The notes under the pieces: model-generated
What the model was told of the DNA's origin: nothing
What the model saw: the letters and a program-made list of their open reading frames with translations, nothing else
The model's database searches: none
Made by a program: the position numbers and the translations under genes
In this document: one piece after another, positions 1-39,285 of the stretch
Layout of the letters: each line of letters starts with the position of its first letter
How positions within the stretch are numbered: position 1 is the first letter of the stretch
From: a virus
Strand: one strand, 5' to 3'
Virus record (IMG/VR): IMGVR_UViG_3300025131_000133
Span: 1 to 39,285 of that record
Length of the DNA stretch: 39,285 bases

Positions 1-1353
1 GCTGGCAATATGTCAGATCCTTCAACTGGGCCCTTTACACATCCATTGAATGCTGAATTGCATGAAATTCGTGTTTGGAATAAACATCGCTCAGACAAAG
101 AATTAAATGAATATTCAAATAAATCATTACGTGATGTAGATGTATTTAGCTCTGGTGCAAGTGGCTTGCTGTTCTACTTACCACCATATTTTACTAAAGA
201 GACTAATGTACGAAATGTGCGTGTGACACCTTATACCAGTGTTGAAGCAGATTCAACAGTTGACCCATTCAATGTTGGCTTGTCATTTGGTGTTGGTGGT
301 TTAGACATTAATCTTGAAAATTTCACAAGAGACTTCTCACAAGGGCAATTCCCACGCTTGTTAAACTTGGTAAGCACAGATGCACCCGCTGCACATATAC
401 TAACTGAAACTAAGATAACTGACAAACCTATTGTTGAGACATTATTAGATAATCCTGCACATAGGAAAAGAAATCTGACAATACTGCCAAATGACAATGG
501 GCTATTTTCACCAAACTTCAATCTATTGAAAATCTCACCATTATACACAGGAAGCTTCAAGGGGAATCTAGTAAAGTTTAAAAATGACTTTGGCAATGAA
601 TCTATAAGTGACATATCATTAAGAAATATGATATCAACAGGAAGTCTAATAGAACCTACAGTCACAAATGTATCAGGAACAAAACAACCAAATGCTTTTG
701 ATGACGACTCTGATGGTAATTCAGCATTTATAGGGCTTGTTGGTGTAACACCTGAAGAGCCAAATGGTACACCTGGAGAGGTATTAAGCATTGCACAAAG
801 AACACAAGATGTAAATTCAAATGAAATATGCTGGTTTGATATAAGCAATATGTTCTTTGATAATAGTATTAAGCCCGGGTCATTAGTGATATATGACACT
901 GGCTTCACTGGTTCAAATGATGTTGTAAAGTTGACACTGAAAGATGATGGCTATGGTGGTATATATAGAGCAGATTGCGCTTCTGATCAAGCAACGTGGA
1001 ACAGCGTGGGAAGTGTATTTTATTCTGAAGGGCTTGCATTAATCAAATCACCTCACTTGAAGCACTTTGGAACAGATTATTTTGAAATTGGACTAAGCGG
1101 GACACATAACGTACACGTTACAAAGCTCATTACAAAGGCACCAAAAGGATTAATTAATTCATCATCAAGACAAGATTATGTATCTAGAGTAAGTAGTAAT
1201 AAAGTAACAGAGCATAAAACCAATAATATTATCATTACAGGTATAAATATTTATAATAAGGATTTCAATGTTGTCGGAAAAGTCACGCTTGCACAACCTA
1301 TAGAAAAGTACTCACAAGATGCATTGACATTTAAAATAGGTATGGATTATTAA
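1..1353 (+). CDS. LamG/ConA-like virion structural protein (5' partial)
   Basis: The frame is open to the window edge, so the gene probably starts upstream; the ATG at 10 is only the first visible Met. Near the visible N-terminus, 'AELHEIRVWNKHRS' is the end of a LamG/concanavalin-type jelly-roll ('evRvWn..Rs'), a fold common in phage fibre, baseplate and adhesion proteins. The remaining roughly 400 residues are rich in Asn, Ser, Thr and Gly, with no membrane segment or catalytic motif I recognise, as expected for a beta-rich virion protein. The stop overlaps the next ATG by 1 nt (TAATG), suggesting translational coupling. Role inferred: tail or baseplate-associated structural protein, possibly carbohydrate-binding. 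The exact virion location cannot be told from the sequence. Confidence 0.6.
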   Translation, partial: AGNMSDPSTGPFTHPLNAELHEIRVWNKHRSDKELNEYSNKSLRDVDVFSSGASGLLFYLPPYFTKETNVRNVRVTPYTSVEADSTVDPFNVGLSFGVGGLDINLENFTRDFSQGQFPRLLNLVSTDAPAAHILTETKITDKPIVETLLDNPAHRKRNLTILPNDNGLFSPNFNLLKISPLYTGSFKGNLVKFKNDFGNESISDISLRNMISTGSLIEPTVTNVSGTKQPNAFDDDSDGNSAFIGLVGVTPEEPNGTPGEVLSIAQRTQDVNSNEICWFDISNMFFDNSIKPGSLVIYDTGFTGSNDVVKLTLKDDGYGGIYRADCASDQATWNSVGSVFYSEGLALIKSPHLKHFGTDYFEIGLSGTHNVHVTKLITKAPKGLINSSSRQDYVSRVSSNKVTEHKTNNIIITGINIYNKDFNVVGKVTLAQPIEKYSQDALTFKIGMDY

Positions 1354-1886
1354 TGATTTTAGGGTTAGACATATCAACATCATGCACTGGTATCTGTATA
1401 TTAGATAATGCAGGTGATTTGATTTTATTAGATCACATTAGATTAGACAATATTAAAACTGGTTTTTATGGAAAAGCAAATTTTGTAAAAGCACGCTTAG
1501 CTGATCTAAAAAAGAAACATGATATAAAGCATATATATGCAGAAGAAAGTTTAATGCGCTTTAGAAGAGGGTTTAGTTCTGCAAAGGTTTTATCAATATT
1601 GAATAAATTCAATGGTGTTGTATCGTATATATCACATGAAACATTTGATGTTGAGCCAATACATATACTAGCACCACATGCAAGAAAAACAGTTGGTATG
1701 ATTGTCACAAAACAATTGAAAAAGAAACTTGGTATGAAACCAATAGTTATGAATCATGTTCAAGCAGAGCTTGGTGACAAGTTAGTCATAGAATATAAGA
1801 GAACGGGCAAGGTAAAAGATTATATATATGATAGATGCGATGCATATGTAATGGCACGTGCAGGATATTTAAAGTTTCATGAATAA
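1353..1886 (+). CDS. RuvC-like Holliday junction resolvase / RNase H-fold nuclease
   Basis: A 177-residue protein with the RuvC/RNase H-fold acidic residues: 'GLDIS' (D6) on the first strand, 'YAEES' (E64/E65), and 'YDRCDAYVMA' (D160, D163) in the last helix, the usual place of the RuvC DxxDA motif. The length fits the RuvC family. Such phage enzymes resolve branched DNA before packaging, using two metal ions at the acidic cluster; T4 uses the unrelated endonuclease VII for this. It overlaps the upstream structural gene by 1 nt and the downstream kinase-fold gene by 8 nt, so it is co-translated within an operon. The nearby primase and Mre11-Rad50 fusion support a recombination/replication role. 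Fold is confident; substrate is inferred from the family. Confidence 0.8.
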   Translation: MILGLDISTSCTGICILDNAGDLILLDHIRLDNIKTGFYGKANFVKARLADLKKKHDIKHIYAEESLMRFRRGFSSAKVLSILNKFNGVVSYISHETFDVEPIHILAPHARKTVGMIVTKQLKKKLGMKPIVMNHVQAELGDKLVIEYKRTGKVKDYIYDRCDAYVMARAGYLKFHE

Positions 1887-2673
1887 AAAATTACTTTATG
1901 AGTTTATATCAAGAGCTATTATCACTGAAGATGTTGATAGTACTTTAGAGCACAATCTTAAGATGATAAAGGTTAATGCTCCAAATACATGGGGGAGTGG
2001 TGATTCATTATACAATAAATTTAAAGCATTTCTTCATGATGATATCTATAATGATCCAGCACATTATGATGACTATATTAAAGATATAGTTGCTAGTATA
2101 CCAACATTGACTAAAACAAAAATAAAGCGACCCATAGGTAGGGGTCGTTCAAAGTATGTTTTCATTCTTGAGAACAATCATGTATTTATAATAATGCGTA
2201 TACTTGGCAAAGAACTTGATGTCTACAAGAAGTTTCATGATTCACAATTTTCAGGTAAAGGATCAAAAAATGATCCTGCAATATATGAATTTGGAAAAAT
2301 AAAAAATAAACATTTAGATAGTTGGGCATTTGTTGAGATGTCACAAGTCGTACCTTTGAATATATGGATGAGTATAACAGGTAGAGGTGGTGGTGAAAGT
2401 AGTGGTGTGTCTGCAGGAACAGAACAACAAATAAGAAATTTAGGAAACCTTGTGCGGCCTGCGTCAATGAATACAGAAGATGAAAATTTAAACCAGCTAT
2501 CAATAATTGCAGGTTATGGTGACTTGACTAAAGAAGAAGTTGACAATATTTATAATGAGTTTACTAGAATTGTTAAAGAACACGGATATGAAGCAATATG
2601 GGATATGCATATTGGAAATCTAGGTATAATGCCCCAACATGATAATACAATAGTTGTATTTGATATTGATTAA
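1879..2673 (+). CDS. Kinase-fold protein 1 (tandem paralogue of the next gene)
   Basis: A 264-residue protein with a reduced protein-kinase/aminoglycoside-phosphotransferase-like layout: glycine-rich loop 'GRGRSKYV' (about 87-94), hinge-like 'FVEMSQVVPL' (151-160), catalytic-loop-like 'DMHIGN' (242-247) and a terminal 'FDID' (metal-binding Asp about 262). The protein ends just after that Asp, so the usual activation segment and C-lobe helices are missing. At the expected beta-3 lysine position I read Arg107, while the paralogue has Lys, so activity is uncertain. The N-terminus 'KKLLYEFISRAIITE' resembles the short amphipathic leaders on other proteins here. It shares 'GSKNDPAIY' and the motif order with the next gene. 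Substrate unknown. It could be a pseudokinase or a small-molecule phosphotransferase. Confidence 0.6.
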   Translation: MNKKLLYEFISRAIITEDVDSTLEHNLKMIKVNAPNTWGSGDSLYNKFKAFLHDDIYNDPAHYDDYIKDIVASIPTLTKTKIKRPIGRGRSKYVFILENNHVFIIMRILGKELDVYKKFHDSQFSGKGSKNDPAIYEFGKIKNKHLDSWAFVEMSQVVPLNIWMSITGRGGGESSGVSAGTEQQIRNLGNLVRPASMNTEDENLNQLSIIAGYGDLTKEEVDNIYNEFTRIVKEHGYEAIWDMHIGNLGIMPQHDNTIVVFDID

Positions 2674-2674
2674 G

Positions 2675-3610
2675 GTGAAACACTTAAAAGAATATATAGC
2701 TAGAACTATAAACGAAGTTGCTGGATCTGAAGATATTATAGCGCATAATGTTAAACAATTGGATACAATAAAGTTTGATGGTAAGTCACTCTTTGAAAGG
2801 TTTTGGCCTGGTGATTGGATACCAGCAGAATATCTAAGTGGTCGTGATATTTGGGGCGGTCAAAAGGTGAAACCTGGAACCGATCAACAAGGGCCCTCAG
2901 CATTTGAAGAAGAAAATAAAATTAAACTTGTAGCATCTATTAAGTCACTTACAACAAGTAAAATAGTAAAAGGTGCAGGCCGAGGTGCTTATAAATATGT
3001 TTATATCTTAGATAATACACATGCTCTTAGTATTTTCAAAGGCGGCTACAATATCGAAGATATTGATATTTTCAAAAAAATGTATGATTCACAATTTGGT
3101 GGTACAGGATCAAAAAATGACCCAGCAATTTATGATATCTCAACTGTGCAAGATACACAAGGCGGTGAAATAAGCTTTGTTGAAATGTCTCAAGTCATAC
3201 CTATTCGTGCATGGCTTAGCATGAGTGGTCGTGAGTCTGGTACACATGGTGAAAAAGGTGCCAGTAGGACTATTCAAGCAATTAAAAAAATGGTATCGAG
3301 TATAAAACATATTTCATCATTTACAGATGGTGATGAATACAAATTACGCCCTAGTGCATCAACAATAATCAAGTTGATAAAGGCTAAGCGACTATCATAT
3401 AAAGATCCATGGCAACACAATGATGATCCAAGAATTATGATTGAAATGCCTAAAATAGAAGGATTGACAAAGAAAGAAGCATGGGGGTTTTTAAGAATGC
3501 TATTATATGTTGCGCATACTCATGGGTGGGGTTCATTGGGAGATATGCATATGGGTAACTTTGGTGTCATGATTCAAAATCCAACAACGTTTGTTGCATA
3601 TGACATATAA
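2675..3610 (+). CDS. Kinase-fold protein 2 (GTG start)
   Basis: I place the start at GTG 2675, directly after the upstream stop (2671-2673). From there 'KHLKEYIARTINE' aligns without gaps to the N-terminus of the preceding paralogue; the ATG at 2654 would add seven unaligned residues. The 311-residue product has a glycine-rich loop 'GAGRGAYKYV' (101-110), Lys122 ('SIFKGG') at the ATP-lysine position, hinge 'FVEMSQVIPI', catalytic-loop 'DMHMGN' (290-295) and terminal 'AYDI' with Asp310. It is about 47 residues longer than its neighbour, mainly in the N-terminal linker and the segment before the catalytic loop. Like its paralogue it ends at the metal-binding Asp. The pair looks like a tandem duplication. 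Function inferred only: kinase-like phosphotransfer; target unknown. Confidence 0.6.
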   Translation: MKHLKEYIARTINEVAGSEDIIAHNVKQLDTIKFDGKSLFERFWPGDWIPAEYLSGRDIWGGQKVKPGTDQQGPSAFEEENKIKLVASIKSLTTSKIVKGAGRGAYKYVYILDNTHALSIFKGGYNIEDIDIFKKMYDSQFGGTGSKNDPAIYDISTVQDTQGGEISFVEMSQVIPIRAWLSMSGRESGTHGEKGASRTIQAIKKMVSSIKHISSFTDGDEYKLRPSASTIIKLIKAKRLSYKDPWQHNDDPRIMIEMPKIEGLTKKEAWGFLRMLLYVAHTHGWGSLGDMHMGNFGVMIQNPTTFVAYDI

Positions 3611-3653
3611 TTTAGCACACAATAGGCATTCAATACTATAATATTTAATATAG

Positions 3654-4658
3654 ATGATAATCAATAAAGTAAAGTTTCTAGAGTCCTTTCTGGGGCCTAG
3701 AGCGTCCGATATATCAAGATATAATGACGTACTATTCAGTTGCCCTAACAAAGAACATAGTAAGCCCAAACTCTCAGTAAATCTTGATACAGATAAGGAG
3801 GGTAACTGGGGCAAGTTTCATTGTTGGGTATGTGGCAAAGACATGAGTGGCAAGTCTTTGATAAGCTTGTTGCGTAGACTTAAGCGAACAACACTTATAA
3901 GTGAGTATGCTAAATCTGTCAAAGATCATCGATGGCTAGATATTGAAGATTCAGATCTTGATAATAACAAAGATCTTGAAATATCACTTCCAGAAACATT
4001 TATTCCACTATCAACGTATATTTTAAAGCAGAGTAAAAAATATAATAAGCAATTACAAAATGCGCTTGAATATTTAAAGAGTCGTGATATATCAAATATA
4101 GATATCATTATAAACATGCTTGGTATATCAACAAATAAAGATTATTATGGTTATGTAATGATACCATCATTTGATAATGAAGGCAAGTTGAATTATTTTG
4201 TTGGACGCTCATATTTTGGTCATAAATACAGATATAAAAATTGTCGCAATGATAGGTTGTCAATCATTTTTAATGAAGTAAATATTGACTGGAACAAAGA
4301 TCTACTTTTGGTAGAAGGTCCATTTGACGTAATAAAGTCCAAAGTAAATGCAGCGTGCCTATTAGGATCATCACTCAGTAGAAGGTCATTGTTATTCAAA
4401 CGAATAGTTGAAAATAATACACCAATTTTGTTGAGCCTAGACACAGATGAAGTTGGTAAATTAAAAACACTCGACACTGTAAAGTTATTAACAGAGTATG
4501 GCATAAGTGTTAAGATTATAGACATAGATAACAAATACGATGATATCGGTGAAATGAAATACGAAGACTGGATCAACACGTATGACTATCAAAAAACTAA
4601 TAACGATGTAGTTAGTGATGAATTTCTTATGAAGAGAAAAATTAATTTGATTTTATGA
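3654..4658 (+). CDS. gp61: DnaG-type DNA primase (zinc finger + TOPRIM)
   Basis: A 334-residue primase of the T4 gp61/DnaG type, which makes RNA primers for lagging-strand synthesis with a replicative helicase. An N-terminal CHC2-type zinc finger is visible: C30 and H35 ('CPNKEH'), then C57 and C60 ('CWVC'). The TOPRIM centre follows: 'LLLVEGPFDVIKSK' (E221, D225) and 'LSLDTDEVG' (D263, D265), the acidic residues that bind the catalytic metals. The length is close to T4 gp61 (342). No clear Shine-Dalgarno precedes the ATG, which sits after an AT-rich stretch. The stop overlaps the next gene as ATGA, so primase and recombination nuclease are likely coupled. Function is well supported; no helicase gene is in this window. 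Confidence 0.85.
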   Translation: MIINKVKFLESFLGPRASDISRYNDVLFSCPNKEHSKPKLSVNLDTDKEGNWGKFHCWVCGKDMSGKSLISLLRRLKRTTLISEYAKSVKDHRWLDIEDSDLDNNKDLEISLPETFIPLSTYILKQSKKYNKQLQNALEYLKSRDISNIDIIINMLGISTNKDYYGYVMIPSFDNEGKLNYFVGRSYFGHKYRYKNCRNDRLSIIFNEVNIDWNKDLLLVEGPFDVIKSKVNAACLLGSSLSRRSLLFKRIVENNTPILLSLDTDEVGKLKTLDTVKLLTEYGISVKIIDIDNKYDDIGEMKYEDWINTYDYQKTNNDVVSDEFLMKRKINLIL

Positions 4659-7600
4659 AAATAGCTCACATATCAGACATTCATATCAGGTCTAATTCTA
4701 GACATGCAGAATATGGAACAATCTTTGATGAGCTCTACAAAAAATTACGTGAAAATAACGTAGATTGTATTGTATTATGCGGAGATATAGCGCATACTAA
4801 GACTCAAGAAGCACCAGAGTTTTACGATTTTACAGCAAAGTTCTTTACTCGGCTATCTATGATTGCACCGGTGCATATCATGTTAGGAAATCATGATGGA
4901 AATTTATTAAATCCATCTAGATTAGATGTAATTACACCAATTGTCAATATGCTAGAAAATGATAGTGTATTTTTGCATAAAGATTCACAACGTGTTGATA
5001 TTGGCGAAGAAATTTCACTCTTTGTTTACTCACTCTTCGATAAAAGTAATTGGAATAACTGGAAAATTGATAACAACAATACAAATATAGCATTATTCCA
5101 TGGGTCAGTTTCTGGTGCAAGAACAGATTTGAACTTTTATCTTGATAGTGAAATTGATATAAGTGAATTTAACCAATACGATTACACAATGCTTGGTGAT
5201 ATTCACAAACACCAATATTTAGATAATGAAAAAAGAGTTGCTTACTCAGGTGATCTTATTCAACAAAATTATGGTGAAGATATTGAAAAAGGTTTCTTGA
5301 TATGGGATATTGAATCTAAAGATGAATGGAAAACAGAATTTATCACACTACAACCAGTCAATCCATTTTTCACTCTTGAATTTGATGATATTACTGATGT
5401 AGATGTTCATTCATACAGCTTTATACCTGAAAATTCAAGAATTAGATTGAAGCTTCTTAAGGAATTTGATTCTAGAAAACTTGATAAATTAGCACATGCC
5501 TTTAAGCATGAATTAAAAGCTAAAGAAATAACTACAATCAATGATATCAGGGGTGATACTGATTCTGTCATTATTGACTCTAAGGTAATTAAACTTGAAG
5601 ATTTAAGAAATGAACAAGTTCAAGAGCAATTGATACAAGATTACCTTAAAAGATTAGCCGTTGAGCAAGTACGCATTGACAATATAGTCAAAATCAATTC
5701 TAGATATAATACTAAATTAACTAAAAATGAAGAATTAGCAAGAAATATTGATTGGAAGATAAAAAATCTAACATTTTCAAATGCATATGCGTTCAAAGAA
5801 AACAATAATATTAATTTTGAAAAACTAAAAGGTATTGTCGGCGTGTTTGGACCTAACACAATTGGTAAAAGTTCAATTATTGACATTATCTTGTATGGAA
5901 TATTCAATAGTAACTCAAAAGGTATTGTCAAGAATTTAGATATTGTCAATACCCGAAAAAAGAAGTGTAGTGCAAAGTTAAGTTTAGAAGTCAATAAGGT
6001 GCAATATGTCATTGATAGGATGACAACAAAGCTTGTAGCAGGAAGAAGATCTAAAAGTACACATGAACATGCTAGAACTGATCTAGATTTCTATAAAATA
6101 GAAGATGGCAAGCATATATCATTAAACGGGTTACAACGTTCTGATACTGAGAAAGGAATACGAAAATTATTTGGTACTTCTGATGACTTTTTGACATCTT
6201 GTGTTGCTGCACAAGGTGATATGAACTATTTTATAAAGCAACGCTCGACAAAGCGTAAAGAGATTATTGGAAAATTCTTAGATTTAGATATTTTTGAAGA
6301 TAAATATAGACTTGCGAAAGAACAATATAATTCACATAACTCACAACTTAAGACATTAAAAGGCAAAGACTATAATAAACTTATTGACAAGCATAGAGAT
6401 GAAGAACAAGCACTTAAAGATAGCCATGTATACAAAAAACAAAAAAGAATAGACTTAAGGGCGGCTTTACGTGAACAAAGGTTATCATTAACACAACTAA
6501 ATGATGAATATGAACATGTAAAATCTGTAAATACATATAATCATATCATTAAAGAGCTTGTTACGCTTCATGATGTGCATAATACATTGGAAAGTGAGCT
6601 GGCTTTACTAACAAAAGATGAATTATCAATAAATAAAACATTAAACGGTGTTGAGCATAATTTAGAAGAAAAGTTAAATGATATAAAAGAAAAATTAAGT
6701 AAAGCGCGTACCTCATTGGAGACTCTAAACAATCTTGAATCGAAAAAAGACAAGACTAATATAATACATGAGCAATTGCAAAAGTCAATAATGCTATTAG
6801 ATGGTATACCATGTGGTGACAAGTACTCTGGTTGTAAATTTATAAAAGATTCATATGCATCTAAAGATTTGATTAGCAATTACGAGTTACAATTAAAGGA
6901 TTTACAACAACAAATAGACAACTTGAATAAAAATGTCATCTCTAACAAGGTTTTCGAATTAAAGCAACATAGAACTATAAAAGAAGGCGCAATTAAGCAT
7001 AGAGATGAGCTTGAATCAAAGGTTCAACTCACACAACTTCATATAATGAATAAAAAGCTTGAAATCAAAAATGCTTTAAACAAAATAGACTCATTAGAAA
7101 ACAATAAAGCACAACTTGAAGACTTAAATGTCCATAAATTAGATTCATTTAAGACAAAAAGCAAAATAAATGCATTAACAAGTGAAATTTCTAATACAGA
7201 AAGTGAAATTAAAAAACTTGATCGTGAATTAACATCAATATCACAAAAGCAAGGCGAAATAAAAGGTCGAATAAGAAATCTCATCACACAAAGTAAAGAA
7301 TATAAAGAAATATCAACAATTTGTTATGAATATGAGCTATATGCAAGGATAATGTCAAAGAATGGTATACAACAGGAGATCATTCGTAATAAATTATCGT
7401 TTATAAACTCAGAAATCAATAAGCTTTTGCGAAATGTAGCTAAATTCAAAATTCAACTGATCGAAGAGAATGATAAATTAGATATTTATATAGATTATGG
7501 TGATGCCGGTGGTAGCAGAATCATAGAAACAGCTTCTGGAGCTGAAAAAGCGTTGACATCTGTGGCAATTAGGGTTGCACTTACACGAATATCAACACTA

Positions 7601-7804
7601 CCAAAACCAAATATATTTATAATAGACGAAAGCTTTGGCTCATATGATGAAACAAACAAAGTTTCTATATCTAGAATGCTCCAATTACTTAAACAATACT
7701 TCACGACAATACTTGTTGTAACACATATTGATGATATCAAAGATTGTGTTGACTACATATTAACAATTGAACGTGATAGTGATAAATTCTCATACGTAAA
7801 CTAA
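4655..7804 (+). CDS. gp47-gp46: Single-chain Mre11-Rad50 (SbcD-SbcC; gp47-gp46) fusion
   Basis: One uninterrupted 1049-residue frame. The N-terminal third is an Mre11/SbcD calcineurin-like nuclease: 'SDIH' (D8, H10), 'GDIAH' (D44, H47), 'GNHD' (78-81), a later 'FHGS' and 'LGDIHKHQ'. It continues into a Rad50/SbcC ATPase: Walker A 'GPNTIGKS' (399-406), long Lys/Glu-rich coiled coils, a Cys pair C720/C727 near the apex, signature 'ASGAEKALTS' (960-969, where most relatives have SGGE), Walker B 'FIIDES' (D991, E992) and 'VVTHIDD'. T4 encodes these as separate gp47 and gp46, which process ends and drive recombination-dependent replication. Fusion fixes 1:1 stoichiometry. It overlaps the primase by ATGA and the next gene by 1 nt. 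Confidence 0.93.
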   Translation: MKIAHISDIHIRSNSRHAEYGTIFDELYKKLRENNVDCIVLCGDIAHTKTQEAPEFYDFTAKFFTRLSMIAPVHIMLGNHDGNLLNPSRLDVITPIVNMLENDSVFLHKDSQRVDIGEEISLFVYSLFDKSNWNNWKIDNNNTNIALFHGSVSGARTDLNFYLDSEIDISEFNQYDYTMLGDIHKHQYLDNEKRVAYSGDLIQQNYGEDIEKGFLIWDIESKDEWKTEFITLQPVNPFFTLEFDDITDVDVHSYSFIPENSRIRLKLLKEFDSRKLDKLAHAFKHELKAKEITTINDIRGDTDSVIIDSKVIKLEDLRNEQVQEQLIQDYLKRLAVEQVRIDNIVKINSRYNTKLTKNEELARNIDWKIKNLTFSNAYAFKENNNINFEKLKGIVGVFGPNTIGKSSIIDIILYGIFNSNSKGIVKNLDIVNTRKKKCSAKLSLEVNKVQYVIDRMTTKLVAGRRSKSTHEHARTDLDFYKIEDGKHISLNGLQRSDTEKGIRKLFGTSDDFLTSCVAAQGDMNYFIKQRSTKRKEIIGKFLDLDIFEDKYRLAKEQYNSHNSQLKTLKGKDYNKLIDKHRDEEQALKDSHVYKKQKRIDLRAALREQRLSLTQLNDEYEHVKSVNTYNHIIKELVTLHDVHNTLESELALLTKDELSINKTLNGVEHNLEEKLNDIKEKLSKARTSLETLNNLESKKDKTNIIHEQLQKSIMLLDGIPCGDKYSGCKFIKDSYASKDLISNYELQLKDLQQQIDNLNKNVISNKVFELKQHRTIKEGAIKHRDELESKVQLTQLHIMNKKLEIKNALNKIDSLENNKAQLEDLNVHKLDSFKTKSKINALTSEISNTESEIKKLDRELTSISQKQGEIKGRIRNLITQSKEYKEISTICYEYELYARIMSKNGIQQEIIRNKLSFINSEINKLLRNVAKFKIQLIEENDKLDIYIDYGDAGGSRIIETASGAEKALTSVAIRVALTRISTLPKPNIFIIDESFGSYDETNKVSISRMLQLLKQYFTTILVVTHIDDIKDCVDYILTIERDSDKFSYVN

Positions 7805-8118
7805 TGAAAGACGGATTTAAAGAAATAAATGGTACCATTGAAAGGACATGGGTAGCGATAGATGATGAAAGTGGTTACTGGATAGAACGAAAAATCAATA
7901 GTTCGGTGAATATAGACTCACAAATACCCGTCGCATGTCCTATATGTTCATTTATGATGAACGGCGCATATGATACACAAACTTTTATAAAATATGGTGC
8001 ATGCGAAAGGTGTTATATTCAGTTTATAGAAGGCAGAATAGAACAGTGGAATGCAGGTGCTCGTCCAAGTGTACAGGCATTAAACATGTACATTAAAAAT
8101 AGAAAAAATAAAAAATAA
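7804..8118 (+). CDS. Small zinc-ribbon protein of unknown function
   Basis: A 104-residue protein with two CxxC knuckles, 'CPIC' (about 45-48) and 'CERC' (about 67-70), about 18 residues apart, forming a likely zinc ribbon. The N-terminal part is beta-rich and the C-terminus is basic ('IKNRKNKK'), compatible with nucleic-acid or protein binding. Its ATG overlaps the stop of the Mre11-Rad50 fusion (TAATG), so it is translated with that enzyme and may serve in the same replication/recombination block. I do not recognise a named family. Zinc binding is inferred from cysteine spacing alone. Confidence 0.6.
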   Translation: MKDGFKEINGTIERTWVAIDDESGYWIERKINSSVNIDSQIPVACPICSFMMNGAYDTQTFIKYGACERCYIQFIEGRIEQWNAGARPSVQALNMYIKNRKNKK

Positions 8119-8122
8119 CAAC

Positions 8123-8137
8123 CTGTACAATGTACAG
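8123..8137. promoter_or_regulatory. Operator-like palindrome upstream of hsp20
   Basis: CTGTACA-A-TGTACAG is a perfect 7-bp inverted repeat around one central base, in the 60-nt gap before the Hsp20 gene. It could be a repressor site or a small RNA hairpin. It resembles the enterobacterial LexA box (CTGT-N8-ACAG) but has only seven bases between the half-sites. There is no T-tract, so it is not a terminator. Confidence 0.3.
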
Positions 8138-8178
8138 ATGATGATTAAATTTAATATAACGATGAGTAAGGAGATAAA

Positions 8179-8646
8179 ATGAAAAAATCGTTAACACGTA
8201 GCAGAGGGACAAATGATAATTGGCCCTTTAATGGGAATGCATTTGGTAATGTATTCAATGACTTAATAGCAAACAGCTTCATCTTCAAAGATGATTTAGA
8301 TTTTCGTGATACGCCAGACTGGAATAAGAGATGGGCAACTGTAACGACTACATTTGCTGATGCGACATATGCGACTGATGATGCAGCTGTTATAGAGTTG
8401 ACAGCTTCTGGCTATTCAAAAGAAAATATTACACTTGATGTATCTGATACTAAATTAACAATTAGTGCACCAAAAGTTGATAAAGAAAAAGGCATTGTAC
8501 TAGATGGTTTTACAAAATCATATGCACTTGGTTCATCTCATGACAAAAATAATATTAGTGCAACATTTGTTGATGGGTTGTTAACAGTGACAATCCCGTT
8601 TAAAGAAAAAAGTGAACCAACAACAAAACAAATAGAAATTAAATAA
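8179..8646 (+). CDS. Hsp20 / alpha-crystallin small heat-shock protein
   Basis: A 155-residue small heat-shock protein. The alpha-crystallin domain runs from about 65 to 145, with the expected beta-sandwich signature 'VIELTASGYSKENI', then 'LTISAPK' and the hallmark 'ATFVDGLLTVTIPF'. The C-terminal 'KQIEIK' contains the I-x-I anchor that docks into neighbouring subunits during oligomer assembly. These ATP-independent holdases bind unfolding proteins; T4-like cyanophages and other marine myophages commonly carry one, presumably to help capsid or tail folding or to protect host function during infection. The start is fixed by a strong ribosome-binding site (AAGGAG, about 8168-8173) a few bases upstream. 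A 15-bp palindrome lies about 40 nt upstream and may control it. Confidence 0.92.
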   Translation: MKKSLTRSRGTNDNWPFNGNAFGNVFNDLIANSFIFKDDLDFRDTPDWNKRWATVTTTFADATYATDDAAVIELTASGYSKENITLDVSDTKLTISAPKVDKEKGIVLDGFTKSYALGSSHDKNNISATFVDGLLTVTIPFKEKSEPTTKQIEIK

Positions 8647-8663
8647 TATCTGACATATACAAA

Positions 8664-8734
8664 GCACTCTAGATAGTATTCAATGATACCTGAGGAGGTG
8701 ATAAGATATCTTTCAATGGTACTATCTAGAGTGC
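8664..8734 (+). promoter_or_regulatory. 15-bp inverted repeat with an extended Shine-Dalgarno in its loop
   Basis: Arms GCACTCTAGATAGTA (8664-8678) and TACTATCTAGAGTGC (8720-8734) are perfectly complementary and can extend by two G-U pairs, enclosing about 41 nt. The loop holds AGGAGGTGAT (8693-8702), a ten-base match to the 16S rRNA 3' end, itself in a possible 4-bp hairpin (ACCT-GAGG-AGGT). The loop also has two near-identical copies of TTCAATGRTAC, at 8679 and 8712. There is no T-tract, so a terminator is unlikely. It lies 16 nt before the next gene's ATG (8751), suggesting a translational control element or a structured RNA. Confidence 0.6.
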
Positions 8735-8760
8735 CGTTATATTTAATATTATGTCTATAA
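8716..8760 (+). CDS. Possible 14-codon leader peptide
   Basis: ATG at 8716 opens a 14-residue frame (MVLSRVPLYLILCL) whose stop lies inside the start of the gene at 8751. It is the only start near the extended Shine-Dalgarno at 8693-8702 (13 nt away). Translating it would melt the 3' arm of the surrounding hairpin and bring ribosomes to the ATG at 8751. The peptide may have no function of its own. Low confidence; the arrangement is seen, the role is inferred. Confidence 0.25.
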   Translation: MVLSRVPLYLILCL

Positions 8761-9158
8761 AATATTCTTGCCTAACACAATATGTAGAAGACTTTGATTC
8801 AAAAGACCCTACAACTGGTATCACTATAAAACAAATGTATAATAATCGTTTTGAGCTAATGTTCATTACAGTTGAAAAAATGCTTAGTCAAACAGCGCGT
8901 TATAAAGCTGTGTATGATGTAGCTAATAAAACATTAAAAGAAGTTGAAAAGGGCTTAAAGAAATATTACAAAGAGACAACCGGTGACACGCTTAAAATAA
9001 AAAGAACACAAGAGCGTGAATCACATAATCCAATAGGCTACCAGGCTGGCGCACATTATGGTGCAGAGTCATATTACTTTCGTTTATTTAGAGAATTTGA
9101 AATAACTAAACCTAGTGATGATGAAAATGCAGTTAATGACAATATTAACAATTGGTAA
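8751..9158 (+). CDS. Hypothetical protein; candidate small terminase by position
   Basis: A 135-residue protein, mostly helical in appearance: 'TVEKMLSQTARYKAVYDVANKTLKEVEKG' region at about 40-70, a basic patch ('KIKRTQER') near 85, then 'GYQAGAHYGAESYYFRLFREFEI' region near the C-terminus, followed by an acidic, Asn-rich tail. It lies just upstream of the large terminase, the usual place for the small DNA-recognition subunit (T4 gene 16 precedes 17), and its size is plausible. I see no clear helix-turn-helix or family motif, so the assignment rests on synteny. The start is next to the inverted-repeat element at 8664-8734, which may control its translation. Confidence 0.45.
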   Translation: MSIKYSCLTQYVEDFDSKDPTTGITIKQMYNNRFELMFITVEKMLSQTARYKAVYDVANKTLKEVEKGLKKYYKETTGDTLKIKRTQERESHNPIGYQAGAHYGAESYYFRLFREFEITKPSDDENAVNDNINNW

Positions 9159-9183
9159 GTTTTTGAATTAACAACAAAAGCAT

Positions 9184-9196
9184 TATATATATATAT
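9184..9196 (+). promoter_or_regulatory. TATA-rich promoter-like tract before terL
   Basis: An alternating TATATATATATAT tract ends four bases before the terminase ATG. No Shine-Dalgarno is present. If the tract acts as a -10 or T4-late-type element, the transcript would begin at or near the start codon and be leaderless. Promoter use is inferred from similarity to tracts upstream of other genes here. Confidence 0.3.
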
Positions 9197-9200
9197 TGTA

Positions 9201-10820
9201 ATGCTAAAAGCTAATATTGTCAAAGAAATTATCGCATGCGGTAAGAATCCTGAATATTTTATCAATAAATATATAAAAGTTGAGCATCCATTACGTGGTA
9301 TCATACCTTTCAAGTTATATGATTATCAAACTGATATATTAAAAGATCTTTTACAAAATCGTTTTAATATTGTCAACAAGGGTCGTCAACTCGGGTTGTC
9401 AACGTTGCTTGCTGCGTATTGCACATGGTTGATGTTATTCTACAAGAGTAAAAATATTCTTGTGGTTGCAACAAAGATTGATGTTGCTAGAAACATCATT
9501 GACAAAGTAAAAATTGCATTAAACAATCTACCTGAAGATATATTCATATCAAAGGTGGTGACAAATAACCGTCATTCAATTGAGCTTGCGAATGGCTCAC
9601 GAATTAAAGCATCAACTACATCTAAAGATGTTGGGCGTTCTGAAGCTGCATCATTGTTAATCGTTGATGAAGCTGCTCACGTTGACAATTTAGAAGAGTT
9701 GTGGACTGGTTTGAAGCCAACAATGACACGTGGTGGTCGTTGTGCTCTAGTATCGACACCAAATGGTGTCGGAAACTTCTTTCACAAGACTTATTCAAGT
9801 GCTGAGGCTGGTTTAAATGACTTTAAAGCAAGAACAATTAATTGGCGTGTGCATCCAGAACAAAATGATAAATGGTTTGCAAAAGAAACAAAAGGTTTTT
9901 CACAAAAAAAGATTGATCAAGAGTATGAAGCAAAATTTATTGCGTCAGGTGACACAGTCATTGAACCTGAAGATATAAATTATCTAGAAGCTATGGTTAG
10001 ACCACCCGCAGAACGTATGGGCATGGATAGAAATTTATGGATTTGGGAATATCCGACAACTGGTGAAGATTATATTATTAGTGCTGATGTCGCTAGAGGT
10101 GATGGGTCCGACTGTTCAACACTTCATTGTCTCAAAGCAAGTTCATGGGAAGTAGTAGCAGAATATAAGGGTAAATTGCCACCAGAGATATTTGCTCGCC
10201 TATTAGATGAGGTGGGTAGAATGTATAATAATGCTCTGATGGTACCGGAAAATAATAGCTTTGGTTATACAACAATACAAAAGCTTGTTGAAGTAGGATA
10301 TCCTAATTTATATGTTGAAGGAAACCGTGGACGTAAAGCATCATTAATGAACAGCAGTTTAAGCGTATTGACAGAAAATAATAATATTCCTGGGTTTACA
10401 ACAAGCGCAAAAACTAGACCATTAATTCTATCAAAATTAGAAGAAGTCATACGTACACGAACATTAAAATGTTACTCATCAAGATTTGTTGATGAGCTTA
10501 AGTCATTTAGGTGGATCAAAGGTAAAGCAAGAGCACAAACAGGTATGAATGATGACTTAGTCATCTCTATGGCAATTGCTTGTTGGATGTCTGATGCAAC
10601 GTACACAGTCAACGAGCGTGCAAGAGACTTGAATGTGGCAATGCTAGACGCAATGACAATATCATCAAGAAACTGGGATGATGCAACGGGTACTGGAAAA
10701 GATGTTGGCCCAACATATAGTGGTAATAGTGGACTACACGGTTATAGTGCACCCGGTTTAAAAATTAGATCAACAGGTGGTGAAGAGATAGACTTGTCAT
10801 GGCTTATAAGCACAGGATAA
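9201..10820 (+). CDS. terL: Terminase large subunit (gp17-like packaging ATPase/nuclease)
   Basis: A 539-residue DNA-packaging motor of the T4 gp17 family (T4: 610 residues). The N-terminal ATPase has Walker A variant 'GRQLGLST' (61-68), Walker B 'LLIVDEAAH' (D156, E157) and coupling motif 'STPNG' (185-189). The C-terminal RNase H-fold nuclease shows 'SADVARGDGSD' (about residue 295), 'VPENNSFG' (about 350) and 'GMNDDLVISMA' (about 450), the three acidic motifs that bind catalytic metals. The N-terminus 'PEYFINKYIKVEHP...YDYQ' is typical of the family and supports this start. It docks on the portal encoded at 11852, cuts the concatemer and pumps DNA into the prohead. The C-terminus 'EEIDLSWLIS' may be a docking peptide (speculation). 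Confidence 0.96.
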   Translation: MLKANIVKEIIACGKNPEYFINKYIKVEHPLRGIIPFKLYDYQTDILKDLLQNRFNIVNKGRQLGLSTLLAAYCTWLMLFYKSKNILVVATKIDVARNIIDKVKIALNNLPEDIFISKVVTNNRHSIELANGSRIKASTTSKDVGRSEAASLLIVDEAAHVDNLEELWTGLKPTMTRGGRCALVSTPNGVGNFFHKTYSSAEAGLNDFKARTINWRVHPEQNDKWFAKETKGFSQKKIDQEYEAKFIASGDTVIEPEDINYLEAMVRPPAERMGMDRNLWIWEYPTTGEDYIISADVARGDGSDCSTLHCLKASSWEVVAEYKGKLPPEIFARLLDEVGRMYNNALMVPENNSFGYTTIQKLVEVGYPNLYVEGNRGRKASLMNSSLSVLTENNNIPGFTTSAKTRPLILSKLEEVIRTRTLKCYSSRFVDELKSFRWIKGKARAQTGMNDDLVISMAIACWMSDATYTVNERARDLNVAMLDAMTISSRNWDDATGTGKDVGPTYSGNSGLHGYSAPGLKIRSTGGEEIDLSWLISTG

Positions 10821-10823
10821 AAA

Positions 10824-11174
10824 ATGAAAATTAAAAAATCTAAAATTCAAACAATAATTAATGAAGCAATACGAAACGCACCAGAAAATTATATGTTACC
10901 TGATGGTCGTGAAGTTAGATTTGCATCAGAAGACCACATTAATCATGTCAAATTGACACTTGATTCATTAATTCGTATGAGAAATGAATCACCAAGAACA
11001 CCTCGAGGTGGTGTTAGAGCAGCATCTCGACAAACATATGGTGATGCTGCACGCATGCGAAAAAAAGAATTAAACGATATCTTAAAGCTTGCTGAACTTT
11101 TAAACAATGAACCTGAAAGTGAAGATAATGAAGTTTTAGAAACACCTGATAACGGATGCATTTCTGAATCATGA
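10824..11174 (+). CDS. Small head-module protein with shared N-terminal leader motif
   Basis: A 116-residue protein I do not recognise. It starts three bases after the terminase stop. Its N-terminus 'MKIKKSKIQTIINEAI' belongs to a leader family seen on several proteins here: basic first residues, an amphipathic helix and Ile/Leu-x-x-x-Glu. 'TIINE' followed by Ala resembles the T4 capsid-targeting peptide (ending FIAE) and the predicted capsid cleavage site LLLE/A. The middle (residues 50-80) is Arg-rich ('RTPRGGVRAASR'), suggesting DNA or RNA contact, and the tail is acidic. It overlaps the next gene by 4 nt (ATGA). Inference: internal head protein; no enzymatic motif is visible. Confidence 0.6.
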   Translation: MKIKKSKIQTIINEAIRNAPENYMLPDGREVRFASEDHINHVKLTLDSLIRMRNESPRTPRGGVRAASRQTYGDAARMRKKELNDILKLAELLNNEPESEDNEVLETPDNGCISES

Positions 11175-11488
11175 AAATTAAACGCTCAGAACTAAATACA
11201 CTTCGTAAAGTAATTCGTGAACAGTTTTATGAATCTAAACATGTTGATATGTATGTCAAAGACGTTGTACAAAAATCAGCTAAAGTAATAGATGATCACA
11301 TACAACTAATAGTAGATGAAATTATGCATATGTGGTTCGAACTTGATCCGAATAATGAAGCACTTGAAAGGCTTGCACATGAAACAGCAAGCAATCTGGA
11401 AGATCAATTTGACTCTGAGCACTTTACCATGCTTGGTAAAGTTAAAGAAATGACAATAATGCTACAACGTGAATTCACCGAGCGATAA
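11171..11488 (+). CDS. Small helical head-module protein with leader motif
   Basis: A 105-residue, predominantly helical protein of unknown family. The N-terminus 'MKIKRSELNTLRKVIRE' carries the same basic amphipathic leader as its neighbours. The rest is charged and helical ('VVQKSAKVIDDHIQLIVDEIMHMWFE', about 33-58), likely a coiled coil or helical bundle. It overlaps the preceding gene by ATGA, so the two are probably coupled and made in similar amounts. Its place between terminase and portal suggests a head-internal or assembly role. Nothing in the sequence gives a biochemical function. Confidence 0.6.
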   Translation: MKIKRSELNTLRKVIREQFYESKHVDMYVKDVVQKSAKVIDDHIQLIVDEIMHMWFELDPNNEALERLAHETASNLEDQFDSEHFTMLGKVKEMTIMLQREFTER

Positions 11489-11561
11489 TATTCCTACCTT
11501 TTTGGGTTTTAAAAAATAGATATAGAATGAGCTATCAGTCATTTTGGAGGATTATAGTATC

Positions 11562-11813
11562 ATGAAAATGAGATTAAGTGAATTAAAGGCACTTATACGT
11601 AAAGAGTATAAAGAAATATTATCGCTAGACCATCCGGAGGATGTGAAAAGTGAAGAGGGTAAGTGGGAAGGTGGTGACAACTTAGTTGGCAAGGTTGATC
11701 ATAAAAAAGCATACAAAATCAAAGAACGACGTAGGGTTGCAAAGAAGATTAAGTTAAGTGAGCTCAGAGATATGATTTTAACATCTCTTCGTGAACACAG
11801 AAACAAAATCTGA
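11562..11813 (+). CDS. Small protein carrying the leader motif twice
   Basis: The start is ATG 11562, supported by GGAGG at 11546-11550; a longer reading from TTG 11544 would run through this ribosome-binding site. The 83-residue product begins 'MKMRLSELKALIRKEYKE' and near its end repeats 'KKIKLSELRDMILTSLRE', two copies of one amphipathic motif separated by a charged, Gly-containing linker. It is very basic. No known domain. Because the same motif begins neighbouring proteins, this one might be a bivalent adaptor or core protein binding whatever recognises the leader. That role is inference; the internal repeat is directly visible. Confidence 0.6.
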   Translation: MKMRLSELKALIRKEYKEILSLDHPEDVKSEEGKWEGGDNLVGKVDHKKAYKIKERRRVAKKIKLSELRDMILTSLREHRNKI

Positions 11814-11851
11814 TCATTTATTAAGCTTACGATCGGTATATAATTCATAAT

Positions 11852-13891
11852 ATGTCAGATAGAATTTCACTTTTCAAGCGTCTAACTAGGGTATTTCGTA
11901 GTGGCCCTATAGTCAAAAGCAAGATAAAGGCTGCAAGCTCGTATGTAGAAGCACCTGCAAGTTCATTCTTAGACCATTTCAGGTCATCAAATTATTTATA
12001 TTCAAATGCTGTTGCAAGTTATGGAACTTATGATCGTCTTAGTCGCTATGCAGACTACTCAGAAATGGAGTACACTCCAGAATTAAGCTCTGGCTTAGAT
12101 ATATACTCTGATGAAGTGTGTGCATCAGATGAACATGGTCGCATTGTTCATATTTACTCAGACAACCAACGTGTACGTGAGCTATTAGAGCATTTATTCT
12201 ATGATACATTAAACATAGAGTTTAGCATGCATAGTTGGATTAGAAATCTTGTCAAGTATGGTGACTTCTTCTTATTCAACGATGTACACACACATTATGG
12301 AATTGTCAATACATTCCCAATACCAGTCAATGAAATAGAACGTGAAGAAGGATATGATCCCGAAGACCCGCTGGCCGTTCGCTTCAGATGGGTTACACAA
12401 GGAAATCAAATTCTTGAAAACTGGATGGTTACACATTTCCGCTTGTTGGGAAATGACAACTTCTTACCGTATGGAAGCAGTGTAATTGAACCAGCAAGAA
12501 GAATATGGCGTCAATTGATATTGATTGAAGATGCAATGATGGTTTATAGAATCATTAGATCACCTGAGCGTCGTGTATTTTATATTGATGTCGGCAACAT
12601 CGACCCTGGAGATGTACCAACATATCTAGAAAAAGTCAAAACAAGCCTAAAGCGTCAATCTGTAATAAACACTAGCACTGGTAGAGTTGATCTTCGTTAT
12701 AATCCATTAAGTGTTGATGAGGACTACTTTATTCCTATTAGGGGCGATACCTCAACAAAAATTGAAACATTGGCTGGTGGGCAGTTTACTGGTGACATAG
12801 AAGACGTTGAGTATATTCAAAAGAAACTATTTGCGGCAATAAAGATCCCTAGAGCCTACCTAGGTTATGATGAAGATCTATCAGGCAAGGCAACGTTAGC
12901 ACAAGAAGATATACGTTTTTCACGTACAATAACACGTGTACAAAAAATTGTTATTAGTGAGTTGAACAAGCTGGCAATGATTCACTTAGCTGCTCATGGA
13001 TTTGATGGTCAAGATCTAATTAATTTTAGAATTGCCCTTAGCAATCCATCAACTGCCGCACAACAACAAAAGCTTGAACTTTGGAGGGCAAGATTTGAAA
13101 TAGCTTCATCAGCCCCAGACGGTATGTTTTCAAAACGTTGGATTCATAAGAACTTATTCTTGCTTGATGATAAAGAAATTCAATCTATCAAAGATGAGTT
13201 GCTTGCTGAACGTGAAGAAGATCTTGAATTAGAGCAAGTTGGTCAAGAAGAAGATCTTGGTGGTCAACCTCCTGCAGGTGGTGAGGAGGGCGGTGGAGAA
13301 GAAGATCTAAATCTAAGCGGAATTATGGGTGGTGAACCAAAGCCTGAGCCAGGTGCGCAACTGGAAGCAGGAATAGAACATGAGTGGGATGTTATTACAC
13401 CAAGTATTAATAGGCCTGAATCATTAGAAGAAATTGAAGATAATCTAGATAATCTAGATGAAAAAGAAAGACCGAAGGGGCGTATGCGTAGAGGTCGACC
13501 TCATAAGTCGTTATCATACGGTGTAGACGGCACTGAGATGCCTGACTTGAATAAGCATGTAGACTACACTGATAATGACCCATACGATAATGATTTCATG
13601 AAGAACATTGGTAAAGTAGATAAACTAATGGATGAAGATGACACAGGTAAATTAGACAAGTTTTTTGATAGCAAAATAACATCAATTGCTAGAATCAACA
13701 ATCAAGTTGAATCAATGCTTAAAAATTTAAATACATCTTTGGGTTTAAGTAGCTTAAATGCAGGCCCACAAATATTAACTGAAGATCTTGAAAATGTTGT
13801 AACTGGTCTAAGTGACATAATAAATGAATCACAAGATATTGAAATTGATATCGATGATATAGAAAAAGATCCAGCTAGTAGTGATGAGTAG
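11852..13891 (+). CDS. gp20: Portal protein (gp20-like)
   Basis: A 679-residue portal, the dodecameric ring at the capsid vertex through which DNA enters and exits and on which head assembly starts. Family features include 'YTPELSSGLDIYSDE' (about 75-89), 'RSPERRVFYIDVGN' (about 240-253), a long stretch on the crown/stem boundary with 'IKIPRAYLGYDEDLSGKATL' (about 330-350), and 'DIRFSRTITRVQK'. It is longer than T4 gp20 (524) mainly because of an acidic, Gly-rich, low-complexity tail from about 470 on ('EEDLGGQPPAGGEEGGGEED') and a helical end. The gene has its own short upstream region (TATATAATTC about 11837) and no strong Shine-Dalgarno. Confidence 0.95.
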   Translation: MSDRISLFKRLTRVFRSGPIVKSKIKAASSYVEAPASSFLDHFRSSNYLYSNAVASYGTYDRLSRYADYSEMEYTPELSSGLDIYSDEVCASDEHGRIVHIYSDNQRVRELLEHLFYDTLNIEFSMHSWIRNLVKYGDFFLFNDVHTHYGIVNTFPIPVNEIEREEGYDPEDPLAVRFRWVTQGNQILENWMVTHFRLLGNDNFLPYGSSVIEPARRIWRQLILIEDAMMVYRIIRSPERRVFYIDVGNIDPGDVPTYLEKVKTSLKRQSVINTSTGRVDLRYNPLSVDEDYFIPIRGDTSTKIETLAGGQFTGDIEDVEYIQKKLFAAIKIPRAYLGYDEDLSGKATLAQEDIRFSRTITRVQKIVISELNKLAMIHLAAHGFDGQDLINFRIALSNPSTAAQQQKLELWRARFEIASSAPDGMFSKRWIHKNLFLLDDKEIQSIKDELLAEREEDLELEQVGQEEDLGGQPPAGGEEGGGEEDLNLSGIMGGEPKPEPGAQLEAGIEHEWDVITPSINRPESLEEIEDNLDNLDEKERPKGRMRRGRPHKSLSYGVDGTEMPDLNKHVDYTDNDPYDNDFMKNIGKVDKLMDEDDTGKLDKFFDSKITSIARINNQVESMLKNLNTSLGLSSLNAGPQILTEDLENVVTGLSDIINESQDIEIDIDDIEKDPASSDE

Positions 13892-13912
13892 TTATTTTAA
13901 CTTCTTGTCTTA

Positions 13913-13928
13913 TATATATAAAAGATAC
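13913..13928 (+). promoter_or_regulatory. Promoter-like 16-mer TATATATAAAAGATAC
   Basis: This 16-mer lies 20 nt before the ATG at 13949 and is identical to the one at 26134-26149. It resembles the T4 late promoter (TATAAATA), which serves as the only recognition box for the gp55 sigma-like factor. Exact repetition in two separate intergenic gaps supports a real signal. Confidence 0.5.
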
Positions 13929-13948
13929 AATAGACAGGTATTACATGA

Positions 13949-14803
13949 ATGATTAAGCATAACAAGAAGCGAAATACATTATTGCTTTATGAGTTTTTAA
14001 TGAAATCACTAATAAAGTCTATTTTAGAGAATAACTCTAAACAGGCTGACTTTAAGATTAATTTATTAAAGAGATTTCATGATAGAGATTCACAATTGTT
14101 TAGAGAGCATAAAATCATGTGTGCTTTAAGTGAAATGAAAGTTTCGTGCGAAAGCACTGTCGATAAAATATTTGAAGATGTTAAAGAATTTTCTAGAAAT
14201 ATCAATTACAAAGTCCTTAATAAAGAAAAGACATTATTGATAAATGAAATACACAATAACATAAAAGACGATGATTTTTATAACTATCATATAAATGAGT
14301 ACGTGTTATATGCGACAATACATAATTTGATTAATGAATATAGAAGTAGTACAAGTGTAGATTTTGATAAAAAAGTAAAAATATCTATATTTGAAGATAA
14401 CATAAAGCAACATCTAAAAGAGCAGAAAGATGAATCAAGTGAAATGTTAACTGAAGATGGGAAAGTTTATAATAACTTGACAACAAAGATAATCATAGAA
14501 CGTTTCAATAAAAAATATTCACATCTTAACAGTTTACAAAATAACTTGTTAAACACATATACATTTAAAAGTGACAATATCAATGAATCACTTTTAAGCG
14601 CAAAAGAGAAAATCTTAGAGCACATTAATATGATAAGCGATTCTGATTCAAGTATTAATACTGATGCTAGCTTAGTAAACAAAATAAACGATATCAAAGA
14701 AGGTCTAGAAAGATTATCTATAGATAATAACGTGAAAATTGATGATGTCACTGTCAATAAAGTTATATGTTACGGAGAAATAATGAATTATGATATCAGC
14801 TGA
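13949..14803 (+). CDS. Helical head-assembly protein between portal and protease
   Basis: A 284-residue, strongly helical, Lys/Asn/Ile-rich protein, starting 'IKHNKKRNTLLLYEFLMKSL'. No catalytic motif or membrane segment is seen. It occupies the place of the T4 core genes 67/68, between portal (20) and prohead protease (21), so a prohead core or assembly-chaperone role is reasonable; no residue-level resemblance to gp67/gp68 is claimed. 'LLLYEFLMKSL' near its N-terminus faintly recalls the amphipathic leaders elsewhere ('LLYEFI' in the 1879 gene). A promoter-like 16-mer lies upstream, and its 3' end overlaps the protease gene by 14 nt, suggesting coupled expression. Confidence 0.6.
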   Translation: MIKHNKKRNTLLLYEFLMKSLIKSILENNSKQADFKINLLKRFHDRDSQLFREHKIMCALSEMKVSCESTVDKIFEDVKEFSRNINYKVLNKEKTLLINEIHNNIKDDDFYNYHINEYVLYATIHNLINEYRSSTSVDFDKKVKISIFEDNIKQHLKEQKDESSEMLTEDGKVYNNLTTKIIIERFNKKYSHLNSLQNNLLNTYTFKSDNINESLLSAKEKILEHINMISDSDSSINTDASLVNKINDIKEGLERLSIDNNVKIDDVTVNKVICYGEIMNYDIS

Positions 14804-15422
14804 TGAACAATATCTATTAACTGAATACGCGGATATTGATTATTCACGTGAACTAATAAAAGAGGCTATTGGTGAAAATAAACCTATCACACTCACAGGT
14901 GTGATGCAAAGGGCTGGAACATTAAACCAAAATAAGCGTATATATCCTAGACACATCTTAGAGCGTGAAGTTGACAACTATATGAAAATTGTCAATGAAG
15001 ACCGGGCTGTAGGTGAACTTGATCATCCTAATGAAAGCGTTGTAGAGTTGAAAAATGCATCACATATTGTACGTGAATTATGGTGGGACGGTGATGATTT
15101 ACTAGGAAGGATCGAAGTATTAACAACACCATGCGGAAAAATATTACAAGCACTACTAGAAAGTGGTGTAAAGATAGGAATCTCATCACGAGGTGTTGGG
15201 TCACTTAAAAAACAGGGTGATACACATATGGTTGAAGATGATTATGTTCTAATTTGTTGGGACATAGTCTCAGAGCCTAGCACACCCGGTGCATTTGTCG
15301 TTCGTGAGGGTAAGGTTGTTTCTGTTTCTAGTAATGAAGTTGTTAATTCCTTTAATAAGACAGACAGGCTAAATAGAATATTAAATTCTATATCTACTAA
15401 CATCGAGGCGATAAATGAATAG
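14790..15422 (+). CDS. gp21: Prohead core protease (gp21-like, S78/U9 family)
   Basis: A 210-residue maturation protease, close to T4 gp21 (212). Visible signature: 'AVGELDHP' with likely catalytic His79, 'KIGISSRGVGS' with catalytic Ser at 132/133, and 'WDIVSEPS' (D158) supplying the acidic partner. In T4 this enzyme is enclosed in the prohead, becomes active after shell completion and cleaves scaffold, capsid, and internal proteins after Glu in (Leu/Ile)-x-Glu contexts. Matching sequences occur in the capsid protein here (LLLE70/A71) and at several leader motifs. The ATG has GGAG upstream (about 14775) and overlaps the preceding frame by 14 nt; the stop overlaps the next gene by 8 nt. Confidence 0.93.
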   Translation: MISADEQYLLTEYADIDYSRELIKEAIGENKPITLTGVMQRAGTLNQNKRIYPRHILEREVDNYMKIVNEDRAVGELDHPNESVVELKNASHIVRELWWDGDDLLGRIEVLTTPCGKILQALLESGVKIGISSRGVGSLKKQGDTHMVEDDYVLICWDIVSEPSTPGAFVVREGKVVSVSSNEVVNSFNKTDRLNRILNSISTNIEAINE

Positions 15423-15882
15423 AACAGGTTCTATGCGCGCAATCCCTTCAATCGGAGCGGGTTATGCACCAGCATATCAAGTAAGTGGTGATCCGTACTT
15501 TAAGACATTAAAGGTGGCAGCATCTGGAAATGCACCAACAAAAGTGACATTCCCCTCAGTAACTAAATTTGTCCAAGTGACAAATTTTACAAGTGGTTCA
15601 AACGTTTATATTGGCGTAACTGAACGTGGAGTAACTAATGGTTTAGATAGCCAGGGATCAACTGGTGAATTCTTTCCACTATCCGGTGCAAATGGTGTGG
15701 CAGGAAATGGAAATATGCTCCCAACAACCTTTGGTCCCATTGATATCAGGACAAAAATATTGTTTTTTGTATCACATGATGCAGTAGTACCACATATTAA
15801 TGTGTTCGCAGGATTGACGACTATACCACATAAGAATATGATCTTCCATACAGGTAGTGATAATTGGGAAGGAGTTGGCTAA
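15415..15882 (+). CDS. Probable virion structural protein, unknown type
   Basis: A 155-residue, Gly/Thr/Val-rich, probably beta-structured protein. Motif-like segments include 'VTFPSVTKFVQVTNFTSGSNVYIGVTE' region (about 44-70) and 'GPIDIRTKILFFVSHD' (about 107-122). No signal peptide or enzyme motif. It overlaps the protease by 8 nt and is followed closely by the next gene, so it belongs to the head operon. The composition suggests a decoration protein, head fibre or other beta-sandwich virion component, but I do not recognise the family. Confidence 0.55.
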   Translation: MNRTGSMRAIPSIGAGYAPAYQVSGDPYFKTLKVAASGNAPTKVTFPSVTKFVQVTNFTSGSNVYIGVTERGVTNGLDSQGSTGEFFPLSGANGVAGNGNMLPTTFGPIDIRTKILFFVSHDAVVPHINVFAGLTTIPHKNMIFHTGSDNWEGVG

Positions 15883-15883
15883 T

Positions 15884-16471
15884 ATGAAACTCAAAAAGAA
15901 ACAACTAAAGGGCCTTATCAAAGAGTGTTTACAGGAAATGTTTGCTGAAGAATTTGTCAATACTGTTATACAGACAAAACTTGATCAATTTGTTGCACTA
16001 CAGTTACGTGAAAGTATTGAACAAGCACAACAAGCTGTTATACAACAACCACAACAACAATACTTTACACCACAACAACAAGTAAATAGACAACAAATGC
16101 TTAGAGAGATGGCACCAGATGTTAATTCAACACAACAATACAACGCTCCACAGGCACAAATTCCACAACATGATGATCTAAATGATAGAATGAGTAAATT
16201 CAAACAAACAATTCATAATGTGACTCATGGTGATACACCACAAGCGCAACGTGCTCCTGTAGCACAACAGCCGGCACGTATTGTTGAAAATACTGATTCA
16301 AGTTCTAATATGATGCAATCAATATTTGCAGACACCGCAGCAACAACACTACAATCACAAGCAGATGCTGGCAAAGCTGGTATGGGACCGGGGGTTAACC
16401 CAATGGATCCTGGGATTGATATTAGTGCAATGGTCAACCCTAACTGGGGCCGCATGGCTGGAATAAAATAA
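15884..16471 (+). CDS. Gln-rich head-module protein with leader motif
   Basis: Start at ATG 15884, with AAGGAG at 15869-15874 and 9-nt spacing; a longer reading from 15857 would place this site inside the gene. The 195-residue product begins 'MKLKKKQLKGLIKECLQE', one of the clearest copies of the shared amphipathic leader, with LIKE and LQE as possible protease sites. From about 35 to 85 it is Gln-rich, encoded by CAA-repeat DNA (about 16027-16100). The rest is disordered-looking (Gln, Ala, Pro) and it ends 'MVNPNWGRMAGIK'. No known domain. Inference: an internal head or structural protein removed or trimmed during maturation. Confidence 0.6.
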   Translation: MKLKKKQLKGLIKECLQEMFAEEFVNTVIQTKLDQFVALQLRESIEQAQQAVIQQPQQQYFTPQQQVNRQQMLREMAPDVNSTQQYNAPQAQIPQHDDLNDRMSKFKQTIHNVTHGDTPQAQRAPVAQQPARIVENTDSSSNMMQSIFADTAATTLQSQADAGKAGMGPGVNPMDPGIDISAMVNPNWGRMAGIK

Positions 16472-16494
16472 AAGAATATTCCGTAAAAAAATAA

Positions 16495-16503
16495 TATATA
16501 AAT
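16495..16503 (+). promoter_or_regulatory. TATATAAAT promoter-like element abutting a start codon
   Basis: TATATAAAT ends one base before the ATG at 16505, and no Shine-Dalgarno precedes that ATG. It resembles the T4 late element. If used, the transcript would start inside or at the edge of the coding region, so it may instead be AT-rich spacer. Confidence 0.25.
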
Positions 16504-16504
16504 C

Positions 16505-16807
16505 ATGGCAACTACTAAAGCAGATATAACAGTCAATCCACGAGTTGGACCAGGGTCATTATTATTTCCTGCATCTCCTTTATTGGATATAGTTTCACTT
16601 GTGCCTAATGATAATGGTTTTCCTAAATCACCAGTGATTGAAAGATTTGTTCCCGGTGAAGAAGGTGAATTTGATGAGATAGTTGGTACAAGGCCACTTC
16701 CTGATTCACCAGCAGATTTTGCACAAGATCATGCAAACAGAGCAAAAGAGCATCGCGATGGATCAGAACCAACTGCATCGACGGCGTTGCAAGATGCTAA
16801 CTCTTAA
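16505..16807 (+). CDS. Short acidic/proline-rich protein preceding the Fic gene
   Basis: A 100-residue protein with Pro/Gly-rich, probably extended sequence: 'VNPRVGPGSLLFPASPLLDIVSLVPND' region (about 10-37), an acidic middle ('GEEGEFDEIVGT', about 51-62) and a helical end ('DFAQDHANRAKEH'). Ends 'TALQDANS'. No known domain. Its last 14 nt overlap the Fic protein gene, whose ATG at 16794 lies inside it, so translation of the two is probably coupled and they may act together (antitoxin, chaperone or structural partner are all possible). No Shine-Dalgarno is visible. Confidence 0.5.
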   Translation: MATTKADITVNPRVGPGSLLFPASPLLDIVSLVPNDNGFPKSPVIERFVPGEEGEFDEIVGTRPLPDSPADFAQDHANRAKEHRDGSEPTASTALQDANS

Positions 16808-19763
16808 TAACATATTCAATGAATTATTACTTGAAGGTCGCTTAGAGCAAGCACAAAAGAAGTACCCAAAATTCCATACTGAGATTGAACAATTAGCAGA
16901 TGTTGATCCAAGTGGTAAGCTAAAATATCTTGCATGGCAAGTTAAACAACTTGCTTTAGACGAGCCTATAACTGAAATCATATCACTTGTCAATCAATTT
17001 CATAATGCAAGCAAGAGGCTTTCAAAAAAAGATATATATCAATATAAAACGCTTGGAGATTTACGTCATGCTTTTGAGACAGAATTAAAAGTTAATGATG
17101 GGCCAAATGTAAAGCAAATTAAAAAAGAAGAAGCAGAAAAGCTTTATGAAGATGAGCAATATGTGCTTATTTTACCTAAAACAAAGGAAGCAAGTTGTCT
17201 ATATGGCAAAGGGACTAAGTGGTGCATAGCAGCAACACAAAGTGAAAATTACTTTGATCAATATGTACTTGATGCAGAGACAAACGCATTATTTTTCTTT
17301 CTTATTAACAAGCAAATGGACACTAGCGATCCTAATCATAAACTTGCTTTTACATACATACGAAATGAAGATTTATATTTAGAAGAGCTTCAAGTGTTTG
17401 ATGCACATGATACACAAATTGGCCAGACTAAGGGCCTTGAAAGTATCGAAGATGAAGATAAACGTACTGAAATTAAAAGAATCATGGATTCATATCTGAC
17501 TCGCCGATATGCTACACCAACTAAAAAGAAGTTCATGCTTATTTATGGTGAAAATACATCACCAGAAGTGCTAGCAAAGTTGGCAAGCGATAAAAATAAA
17601 GAAATAAGAGCTGGAATTGCAAACAATAGTAGTACGCCGCCAGAGGTATTAATAAGACTCTATAAGGATCCGGATCCTGAAGTTAGACTTGGTGTGGCAG
17701 CAAACAAAAATCTTCCTACTGAAATGCTAAAAACATTATCAGGTGACAAAGATTCTTCTGTGCGTTTTAATGTTGCTATTAATAAAGGTGCACCACCGGA
17801 GATATTAAAAGTATTATCAACTGATGAAGAGTTTGAAGTACGTAGAGCTGCCATAGGCAACCCTAATGCATCCATAGAGATGCTTACTTCTGCTGCAAAT
17901 GATAATAATAATAAATATATTCGTGCTGCTATTGCAAGGAATCATAATACACCATTAGAGGTATTAAAGAAACTTGCTCATGATACCCCAATGTTTATAA
18001 GCAGATATATGGTAAAAAATCCAAACCTTACACCAGAATTAATGCAACTACTGTTAAAGTTAGACCACACAGCCGCGCTTAGAGTAGAAATTGCAAAACA
18101 TCATAATGCATCACCAGAAATACTGGATACACTTGGAGGCAACATAAGTCAATATGTGCGTATTGCAGTAGTAAGAAATCCCAATACATCAATAGAGACA
18201 TTGAAAGTTTTAATGAAAGATAGACAGTGGTCTATTGAAAGGGAGGCACGCGCAAGACTAGAAAAAGAAATAGCGCTTGAAGAGAGTGTATTCAATAAAC
18301 TTCTTGAAAATGTAGCCAGCACTGGCTATCATGCACAAGGCTTTGCACCATCATTCCGAGGCGGTTGGTCACAGATAAAGCAACAACCACATAAGCACCC
18401 TCGTGAAGCAGGATTTCCATATAGAAATTATGAAGATACAGAAGATGTTGAGCAAGAAGTAGAAGATTTTGATACTGTTGTTGGAATAAAAAATAAATTA
18501 AATATTGCAAAAGTACCACAATCTATGATGGCTGATCCAGGTAGCAACTATGATACCGGTCGTAAAACTCAGATGATGATGACAAGTCGTGGTGGCTCTA
18601 ATGAGTTAGATTTTGAAGATGATCAAGAATATGTTAGTAGAGTGAATCTAAAAGAAGAATCTGAAGAAATGGGTGACACAAATCCAAAAGAACTTGCAAA
18701 ATTTATTGTACGTTCAAATAAAATTGAGGGTTATGATGTGCCATTCGAACATGCACTTGAAGCTGTTGAGGGATACTTAGAGGGATATCCTGTACGCTAT
18801 GTGACTAATAACAAACATATCTCTGCTCACTTAGCAGCGCTTAAAGTTGCTCAAGAGTTAAAAAATATAAAATCTGTCAATAGTATTAGAGAAATACATA
18901 GGGCTATGGGTCAAGATGTCTTAGATGCCGGTTCGCCTGGGATGATTAGAACTGATACAGAGGTTACATCAATGGGTGGAACACAATATGCACCAAGCTC
19001 AGATGTTCCAGCAGCATTATCATGGTGGGTATCACATTCTTTCAATTCACCTTTCGAAGCACATGTTGCGTATGAACTGATACATCCGTTTGATGATGGA
19101 AATGGTAGATCAGGCAGAGTAATTCTTGCTGCAATGATGAATTTTGATTGGGCACACATTAATCAATTCATAGATAGAACATATTTTGGTAGATTAAATA
19201 ACGTTGGAAAGAAATTTAGTGGCTCATTTTGGAATCAGAAACAAAATTCAGAGAAACTTGATGAGTGGGGTAAATCACAATACTCATTATACAAAAATCA
19301 ACCCGGGCACCACGGTTCTGCATTACATCAACAACCAAGTAAAGCTGGTGGATCACTTGGTATGCGAGGTGCCTCTGTTGCTCACCCGGGACAAGGTCCT
19401 GCAGGTTGGTCTGCTGGAATGGGTGAAAAAGCATCAGATGATGTTTGGGATGAATCTGAAGAAGAGGAAGGATATATTAGCCCAATTCACAAGTTTGTGC
19501 GTAAGTCAATTCGTGGTACATTGAAAGAATTAGTAATAGCACCTATTCATGGTAAAGATGGAACAGGCTCTACCGGTAGGTTCAATGGTTATCGTGGTTT
19601 GAATACATGGGCTAGGGGCGACTTAAAATATCGCGGGCTTAAAAAGAAAGATACACATGATGATCAAGATAGATTAAAGTTAACTCAGTGGTATAGCGAC
19701 GACGAGCGTGAAAACCCAGAGACAGATGGTGTATATTGGTATGAACAAAAGGAGTTACCATGA
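16794..19763 (+). CDS. LRV-repeat Fic-domain protein (putative AMPylase/nucleotidyltransferase)
   Basis: Start at ATG 16794 ('MLTLNNIFNELLLE'), giving 989 residues; reading on from 16683 only adds the overlapping frame of the upstream gene. Order: amphipathic leader; a domain with 'YGKGTKWC' (137-144) that I know only as a recurring phage segment; nine 25-27-residue leucine-rich-variant-like repeats (about 254-485; pattern Asn-x-x-x-x-x-Glu-x-Leu, later Arg); an acidic linker; a Fic domain with complete 'HPFDDGNGRSGR' (His764); a Gly-rich linker; and 'FVRKSIRGTLKEL' near the end. 'SNKIEG' (641-646) matches the class II Fic inhibitory motif (S/T)xxxE(G/N). Fic enzymes usually transfer AMP to hydroxyl groups of target proteins. 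ATGA couples it to bS21. Confidence 0.85.
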   Translation: MLTLNNIFNELLLEGRLEQAQKKYPKFHTEIEQLADVDPSGKLKYLAWQVKQLALDEPITEIISLVNQFHNASKRLSKKDIYQYKTLGDLRHAFETELKVNDGPNVKQIKKEEAEKLYEDEQYVLILPKTKEASCLYGKGTKWCIAATQSENYFDQYVLDAETNALFFFLINKQMDTSDPNHKLAFTYIRNEDLYLEELQVFDAHDTQIGQTKGLESIEDEDKRTEIKRIMDSYLTRRYATPTKKKFMLIYGENTSPEVLAKLASDKNKEIRAGIANNSSTPPEVLIRLYKDPDPEVRLGVAANKNLPTEMLKTLSGDKDSSVRFNVAINKGAPPEILKVLSTDEEFEVRRAAIGNPNASIEMLTSAANDNNNKYIRAAIARNHNTPLEVLKKLAHDTPMFISRYMVKNPNLTPELMQLLLKLDHTAALRVEIAKHHNASPEILDTLGGNISQYVRIAVVRNPNTSIETLKVLMKDRQWSIEREARARLEKEIALEESVFNKLLENVASTGYHAQGFAPSFRGGWSQIKQQPHKHPREAGFPYRNYEDTEDVEQEVEDFDTVVGIKNKLNIAKVPQSMMADPGSNYDTGRKTQMMMTSRGGSNELDFEDDQEYVSRVNLKEESEEMGDTNPKELAKFIVRSNKIEGYDVPFEHALEAVEGYLEGYPVRYVTNNKHISAHLAALKVAQELKNIKSVNSIREIHRAMGQDVLDAGSPGMIRTDTEVTSMGGTQYAPSSDVPAALSWWVSHSFNSPFEAHVAYELIHPFDDGNGRSGRVILAAMMNFDWAHINQFIDRTYFGRLNNVGKKFSGSFWNQKQNSEKLDEWGKSQYSLYKNQPGHHGSALHQQPSKAGGSLGMRGASVAHPGQGPAGWSAGMGEKASDDVWDESEEEEGYISPIHKFVRKSIRGTLKELVIAPIHGKDGTGSTGRFNGYRGLNTWARGDLKYRGLKKKDTHDDQDRLKLTQWYSDDERENPETDGVYWYEQKELP

Positions 19764-19984
19764 GCAAAGTCATTAATGTGCAAGTTAATGCAAAAGATTT
19801 TAGAAGTTTTGAAGATATGTTGAAGAAATTCGACAAAAAAGTTAGAAAAGCAAATGTAATAAATGAGTGTCTAGACAAAAGATACTTCAAAAGTAAGTCA
19901 GAAATACGTAACGAGAAGAACCGTCGCAAAAAAAGATTGGTTGAATTGCAAAAACTTGACAATTACGTTAAAAAAAGTAAATAA
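19760..19984 (+). CDS. rpsU: Phage-encoded ribosomal protein bS21
   Basis: A 74-residue basic protein matching bS21: 'VQVNAKDFRSFEDMLKKFDKKVRKANVINE' region at 7-36 (cellular form: a strand, then an RFKR-type helix and a Gly/Glu turn), then 'DKRYFKSKSEIRNEKNRRKKR' region at 39-59, corresponding to the 'R.R.YEKPS..RKRK...A.KR' helix. bS21 sits on the 30S platform beside the 16S 3' end and anti-Shine-Dalgarno and affects initiation. Phage copies are known in Pelagibacter phage HTVC008M and large phages, and are thought to replace host bS21 and bias initiation. It overlaps the Fic gene by ATGA, so both are made together. No terminator separates it from the scaffold gene. Confidence 0.85.
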   Translation: MSKVINVQVNAKDFRSFEDMLKKFDKKVRKANVINECLDKRYFKSKSEIRNEKNRRKKRLVELQKLDNYVKKSK

Positions 19985-20011
19985 TTTGGGAATTATTGCA
20001 TCTTCGAGAGA

Positions 20012-20019
20012 TATATAAG
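20012..20019 (+). promoter_or_regulatory. TATATAAG promoter-like element before scaffold gene
   Basis: TATATAAG, followed by AACTATAAG, lies about 31 nt upstream of the scaffold ATG. A related arrangement (TATATAAACTATAAG) precedes the gene at 24472. It fits a T4-late-type promoter for the scaffold-capsid pair. Confidence 0.4.
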
Positions 20020-20050
20020 ATTAACTATAAGAATATCTTAACGGAAAACT

Positions 20051-21196
20051 ATGAGCAGACTATTAGACGAAGCACTACTTGATGCAAAGCAAGTTAGAGA
20101 AGTAGCAGAAAAAAATGCAATGCGCATGTTAGTGGAGAAGTCTATGCCACGCATCAAAGAGTTCATAAGCGCTAGATTAGAAGAAGACGCTTATGAAGAA
20201 GACAAAGAGCTCTTACATGATGAAGAAGAAACTCCCGAACTTGGTAATGAATTAGCTCCTGATGAAGAAGGCCCAGTATTAGGGCCTGAACTTGAGGGTG
20301 ATGTTGCAATCAATCATGATGCAATGCCAGAAATGCCAAATGAATTAGAAGGTGGAGCACCAGAAGGCGAACATGTCTGTCCTGTTTCTGGAGAAGAAGA
20401 GCAAATTTTTAACATCGATGTCGATTTTGACGAAGATGAAATGGAAAGCGATAAAATGAATAATATTGGAGGCGATACTATAATGGCTAGCGAACTTTAC
20501 AAACTTCTAGAGGTAGATCAACAAGACAAATCTGTAGATGTAGATGAGAAGAAAGATCTCGAAGAAGGTATGGGTGACGAGGAGTTAGAATTGGATGAAA
20601 TGTCCGATGTTCCTGGTGAGGAAGATCCATCACTTGCAGAAAGCGATGAAGTTGATGAATGGGTAGAAATTAGTGAAGAAGAATTAGAAGCTGCACTTGC
20701 AGAAATGGATAATCTTGATGATCTAGAAGAAGGTCCTAATCAACCTTTTGACAAAAAGCCAAAAGTAAACTTAGATGGTGACGTACTAGCTCTTAAAGAA
20801 TCAGTGCGCACTTATCGAAGCCAGCTTAATGAAATGAAAGTTGTAGTCAACAAGCTACGCGGTCAAATTCATGAAACAAATCTCTTCAATGCAAAACTTC
20901 TATATGCTACGAAACTAGTAAATAGAAAAGATATAACAAATGAAAATAAAGAGCGAGTAATTGATACTCTTGATAAAGCATCAAGCATTCGCGAAGTAAA
21001 ATTGGTCTATGAGACTTTCGTAAAGGCTCTTGTAGGCAAAGGTAGCGTTCAACGTCAAGTTAATGAAAGCGCAGTTAGAGCAGCCGGCGTCGGTGGCGCC
21101 TCACGAGTTTCTAGAAGCGCGGGCACTCAACCACAATCACTAAATGAGAATGCCGATTTTGGTAGATGGCGAACACTAGCTGGGTTAAATAACTAA
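20051..21196 (+). CDS. gp22: Prohead scaffolding core protein (gp22-like)
   Basis: A 381-residue, very acidic protein directly upstream of the capsid gene, as for T4 gp22. The first 50 residues form a charged helix ('DEALLDAKQVREVAEKNAM'); residues 50-240 are dominated by Glu/Asp; about 250-280 is a coiled coil ('LKESVRTYRSQLNEMKVVVNK' region); about 285-330 is helical. The C-terminal 'NADFGRWRTLAGLNN' matches the W-x-x-LAGL end shared by gp22-type scaffolds. Many Leu/Ile-x-Glu sites (for example LLDE/A at residues 4-8) suit destruction by the prohead protease after shell assembly. Role: template for capsid protein assembly, removed before DNA entry. Confidence 0.85.
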   Translation: MSRLLDEALLDAKQVREVAEKNAMRMLVEKSMPRIKEFISARLEEDAYEEDKELLHDEEETPELGNELAPDEEGPVLGPELEGDVAINHDAMPEMPNELEGGAPEGEHVCPVSGEEEQIFNIDVDFDEDEMESDKMNNIGGDTIMASELYKLLEVDQQDKSVDVDEKKDLEEGMGDEELELDEMSDVPGEEDPSLAESDEVDEWVEISEEELEAALAEMDNLDDLEEGPNQPFDKKPKVNLDGDVLALKESVRTYRSQLNEMKVVVNKLRGQIHETNLFNAKLLYATKLVNRKDITNENKERVIDTLDKASSIREVKLVYETFVKALVGKGSVQRQVNESAVRAAGVGGASRVSRSAGTQPQSLNENADFGRWRTLAGLNN

Positions 21197-21219
21197 GGAA
21201 AAAGGAGAAATAGTTAAAA

Positions 21220-23172
21220 ATGTCAGATAAACAATTTAATTTACGAACCCTATCCGAAGACATTCGTGCTCGCAATATGGGACTCGAAAATAGTCGACTA
21301 GTCCACAAGTGGAATCAAACTGGTCTTCTAGAAGGTTTAAACGATAACCAAAGCAAAGATGCAATGGCTCGTCTTCTAGAGAATCAATGTGCTGAACTTC
21401 TACGTCAAAGTGGCGGTCTTCTACTAGAAGCCTCATCAGTTTCAACTGGTGGTGGAAGTCTAGCATCCAGCGGTGATCTACGTGGTTTCCAAAATATTGC
21501 ATTCCCAATCGTACGAAGGGTATTCGGTGGGTTACTAGCAAATGAGCTAGTATCGATACAGCCGATGGCACTGCCATCAGGTCTGTTGTTCTACCTAGAT
21601 TATACATATGGTACTAACACTGGTGCGGCTGCCGGACAGGCAACGTATGAAGCCGGTGAGTCCGTATATAATGGTCCAGCAGGTAAAGGTGTCCGTTCAG
21701 GTTCACTAGCAACTGGTGGTCAATTTGATCTAGTCGGAACTGGTTACTCAAAAGTACATAACTCAACATCAGCGATTTTGCAAGTTATGGCTTCAGGTGC
21801 ATTCAACTCAGCCGGCGTTGCTCAAGGGACTTTGTCTCGTGGCGCAACGATGGTAGCAACAGGTTCTGATGCTGTCTTAGCACAGTTTGATCCTGAAGTT
21901 CTGCGTCAAATTGAGTTTGGTGTACACAAAGGTGATAGCACGACTGCTGAACACGGTCACTATCAGATTGTTATTCTTGATGCTACACAGCTATCAAGTT
22001 CAGACAATACACAAATTGAGCAAGTTGCTCTAAGCTCAGATGACTTGTCATCAAAGGGTTTAGGTACAGTAGGTGAGAAGGTACAAGGTGGCAAAGTCGC
22101 TAACGTACGTCGCTTGAACCAACTAGGCAACTACTCATTAGCGGGTGGTGGATCAGGTGGTTCATGGACAGCGGATCCGTTCGCAGGTGTCCACGTACTA
22201 ATGGTCGTAACTGGTGCTTTAGTAATTAGTGACCCAGGTCAAGCTGATGCTGACACTGCGTTACATTGCCAAGGTTTGACTGCATCATTCGTAATCAAAG
22301 ACACATTAGATGTCGATTCAACTGAAGGTTCGACTTTAGCGATTCCTTCATTCGAATCTGACTTTGGTGCTACACCATCGCCAGCAATTCCTGAAATTGA
22401 CATCAAAGTAGAGTCAATCGCTGTAACGGCACAAACTCGAAAGTTGAGAGCTCGCTGGACTCCAGAACTAGCTCAAGACTTGAACGCATACCATAACTTG
22501 GATGCAGAGGTTGAGCTAACTCAGATTCTATCTGAGCAGATTGCTCTAGAAATAGACAGAGAGATCGTAAATGATCTATTAGTCGAAGCTAAGGGTGCAA
22601 ACTTCTTCTGGTCACGTTCACCAGGTAAGTTCGTCAATAAGCAAAATGGAAGTGAAATCTCCAGAACTACTTCATTGACTCCTGGACCTGCGTTTACTGG
22701 TAACGTACGTGAATGGTATGAGACTTTGGTCGAAACCATCATAGACGTAGCAAACCAGATCCACAGGAAGACACTACGAGGTGCAGCTAACTTCATCGTT
22801 ACTTCACCAGATGTGTGCACTATCCTAGAAGCTTCCGTGCTACATAAACCAGATCTGCGCTCCGATGCAAATGGGCAGGTTTCCTACCCAGGCAACATTG
22901 GTGCACTACCAGCTGGTTCATTAGCCGGTCGATTCCGACTATACAAAGATCCTTACTTCCCACGAAATAAGGTCCTTGTTGGTTACAAGGGTGGTAGCTT
23001 CCTAGAGACAGGATATGTATACGCTCCGTACGTACCATTGATTGTCACTCCAACGATCTTCGAACCCGAAGACTTCACCCCACGTAAGGGTGTTATGACG
23101 CGTTATGGTAAGAAGATGGTACGAGCTGATTTTTACGGAACTGTGACATGTCTCGACATGGATATTATCTAG
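21220..23172 (+). CDS. gp23: Major capsid protein (gp23-like)
   Basis: A 650-residue T4 gp23-type, HK97-fold capsid protein (T4 gp23: 521). Hallmarks: N-terminal delta region then 'SGGLLLE/ASS', with E70/A71 matching the gp21 cleavage rule; 'IAFPIVRRVFGGLLANELVSIQPM' region (about 92-115); 'LRARWTPELAQDLNAYHNLDAE' region (about 407-428); 'FIVTSPDVCTILEAS'; and the C-terminal 'GGSFLETGYVYAPYVPL' and 'RKGVMTRYGKKMVRADFYG'. Extra length lies mostly between about 150 and 400, likely an insertion on the outer surface. AAGGAG sits about 16 nt before the ATG, and a strong terminator follows, consistent with high expression. Codon use looks less A/T-biased than its neighbours, as often for abundant proteins. 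Confidence 0.97.
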   Translation: MSDKQFNLRTLSEDIRARNMGLENSRLVHKWNQTGLLEGLNDNQSKDAMARLLENQCAELLRQSGGLLLEASSVSTGGGSLASSGDLRGFQNIAFPIVRRVFGGLLANELVSIQPMALPSGLLFYLDYTYGTNTGAAAGQATYEAGESVYNGPAGKGVRSGSLATGGQFDLVGTGYSKVHNSTSAILQVMASGAFNSAGVAQGTLSRGATMVATGSDAVLAQFDPEVLRQIEFGVHKGDSTTAEHGHYQIVILDATQLSSSDNTQIEQVALSSDDLSSKGLGTVGEKVQGGKVANVRRLNQLGNYSLAGGGSGGSWTADPFAGVHVLMVVTGALVISDPGQADADTALHCQGLTASFVIKDTLDVDSTEGSTLAIPSFESDFGATPSPAIPEIDIKVESIAVTAQTRKLRARWTPELAQDLNAYHNLDAEVELTQILSEQIALEIDREIVNDLLVEAKGANFFWSRSPGKFVNKQNGSEISRTTSLTPGPAFTGNVREWYETLVETIIDVANQIHRKTLRGAANFIVTSPDVCTILEASVLHKPDLRSDANGQVSYPGNIGALPAGSLAGRFRLYKDPYFPRNKVLVGYKGGSFLETGYVYAPYVPLIVTPTIFEPEDFTPRKGVMTRYGKKMVRADFYGTVTCLDMDII

Positions 23173-23205
23173 AAATAGACGTAATATAAAAGCTTAAAGC
23201 TAAGT

Positions 23206-23237
23206 AAAAAGTGTTGGTCGAAAGATTAGCACTTTTT
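23206..23237 (+). terminator. Rho-independent terminator after the capsid gene
   Basis: A 14-bp stem (three G-U pairs) closed by a GAAA tetraloop at 23220-23223; arms AAAAAGTGTTGGTC (23206-23219) and GATTAGCACTTTTT (23224-23237). The 3' arm ends in T5 and runs on as ATTTTA. It closes the scaffold-capsid transcript 34 nt after the capsid stop. Confidence 0.85.
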
Positions 23238-23289
23238 ATTTTACATAGTCAATAGTTAGTATTATAACTATATTAGAGATAAATTAAAT

Positions 23290-24264
23290 ATGATTAAATG
23301 TAAAATATGTAATAAAGAATTCAAGAGTAGATTATCATCACATGTAAAAAGAATTCATGTAATGGATTATAAAGACTATCTTATAAAGTATGAACATAAT
23401 GGAGAGATACCAAAGTGTACTTGTGGTTGTAATATAGAAACACCGTTTACTACATCTGGTGGAATGAGCTTTAATAAATATATTCATGGGCATAATGCAA
23501 AAGACAAAATCTGGACTAAAGAAGCACGTGAAAGCATTGGAAAGAAGAATAGCAATAACATGAAGTGCTTTATGAGAGAGAATCCTGATGTAGCGAAGCT
23601 ACGCTCTAAGCAAATGAATGCTGGCCAAACTAAAGAAGTTCGTAAAAGAACTGCTATTTCTATTAGAAGTACATATGATAACATGAGTGATAAAGAAAAG
23701 CAAAAATTTAGTGACCACTCGGCAAGGCTTTGGGCAGAAAATAAAGAAGTGATGCAGCAAGGGGCAATCAAAGCTGGTAAGACATTTAGCAAGAACTTTG
23801 ATGATGGCAAATACGATTTCACAGAGCGTGATAAAAAGATATCTGAATCAATAACTAAGAAGTATCTTGAAGGTGGGTTTCAGTGGGCACGTGGTCATTA
23901 TACATCAACTAAATGGGGTAAGACATATTATTATCGTTCTAGTTGGGAGTTAAAGTACATGCAACTACTAGACAGTGATGATAATGTTGGCAGTTGGAAA
24001 TATGAACCATTCTCACTAGAGTATAAGATTAATGGAAAAGCAAAAAACTATATTCCTGACTTCATAGTAACAAGAAAATCAATCAGTTGTGGATACATTT
24101 TTGATGAATTAGTTGAAATAAAACCACAAGCATTGACAGATACAAAAGTAAATAAAGCGAAACGTAAAGCAGCACTTAAATGGTGTAAAGAAAATAATTA
24201 CTGTTATACTGAAGTATGGTATAATGAAATAATTAATGAATTTGAAAAAATAGACTACGCGTAG
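23290..24264 (+). CDS. PD-(D/E)XK homing endonuclease with C2H2-like zinc finger
   Basis: A 324-residue free-standing endonuclease. The N-terminus has a C2H2-type finger ('CKICNKEFKSRLSSHVKRIH', 4-23) and a second Cys group ('CTCGC', about 43-47). The middle is a basic helical DNA-binding region with NUMOD3-like pieces ('TKEARESIGKKNSNNMK'). The C-terminal nuclease reads 'YYYRSSWELKYMQ' (Glu), 'YIPDFIV' (Asp) and 'LVEIKPQ' (Glu-x-Lys): a complete PD-(D/E)XK core like the EDxHD/Vsr-type homing nucleases. Such enzymes cut phage genomes lacking the gene, driving their own spread. It lies directly after the capsid terminator. No Shine-Dalgarno is visible. It shares its C-terminal architecture with the gene at 27394. 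Confidence 0.8.
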   Translation: MIKCKICNKEFKSRLSSHVKRIHVMDYKDYLIKYEHNGEIPKCTCGCNIETPFTTSGGMSFNKYIHGHNAKDKIWTKEARESIGKKNSNNMKCFMRENPDVAKLRSKQMNAGQTKEVRKRTAISIRSTYDNMSDKEKQKFSDHSARLWAENKEVMQQGAIKAGKTFSKNFDDGKYDFTERDKKISESITKKYLEGGFQWARGHYTSTKWGKTYYYRSSWELKYMQLLDSDDNVGSWKYEPFSLEYKINGKAKNYIPDFIVTRKSISCGYIFDELVEIKPQALTDTKVNKAKRKAALKWCKENNYCYTEVWYNEIINEFEKIDYA

Positions 24265-24278
24265 ATAAGTGATGTATA

Positions 24279-24295
24279 CACCCTTTCTCAGGGTG
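24279..24295. terminator. Weak hairpin downstream of the endonuclease gene
   Basis: CACCCT-TTCTC-AGGGTG forms a 6-bp GC-rich stem with a 5-nt loop, 15 nt after the endonuclease stop. On the + strand it is followed by an A-run, not T; read on the minus strand it is followed by TATACATC. It may be a weak terminator or an mRNA 3'-end stabiliser. Confidence 0.35.
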
Positions 24296-24416
24296 AAAAA
24301 TGTGCTTTAGTGGCATATACTTTAATATTTCCTTATTAATAAGTATATAATAGCAAGCATCAAGCATTATTTTTTCCAGAAAGGTATTTTGATGTGATTA
24401 TTGAACCTAAAAGTAA

Positions 24417-24424
24417 TATATAAA
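24417..24424 (+). promoter_or_regulatory. TATATAAA promoter-like element
   Basis: TATATAAA followed by CTATAAG, about 48 nt upstream of the ATG at 24472. A second AATATATAAC follows at about 24447. The 207-nt gap 24265-24471 holds this, the weak hairpin at 24279-24295 and nothing else I can call. A Shine-Dalgarno-like GAGGA lies about 24460. Confidence 0.4.
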
Positions 24425-24471
24425 CTATAAGACTCGCAAGAGAAATATATAACAAACGAGGAATATTGTAA

Positions 24472-24882
24472 ATGGCTGGCGTAAAGATTAGTAGTAAAGG
24501 TGTCGTAGTAAGCAAAGCTGGAAGTGGCTTATCAATTGATTTAGACCTAAAAACATCACTATCAACGACAAGAGTGTCAGGTTCTGGAAATGCCGGCATG
24601 CTAGGGCTTGGTGGGGGTCTATCCTCAACAGATGCCGATAGAGTTCTATTAGAGATTACAGGTGCATCAGGTGAAGGAAATCGTTGTGCAATTCTATTAC
24701 ATAGCACTGGCTCAACAACTCATGATCCACAAACTGCTGGTGGTGTCGTAGGTCCAACACAAGCGCCCCCAGTTGGTTCAGTATATATCTACACAGATGG
24801 TCGAGGGTTATTCTTTAGAAATCAAGATGGTATTGCACAACTTGCTTTCACATCAAGCAACTTTGACGCTAGCACATACTAA
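24472..24882 (+). CDS. Probable virion protein, Gly/Ser-rich
   Basis: A 136-residue protein with a Ser/Gly-rich N-terminal half ('GMLGLGGGLSSTD', about 42-54) and a C-terminal beta-type segment 'GSVYIYTDGRGLFFRNQDGIAQLAF' region (about 101-125). That last pattern resembles strand-turn segments in fibre or decoration proteins, where a short peptide reports a repeated beta unit. The gene has its own promoter-like element, a ribosome-binding site (GAGGA) and a strong downstream terminator, so it is a separate, probably abundant transcript. Inference: head decoration or fibre protein. Family not recognised. Confidence 0.55.
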   Translation: MAGVKISSKGVVVSKAGSGLSIDLDLKTSLSTTRVSGSGNAGMLGLGGGLSSTDADRVLLEITGASGEGNRCAILLHSTGSTTHDPQTAGGVVGPTQAPPVGSVYIYTDGRGLFFRNQDGIAQLAFTSSNFDASTY

Positions 24883-24907
24883 GTAATAATAAGCATTAAA
24901 TTATAAT

Positions 24908-24941
24908 AAACGAGTGCATGTTCTTTAGCATGCACTCGTTT
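24908..24941 (+). terminator. Strong rho-independent terminator
   Basis: A perfect 13-bp stem (arms AAACGAGTGCATG and CATGCACTCGTTT) with an 8-nt loop (TTCTTTAG), followed by a T-rich tail (TTTTGTTTTTG, to about 24949). It ends the single-gene transcript of the 24472 protein. The A-rich 5' side also lets it work on the minus strand. Confidence 0.9.
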
Positions 24942-24965
24942 TGTTTTTGTTATAGTTATACTTGA

Positions 24966-26096
24966 ATGAGTAATTCATATGACAAAGGTTATAGGCGAAT
25001 TGGTAGTGATCACGGTCGCTTTAAAGATGTCATTAAAGGCAAGATTAAAAAGAATTTTCAAAAATATATTAAAAATCGTGAACTAATTGGTAAGCAAGGC
25101 GATAAAATCGTCAAAATACCAGTTCCAGAAATAGAAATACCTAGATTACGTTTTGACCCAAATAGCTCTGGTGGTGTGTCGCAAGGGCCTGGTGAAGTAG
25201 GTGATGCGATTGGAAAGGGTGGAGATCAAAAAGGCAAAGGTACGGGTGAAGCAGGTAATGAGCAAGGTGAACATACATTTGATGCAGAGCTAACAATAGA
25301 TGAACTTGCTAGTATGCTCGGCGAAGCACTTCAATTACCTAATATAGAACCTAAAGAAGCGTGTGGGCAAACAGAGACATCTTCTAGAAAATATACAAAT
25401 ATAAATAGAACAGGACCAGAAGGGCTACGGATCTTTAAGAAGACGTATAAGAAGGCGCTTCTCCGAGCCATATCATCAGGTGAATATGATCCAGAAAATC
25501 CAGATGTTATCGTACCTAGACGAGAAGATAAATATTATAAATATCCAAAAGTAATTCAAAAGCCTGATGTCAAAGTAGCGATCTTTTATATCATGGATAT
25601 ATCAGGTTCAATGACTAATGAAAAACGTGAAGTTGTTCGAACAATTAGTTATTGGCTTGATTTATGGCTACAAAAAAATTACCACGACAAGCTTGAAAAT
25701 AGATATATTGTACACGATACACAAGCACAAGAAGTTGATCGTGACTCATTCTATAAGATAAACACAGGTGGTGGAACAGTCATATCAAACGCAATAAATA
25801 TGTGTAATAGCATCATAGACAAGGAATATGACCCAAGTATTTGGAATATTTACGTTTTTCAATTTTCAGATGGAGATTCTTGGGGTCAAGATGATAATAT
25901 CACGTCAGCAAAATTAATTTATAAACTAAATAAGAAGGTTAACCAATACAGTTACTGCGAGATTAACTCTGGTAGGTCACGTGATACCTTCATACACACT
26001 CTACGACAAGTATTTGGTAACAGAAAACGAATAAAGTATATTGGAATTGAAGGCCTTGACAATGTACCAAAAGTTATAAAAAAGTTCTTTGGTTAA
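24966..26096 (+). CDS. YeaH/YhbH-family (DUF444) VWA-domain protein
   Basis: A 376-residue relative of E. coli YeaH (427) and B. subtilis YhbH. The N-terminus has 'GRFKDVIKGKIKKNFQKYIKN' region (18-38), a Gly-rich linker (68-101), then 'FDAELTIDELASMLGEALQLPNIEP' region (105-129), which parallels YeaH '[21 protein letters not shown]'. The VWA domain carries a complete metal site: 'MDISGSM' (D211, S213, S215), 'NTGGGTVIS' (Thr) and 'FSDGDSW' (Asp). In bacteria this family is encoded with the serine kinase PrkA/YeaG and often SpoVR/YcgB, in stress and sporulation responses. No PrkA or SpoVR is seen here. No Shine-Dalgarno; it follows a terminator. Confidence 0.85.
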   Translation: MSNSYDKGYRRIGSDHGRFKDVIKGKIKKNFQKYIKNRELIGKQGDKIVKIPVPEIEIPRLRFDPNSSGGVSQGPGEVGDAIGKGGDQKGKGTGEAGNEQGEHTFDAELTIDELASMLGEALQLPNIEPKEACGQTETSSRKYTNINRTGPEGLRIFKKTYKKALLRAISSGEYDPENPDVIVPRREDKYYKYPKVIQKPDVKVAIFYIMDISGSMTNEKREVVRTISYWLDLWLQKNYHDKLENRYIVHDTQAQEVDRDSFYKINTGGGTVISNAINMCNSIIDKEYDPSIWNIYVFQFSDGDSWGQDDNITSAKLIYKLNKKVNQYSYCEINSGRSRDTFIHTLRQVFGNRKRIKYIGIEGLDNVPKVIKKFFG

Positions 26097-26133
26097 TACT
26101 GTAAACAAATTAGTTGCTCTCACATAAATTAAA

Positions 26134-26149
26134 TATATATAAAAGATAC
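26134..26149 (+). promoter_or_regulatory. Promoter-like 16-mer TATATATAAAAGATAC
   Basis: Identical to 13913-13928. Here it lies 24 nt upstream of the ATG at 26174, with CGAGGAAT between as a possible ribosome-binding site. Together the two copies give the best evidence for a dedicated late-type promoter in this phage. Confidence 0.5.
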
Positions 26150-26173
26150 TTGTACTTCGAGGAATAATGCTGC

Positions 26174-27349
26174 ATGGCAACATTTGCCAATACTACTGAC
26201 CCTACACCTTTTGCAATCTTTGATCAAGATGGTGCATTTATAACCGATGCAGATAATATGTTGACGTTTGTCAAGCGTAAGCTTGGTGATGACATATTAA
26301 GTGTTGAATTGACAAATAAAATGGTATGGGCATGTTTTGAAGAAAGTGCTTTAGAATATTCAAAGATTATAAACACTTATCAAGCGAAAAGTACAATGGG
26401 TGGTATCTTAGGGTCACCTACTGGGAGCTTGACATCTGGTAGTACTAATGTTGGTCCTCATGGAAATGAAAATAAATATCCACAACAAACACTTGAGTTT
26501 CTTAAGAGGATGGCAGCACCGTTTGGTGAGGCTGCCGGTGTTGGTGGAAATAGAAATATTTATAGTGGCTCAATCACATTAGTGACAGGTGCACAAGATT
26601 ATAACCTAGATGAGTTACTTTCAAGTTCAGCAGTTACTGCATATGGTAGTGCATGGGATGGTTCAAAGCTTGAAATCAAAGAAGTTATGCATTTTGATCC
26701 TGTCGCTGCATTTAGATTCTTTGACAGTACTACAGCAATCAATTACTTGAATAATGAATTTTCATTTGAAAGCTTTACACCAGAAACTGTTTTCTATGTA
26801 TTACCCATATATGAAGATATTCTTAGAGGTATGCAATTAGATCTATCACAACGTGTTCGTAGGTCACATTTTTCATATGAAGTAATTAATAATAAATTAC
26901 GAATATATCCTGAGCCAACACGAACAAAGACATTATGGATCAAGTTTATGAAACGAGCTGATCCTTTTGATGAAGATGTTGATAGTGCAACACTTGAAGG
27001 TGTAAGCAATCTTAGTAATGTTCCATTTGGTAATATTGAATATAATAAATTAAATTCTATTGCTCGCCAGTGGATTAGAGAATTTACATTAGCTCTTTCA
27101 ACAGAATTATTAGGTGGTGTTCGTTCTAAGATAAGCACAATACCAGTACCTGGTGCTGATTTACAACTTGATGGTGATGCACTAGTTACACGCGGAATGG
27201 ACAAGCAAGATAAATTAAAGACTGAATTGACTGAGTTGCTAGAAAGTATGACATACGATCAAATAGCTGAACGTGATGCAACTATGGCTGAAAATATGTT
27301 TAAGCAATTAAGGTATGTGCCGTTTCCACAGCCAATTTTTATGGGGTAG
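26174..27349 (+). CDS. Neck / head-completion protein candidate
   Basis: A 391-residue virion-type protein. The N-terminus 'NMLTFVKRKLGDDILSVELTNKMVWACFEESALEYSKII' region (28-66) is a helical segment like those opening head-to-tail connector proteins; the middle 'IYSGSITLVTGAQDYNLDELL' region (about 125-145) and 'KLEIKEVMHFDP' are beta-rich; 'FFDSTTAINYLNNEFSFESF' region lies about 178-197; the C-terminus is helical. I recognise the general pattern as a conserved structural protein of marine myophages, usually without firm name. Position, upstream of further tail-completion candidates and sheaths, fits a gp13/gp14-like neck role. That is inference from synteny. Confidence 0.55.
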   Translation: MATFANTTDPTPFAIFDQDGAFITDADNMLTFVKRKLGDDILSVELTNKMVWACFEESALEYSKIINTYQAKSTMGGILGSPTGSLTSGSTNVGPHGNENKYPQQTLEFLKRMAAPFGEAAGVGGNRNIYSGSITLVTGAQDYNLDELLSSSAVTAYGSAWDGSKLEIKEVMHFDPVAAFRFFDSTTAINYLNNEFSFESFTPETVFYVLPIYEDILRGMQLDLSQRVRRSHFSYEVINNKLRIYPEPTRTKTLWIKFMKRADPFDEDVDSATLEGVSNLSNVPFGNIEYNKLNSIARQWIREFTLALSTELLGGVRSKISTIPVPGADLQLDGDALVTRGMDKQDKLKTELTELLESMTYDQIAERDATMAENMFKQLRYVPFPQPIFMG

Positions 27350-27393
27350 GATTAATCCTTTACTTTCAATCACTTATATAGTATACTTACTAT

Positions 27394-28416
27394 ATGCCTA
27401 TACTAAAGATTGAAAAAACACTAAATAAAGAAGCCGGTAAGATAAAGCGTATCATACATTATCAATGTGATTCATGTGATAAACAATTCACCCGTCCATA
27501 TAAGAAAGCGCAAGTAGAAAAAAATAAAAAATATACATATTGTAAAAAAGATTGCTATTACAAATCTAGAAGCAAGGGTGGAAAAGATTATAAAAAACGC
27601 TTACAAAGCGGCACATTATCACTAGCTGGAAAGCGTATGAATGAAATTACAAAAGAAAGATATGGTGCTCATTCATCACAACTTGATTTTGTTAAAAGAA
27701 AAGTAAAAAAGACACATGAAGAAAAATATGGTGGGGTAGGATTTGCAAGCAAAAAGCTTGCAAAGAAATCTCATGAAAAGACATTGAAATTGTATGGTGT
27801 TGAACATGCATTACAATCAGATGAAATAAAAGAAAACCAAAGAAAGACTAATAAAAAGAAATATGGTTATGATCATGTGCTGCAGGTGCCAGAAATAAAA
27901 AAGAAAGCAGAAAAGACAAACATGAAACGTTATGGTGGAAAGAAACCAATGTGCGCAAGTAAAGTACGTAATAAACAAGAACAGACATGTATAAAAAGAT
28001 ATGGTGTTAGAAACTATTCACAAACACAAGAATTTGCAGATATGAATATTTGGGATAAATATCACGTAACTGGTCATATTCAATTTATGAACAAACAAAT
28101 TTACTACCGTAGCTCATATGAAAAGCGCTTTCTAGAATGGTGTGTCAAGAACATTCACATAATCAAAGATATCACACCAAATATTAGCTTCAAGTATTTT
28201 CGTAAATCTGGTAAGCAACACATATATTTTGCAGATTTTCTTATTGAATTCAATACTGGCAAGCATATTCTTTATGAAATAAAACCGCAAACCTTTGTCA
28301 ATTCAGAACTAAATCAAGCAAAATTTAAAGCTGTGCGTCAACAACTAAAAGAAAAGAATATAGACAAGTTTATAATTATCACTGAGAATGAACTGGCATA
28401 TTTAAAGCATGGGTAG
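27394..28416 (+). CDS. PD-(D/E)XK homing endonuclease with repeated DNA-binding helices
   Basis: A 340-residue free-standing endonuclease. N-terminus: a four-Cys zinc site ('CDSCDKQF' about 25-32, then 'CKKDC' about 50-54). Middle: at least four degenerate repeats of about 30 residues with 'K..T..KYG....LQ...IK.K' (about 85-210), a pattern seen in phage homing endonucleases. C-terminus: 'YYRSSYEKRFLEW' (Glu), 'YFADFLIEF' (Asp) and 'ILYEIKPQ' (Glu-x-Lys), a complete PD-(D/E)XK core close to the gene at 23290. Its stop overlaps the next structural gene by 8 nt. No Shine-Dalgarno. Role: mobile element nuclease; its target is probably the matching site in related phages. Confidence 0.78.
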   Translation: MPILKIEKTLNKEAGKIKRIIHYQCDSCDKQFTRPYKKAQVEKNKKYTYCKKDCYYKSRSKGGKDYKKRLQSGTLSLAGKRMNEITKERYGAHSSQLDFVKRKVKKTHEEKYGGVGFASKKLAKKSHEKTLKLYGVEHALQSDEIKENQRKTNKKKYGYDHVLQVPEIKKKAEKTNMKRYGGKKPMCASKVRNKQEQTCIKRYGVRNYSQTQEFADMNIWDKYHVTGHIQFMNKQIYYRSSYEKRFLEWCVKNIHIIKDITPNISFKYFRKSGKQHIYFADFLIEFNTGKHILYEIKPQTFVNSELNQAKFKAVRQQLKEKNIDKFIIITENELAYLKHG

Positions 28417-29002
28417 ACTTTTTATAACAAACAGAGAAATTGACTTTATCAACGACATTGCCAAAGAAGTCGCTAAAGATGTCATCGGGCAAACAATTCA
28501 CTATTACGCAATAAGTGAAGACAAGACAAACTTGAATGTGCTATATAATGAAAGTAGCAAGAAAATCTTTGATACGCCTATAGAAATTAGAGCACTTGTT
28601 GAGTACACTGGTGAAACTGAAGTAACTACTACAAAGTATGGGCAAGATCACGTCTGGAACCTTGTTGTCTTCTTTCATAAGAAAGACATGACAGATAAGA
28701 GCATTGTGTTACGTGACGGTGATTTCTTACAGTATGGTGGTAGATTCTTTGAGATACAAAAGTTGACATCACCAAAAGATATCTATGGTCAAAACGAAAA
28801 TATCACTGAAGTTAGAGCTGACTGTAGGATCGCACGTGAAACGCAATTTAGAACTAGAAAAGAAGTTGAGGGTGCTAGTGACTTTGCACAATATAGGGGT
28901 AGGGCAGGTAGTAATACAACACATGACAAACGTGCTCTGCAAGATGGTGTTGATCCAAAGATCGATGTGCTTGATGGCACAAACACATTCCCTATAAAAT
29001 AG
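28409..29002 (+). CDS. Neck / tail-completion protein candidate
   Basis: A 197-residue protein, 'RLFITNREIDFINDIAKEVAKDVIGQ' region at the N-terminus, then beta-rich: 'VLYNESSKKIFDTPIEIRALVEYT' region (about 45-68), 'VVFFHKKDM' and 'LRDGDFLQYGGRFFEIQKL' (about 101-119). The last segment, a flat beta turn before an aromatic strand, is typical of small phage connector proteins. The tail is charged and probably flexible. Its ATG overlaps the endonuclease stop region by 8 nt, so the endonuclease was inserted directly in front of it. Inferred role: gp14-like neck or head-closure protein; the exact T4 equivalent is not clear. Confidence 0.5.
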   Translation: MGRLFITNREIDFINDIAKEVAKDVIGQTIHYYAISEDKTNLNVLYNESSKKIFDTPIEIRALVEYTGETEVTTTKYGQDHVWNLVVFFHKKDMTDKSIVLRDGDFLQYGGRFFEIQKLTSPKDIYGQNENITEVRADCRIARETQFRTRKEVEGASDFAQYRGRAGSNTTHDKRALQDGVDPKIDVLDGTNTFPIK

Positions 29003-29036
29003 TACTAAGTAAAGATATATTTTATAATTATATCAT

Positions 29037-29792
29037 ATGGGTAACATCAAGTGTATTGTAGTAATGTTGACATGCCTATTAAGCACACTGTCATGTGATG
29101 TACAAGTAAATAAAAATAAAAATCCCGCAAATAAAGTTGATGCGTTTGTCTTTTTAAGAAAACTTATCATATTAAAGGCTGGTAATATAGAAGCTTCTGG
29201 TGAAATATCAACGGCATCTGGTTCATGCATAAAAAGTGATGTATATAATGATACAAAGACAGTGTTGACAGTATCACATTTTTGCAGAAAGCGTGACATA
29301 AAGAACATGCAGGCATTTAAAAGCTTAAAATCAGTTGTTTCAAAAAACAATGACAACAAAGTTACAATTCAAGCACAGAGAAAAATTGAAGTCATTCTAC
29401 ATAATGGTAAAAAAGTGAGCGCCAAGATAATAAAAGAAGACAAAGAAAATGATCTATGCTTATTAGAGCTTATCAACAATCAATGCATAGATAACATTAC
29501 AATTGCAAAGTCCCGCCCTAAACCTGGTGACAGTATAGTCAATTTCTCAGCACCACTATCAATATTCAACCCCGGGACCGTGCTATTCTTTGATGGTAGA
29601 TATGCAGGTCCTGATATATCAGGACTAAATTATCTATTTTCAGTTCCTACTACATATGGGGCATCTGGCTCACCTTTGTTGAATTCAAACTTAGATCTTA
29701 TTAGTGTAATGAAGATGACTATAGTAAAATTTAATCATGTGTCTTTGGGAGCGAACTTAAAAAGTATAAATGAGTTCGTGCATAATAAATAA
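29037..29792 (+). CDS. Trypsin-like serine protease with lipoprotein-type signal peptide
   Basis: A 251-residue protein. Residues 1-20 form a signal sequence (basic start, hydrophobic core 'CIVVMLTCLLSTLSC') with Cys20 as a plausible lipid-attachment site, though the lipobox is atypical. The mature part is chymotrypsin-fold: 'VLTVSHFC' (His81), 'DKENDLCLLEL' (Asp139) and 'YGASGSPLL' (Ser210), a complete His-Asp-Ser triad; 'TASGSCI' is the start of the barrel. It would act at or outside the cytoplasmic membrane. Neighbours are neck and tail genes; no Shine-Dalgarno is visible. Possible roles: host envelope protein cleavage, superinfection exclusion or virion processing. Targets are unknown. 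Confidence 0.75.
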   Translation: MGNIKCIVVMLTCLLSTLSCDVQVNKNKNPANKVDAFVFLRKLIILKAGNIEASGEISTASGSCIKSDVYNDTKTVLTVSHFCRKRDIKNMQAFKSLKSVVSKNNDNKVTIQAQRKIEVILHNGKKVSAKIIKEDKENDLCLLELINNQCIDNITIAKSRPKPGDSIVNFSAPLSIFNPGTVLFFDGRYAGPDISGLNYLFSVPTTYGASGSPLLNSNLDLISVMKMTIVKFNHVSLGANLKSINEFVHNK

Positions 29793-29795
29793 ATT

Positions 29796-30965
29796 ATGGC
29801 AAAGACTTTCGAAATACCTGCTTTATTAGATGATAACTCAACATCAAATGAGGGTCGTGATTCATTAGATCCTGTTAGTTTTGATGACAATATAGAATCA
29901 CTTGAATTAGAAGATATTGATAGAGCTGTGTTTGACTTAGTTGATAAGCAAATAAACATCCACACCACAGACACCGATGGTATATCTACAAAGGTACCAG
30001 TTATCTTTGCAACAGGAGAGCGTTGGGCACTTGTTAGGCAACAAAAGGCGTTGCGCGATGAAAATGGAACAATCATACTTCCATTAATATCAATAAGGCG
30101 TATGGACATTGATCGATCACATGAAGCATCGTTGCCTGCGGGCTCACCAGCAATGAAGTCACTAGTGTATAAGATAAAACGCTCAAAGAAAAATAGTGGT
30201 TATCAGAACTTACGCAATAGTGTTGGTTTACGTAATCAGGACAATGCAGCAAAAAATGTAGGTACTCATACTGATCAACCATCTAGCAGGACATCAAGAA
30301 GAACAGCAGCTCGAGCATTTTCTGGTACAGTGTTTAGAGGTAAAGAGTTAGTCAATAAAAGACGACCTGAGATTGTTGACATTTATACAATTCCTTATCC
30401 TGATTTTTTCAAAGTCGACTATGAAATCGGATTTTGGGCACAATACCAGACTGAGATGAATGAAATCGTACATAGATACTTCAATCAATTCGAGACGTTC
30501 TCTATTGACTCCTTTAAAATTCAAACAAGCAAGGGTTATTACTTTATTGGTTTTGGTCAGGGGACTGTGACAAATGAGAGCAATCTAGATGAATTCACAG
30601 ATACAGAAAGAATTATTAGACAAACTGTAAATCTTGAAGTGCCAGCGTATTCAATACAAAGTAAAGTTGGTGAAGAGCATCTTGTACACAAATACACGTC
30701 ATCACCAGAGATTAGTTTCTCTGTGATAGCAAGTGAAGAAGATATTACAGACTTAGATATCCTCAAGCAAAAAAACCCGCTTGAAAGATATGGGACATTA
30801 AATGATCTTGAAGAAGATAGAAATCTTTCTACAACCGCACAAGTTAGACCTAGGCAATCTAGAAGAGACCATAAATCAGTAACTAGAAAGGTAAAGAAGC
30901 GCTATGTTGGCGAAACTGTAGGAAATTTTCCAAATTTAGATGAATTAGAGCGTTTTTTTAAATAA
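29796..30965 (+). CDS. Tail-completion / sheath-stabiliser candidate (gp15-like position)
   Basis: A 389-residue protein, starting three bases after the protease stop. The N-terminus is acidic ('DNIESLELEDIDRAVFDLVDKQ', about 30-51); 'VPVIFATGERWALVRQQKALRDENG' region (67-91) and 'LPLISIRRMDIDRS' follow; then a basic, Ser/Arg-rich loop (about 115-180); then a second beta-rich half ('IVDIYTIPYPDFFKVDYEIGFW', about 191-212). The C-terminal 'NFPNLDELERFF' is helical. This pattern is familiar from structural proteins just before the tail sheath in marine myophages. Position directly upstream of gp18 homologues, as T4 gp15 sits in its cluster, suggests the tail terminator/sheath stabiliser. No direct gp15 similarity is claimed. 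Confidence 0.5.
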   Translation: MAKTFEIPALLDDNSTSNEGRDSLDPVSFDDNIESLELEDIDRAVFDLVDKQINIHTTDTDGISTKVPVIFATGERWALVRQQKALRDENGTIILPLISIRRMDIDRSHEASLPAGSPAMKSLVYKIKRSKKNSGYQNLRNSVGLRNQDNAAKNVGTHTDQPSSRTSRRTAARAFSGTVFRGKELVNKRRPEIVDIYTIPYPDFFKVDYEIGFWAQYQTEMNEIVHRYFNQFETFSIDSFKIQTSKGYYFIGFGQGTVTNESNLDEFTDTERIIRQTVNLEVPAYSIQSKVGEEHLVHKYTSSPEISFSVIASEEDITDLDILKQKNPLERYGTLNDLEEDRNLSTTAQVRPRQSRRDHKSVTRKVKKRYVGETVGNFPNLDELERFFK

Positions 30966-31006
30966 ATCAACAACTTCTATTGACTTTCGCAATATGCAGT
31001 GATAAT

Positions 31007-31014
31007 TATAAATT
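31007..31014 (+). promoter_or_regulatory. TATAAATT promoter-like element before sheath 1
   Basis: TATAAATT, one base off the T4 late consensus TATAAATA, lies about 39 nt before the sheath ATG. A sigma70-like TTGACT at 30980-30985 with GATAAT at 31001-31006 offers an alternative reading, but the spacer is only 15 nt. AGGAG at about 31036 is the ribosome-binding site. Confidence 0.35.
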
Positions 31015-31052
31015 GTATACATATACAAATTTTTTAGGAGAATTTTAATTAA

Positions 31053-34001
31053 ATGGCAGAACAGGTATTCAGAAGCCCAGGATTCTTTCCTCGTGAAGTA
31101 GATGTTGCTTTCAAAGTTTCAGCACCAACAGGCATACCTGCCGGTGTAATAGGAACTGCAAAGAAGGGGCCCGCATTTGCACCTGTTCTAATAAGTTCGT
31201 TCAAAGACTTCGTAAACAAGTTCGGTGAGATTGATGGTACAAGTTTTGCACCATACGCTGTCAAAGAATTTTTAAAGAATGCAAATTCTTGTGTTTTCGT
31301 TAGAGTTTTGGGCGCAGGTGCAAATAAGACACAAGGTGATATAAACACAACAGATAGTAATGGTACAGTTAGAAACGCCGGCTTCTCTGTGCTTCGTGGA
31401 ACAGCTGTGAAGCTAAACAGTGTAACTGATCCAATCGGTGGTACATTCTTCTTAGCTGCAACACATAGTGAAGGTGATTCAACAAACTTCCCACTTCTAA
31501 CTGAAGCCGGCGCTAGTGTTAGTGACACGTCAAACGCACTATTTGTTAGAGCAATGATATTTGCAGAGCAAGCAACAAATATCACAGTTGGCGCATATGA
31601 TCAAAAGCATGCAACTATAGTGACAGGAACTTCAGCAGAAGTTGATGCTGACGACCTATTCAAGATATATGTTTCGTCATCAGTGGATGGCACATCATTT
31701 GCTCAAGATGATGGAATTTTAGGTCTACGAGTATATACTGCATCACTTAACCCAAATAGTGTGCATTATATCAAAAATGTATTAAATACAGACATTGCAG
31801 AACTAGATGCACAAAAGCATGTATTATGGGCAAGCTTTGATGTTGATAATGAAGTTGCATCAACTTCAGGAAAGCGTGTTTCAGTAGTATCAGGAACAGC
31901 AGTAAACAATTCAAATGGTACTGCATTTGGTGATGCATACGGAACATTCAAGACACGCTTTACTACACCAACAACTCCGCATATCATATCACAACCATAT
32001 GGTACAAAAGAATATGACTTATTCAAAGTAGAATCAATCTCTGATGGCGCTTATGCAAATAATAAATACAAAGTTACTATTGCAAACTTGAGAAAGTCTA
32101 CATCACATGAAAAAGCATTTGGTACATTCACACTACTAGTACGTGACTTCAATGATTCAGATGAAAGCCCAACTGTACTAGAATCGTACCCAAATGTTGA
32201 TTTAAATCCGGATTCAGCAAACTTTATTGGTAGAAGGGTTGGTGATCAAAAACTTAAGTTTGACTTTGATCAAGTAGATGAAAATGAACGTCGCGTTCGT
32301 GTTGAGGGTTCATATCCAAATATCTCAACATTGATACGTGTTGTATTATCATCTGAATTAGTTGATGGTCTAGTACCTGATGACGCATTACCATGTGGCT
32401 TTAGAGGGTATGAATTATTAAAGACCACAACAAATGAACGTGATTCTGGTGGTACAAGCAGAATAACAGGCGGAAAGATTGGTGGGGAACATGACTTTGG
32501 TCCTTGGATTTTACCCCCTATCTTAATGCGTAGAAAGATAACAAAGAATATAATTGGTAGCAATAAAGAGCGTGCAGACAAAAGACTGAACTGGGGTGTA
32601 CAATTTAGTAGAGTTTCTGGTTCAGCAACTAGACCAAACAGGTCAAGTAAACCAAGTGGTATTGATGCATTTGCTAAGTTCTTAGGTATTAGAGATTTTG
32701 ATATGCTTATAACTGGTAGCTCTGCAGATACATTTAACAATAACAAATTTACACTTGACAAAGTTAATACACGTGTTGGAACTACATCAAACCTGACTAC
32801 ATCAAGCTTAAATGATGTAGTGAAAGACTTCTTATATGAAAGAGATAAAGGGTTCACACATAAATCATTAGTTGATGTATTAATGGAGCCAATTGATTCT
32901 AGCGGAAATATTGATGTGACCTTTAATAGGTTCTCATCAATTGCGCAGTTCAACTTATTCATGTATGGTGGATTTGACGGTGTTGATTTGACAAGTAAAG
33001 ATGAAACAAGAATGAATGACAAAGCTTCATCAACTGCCGCCGGCGGACGAGCTGCCGATGGATTCTCAAATAGCACACTAGGTGCAAATCAAAGTGGCAC
33101 AGATTTAGATAATACAGCAATTCAGTCATTTAGACGTGCAGTTGAAGCAGTCTCAAATCCTGATTCTGTTGATATCAATATACTTGCAATACCAGGTATA
33201 AGAGAGCCACTTGTAACTGACTATGCGTCAGCTAAGACAAAAGATAGATTCGATTCATTCTACATAATGGATGTTGAGAATTTTGATAAAGATAGCAATC
33301 GCTTATTTGATGATCGTACAGTAAAACCTGAGATCAAGAGCACAGTTGATCAATTCTTGACTAGAGGTCTAGATAACAACTTTGCTGCAACATATTTCCC
33401 TGACATAGTCATTGAAGATGATGATACAGGTAGACGTGTAACTGTCCCACCTTCGGTATCAGTATTAGGTGCGTTAGCATTTAATGATAAAGTTGGCCAA
33501 CCGTGGTTCGCTCCGGCAGGATTCAACAGAGGTGGAATTGGAAACGCAAAAGATATTGATGTTCGATTGGATTTCAATGACAGAAACACGTTACATGAAG
33601 CATCGATAAATCCAATTTCACGCTTCCCAAGAGAGGGAGTAGTAGTGCTTGGGCAAAAAACTCTTCAAGTAGCACAAAGTGCACTAAATAGAGTAAATGT
33701 TCGAAGATTACTTATTGAGGTTCGCAGAGCAGTGAAAAATGTTGGTAATAGGATTCTATTTGAGCCACATCGACAATCGACAATCAATCGCTTTAAAAGC
33801 TTAGTGAATCCTATTCTTGAAAGAATTCAAATTCAAGCAGGAATTAATAGATTCAAAGTCGTAATTGATGAGACGACAACTTCTGTTGAAGATATAAATA
33901 ACAATACTTTGCGAGGCAAAGTATTTATTGTACCAACAAAGACTGCAGAGTTTATTGCTGTTGACTTTATTGTGACAGAAGCAGGCGTACAATTTGAGTA
34001 A
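31053..34001 (+). CDS. gp18: Tail sheath protein 1 (gp18-like)
   Basis: A 982-residue contractile-sheath protein (T4 gp18: 659). Start fixed by AGGAG about 14 nt upstream. Typical N-terminus 'RSPGFFPREVDVAF' (7-20), then 'GVIGTAKKGPAFAPVLISSFKDFV' region (32-55). The C-terminal region is the conserved sheath core: 'PSVSVLGALAFNDKVGQPWFAPAGFNRGGI' region, 'LGQKTLQVAQSALNRVNVRRLL' region, 'RFKSLVNPILERI' and 'VVIDETTTS', which form the inter-subunit mesh. The extra length is in the central, externally exposed domains. Contracting sheath subunits drive the tube through the host envelope. It is followed by a closely related second sheath gene. Confidence 0.95.
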   Translation: MAEQVFRSPGFFPREVDVAFKVSAPTGIPAGVIGTAKKGPAFAPVLISSFKDFVNKFGEIDGTSFAPYAVKEFLKNANSCVFVRVLGAGANKTQGDINTTDSNGTVRNAGFSVLRGTAVKLNSVTDPIGGTFFLAATHSEGDSTNFPLLTEAGASVSDTSNALFVRAMIFAEQATNITVGAYDQKHATIVTGTSAEVDADDLFKIYVSSSVDGTSFAQDDGILGLRVYTASLNPNSVHYIKNVLNTDIAELDAQKHVLWASFDVDNEVASTSGKRVSVVSGTAVNNSNGTAFGDAYGTFKTRFTTPTTPHIISQPYGTKEYDLFKVESISDGAYANNKYKVTIANLRKSTSHEKAFGTFTLLVRDFNDSDESPTVLESYPNVDLNPDSANFIGRRVGDQKLKFDFDQVDENERRVRVEGSYPNISTLIRVVLSSELVDGLVPDDALPCGFRGYELLKTTTNERDSGGTSRITGGKIGGEHDFGPWILPPILMRRKITKNIIGSNKERADKRLNWGVQFSRVSGSATRPNRSSKPSGIDAFAKFLGIRDFDMLITGSSADTFNNNKFTLDKVNTRVGTTSNLTTSSLNDVVKDFLYERDKGFTHKSLVDVLMEPIDSSGNIDVTFNRFSSIAQFNLFMYGGFDGVDLTSKDETRMNDKASSTAAGGRAADGFSNSTLGANQSGTDLDNTAIQSFRRAVEAVSNPDSVDINILAIPGIREPLVTDYASAKTKDRFDSFYIMDVENFDKDSNRLFDDRTVKPEIKSTVDQFLTRGLDNNFAATYFPDIVIEDDDTGRRVTVPPSVSVLGALAFNDKVGQPWFAPAGFNRGGIGNAKDIDVRLDFNDRNTLHEASINPISRFPREGVVVLGQKTLQVAQSALNRVNVRRLLIEVRRAVKNVGNRILFEPHRQSTINRFKSLVNPILERIQIQAGINRFKVVIDETTTSVEDINNNTLRGKVFIVPTKTAEFIAVDFIVTEAGVQFE

Positions 34002-34014
34002 AGGTGATATAAAC

Positions 34015-34059
34015 ATGATCAACATTATAATTAAAAAAGAACTAGGAGAACGTTTATAA
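34015..34059 (+). CDS. Possible 14-codon mini-ORF before sheath 2
   Basis: AAAGGTGAT (about 34000-34008) precedes ATG 34015, which opens MINIIIKKELGERL; its stop (34057-34059) touches the sheath 2 ATG at 34060. The sheath 2 ribosome-binding site (AGGAG) lies inside it. Such a frame could couple translation to the upstream sheath, or the Shine-Dalgarno-like match may be chance. Low confidence as a gene. Confidence 0.2.
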   Translation: MINIIIKKELGERL

Positions 34060-37020
34060 ATGGGAGAGCAGGTATTTAAAAGCCCTGGAGTATATTCACA
34101 AGAAATAGACCTTTCATTTACTGGCCCAAAAGAACCATTCGGTACACCGGCGGGAGTAGTGGGCACTGCAGAGAGAGGTCCTGCATTTGTACCAGTAACG
34201 TTAGCATCATTTAAAGATTTTGTTGACACATTTGGTAAAGTAGATGGAAAGTCGTTTGGCGCATATGCTATTCAAGAGTGGTTAAGAAATGCACAGTCAG
34301 CTGTGTTTGTTAGAGTTTTAGGTGCAGGTGATGGCAAACAACGTGAATCGTCAGCGTCAGATAGCACTAGTAATAATGGGCGTGTTAACAACGCAGGATT
34401 TGTTGTTGGCGGTGGAACTGTAATTGAAACAAATTTAAATAATCAATTAAATAGAAATCGTGACCTTGCTAGTGATGCAGTTGCTGCCGGAGCAGATGGT
34501 CGTGGTAGAGTATACTTCCTAGGTGCCCTACATAGTGAATCAGCTGGCTCAACATATTTTTCTGATGCAAGTAAACAAGATGGTGTAAATGCTGTACCTG
34601 TTGTTAGAGGTGTGTTATTTGCAGCATCTGGTACATTGTTAGCATTATCTGCTAGCTCATCAGGTTCACTTGCAGCTGGTGGAACCACAGAGCCTGATTA
34701 TAGTGCAATAACTGGTACTGTTAATTTAGCAGATTCAACCTTTGTATTGCATGTATCAGGGCAAGTAAGTACTGCAACAGATTATCCACGGTGGGTAACT
34801 GCTAGCTTTAATACATCTCGTGCAGATTACTTTGGTAAAGTATTTAACAAAAATGCACTTGGGCTTAAAGATCATGGTTATATGCTATATGAAAGCTTTG
34901 ATATAAGCAACGTATTAGCTACCGTAACAGGAACTAATGTTGTTGAGGTCTCAGGTTCTGGTGTAAAAGAGCAATCAGATATCGCATTTATAATGAGTGG
35001 CGCGACTGCTCATAATGCAGGAACTGCAAACGTTCCAAACTATGAAAACTATGAAGATAGATTTACAACACCAACATCACCATATGTAATTTCACAAAAG
35101 TTTGGTGGTGCAGAACAAGATCTATTCTATGTTGAGTCAACATCAGATGGTGTCTATGCAAATGATAAATATAAAATTTCAATTGCTAATATTAAACGAA
35201 GCACAACTGATGAAGCAGATTTTGGATCATTCACACTATTGGTACGTGATTTCAATGATACAGATGATAGTCCGTTAGTTCTAGAGCAATTTGCTAATTT
35301 GAACCTAGATAGATTATCTGACAATTACATAGCACGTAGAGTTGGTGATAAGAAAGTTAAATTTGACTTTGATCAATTAGAGGGTTCACAAAAACTTCTA
35401 GTTGAAGGTGAGTATGATAATGTATCTAGATTAATTCGTGTTGTACCGTCAGCATTACTTAAAGATGGTGGAATTAATGAATCAGCATTACCAATGGGAT
35501 TCAGGGGCATTAAGCATTTAGTTACATCAGGCTCATCAACACTACAAGGTAATTTGTTAGCTGTAACGCCTGTAGAATCAAATAGTGGTAATATAACAGA
35601 GTTATTAAGTGGTGCATTCCAACCTCCAATTCCAATGCGTAAGAGCATTGCTGTGGGAACAGGGGCAAAGCAAGAACCAAACAGAAAACTATACTGGGGT
35701 GTACAATTTAATAGACCTGTTAATGTAAGTGATATTAATAAAGGAAATAAATTAGAAAATATTGCTGCATATACAAGATACTTTGGAAATGAAAGCTTAA
35801 TAGGCTTACAATCCCCACTGACAGCATCAGACACATTCTGCAACAATAAATTCTCATTAGAGAATATTCAAGTTGTAACGTCATCAGGTGGTGGTCCGGC
35901 TGATCATAATAGATTAACTGAATGGGCGTACAAGCGTGATGGAAGTGCTATTACAACTGCCGGTACACGCTCATTCGATCCTTCAAAAGATCTTAATAAG
36001 AATACTAATGTTGCGAAATTTACATTCATCTTACAAGGTGGATTTGATGGCGCAAACATATTCAATACTGAATTTAATGAATTCCAAGAAGGTGCAGCTG
36101 TAAAAGAAGCAGATATATCTGCATTACAAGTAAAGGGCGCAACAATTGGAACGTATCGTAGAGCAATAGATATTATGTCTAATCCGGATGATGTTGATAT
36201 ATCATTGCTAGTAGTGCCAGGTCAAACTGAGCCACTGGTAACTGATTATGCAATTGAAAAAACTGAAGAGCGCTTTGATGCCATGTATATCATGGATCCA
36301 AGGCTACTTGACAGTAATAAGAACACAGTTACTGGTTCTAGTCAAAATGTATCAGTTGCAGAAACTGCGAATGACCACGCAACAAGAGGTTTAAACACTA
36401 ACTTTGCCGCGTCATATTTCCCGGGAACTACAATATTTGATTCAGTGAACAATAGGCTTGTAGATGTTCCATCATCTGTATCAGTACTTGGTGCATTTGG
36501 ATTTAATGATAAGGTCGCACAACCATGGTTTGCGGCTGCTGGATTTAATAGAGGTGCATTAGGCAATGTTGTAGGAACTCGTGTAAGTTTGAATTTAAAT
36601 GATAGAGACACATTGCAAAATGTCAATTTGAATCCAATTGCAACATTTGTTGGTAAGGGTGCAGTTATCTTTGGTCAAAAGACATTACAACAAAGACAAA
36701 GTGCTTTAGATCGCGTCAATGTACGACGTTTATTGATTGAACTTCGTAGAGCTGTTCGTAATGTTAGTAACTTGATCTTATTTGAACCTAATAGAGCTGC
36801 TACATTACAAAGATTTACAAGCTTGATCAATCCTATTCTTGAGCGAATTAAATCTCAAGCTGGTGTAGAGCGTTTCAAAGTAGTAGTTGATGAAACAACA
36901 ACTTCCGCTGCTGATGTTGAAAATAATGTCATTAGAGGTAAGATTTTCGTGCAACCCACTAAGACTGTAGAAGTTATCGCACTAGACTTCATCGTTACAA
37001 ATCAGGGCGCAACTTTCTAA
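34060..37020 (+). CDS. gp18: Tail sheath protein 2 (gp18 paralogue)
   Basis: A 986-residue sheath protein, paralogous to the upstream gene along its whole length: 'FKSPGVYSQEIDLSF' (6-20), 'GVVGTAERGPAF', and a C-terminal core ('FGQKTLQQRQSALDRVNVRR', 'INPILERIKSQAG', 'VVDETTTS') about three-quarters identical to sheath 1 by eye over about 77 residues. Central regions differ more, with insertions in both. AGGAG lies about 14 nt upstream. The duplicated pair may form a mixed sheath, divide labour between tail regions, or let the external domain vary. Nothing marks this copy as decayed: the frame is intact and the C-terminal core complete. Confidence 0.94.
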   Translation: MGEQVFKSPGVYSQEIDLSFTGPKEPFGTPAGVVGTAERGPAFVPVTLASFKDFVDTFGKVDGKSFGAYAIQEWLRNAQSAVFVRVLGAGDGKQRESSASDSTSNNGRVNNAGFVVGGGTVIETNLNNQLNRNRDLASDAVAAGADGRGRVYFLGALHSESAGSTYFSDASKQDGVNAVPVVRGVLFAASGTLLALSASSSGSLAAGGTTEPDYSAITGTVNLADSTFVLHVSGQVSTATDYPRWVTASFNTSRADYFGKVFNKNALGLKDHGYMLYESFDISNVLATVTGTNVVEVSGSGVKEQSDIAFIMSGATAHNAGTANVPNYENYEDRFTTPTSPYVISQKFGGAEQDLFYVESTSDGVYANDKYKISIANIKRSTTDEADFGSFTLLVRDFNDTDDSPLVLEQFANLNLDRLSDNYIARRVGDKKVKFDFDQLEGSQKLLVEGEYDNVSRLIRVVPSALLKDGGINESALPMGFRGIKHLVTSGSSTLQGNLLAVTPVESNSGNITELLSGAFQPPIPMRKSIAVGTGAKQEPNRKLYWGVQFNRPVNVSDINKGNKLENIAAYTRYFGNESLIGLQSPLTASDTFCNNKFSLENIQVVTSSGGGPADHNRLTEWAYKRDGSAITTAGTRSFDPSKDLNKNTNVAKFTFILQGGFDGANIFNTEFNEFQEGAAVKEADISALQVKGATIGTYRRAIDIMSNPDDVDISLLVVPGQTEPLVTDYAIEKTEERFDAMYIMDPRLLDSNKNTVTGSSQNVSVAETANDHATRGLNTNFAASYFPGTTIFDSVNNRLVDVPSSVSVLGAFGFNDKVAQPWFAAAGFNRGALGNVVGTRVSLNLNDRDTLQNVNLNPIATFVGKGAVIFGQKTLQQRQSALDRVNVRRLLIELRRAVRNVSNLILFEPNRAATLQRFTSLINPILERIKSQAGVERFKVVVDETTTSAADVENNVIRGKIFVQPTKTVEVIALDFIVTNQGATF

Positions 37021-37037
37021 TGAGAATGCGTCAAGTA

Positions 37038-37058
37038 AACTAATTCAAACAATTAGTT
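37038..37058 (+). terminator. AT-rich hairpin after the sheath genes
   Basis: AACTAATT-CAAAC-AATTAGTT forms an 8-bp stem with a 5-nt loop 17 nt after the sheath 2 stop. It is low in GC and followed by AAAGATTGG, so it is at best a weak terminator. It may be an mRNA end-structure at the convergent junction with the minus-strand gene. Confidence 0.3.
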
Positions 37059-37092
37059 AAAGATTGGTTTGAAGGTAGTGAATTAGAGCTTT

Positions 37093-37805
37093 TTAGGCAA
37101 GGTGTTGCTGTAATATAGGATACATAATATGTTTCCAGCTTTTGTTTTGTAATATTGAGTATATTGATGGTCTACTAATATTATATATTTTACATAACTT
37201 ATCTACTAGTAAACTCTTGTCAACATGTTTAGATTCATAAAACTGTTTTGTATACTTTCTTATATGAACGATATTAGCTTCATTTAGTTTTGCATTTGGA
37301 TTTTTACTTCCATAATTAGCTAATGAATATTTTAATTTAATTTTATGAGTGTTACGAGCTTTCTTTATAGAAACGCTCATCTTATTACGAGATTGTATTG
37401 AATGTTTACGTCCTGTATTCGGATTATTTTTCCCTTTTTACCATACATGGGATTGTTTTTACCAATTGATAGTACACGTAATTTTTCATTTACTTCTTTA
37501 CCTAAATTGCCACCGGTTGACTTTGTTGAAATGTTATATAAGTTATCCCATTGATTTGATAAAATATAATAATCCAACCACCATTGTTCCATACATTTCA
37601 TTTCTTCAATTGAAGTACATTCTTGTATAATTTCAAATATAAATTTTTCACTTTTATATTTATTCCACGCACTTTGTAAATGCTTATTATCATGTTTATT
37701 AATTAGTAAATCATTTTTATGTGACTCAAAGCGTATTAACACATCATTTGCACGACCAATGTACTTTTTATTATTTACTTTATTTCTTATTTGATAAATT
37801 TTCAT
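37093..37805 (-). pseudogene. Frameshifted GIY-YIG homing endonuclease
   Basis: The only minus-strand gene. The 5' frame (37805-37377, 142 aa) has a GIY-YIG nuclease: 'IYQIRN' (3-8), 'KKYIGRA' (13-19), Arg25, His29 and Glu73 ('CMEQWW'), then NUMOD3 'GKNNPMYGKKG'. A second frame (37380-37093, 95 aa) continues with 'GSKNPNAKLNEANIVHI' and a helix-turn-helix ('LCKIYNISRPSIYSIL'). If one A is restored in the A5 run (T5 on + at 37427-37431), the frames join as 'GKNNPNTGRKHSIQSRNKMS', an ideal second NUMOD3 repeat. So one ancestral gene of about 238 residues has a 1-nt deletion. ATGA at the junction could allow coupled re-initiation. Confidence 0.8.
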
Positions 37806-37841
37806 TTCTTTGTTAGATTATATTTCATTTTGCTAGACACT

Positions 37842-37860
37842 TATATATATAAAATATAAG
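37842..37860 (+). promoter_or_regulatory. TATATATATAAAATATAAG promoter-like element before tail tube
   Basis: An A/T box of the same family as 13913 and 26134, followed by TATAAG. It lies in the gap between the minus-strand endonuclease start (37805) and the tube gene, so the tube would need its own promoter here. The gap 37806-37932 also has GGAGGA at 37881 and GGAGG at 37918. Confidence 0.4.
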
Positions 37861-37932
37861 CAAAGTTAACTTTGTAAGCTGGAGGATAAGACAATCGCTG
37901 AAACATTAGGAGTATCTGGAGGCGCAGCTGTT

Positions 37933-38394
37933 ATGCTCGCTAACAAGTTTGAACCAAAAAGAAAGTTTAGATGGATTATCGAGATTGAGGGTGTAGATGC
38001 GTTTTTAGCAAAAACAGCTAACAGACCAACGTACACATTTGAAGAGATAACTATTGACTGGATCAATACAAAAAGATACCTAGCAGGTAAATTTGCGTTT
38101 GAGACACTAGCGATTACTTTATATGACCCAATTGCACCCTCTGGTGCACAACAAGTTCAAGAGTGGATTCGTTTGAATTACGAAATAGTTTCTGGTCGAT
38201 CTGGTTATGCAGATTTTTATAAGCGTGACTTGACGTTGAAGCTTCTTGATGGTGTTGGAAACGTTGTTGAACTATGGGACCTTACCGGTTGCTGGCCAAC
38301 AAATGTGACTTATGGTGACTTAGACTACGCAAGTCAAGAAGCTGTTGAAATGTCATTGACATTACGTTTCGATCAAGCAATCTTACAATACTAA
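37933..38394 (+). CDS. gp19: Tail tube protein (gp19-like)
   Basis: A 153-residue tail tube subunit, similar in size to T4 gp19 (163). The protein reads 'NKFEPKRKFRWIIEIEGVDAFLAKTANRPTYTFEEITIDWINTKRY' region, then 'FAFETLAITLYDPIAPSGAQ' and 'GYADFYKRDLTLKLLDGVGNVVELWDLTGCWP', the compact beta-barrel that stacks in hexameric rings around the DNA channel, and ends 'SLTLRFDQAILQY'. ATG 37933 has GGAGG at 37918-37922. The frame also stays open upstream to 37870, and ATC 37894 has an equally good GGAGGA seven bases before it, which would add 13 residues ('AETLGVSGGAAV'). The start is therefore uncertain. It is separated from the sheath genes by the endonuclease remnant. Confidence 0.92.
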   Translation: MLANKFEPKRKFRWIIEIEGVDAFLAKTANRPTYTFEEITIDWINTKRYLAGKFAFETLAITLYDPIAPSGAQQVQEWIRLNYEIVSGRSGYADFYKRDLTLKLLDGVGNVVELWDLTGCWPTNVTYGDLDYASQEAVEMSLTLRFDQAILQY

Positions 38395-38403
38395 AATTAA
38401 CTC

Positions 38404-39105
38404 ATGAACACATTACGTGCTCTCAAAGAAGACTGGGGTTTATCTGATGAACAAGTACAAAAGATAAATTCCTGGGCCGGGATAGATTTATCAAAAGCTA
38501 TCCCATTAGGTACAGGTCAACATGGCACAGCACATGATGTTGGTAATAATCGTGTTCTTAAATTCACAGATGATGATACTGAAGCTGACGCATCATCAGC
38601 ATTAATCAATAAGCATCATAAAAATGTTGTTAACATATATAAAGTTGGCAAAATTACAACGAATATTAAACATTGGCATCCGGATCAAGATAAAAAGTTT
38701 AATGTTTATTTAATTCTTCAAGAAAAACTACAAGGTATACCTAAAGATATTGAAGATGTAATGGTGTGGTTAGTAGATAATACTTTAGGCGGTTTCGAGG
38801 GTATAACAACAGACAACTTGAAACTAGTAGATGGTGTATATAACTTTGAAAGTGATGTTGATGCATATCTTGATGAAGATTTTAATGATGAAAGAGAAGT
38901 GTTAATGAATATCATGAAACAAATATTTGATGGTATTTGGTTTTTAAAGCAACAAGGTGTTGATTTTTATGATCTCCACACTGGAAATTTAATGTTTCGT
39001 GATAGTAAAACACCTGCTATTATTGATCTTGGTGTCTCAGCTACAAACGCACCGGGAAAAATTGATATACTACAAGAATATATTAGAAAATTATTAATCA
39101 TCTAA
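38404..39105 (+). CDS. Kinase-fold protein 3 (atypical protein kinase-like)
   Basis: A 233-residue protein with a fairly complete kinase core: glycine loop 'GTGQHGTAHDV' (36-46), Lys53 in 'VLKFT', hinge-like 'YLILQEKL' (102-109), catalytic loop 'DFYDLHTGNLMF' (D190, N195) and 'AIIDLGVS' with metal Asp208 (DLG instead of DFG). All five key positions are present, so catalysis is plausible. The C-lobe after DLG is short (about 25 residues). It resembles the 1879/2675 pair in the D-x-H-x-G-N loop but has a different N-lobe and no 'GSKNDPAIY' block. It starts nine bases after the tail tube stop. Target unknown. Confidence 0.65.
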   Translation: MNTLRALKEDWGLSDEQVQKINSWAGIDLSKAIPLGTGQHGTAHDVGNNRVLKFTDDDTEADASSALINKHHKNVVNIYKVGKITTNIKHWHPDQDKKFNVYLILQEKLQGIPKDIEDVMVWLVDNTLGGFEGITTDNLKLVDGVYNFESDVDAYLDEDFNDEREVLMNIMKQIFDGIWFLKQQGVDFYDLHTGNLMFRDSKTPAIIDLGVSATNAPGKIDILQEYIRKLLII

Positions 39106-39119
39106 GTGGTTGTTTGTGA

Positions 39120-39130
39120 TATATATAATT
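39120..39130 (+). promoter_or_regulatory. TATATATAATT promoter-like element
   Basis: Same A/T box family as at 13913 and 26134, here 20 nt before the ATG at 39150, with AAGGAG (39134-39139) between as ribosome-binding site. Confidence 0.35.
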
Positions 39131-39149
39131 ACTAAGGAGCACATATAAT

Positions 39150-39285
39150 ATGCGAATACTGAAATCTGAACTTCGGAGCTTAATCAAAGAGACAATTAAA
39201 GAAGTCTATGAGATTAAGGGTGGAGAAGAATCTGAGGTTGAGTTAGATTTAGGACCAGTTCCTAGGCCTGGTGGCGATGAAGCAC
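39150..39285 (+). CDS. Leader-motif protein (3' partial)
   Basis: A gene cut by the window end; 45 codons are visible. It begins 'MRILKSELRSLIKETIKE', the clearest match to the shared leader (basic start, SEL-LI-KE). AAGGAG at 39134-39139, ten bases before the ATG, supports the start. After the leader it becomes acidic and Gly-rich ('GGEESEVELDLG'). Nothing can be said about the rest. Confidence 0.65.
   Translation, partial: MRILKSELRSLIKETIKEVYEIKGGEESEVELDLGPVPRPGGDEA

Follow-up and report, generated by a model that had tools for sequence, protein, structure and literature searches.

Many otherwise unrelated proteins of Far-T4-like phages begin with one of two short leaders, which probably direct them to the capsid and are then removed, much as happens with the T4 internal proteins IPI–III and Alt. 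The case, read from sequence, is built on starts that recur whatever protein body lies behind them, the statistics of the predicted cut sites, the amphipathicity of the leaders, and the protease and operon context in which they are found. As the tag ends in the cut site expected of the phage's own head protease, it probably serves to load the proteins that carry it into the head.

The window, by which we mean the whole 39.3-kb stretch of DNA analysed, is a fragment of a T4-like phage with a T4-type terminase gene at 9201, a gp20 portal gene at 11852, genes for a gp21-family protease and for gp23, two tail-sheath genes and one tube gene (the tagged and head genes whose coordinates are given below are all on the + strand). 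The terminase, portal and capsid proteins have their nearest isolate counterparts, at ~30–45% identity, in Microcystis phage Mel-JY01, Flavobacterium phage immuto and Rhodothermus phage RM378, and these identities, rather than a tree, place the phage in the Far-T4 region of the T4-like group, where gp20, gp21 and gp23 are related to those of T4 and fall outside the cultured T4 genera. The gp21-family prohead protease, which the first-pass annotation had placed in the same operon as the tagged genes, is present (14790–15422; Peptidase_S77 E = 4.3e-31; PHROG 207) and is the presumed remover of the leaders. The gp23-type major capsid protein (21220–23172; Gp23 E = 5.8e-78) does have the putative maturation site LLLE70/A71 that had been pointed out in it, and the propeptide ends in LLRE/S or LLKE/S in relatives. 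A probable scaffold in the gp22 position (20051–21196) was recognised by this position and by a MSxLLxEAxxDAxxLRExA start conserved before gp23, and is presumed to form the core to which the leaders would bind; it gave no family hit in our domain search. The window also includes a gene for a ribosomal-protein-S21-like protein (PF01165; 19760–19984) within the head operon, which follows the tagged gene in several relatives, and tandem tail-sheath paralogues of ~985 aa each (31053–34001 and 34060–37020). Three homing or free-standing endonuclease genes are found amid the structural genes (23290–24264, 27394–28416 and, on the - strand, 37380–37805; two are TnsA-like and one is GIY-YIG), and the structural region has genes for a Hsp20-like chaperone (8179–8646) and a trypsin-like peptidase (29037–29792).

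Five ORFs in the window, starting at 10824, 11171, 11562, 15884 and 39150, open with one common motif. This had been noticed in the first-pass annotation and was borne out by a profile trained on 113 leaders of other contigs with the window sequence excluded, which placed the five at ranks 1–5 of the 490 Met positions in the window with scores of 21.7 (15884), 18.5 (10824), 15.2 (39150), 14.1 (11562) and -0.7 (11171), followed by -5.3 and -17.7 for the sixth and seventh positions. Scores above -5 were reached at 4 of 7249 Met positions in a reversed-sequence control, and a degenerate DNA pattern of the motif (up to three mismatches) matched four of the five places and nowhere else, with no match in 100 dinucleotide shuffles. 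The exact consensus first proposed was too strict, as E14 is found only in 10824, 15884 and 39150. The top-ranked ORF is a conserved head-operon gene for a 195 aa protein located 3' of the protease gene (15884–16471; leader MKLKKKQLKGLIKE/CLQEMFAE), for which an AlphaFold model made with no alignment has a helix at residues 5–19 with good confidence, a break at 20–21 and a second helix at 22–53, with the remainder poorly predicted. Three others encode small ORFans: a 116 aa protein (10824–11174; rank 2) with the leader MKIKKSKIQTIINE/A at ~10824–10877, a 105 aa protein (11171–11488; rank 5) with the divergent leader MKIKRSELNTLRKVIRE/Q in which the (I/L)xE is shifted to residue 17, and an 83 aa protein (11562–11813; rank 4) with the leader MKMRLSELKALIRKEYKE, which has E15 and no in-register (L/I)xE in that stretch. 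The fifth is a gene start cut by the end of the window (39150–39284; leader MRILKSELRSLIKE/T; rank 3). In the relative L001, which has 64% TerL identity, the motif is kept on homologues of 10824 (L001:3800) and 11562 (L001:4891). A profile scan without the Met requirement also picked out a leader-like segment, KKIKLSELRDMILTSLREHRNKI, at the C-terminus of the 11562 protein (11742–11813); C-terminal copies were rejected as a general feature, the few candidates not rising above scan noise.

This leader, which we refer to as type 1 (MKITKSQLKQIIKEE...LxE), is widespread and phage-specific. It was found on 166 proteins with ~152 unrelated bodies across Far-T4-like phages (152 clusters by a crude 4-mer criterion), and has the consensus MKITKSQL(K/R)QIIKEE, after which another LxE usually follows around residue 22. 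A 45-base degenerate DNA pattern of the canonical form matches 36 stretches in IMG/VR viral contigs, each of the matching contigs carrying many type-1-tagged ORFs, and in 84,980 prokaryote genomes the same pattern matches one contig, apparently the phage contig G014 itself. This match, L135 (PBIO01000025.1), is binned in a Halobacteriovorax MAG of the species genome set; at 101,404 bases it is exactly as long as the IMG/VR contig G014, and is presumably a binned phage. A variant leader, MKLTERKLRRIVKEEISRVL, is found in a 484-kb uncultured phage. Type 1 was not found in the closest isolates Mel-JY01 and RM378, and a tblastn search of isolates with the leader, a query too short or masked, gave no match; a match between the leader profile and the terminase of L026 was rejected as a false positive. 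The leader strings did not occur in the open-access literature we searched, nor are they mentioned in the paper on the Far-T4 genomes.

These Far-T4 contigs also have a second, different class of leader (type 2; MKLLLENWRKYLNE or MNLLREYIRELLKE). We searched de novo for starts common to unrelated bodies, a method that, as a positive control, recovers ipII/ipIII when applied to T4, and it returned MKKLLTEWRKFLKE and MNLLREYIRELLKE in these contigs. The type-2 profile, built with type 1 excluded after a freely iterated version had drifted into type 1, gave scores of 19–40 compared with 9.2 or less in 5640 reversed-sequence controls. Type-2 DNA patterns match 109 and 24 IMG/VR stretches, yielding 210 proteins in 145 body clusters. 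The genes at 1879, 2675 and 16794, which had been described as opening with looser versions of the type-1 motif, belong instead with this second class. The kinase-like protein with a GTG start at 2675–3610 has a probable type-2 leader, MKHLKEYIARTINE/V, which ranked first of 1235 start codons with a modest score, and its body is homologous to the type-2-tagged proteins L182:229-1434 and L226:4688-5893 (E = 3e-12 and 4e-10). Its paralogue at 1879–2673 (BLASTP E = 1e-37 against 2675), which for this reason is not an independent case, has a possible decayed leader, MNKKLLYEFISRAIITE/D (rank 186), and a body that is also homologous to proteins with canonical type-2 leaders. The LRV-repeat and Fic protein at 16794–19763 (Fic E = 5e-10) has a possible leader, MLTLNNIFNELLLE/G (rank 8 of 1235), and an N-terminal domain homologous to type-2-tagged L273:1174-2349 and L278:963-2177. 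We also note a third kinase-like protein at 38404–39105 (Pkinase E = 9.5e-6), the catalytic loop of which resembles that of a type-2-tagged kinase of contig G007. Immuto has shared starts of its own, with MENFDLKKFLVENKLT on four proteins (L015 / immuto 1803, 103806, 117631 and 118632) and MKKQILSEQFKRMQKLAGIITE on two (25061 and 111675), and its leader variants include MENFDLKKFLVENKLT and MKKSQLREIIRKEL.

The bodies behind type-1 leaders are nearly all ORFans by domain search, and those behind type-2 leaders include protein kinase, ART-PolyVal, zeta-toxin-like, AAA kinase, 5'-nucleotidase (NT5C), HAD, GNAT, NUDIX, C39 and other cysteine peptidase, SAM lyase and ParB-like nuclease domains, many of which could plausibly act on the host. 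With ~152 and 145 unrelated bodies, respectively, the idea of a common address on unrelated proteins, which had been proposed from the window alone, gains support. It had also been reasoned that a motif equally common on cytoplasmic replication proteins would speak against head loading; the domains on tagged bodies included no helicase, primase or DNA polymerase proper, and this objection therefore did not materialise. Among the type-2 proteins there is a DnaQ-like exonuclease (phrog_192) that could be a cytoplasmic enzyme and counts against head cargo.

Descent from one old family, with the tagged small proteins being fast-diverging paralogues in which the N-terminus is merely the slowest part to change, would account for type-1 bodies that are mostly ORFans, clustered, and similar to one another in some pairs. 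It would also suit the codons of identical leader residues, which agree within contigs in only 0.59 of cases, above the random expectation of 0.41, and part of the type-1 set therefore appears to result from recent duplication. Nonetheless, we consider such descent unlikely as a general account, given that type-2 leaders are found on clearly different folds (kinase, HAD, ART, GNAT, NUDIX, C39 and AAA), that bodies of 45–529 aa have only the leader in common, and that the (L/I)xE site reappears where the register has been lost (11 of the 13 leaders without a site at residues 12–14 have one elsewhere in residues 10–24, compared with 25% of other ORFs). The HAD family, which had no homologue of the type-2 protein in isolates, has members with a type-2 leader in G027 and G007 and a leaderless member in G014 which starts directly at the domain, and this argues that the leader is a modular add-on. 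The Mel-JY01 member of an ART-like family carries a different short start, MIKLKSLLQE, at the place of the leader.

The reading of the leader as a cleavage signal, first made from the window alone, gains support from the distribution of predicted cut sites. An (I/L)xE ends at residue 14 in 161 of 166 type-1 leaders and 35 of 43 type-2 leaders, and a second (L/I)xE in type 1, usually about eight residues after the first, has its P1 at residues 17–27 in 103 of 152 bodies compared with 11 of 152 in the next 11 residues (z = 12.2 over composition-preserving shuffles). The enrichment is z = 11–13 for (L/I)xE when a small or polar residue comes next, whereas of the control patterns (L/I)xD is not enriched (z = -1.1) and (L/I)xK only just so (z = 2.6). 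The amphipathic character ascribed to the leader was confirmed from about residue 6 (z = 3.0 over residues 6–16 for the five window leaders), but not over residues 3–14 or 3–20; the helical moment is z = 18 for type 1 and z = 11 for type 2, with a weak z = 2.4 over residues 3–20 in type 1, where the signal appears only from residue 6 (several residue spans having been tried). A strong moment of this kind is also what would be expected of a localisation or docking helix with some other partner, such as the inner membrane, the host RNA polymerase or a scaffold outside heads, with (L/I)xE a by-product of helix composition, and as T4 proheads assemble on the membrane, membrane binding alone could put proteins near heads. 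We regard this as distinctly improbable, since selection for the site itself is evident from the shuffles and from the (L/I)xK, (L/I)xD and E.(L/I) controls, and E14 is near-invariant in two otherwise different leaders.

Selection acts on the peptide, as synonymous codons vary and the DNA upstream of and flanking the leaders has nothing in common except the ribosome-binding site. A nucleic-acid element, whether a DNA cassette repeated so that genes can be shuffled or an mRNA start boosting translation, is very improbable and largely refuted by the codon test. Although A-rich starts favour initiation and recombination could occur within clusters of genes that start alike, synonymous positions vary widely and the leaders are no more alike in nucleotides (identity 0.71) than in residues (0.71).

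The placement of tagged genes in the head operon fits with removable capsid-targeting sequences. Eight relatives share a recurrent order of portal, a (M)KxKHNKKRNT protein, protease, a tagged gene starting MKKSELKxLIKEC, the S21-like gene, probable scaffold and gp23, with insertions and some variation in the order of neighbours; in the window, the Fic gene is inserted. The window gene at 15884 is the counterpart of the MKKSELKxLIKECxxEV gene in these relatives (contigs G009, G019, G010, G031, G005, G006, G013 and G027), and a second tagged gene is located directly before the protease gene in G005, G013 and G019, which is where the core genes 67 and 68 lie in T4. Of the contigs of at least 150 kb, all 13 with type 2 and all four with type 1 have a gp21-type protease, compared with 3 of 47 random contigs of at least 30 kb, a control unmatched for clade or length. 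This co-occurrence is consistent with leader cleavage, weakly so because of the unmatched control and because T4-like phages generally have gp21. G007 and G014 were rejected as counterexamples, as they also have neither gp20 nor gp23 and are therefore probably fragments without the head module. The location of tagged genes on the same strand is worthless as evidence because these phages have almost all of their genes on a single strand, and the T4 late promoter TATAAATA showed no usable enrichment at tagged genes.

We infer from these sequences that the N-terminal 14–22 residues would fold into an amphipathic helix by which the protein docks on the prohead core during assembly, that the gp21-type protease would then cut after (I/L)xE, with E14 the site in leaders of either type and a further cut near E22 in many of type 1, and that the protein so freed inside the head may be ejected with the DNA into the next bacterium. 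There would be two addresses, with type 1 mostly on small ORFans, but also on one or two conserved genes of the head operon, and type 2 largely on enzymes plausibly acting on the host. It is an even question whether the whole clade uses such two-address loading, of small and core proteins on the one hand and host-directed enzymes on the other, with new effectors joining by acquiring a 14–22-residue start, in which case the contents of the head would be readable from the genome. If the leaders do act as capsid-targeting signals, the ejected proteins of an abundant and mostly uncultured group of phages could be listed from sequence alone, and the list would be one of kinases, ADP-ribosyltransferases, nucleotidases, peptidases and many ORFans that act within minutes of the start of infection. 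The leaders would also be short tags, transferable between proteins, with which cargo could be packed into T4-like heads, and the role of the numerous small ORFans that precede phage head genes would become testable.

The closest known system is the T4 capsid targeting sequence, which is likewise a short N-terminal leader on otherwise different small proteins and an enzyme, with a gp21-type site at its end and a S77 protease in the genome, and has been proposed to let T4-like phages load varied proteins (PMC9026906); T4 Alt is processed at both ends (PMC5694885). In contrast to T4, the leaders described here are of 14–22 residues and another sequence, often have two sites, come as two types per phage, are also found on head-operon genes, and are carried by at least 13 to 20 proteins per large contig compared with the four known in T4. 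The T4 leader MKTYQEFIAEA has no profile likeness to them, and as the T4 internal proteins score with neither the type-1 nor the type-2 profile, we say that the leaders work like the T4 signal and not that they are the same signal. In phage P1, an N-terminal stretch of up to 30 residues of DarB sends a reporter into the head (PMC9024508); the Dar proteins have no detectable common consensus, whereas the Far-T4-like leaders have an explicit and repeated one. The head propeptides of phiKZ and SPN3US are removed by a related prohead protease with several sites per propeptide, and gp53/gp54 have an identical 15-residue start (PMC5694885), but these propeptides are mostly of more than 100 residues and no leader spread over unrelated proteins has been reported there. 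The mix of cargo is reminiscent of effectors that phages are known to inject, among them T4 Alt and the polyvalent proteins; the latter have predicted effector domains (ART-PolyVal and others) and are packaged and injected (PMC5512222). These domains overlap with those of the type-2 bodies, although polyvalent proteins are large and multidomain whereas here we see mostly separate small proteins with one address. The simplest account would be that the two leaders are new sequence versions of T4-like capsid targeting, used on a much larger scale.

Follow-up and report, generated by a model that had tools for sequence, protein, structure and literature searches.

A putative self-inhibited Fic enzyme joined to a virus-specific domain and LRV repeats in a phage head operon: a candidate virion-delivered protein

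The gene and the surrounding head operon

The window, by which we mean the whole 39,285-nucleotide stretch of DNA analysed here, from an uncultured T4-like phage (IMG/VR record IMGVR_UViG_3300025131_000133), encodes a 989-aa protein on its plus strand (16794–19763), with no internal stop in the translation. From N- to C-terminus it comprises a domain marked by the sequence YGKGTKWC (hereafter WC), nine LRV repeats, a linker and a Fic domain. The earlier note had described a giant LRV-repeat Fic gene within a head operon, and the translation, the Pfam and motif positions and the neighbours assigned with PHROGs confirmed this description. The earliest possible start of the open reading frame is a TTG at 16683, but the ATG at 16794 is favoured because relatives start similarly far before the L-x-E-G-R motif discussed below. 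A second IMG/VR contig (L002) carries the same gene with zero base differences (the contigs are 99.95% identical over 12,262 bp), so an assembly artefact is unlikely; this identical copy was also the only end-to-end match found for the whole 989-aa protein.

The neighbours include genes for terminase (9201–10820), portal (11852–13891), a head maturation protease of the gp21 type that is the candidate processing enzyme (14790–15422, plus strand; phrog_207, E 4e-51) and the major head protein (21220–23172, plus strand; phrog_138, E 1e-73). The open reading frame at 20051–21196 (plus strand) is the presumed scaffold, a label that is positional because the PHROGs search gave no match, the frame adjoins the major head protein gene and it is kept there in five relatives. 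Three small ORFs lie between the protease and WC-LRV-Fic genes, and the ORF at 15884–16468 (plus strand), with the leader MKLKKKQLKGLIKE, has a relative at the same place in four of the five related head operons. The content of the slot between protease and scaffold varies among these operons, none of the five having WC or Fic there. Position in this slot, which had been taken as support for packaging, would therefore prove little by itself and was dropped as proof.

The LRV repeats, the Fic domain and its phage clade

The LRV array spans residues 255–490 (17556–18263, plus strand) and is proposed to be a target-binding arm. Pfam recognises LRV (E 3.3e-28) and LRV_2 (E 9.6e-11) in the protein, 1lrv is matched, and a profile made from five of the nine units places repeats of 26–27 aa at residues 255, 281, 307, 333, 360, 386, 413, 439 and 465, those at 360, 413 and 465 scoring weakly. 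The nine LRV-like repeats noticed earlier are thus borne out as the tandem units of about 26 aa that characterise LRV repeat proteins (PF01816). The array contains no L-x-E sites; the linker that follows it (residues 491–628; 18264–18677, plus strand) has them at 497, 505 and 621.

The Fic core occupies residues 696–781 (18879–19136, plus strand) and matches Fic/Doc (PF02661) with E 5.3e-10 and a score of 40.4 bits (cut-off 24). The active site HPFDDGNGRSGR (19083–19118, plus strand), which begins at His764, agrees with the HxFx(D/E)GNGRxxR signature of Fic/Doc. N-terminal to the core lies the sequence SNKIEG (residues 641–646; 18714–18731, plus strand), an instance of the class II (S/T)xxxE(G/N) motif that aligns with SNKIEG of the Clostridioides difficile Fic protein and places Glu645 119 residues ahead of His764. 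The model of this domain (pLDDT 80.4, pTM 0.77) has 8cil_A as its top Foldseek match (E 8e-5) and gives Z-scores of 14.8 with FICD and 14.7 with C. difficile Fic (4x2d), which supports a Fic fold for the domain as modelled. The C-terminal tail (residues 816–989; 19239–19760, plus strand) matches no Pfam family.

The domain belongs to a phage clade with ten other members found (L189 was left out as an apparent duplicate of L188), and only viral contigs are represented in it here. The active-site motif and the inhibitory glutamate are kept in all 11 members at 28–48% overall identity to the WC-LRV-Fic protein, the last G/N of the class II motif in 5 of 11, so both the complete active site and the inhibitory motif claimed in the earlier note hold. 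To our knowledge, none of the clade's members has a known activity. Its Fic domains occur alone, in proteins of 210–213 aa, or fused to NUDIX, PAP2 or PolyA_pol. A leader motif falls within residues 1–25 in 7 of the 11 members, and the leader glutamate is exactly at position 14 in two stand-alone Fic proteins (L183, L184) and a Fic-NUDIX protein (L181). In all five PAP2-Fic relatives the surroundings are replication genes, with primase on one side and gp46/47 on the other, and not head genes. WC domains are present on three of the eight Fic contigs searched. Searches found no cultured phage with this clade, nothing scoring better than E 6e-4 with the Fic domain of the window or 3e-5 with L102 as the query; with L190, the matches fall in its PAP2 part.

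In contig L184, a stand-alone Fic protein and a WC-LRV protein are encoded by separate genes with near-identical N-terminal leaders (MRITRKNLRKIILEN and MKIKKSQLRKIILES, respectively), and the modules that are separate there form one protein in the window. A search for WC-LRV relatives of the L184 protein found only itself. A fusion of two modules, each found in other phages as a protein with a leader of its own, is the probable origin of the WC-LRV-Fic protein.

The WC domain and the leader

The WC domain covers approximately residues 14–220 (16833–17453, plus strand), with YGKGTKWC at 137–144. It had been noted earlier as an unfamiliar domain; the domain stands, and its rating has been corrected to that of the main clue. 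Starting from the best 80 of 107 relatives, and after the removal of false ORFs (L031, L068, L095) and of L002 and duplicates, we identified 74 further proteins across 78 viral loci, with differing C-termini, and a single relative among prokaryotic candidates from 84,980 species. Judged by these searches, WC forms a virus-specific family in its own right. Its AlphaFold2 model (pLDDT 86.9, pTM 0.54) had no confident Foldseek match (best E 1.5), and the best Z-scores in structure comparison were 7.5 for the helical first half, with a designed protein, and 5.3 for the second half, so the fold searches point to neither a new nor a known fold. A PcfJ-like identity (PF14284) was not supported: in the four of ten proteins for which this match was listed it scored 14.2–16.0 bits against a cut-off of 25, Pfam listed no such match for the WC-LRV-Fic protein at E up to 1, and the best E among the 75 WC members was 5.3e-4. 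Kinship with PcfJ may be taken as a lead only.

A WC homologue in Pseudomonas phage PA5oct, EST35_0205 (homology across 177 columns, probability 99.5, E 3.2e-23), is annotated in GenBank as a structural protein with the note 'ESI-MS/MS', and in the sister phage Cassandra the WC homologue lies directly behind the terminase. A terminase, portal, protease, scaffold, neck or sheath gene like those of the window is found in the same locus in 11 of 55 non-redundant WC loci (own phage included), on the same strand in all 11 and at most 1.3 kb away in 10. Once these were taken out, the other 44 loci had mixed neighbours (tail tube, ribonucleotide reductase, nucleases and many unknown), and WC genes are therefore not always close to virion genes.

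The first 14 residues of the protein (16794–16835, plus strand) resemble a leader: F8, L11, L12 and E14 have the spacing of the targeting and processing positions of T4 IPIII, given as residues 4, 7, 8 and 10 in the available part of PMC9026906, and FNELLLE, which ends at residue 14, matches in sequence a capsid-targeting-type element ending in L/I-x-E. The leader-like start proposed earlier is upheld as to its spacing but need not be a site of cleavage, since LLLE-G overlaps a conserved motif of WC: in this domain L-x-E-G-R is followed by further conserved residues (R16, K23, Y24), and the motif may therefore be domain structure rather than a cut site.

Among the ORFs of WC phages, 198 of 823 carry the leader motif in residues 1–25; the three following 25-residue stretches have 45, 49 and 34, and shuffles give 54.3 (maximum 67). 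The corresponding counts in control contigs (L105–L180) were 46 of 797 ORFs, then 20, 24 and 27, and 23.1 in shuffles. The controls served to check whether leader enrichment is a trait general to phages, and they show a twofold excess too (46/797 versus about 24); what counts is therefore the larger size of the excess in WC phages, together with the peaks in position. These peaks were scored in 673 ORFs, with WC proteins taken out and redundancy reduced; the leader glutamate concentrates at positions 11 (32) and 14 (33), versus 2.0 per internal position, and the WC-LRV-Fic protein has it at position 14. In the window by itself the enrichment is not significant (3/30 ORFs). A Pfam scan of the leader-bearing ORFs (119/842) gave few matches, most of the 119 having none; Fic was matched three times and NUDIX, PAP2, Pkinase, YkuD, LysM, LRR and others once each, with no replication enzymes listed among the 13 families.

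Proposed role and comparison with known systems

We consider the WC-LRV-Fic protein to be probably an internal protein of the head, bringing into the host a self-inhibited Fic enzyme that is a predicted AMPylase. Packaging, also the idea of the earlier note, is supported by inference from the WC homologue annotated as MS-detected and from the capsid-targeting-like leaders. The protein would be made late, along with the head genes, and its leader/WC region would dock it in the prohead core, where the gp21-type protease might cut it behind LLE14 or within the linker. Retained in the head, it would exit through the tail together with the DNA, and in the cytoplasm the LRV arm would bind a host protein. 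Target binding, or refolding after passage, would displace the inhibitory glutamate, and the Fic domain would transfer a nucleotide, most likely AMP, onto the target as infection starts.

The same gene could instead encode an unpackaged late effector acting in the cytoplasm, for example on host replication, lysis timing or superinfecting phages. Head operons of T4-like phages are expressed late, the PAP2-Fic relatives sit among replication genes, and class II inhibition fits an enzyme held quiet until needed; the MS annotation of the WC homologue, the leader enrichment and the leaders on stand-alone Fic proteins argue against this explanation, which we regard as unlikely. Rather less probable is a role in assembly, with WC as a structural or core protein and Fic modifying the phage scaffold, portal or tail during morphogenesis. 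The head-operon location and the structural annotation of the WC homologue would suit such a factor, but Fic occurs in just 1 of the 75 WC proteins scanned, the Fic clade is also found without WC and not only near head genes, and the head operons of five relatives manage without a WC-LRV-Fic protein.

Fic proteins are often toxins, which brings to mind a Doc/FicT-like module, either toxin-antitoxin or anti-phage, that would protect the phage from its competitors. Sofic is reported to act against phages (PMC12249575). The inhibitory motif of the WC-LRV-Fic protein is internal, however, so an antitoxin gene is not needed, and a large fusion with a virion-type domain in a head operon makes such a module very improbable. 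We give scarcely any credence to a Fic fold kept for binding alone and catalytically dead in practice: a class II motif is no guarantee that activity can be measured, several class II proteins having shown none according to the accessible portion of PMC7479194, yet the signature residues are conserved throughout the divergent clade.

Beyond delivery of this one protein, uncultured T4-like and jumbo phages may share a general head-cargo system, a reading to which we give a little less than an even chance. Short, clade-specific leaders (of the types MKITxxQLRxIIxEE, MKNLIKKILKE and MKLLLENWRxYIxEE) and WC would label many unrelated proteins, including Fic, NUDIX, PAP2, kinase and peptidoglycan enzymes, as cargo to be packaged and injected, and the WC-LRV-Fic protein, with two cargoes fused, would be the first recognised virion-delivered AMPylase. 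Among the papers listed in our literature searches none dealt with a packaged Fic or brought together Fic, AMPylation, bacteriophage and internal protein; the Sofic paper (PMC12249575) was the only one in which Fic domain, phage, virion and AMPylation all occur. Should the proposal prove true, AMPylating enzymes are injected into the host out of the phage head, and Fic joins the few modifying enzymes that virions deliver; leader and WC domain would let candidate injected effectors be read straight from uncultured phage genomes. For assays, the stand-alone Fic relatives are a ready set and much more tractable than the 989-aa fusion.

The parallel with T4 Alt, an injected ADP-ribosyltransferase, was drawn in the earlier note and is one of analogy. 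The proposed logic would be the same, a head-packaged enzyme that modifies host proteins at once, although by predicted Fic nucleotidyl transfer rather than ADP-ribosylation. With T4 IPI-III the protein shares an N-terminal leader whose positions for hydrophobic targeting and for L/I-x-E processing are spaced alike (PMC9026906), as well as a setting in which unrelated cargoes have only the leader in common and a gp21-type protease is encoded in the operon (PMC9026906, PMC12373910; available parts of both). Unlike those small proteins, it is a predicted multidomain enzyme whose leader merges with WC and whose packaging and cleavage are proposed. The N-terminal inhibitory motif, the active-site signature and the Fic fold are those of class II Fic proteins (C. 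difficile Fic, SoFic, FICD), whereas its clade lies in viral contigs only here and its Fic domain has WC and LRV as fusion partners. EST35_0205 and the homologous proteins of related Pseudomonas phages likewise have an N-terminal WC domain and a place behind the terminase, with the MS-detected annotation in PA5oct, but EST35_0205 is 482 aa long, with a different C-terminus and a sequence without the Fic signature.

The WC-LRV-Fic gene and its position

The window is a viral record 39,285 bases long, and its gene at positions 16794–19763 (plus strand) encodes a protein of 989 residues. Its earlier description was accurate, as translation and motif, Pfam and profile scans located YGKGTKWC at residue 137, nine LRV repeats at residues 255–490, SNKIEG at residue 641 and the Fic signature HPFDDGNGRSGR at residue 764. 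A second contig carries the gene with zero differences. According to PHROGs matches, it is surrounded by a T4-like gene set comprising terminase, portal, head maturation protease, major head protein, head-tail adaptor and tail sheath. Five related phages (G011, G012, G013, G015 and G016) keep the order terminase, portal, KHNKKRN ORF, protease, variable stretch, presumed scaffold and major head protein, and the window gene is located in the stretch that varies among them. In these relatives the stretch consists of small ORFs, several with leaders, joined in G016 by proteins of 907 and 877 aa; no WC (YGKGTKWC domain) or Fic match was found there in any of the five.

Elsewhere in the window, two tail sheath genes lie in tandem (31053–34001 and 34060–37020; 982 and 986 aa), and the head-neck region contains two homing-endonuclease-like ORFs (23290–24264 and 27394–28416), both also matched by PHROGs to 'head closure' families. 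The ORF at 38404–39105 is kinase-like by eye and belongs to phrog_3809, of unknown function. The terminase has an Hsp20-like gene (8179–8646) upstream of it; ORFs of the Hsp20 type are likewise found before WC genes in contigs L026 and L040, and before the Fic gene of L184, and L032 is among the loci listed with them.

The WC domain family, its leaders and the virion

A query with the whole protein retrieved four viral loci, and one with the N-terminal alignment 107 relatives in 165 pattern matches, from which 78 loci were kept. Without three false ORFs, L002 and duplicates, these yielded 74 further distinct WC proteins; the domain, which the earlier note had called unfamiliar, proved to be a family. 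G138, W143 and C144 are invariant in all 75 proteins, and L-x-E (residues 12–14), DPSGN, KDI and A-S-C-x-Y-G nearly so. Of the 75, 62 are matched by PHROG 17056 and 48 by PHROG 28193, two families of unknown function. The C-termini vary, LRV or Fic being present only in the window protein among the 75, and a phage can have several copies (five in contig L033, seven matches in Salicola phage SCTP-2). When the same patterns were applied to 84,980 prokaryote species, one genome each, only one of the 137 pattern matches was a relative, and it came from a MAG of candidate division WOR-3; the WC domain is therefore essentially viral. The WOR-3 gene (L097) is on a 2.8 Mb contig, where its neighbours include a GroEL-like ORF (by eye) and ORFs that begin in a leader-like manner, and it is possibly from a prophage or a mis-binned phage.

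The WC homologue EST35_0205 of Pseudomonas phage PA5oct is annotated in its record as 'structural protein, ESI-MS/MS', and profile comparison matches it to the WC family with probability 99.5 and an E value of 3.2e-23 over 177 columns. In the related phage Cassandra, this homologue lies immediately behind the terminase. Eleven of 55 non-redundant WC loci, window phage included, also contain a gene recognisable from the window terminase, portal, protease, scaffold, head, neck or sheath proteins, on the same strand in 11/11 cases and within 1.3 kb in 10/11. The remaining 44 loci have mixed neighbours (150 proteins scanned), which counts against the virion link.

In the T4 IPIII leader, as described in PMC9026906, residues 4 and 7 are important for targeting, and processing relies on residues 8 and 10; the cut made by the prohead protease falls after L/I-x-E. 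Occurrences of a motif with this spacing were tallied across every complete ORF of 110 aa or longer. In WC phages it lies within residues 1–25 in 198 of 823 ORFs, against 45, 49 and 34 in the next windows; shuffled ORFs gave 54.3, with a maximum of 67. The corresponding figures for control contigs (L105–L180) were 46 of 797, against 20, 24 and 27. With WC proteins and redundancy removed, the motif Glu of WC phages peaks at positions 11 and 14 (32 and 33 of 673 ORFs), compared to an internal-position mean of 2.0 and a control maximum of 6/779 at any N-terminal position. The window protein has the motif ending at Glu14, with the caveat that the conserved WC domain also begins with L-x-E-G-R. Compared with how it was first put, the finding gains strength from the WC family and the leaders and loses some where it depends on gene position and the LLLE motif alone.

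Many adjacent, otherwise unrelated ORFs share clade-specific leaders (L182:154–6728, L184:6489–8549, L036, L092 and L181), of the types MKITxxQLRxIIKEE, MKNLIKKILKE and MKLLLENWRxYIKEE; such clusters look like a catalogue of packaged cargo. ORFs of L068 and L070 start with M-S/K-x-L-x-x-E-I-x-R-I/M, which may be another leader type.

The Fic clade and separately encoded modules

A model of the Fic domain (residues 603–834, 232 aa, 11 sequences; pLDDT 80.4, pTM 0.77) had Fic proteins as its highest-ranking structural matches, with Z scores of 14.8 for FICD and 14.7 for C. difficile Fic. A scan with the alignment of the window Fic and three relatives found 12 relatives in 159 matches; excluding the window gene's copy and one duplicate leaves ten. 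These are stand-alone Fic proteins of 210–213 aa (L102, L183 and L184), a Fic-NUDIX protein (L181), a PolyA_pol-Fic protein (L182) and five PAP2-Fic proteins, in which PAP2 was recognised by Pfam for L187, L188 and L190, the three that were scanned, and by eye for L185 and L186. The L182 protein (6798–10295; 1166 aa) combines a CCA-adding-like PolyA_pol domain with Fic and a long C-terminus containing HELQH; a PolyA_pol ORF (L102:9083–9979) also lies near the L102 Fic gene. All 11 clade members keep the Fic signature and inhibitory Glu, spaced 115–120 residues from Glu to His, and the last inhibitory-motif position is G or N in 5/11.

The PAP2-phosphatase/Fic fusion is kept between primase and gp46/47 in all five of its phages, which are related, and the window has no gene in that interval. 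The window major head protein shares 61–63% identity with its counterparts in three PAP2-Fic phages; despite this kinship, the window Fic is closer to the forms that stand alone or carry NUDIX or PolyA_pol (39–48% identity) than to PAP2-Fic (28–34%). The window Fic therefore looks like a separate acquisition rather than a relocated PAP2-Fic.

The 108-kb contig L184 encodes separately the modules that form a single chain in the window: one gene is for a stand-alone Fic (leader MRITRKNLRKIILEN), and another, on the opposite strand at a distance of ~4 kb, is for a WC-LRV protein of 583 aa (leader MKIKKSQLRKIILES), which aligns with the window protein across WC and LRV (E 5e-13). In L183, the Fic gene adjoins a 704-aa ORF with a WC match (E 1.4e-5); L181 has a WC gene ~2 kb from its Fic gene. 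WC was found on 3/8 Fic records searched and on none of the four PAP2-Fic records among them, all fragments. The joining of the modules in one gene and the leaders they have in common both point towards a shared destination.

Proposed mode of action and known counterparts

In the most likely mode of action, the protein would be produced together with the head genes, brought by its N-terminus into the prohead core and perhaps trimmed by the gp21-type protease at L-x-E sites; these lie at residue 14 and, in the linker, at 497, 505 and 621, with none in the LRV array. Kept in the head and then injected, it could bind a host protein through the LRV arm and modify this target with AMP after displacement of the inhibitory Glu. 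Bacterial Fic targets described in PMC7479194 include GyrB and ParE, which offer a lead only. The WC-LRV-Fic finding is genuine. A Fic protein as virion cargo was not found among the papers that the searches listed, and each half is known separately, packaged modifying enzymes on the one hand and Fic proteins on the other.
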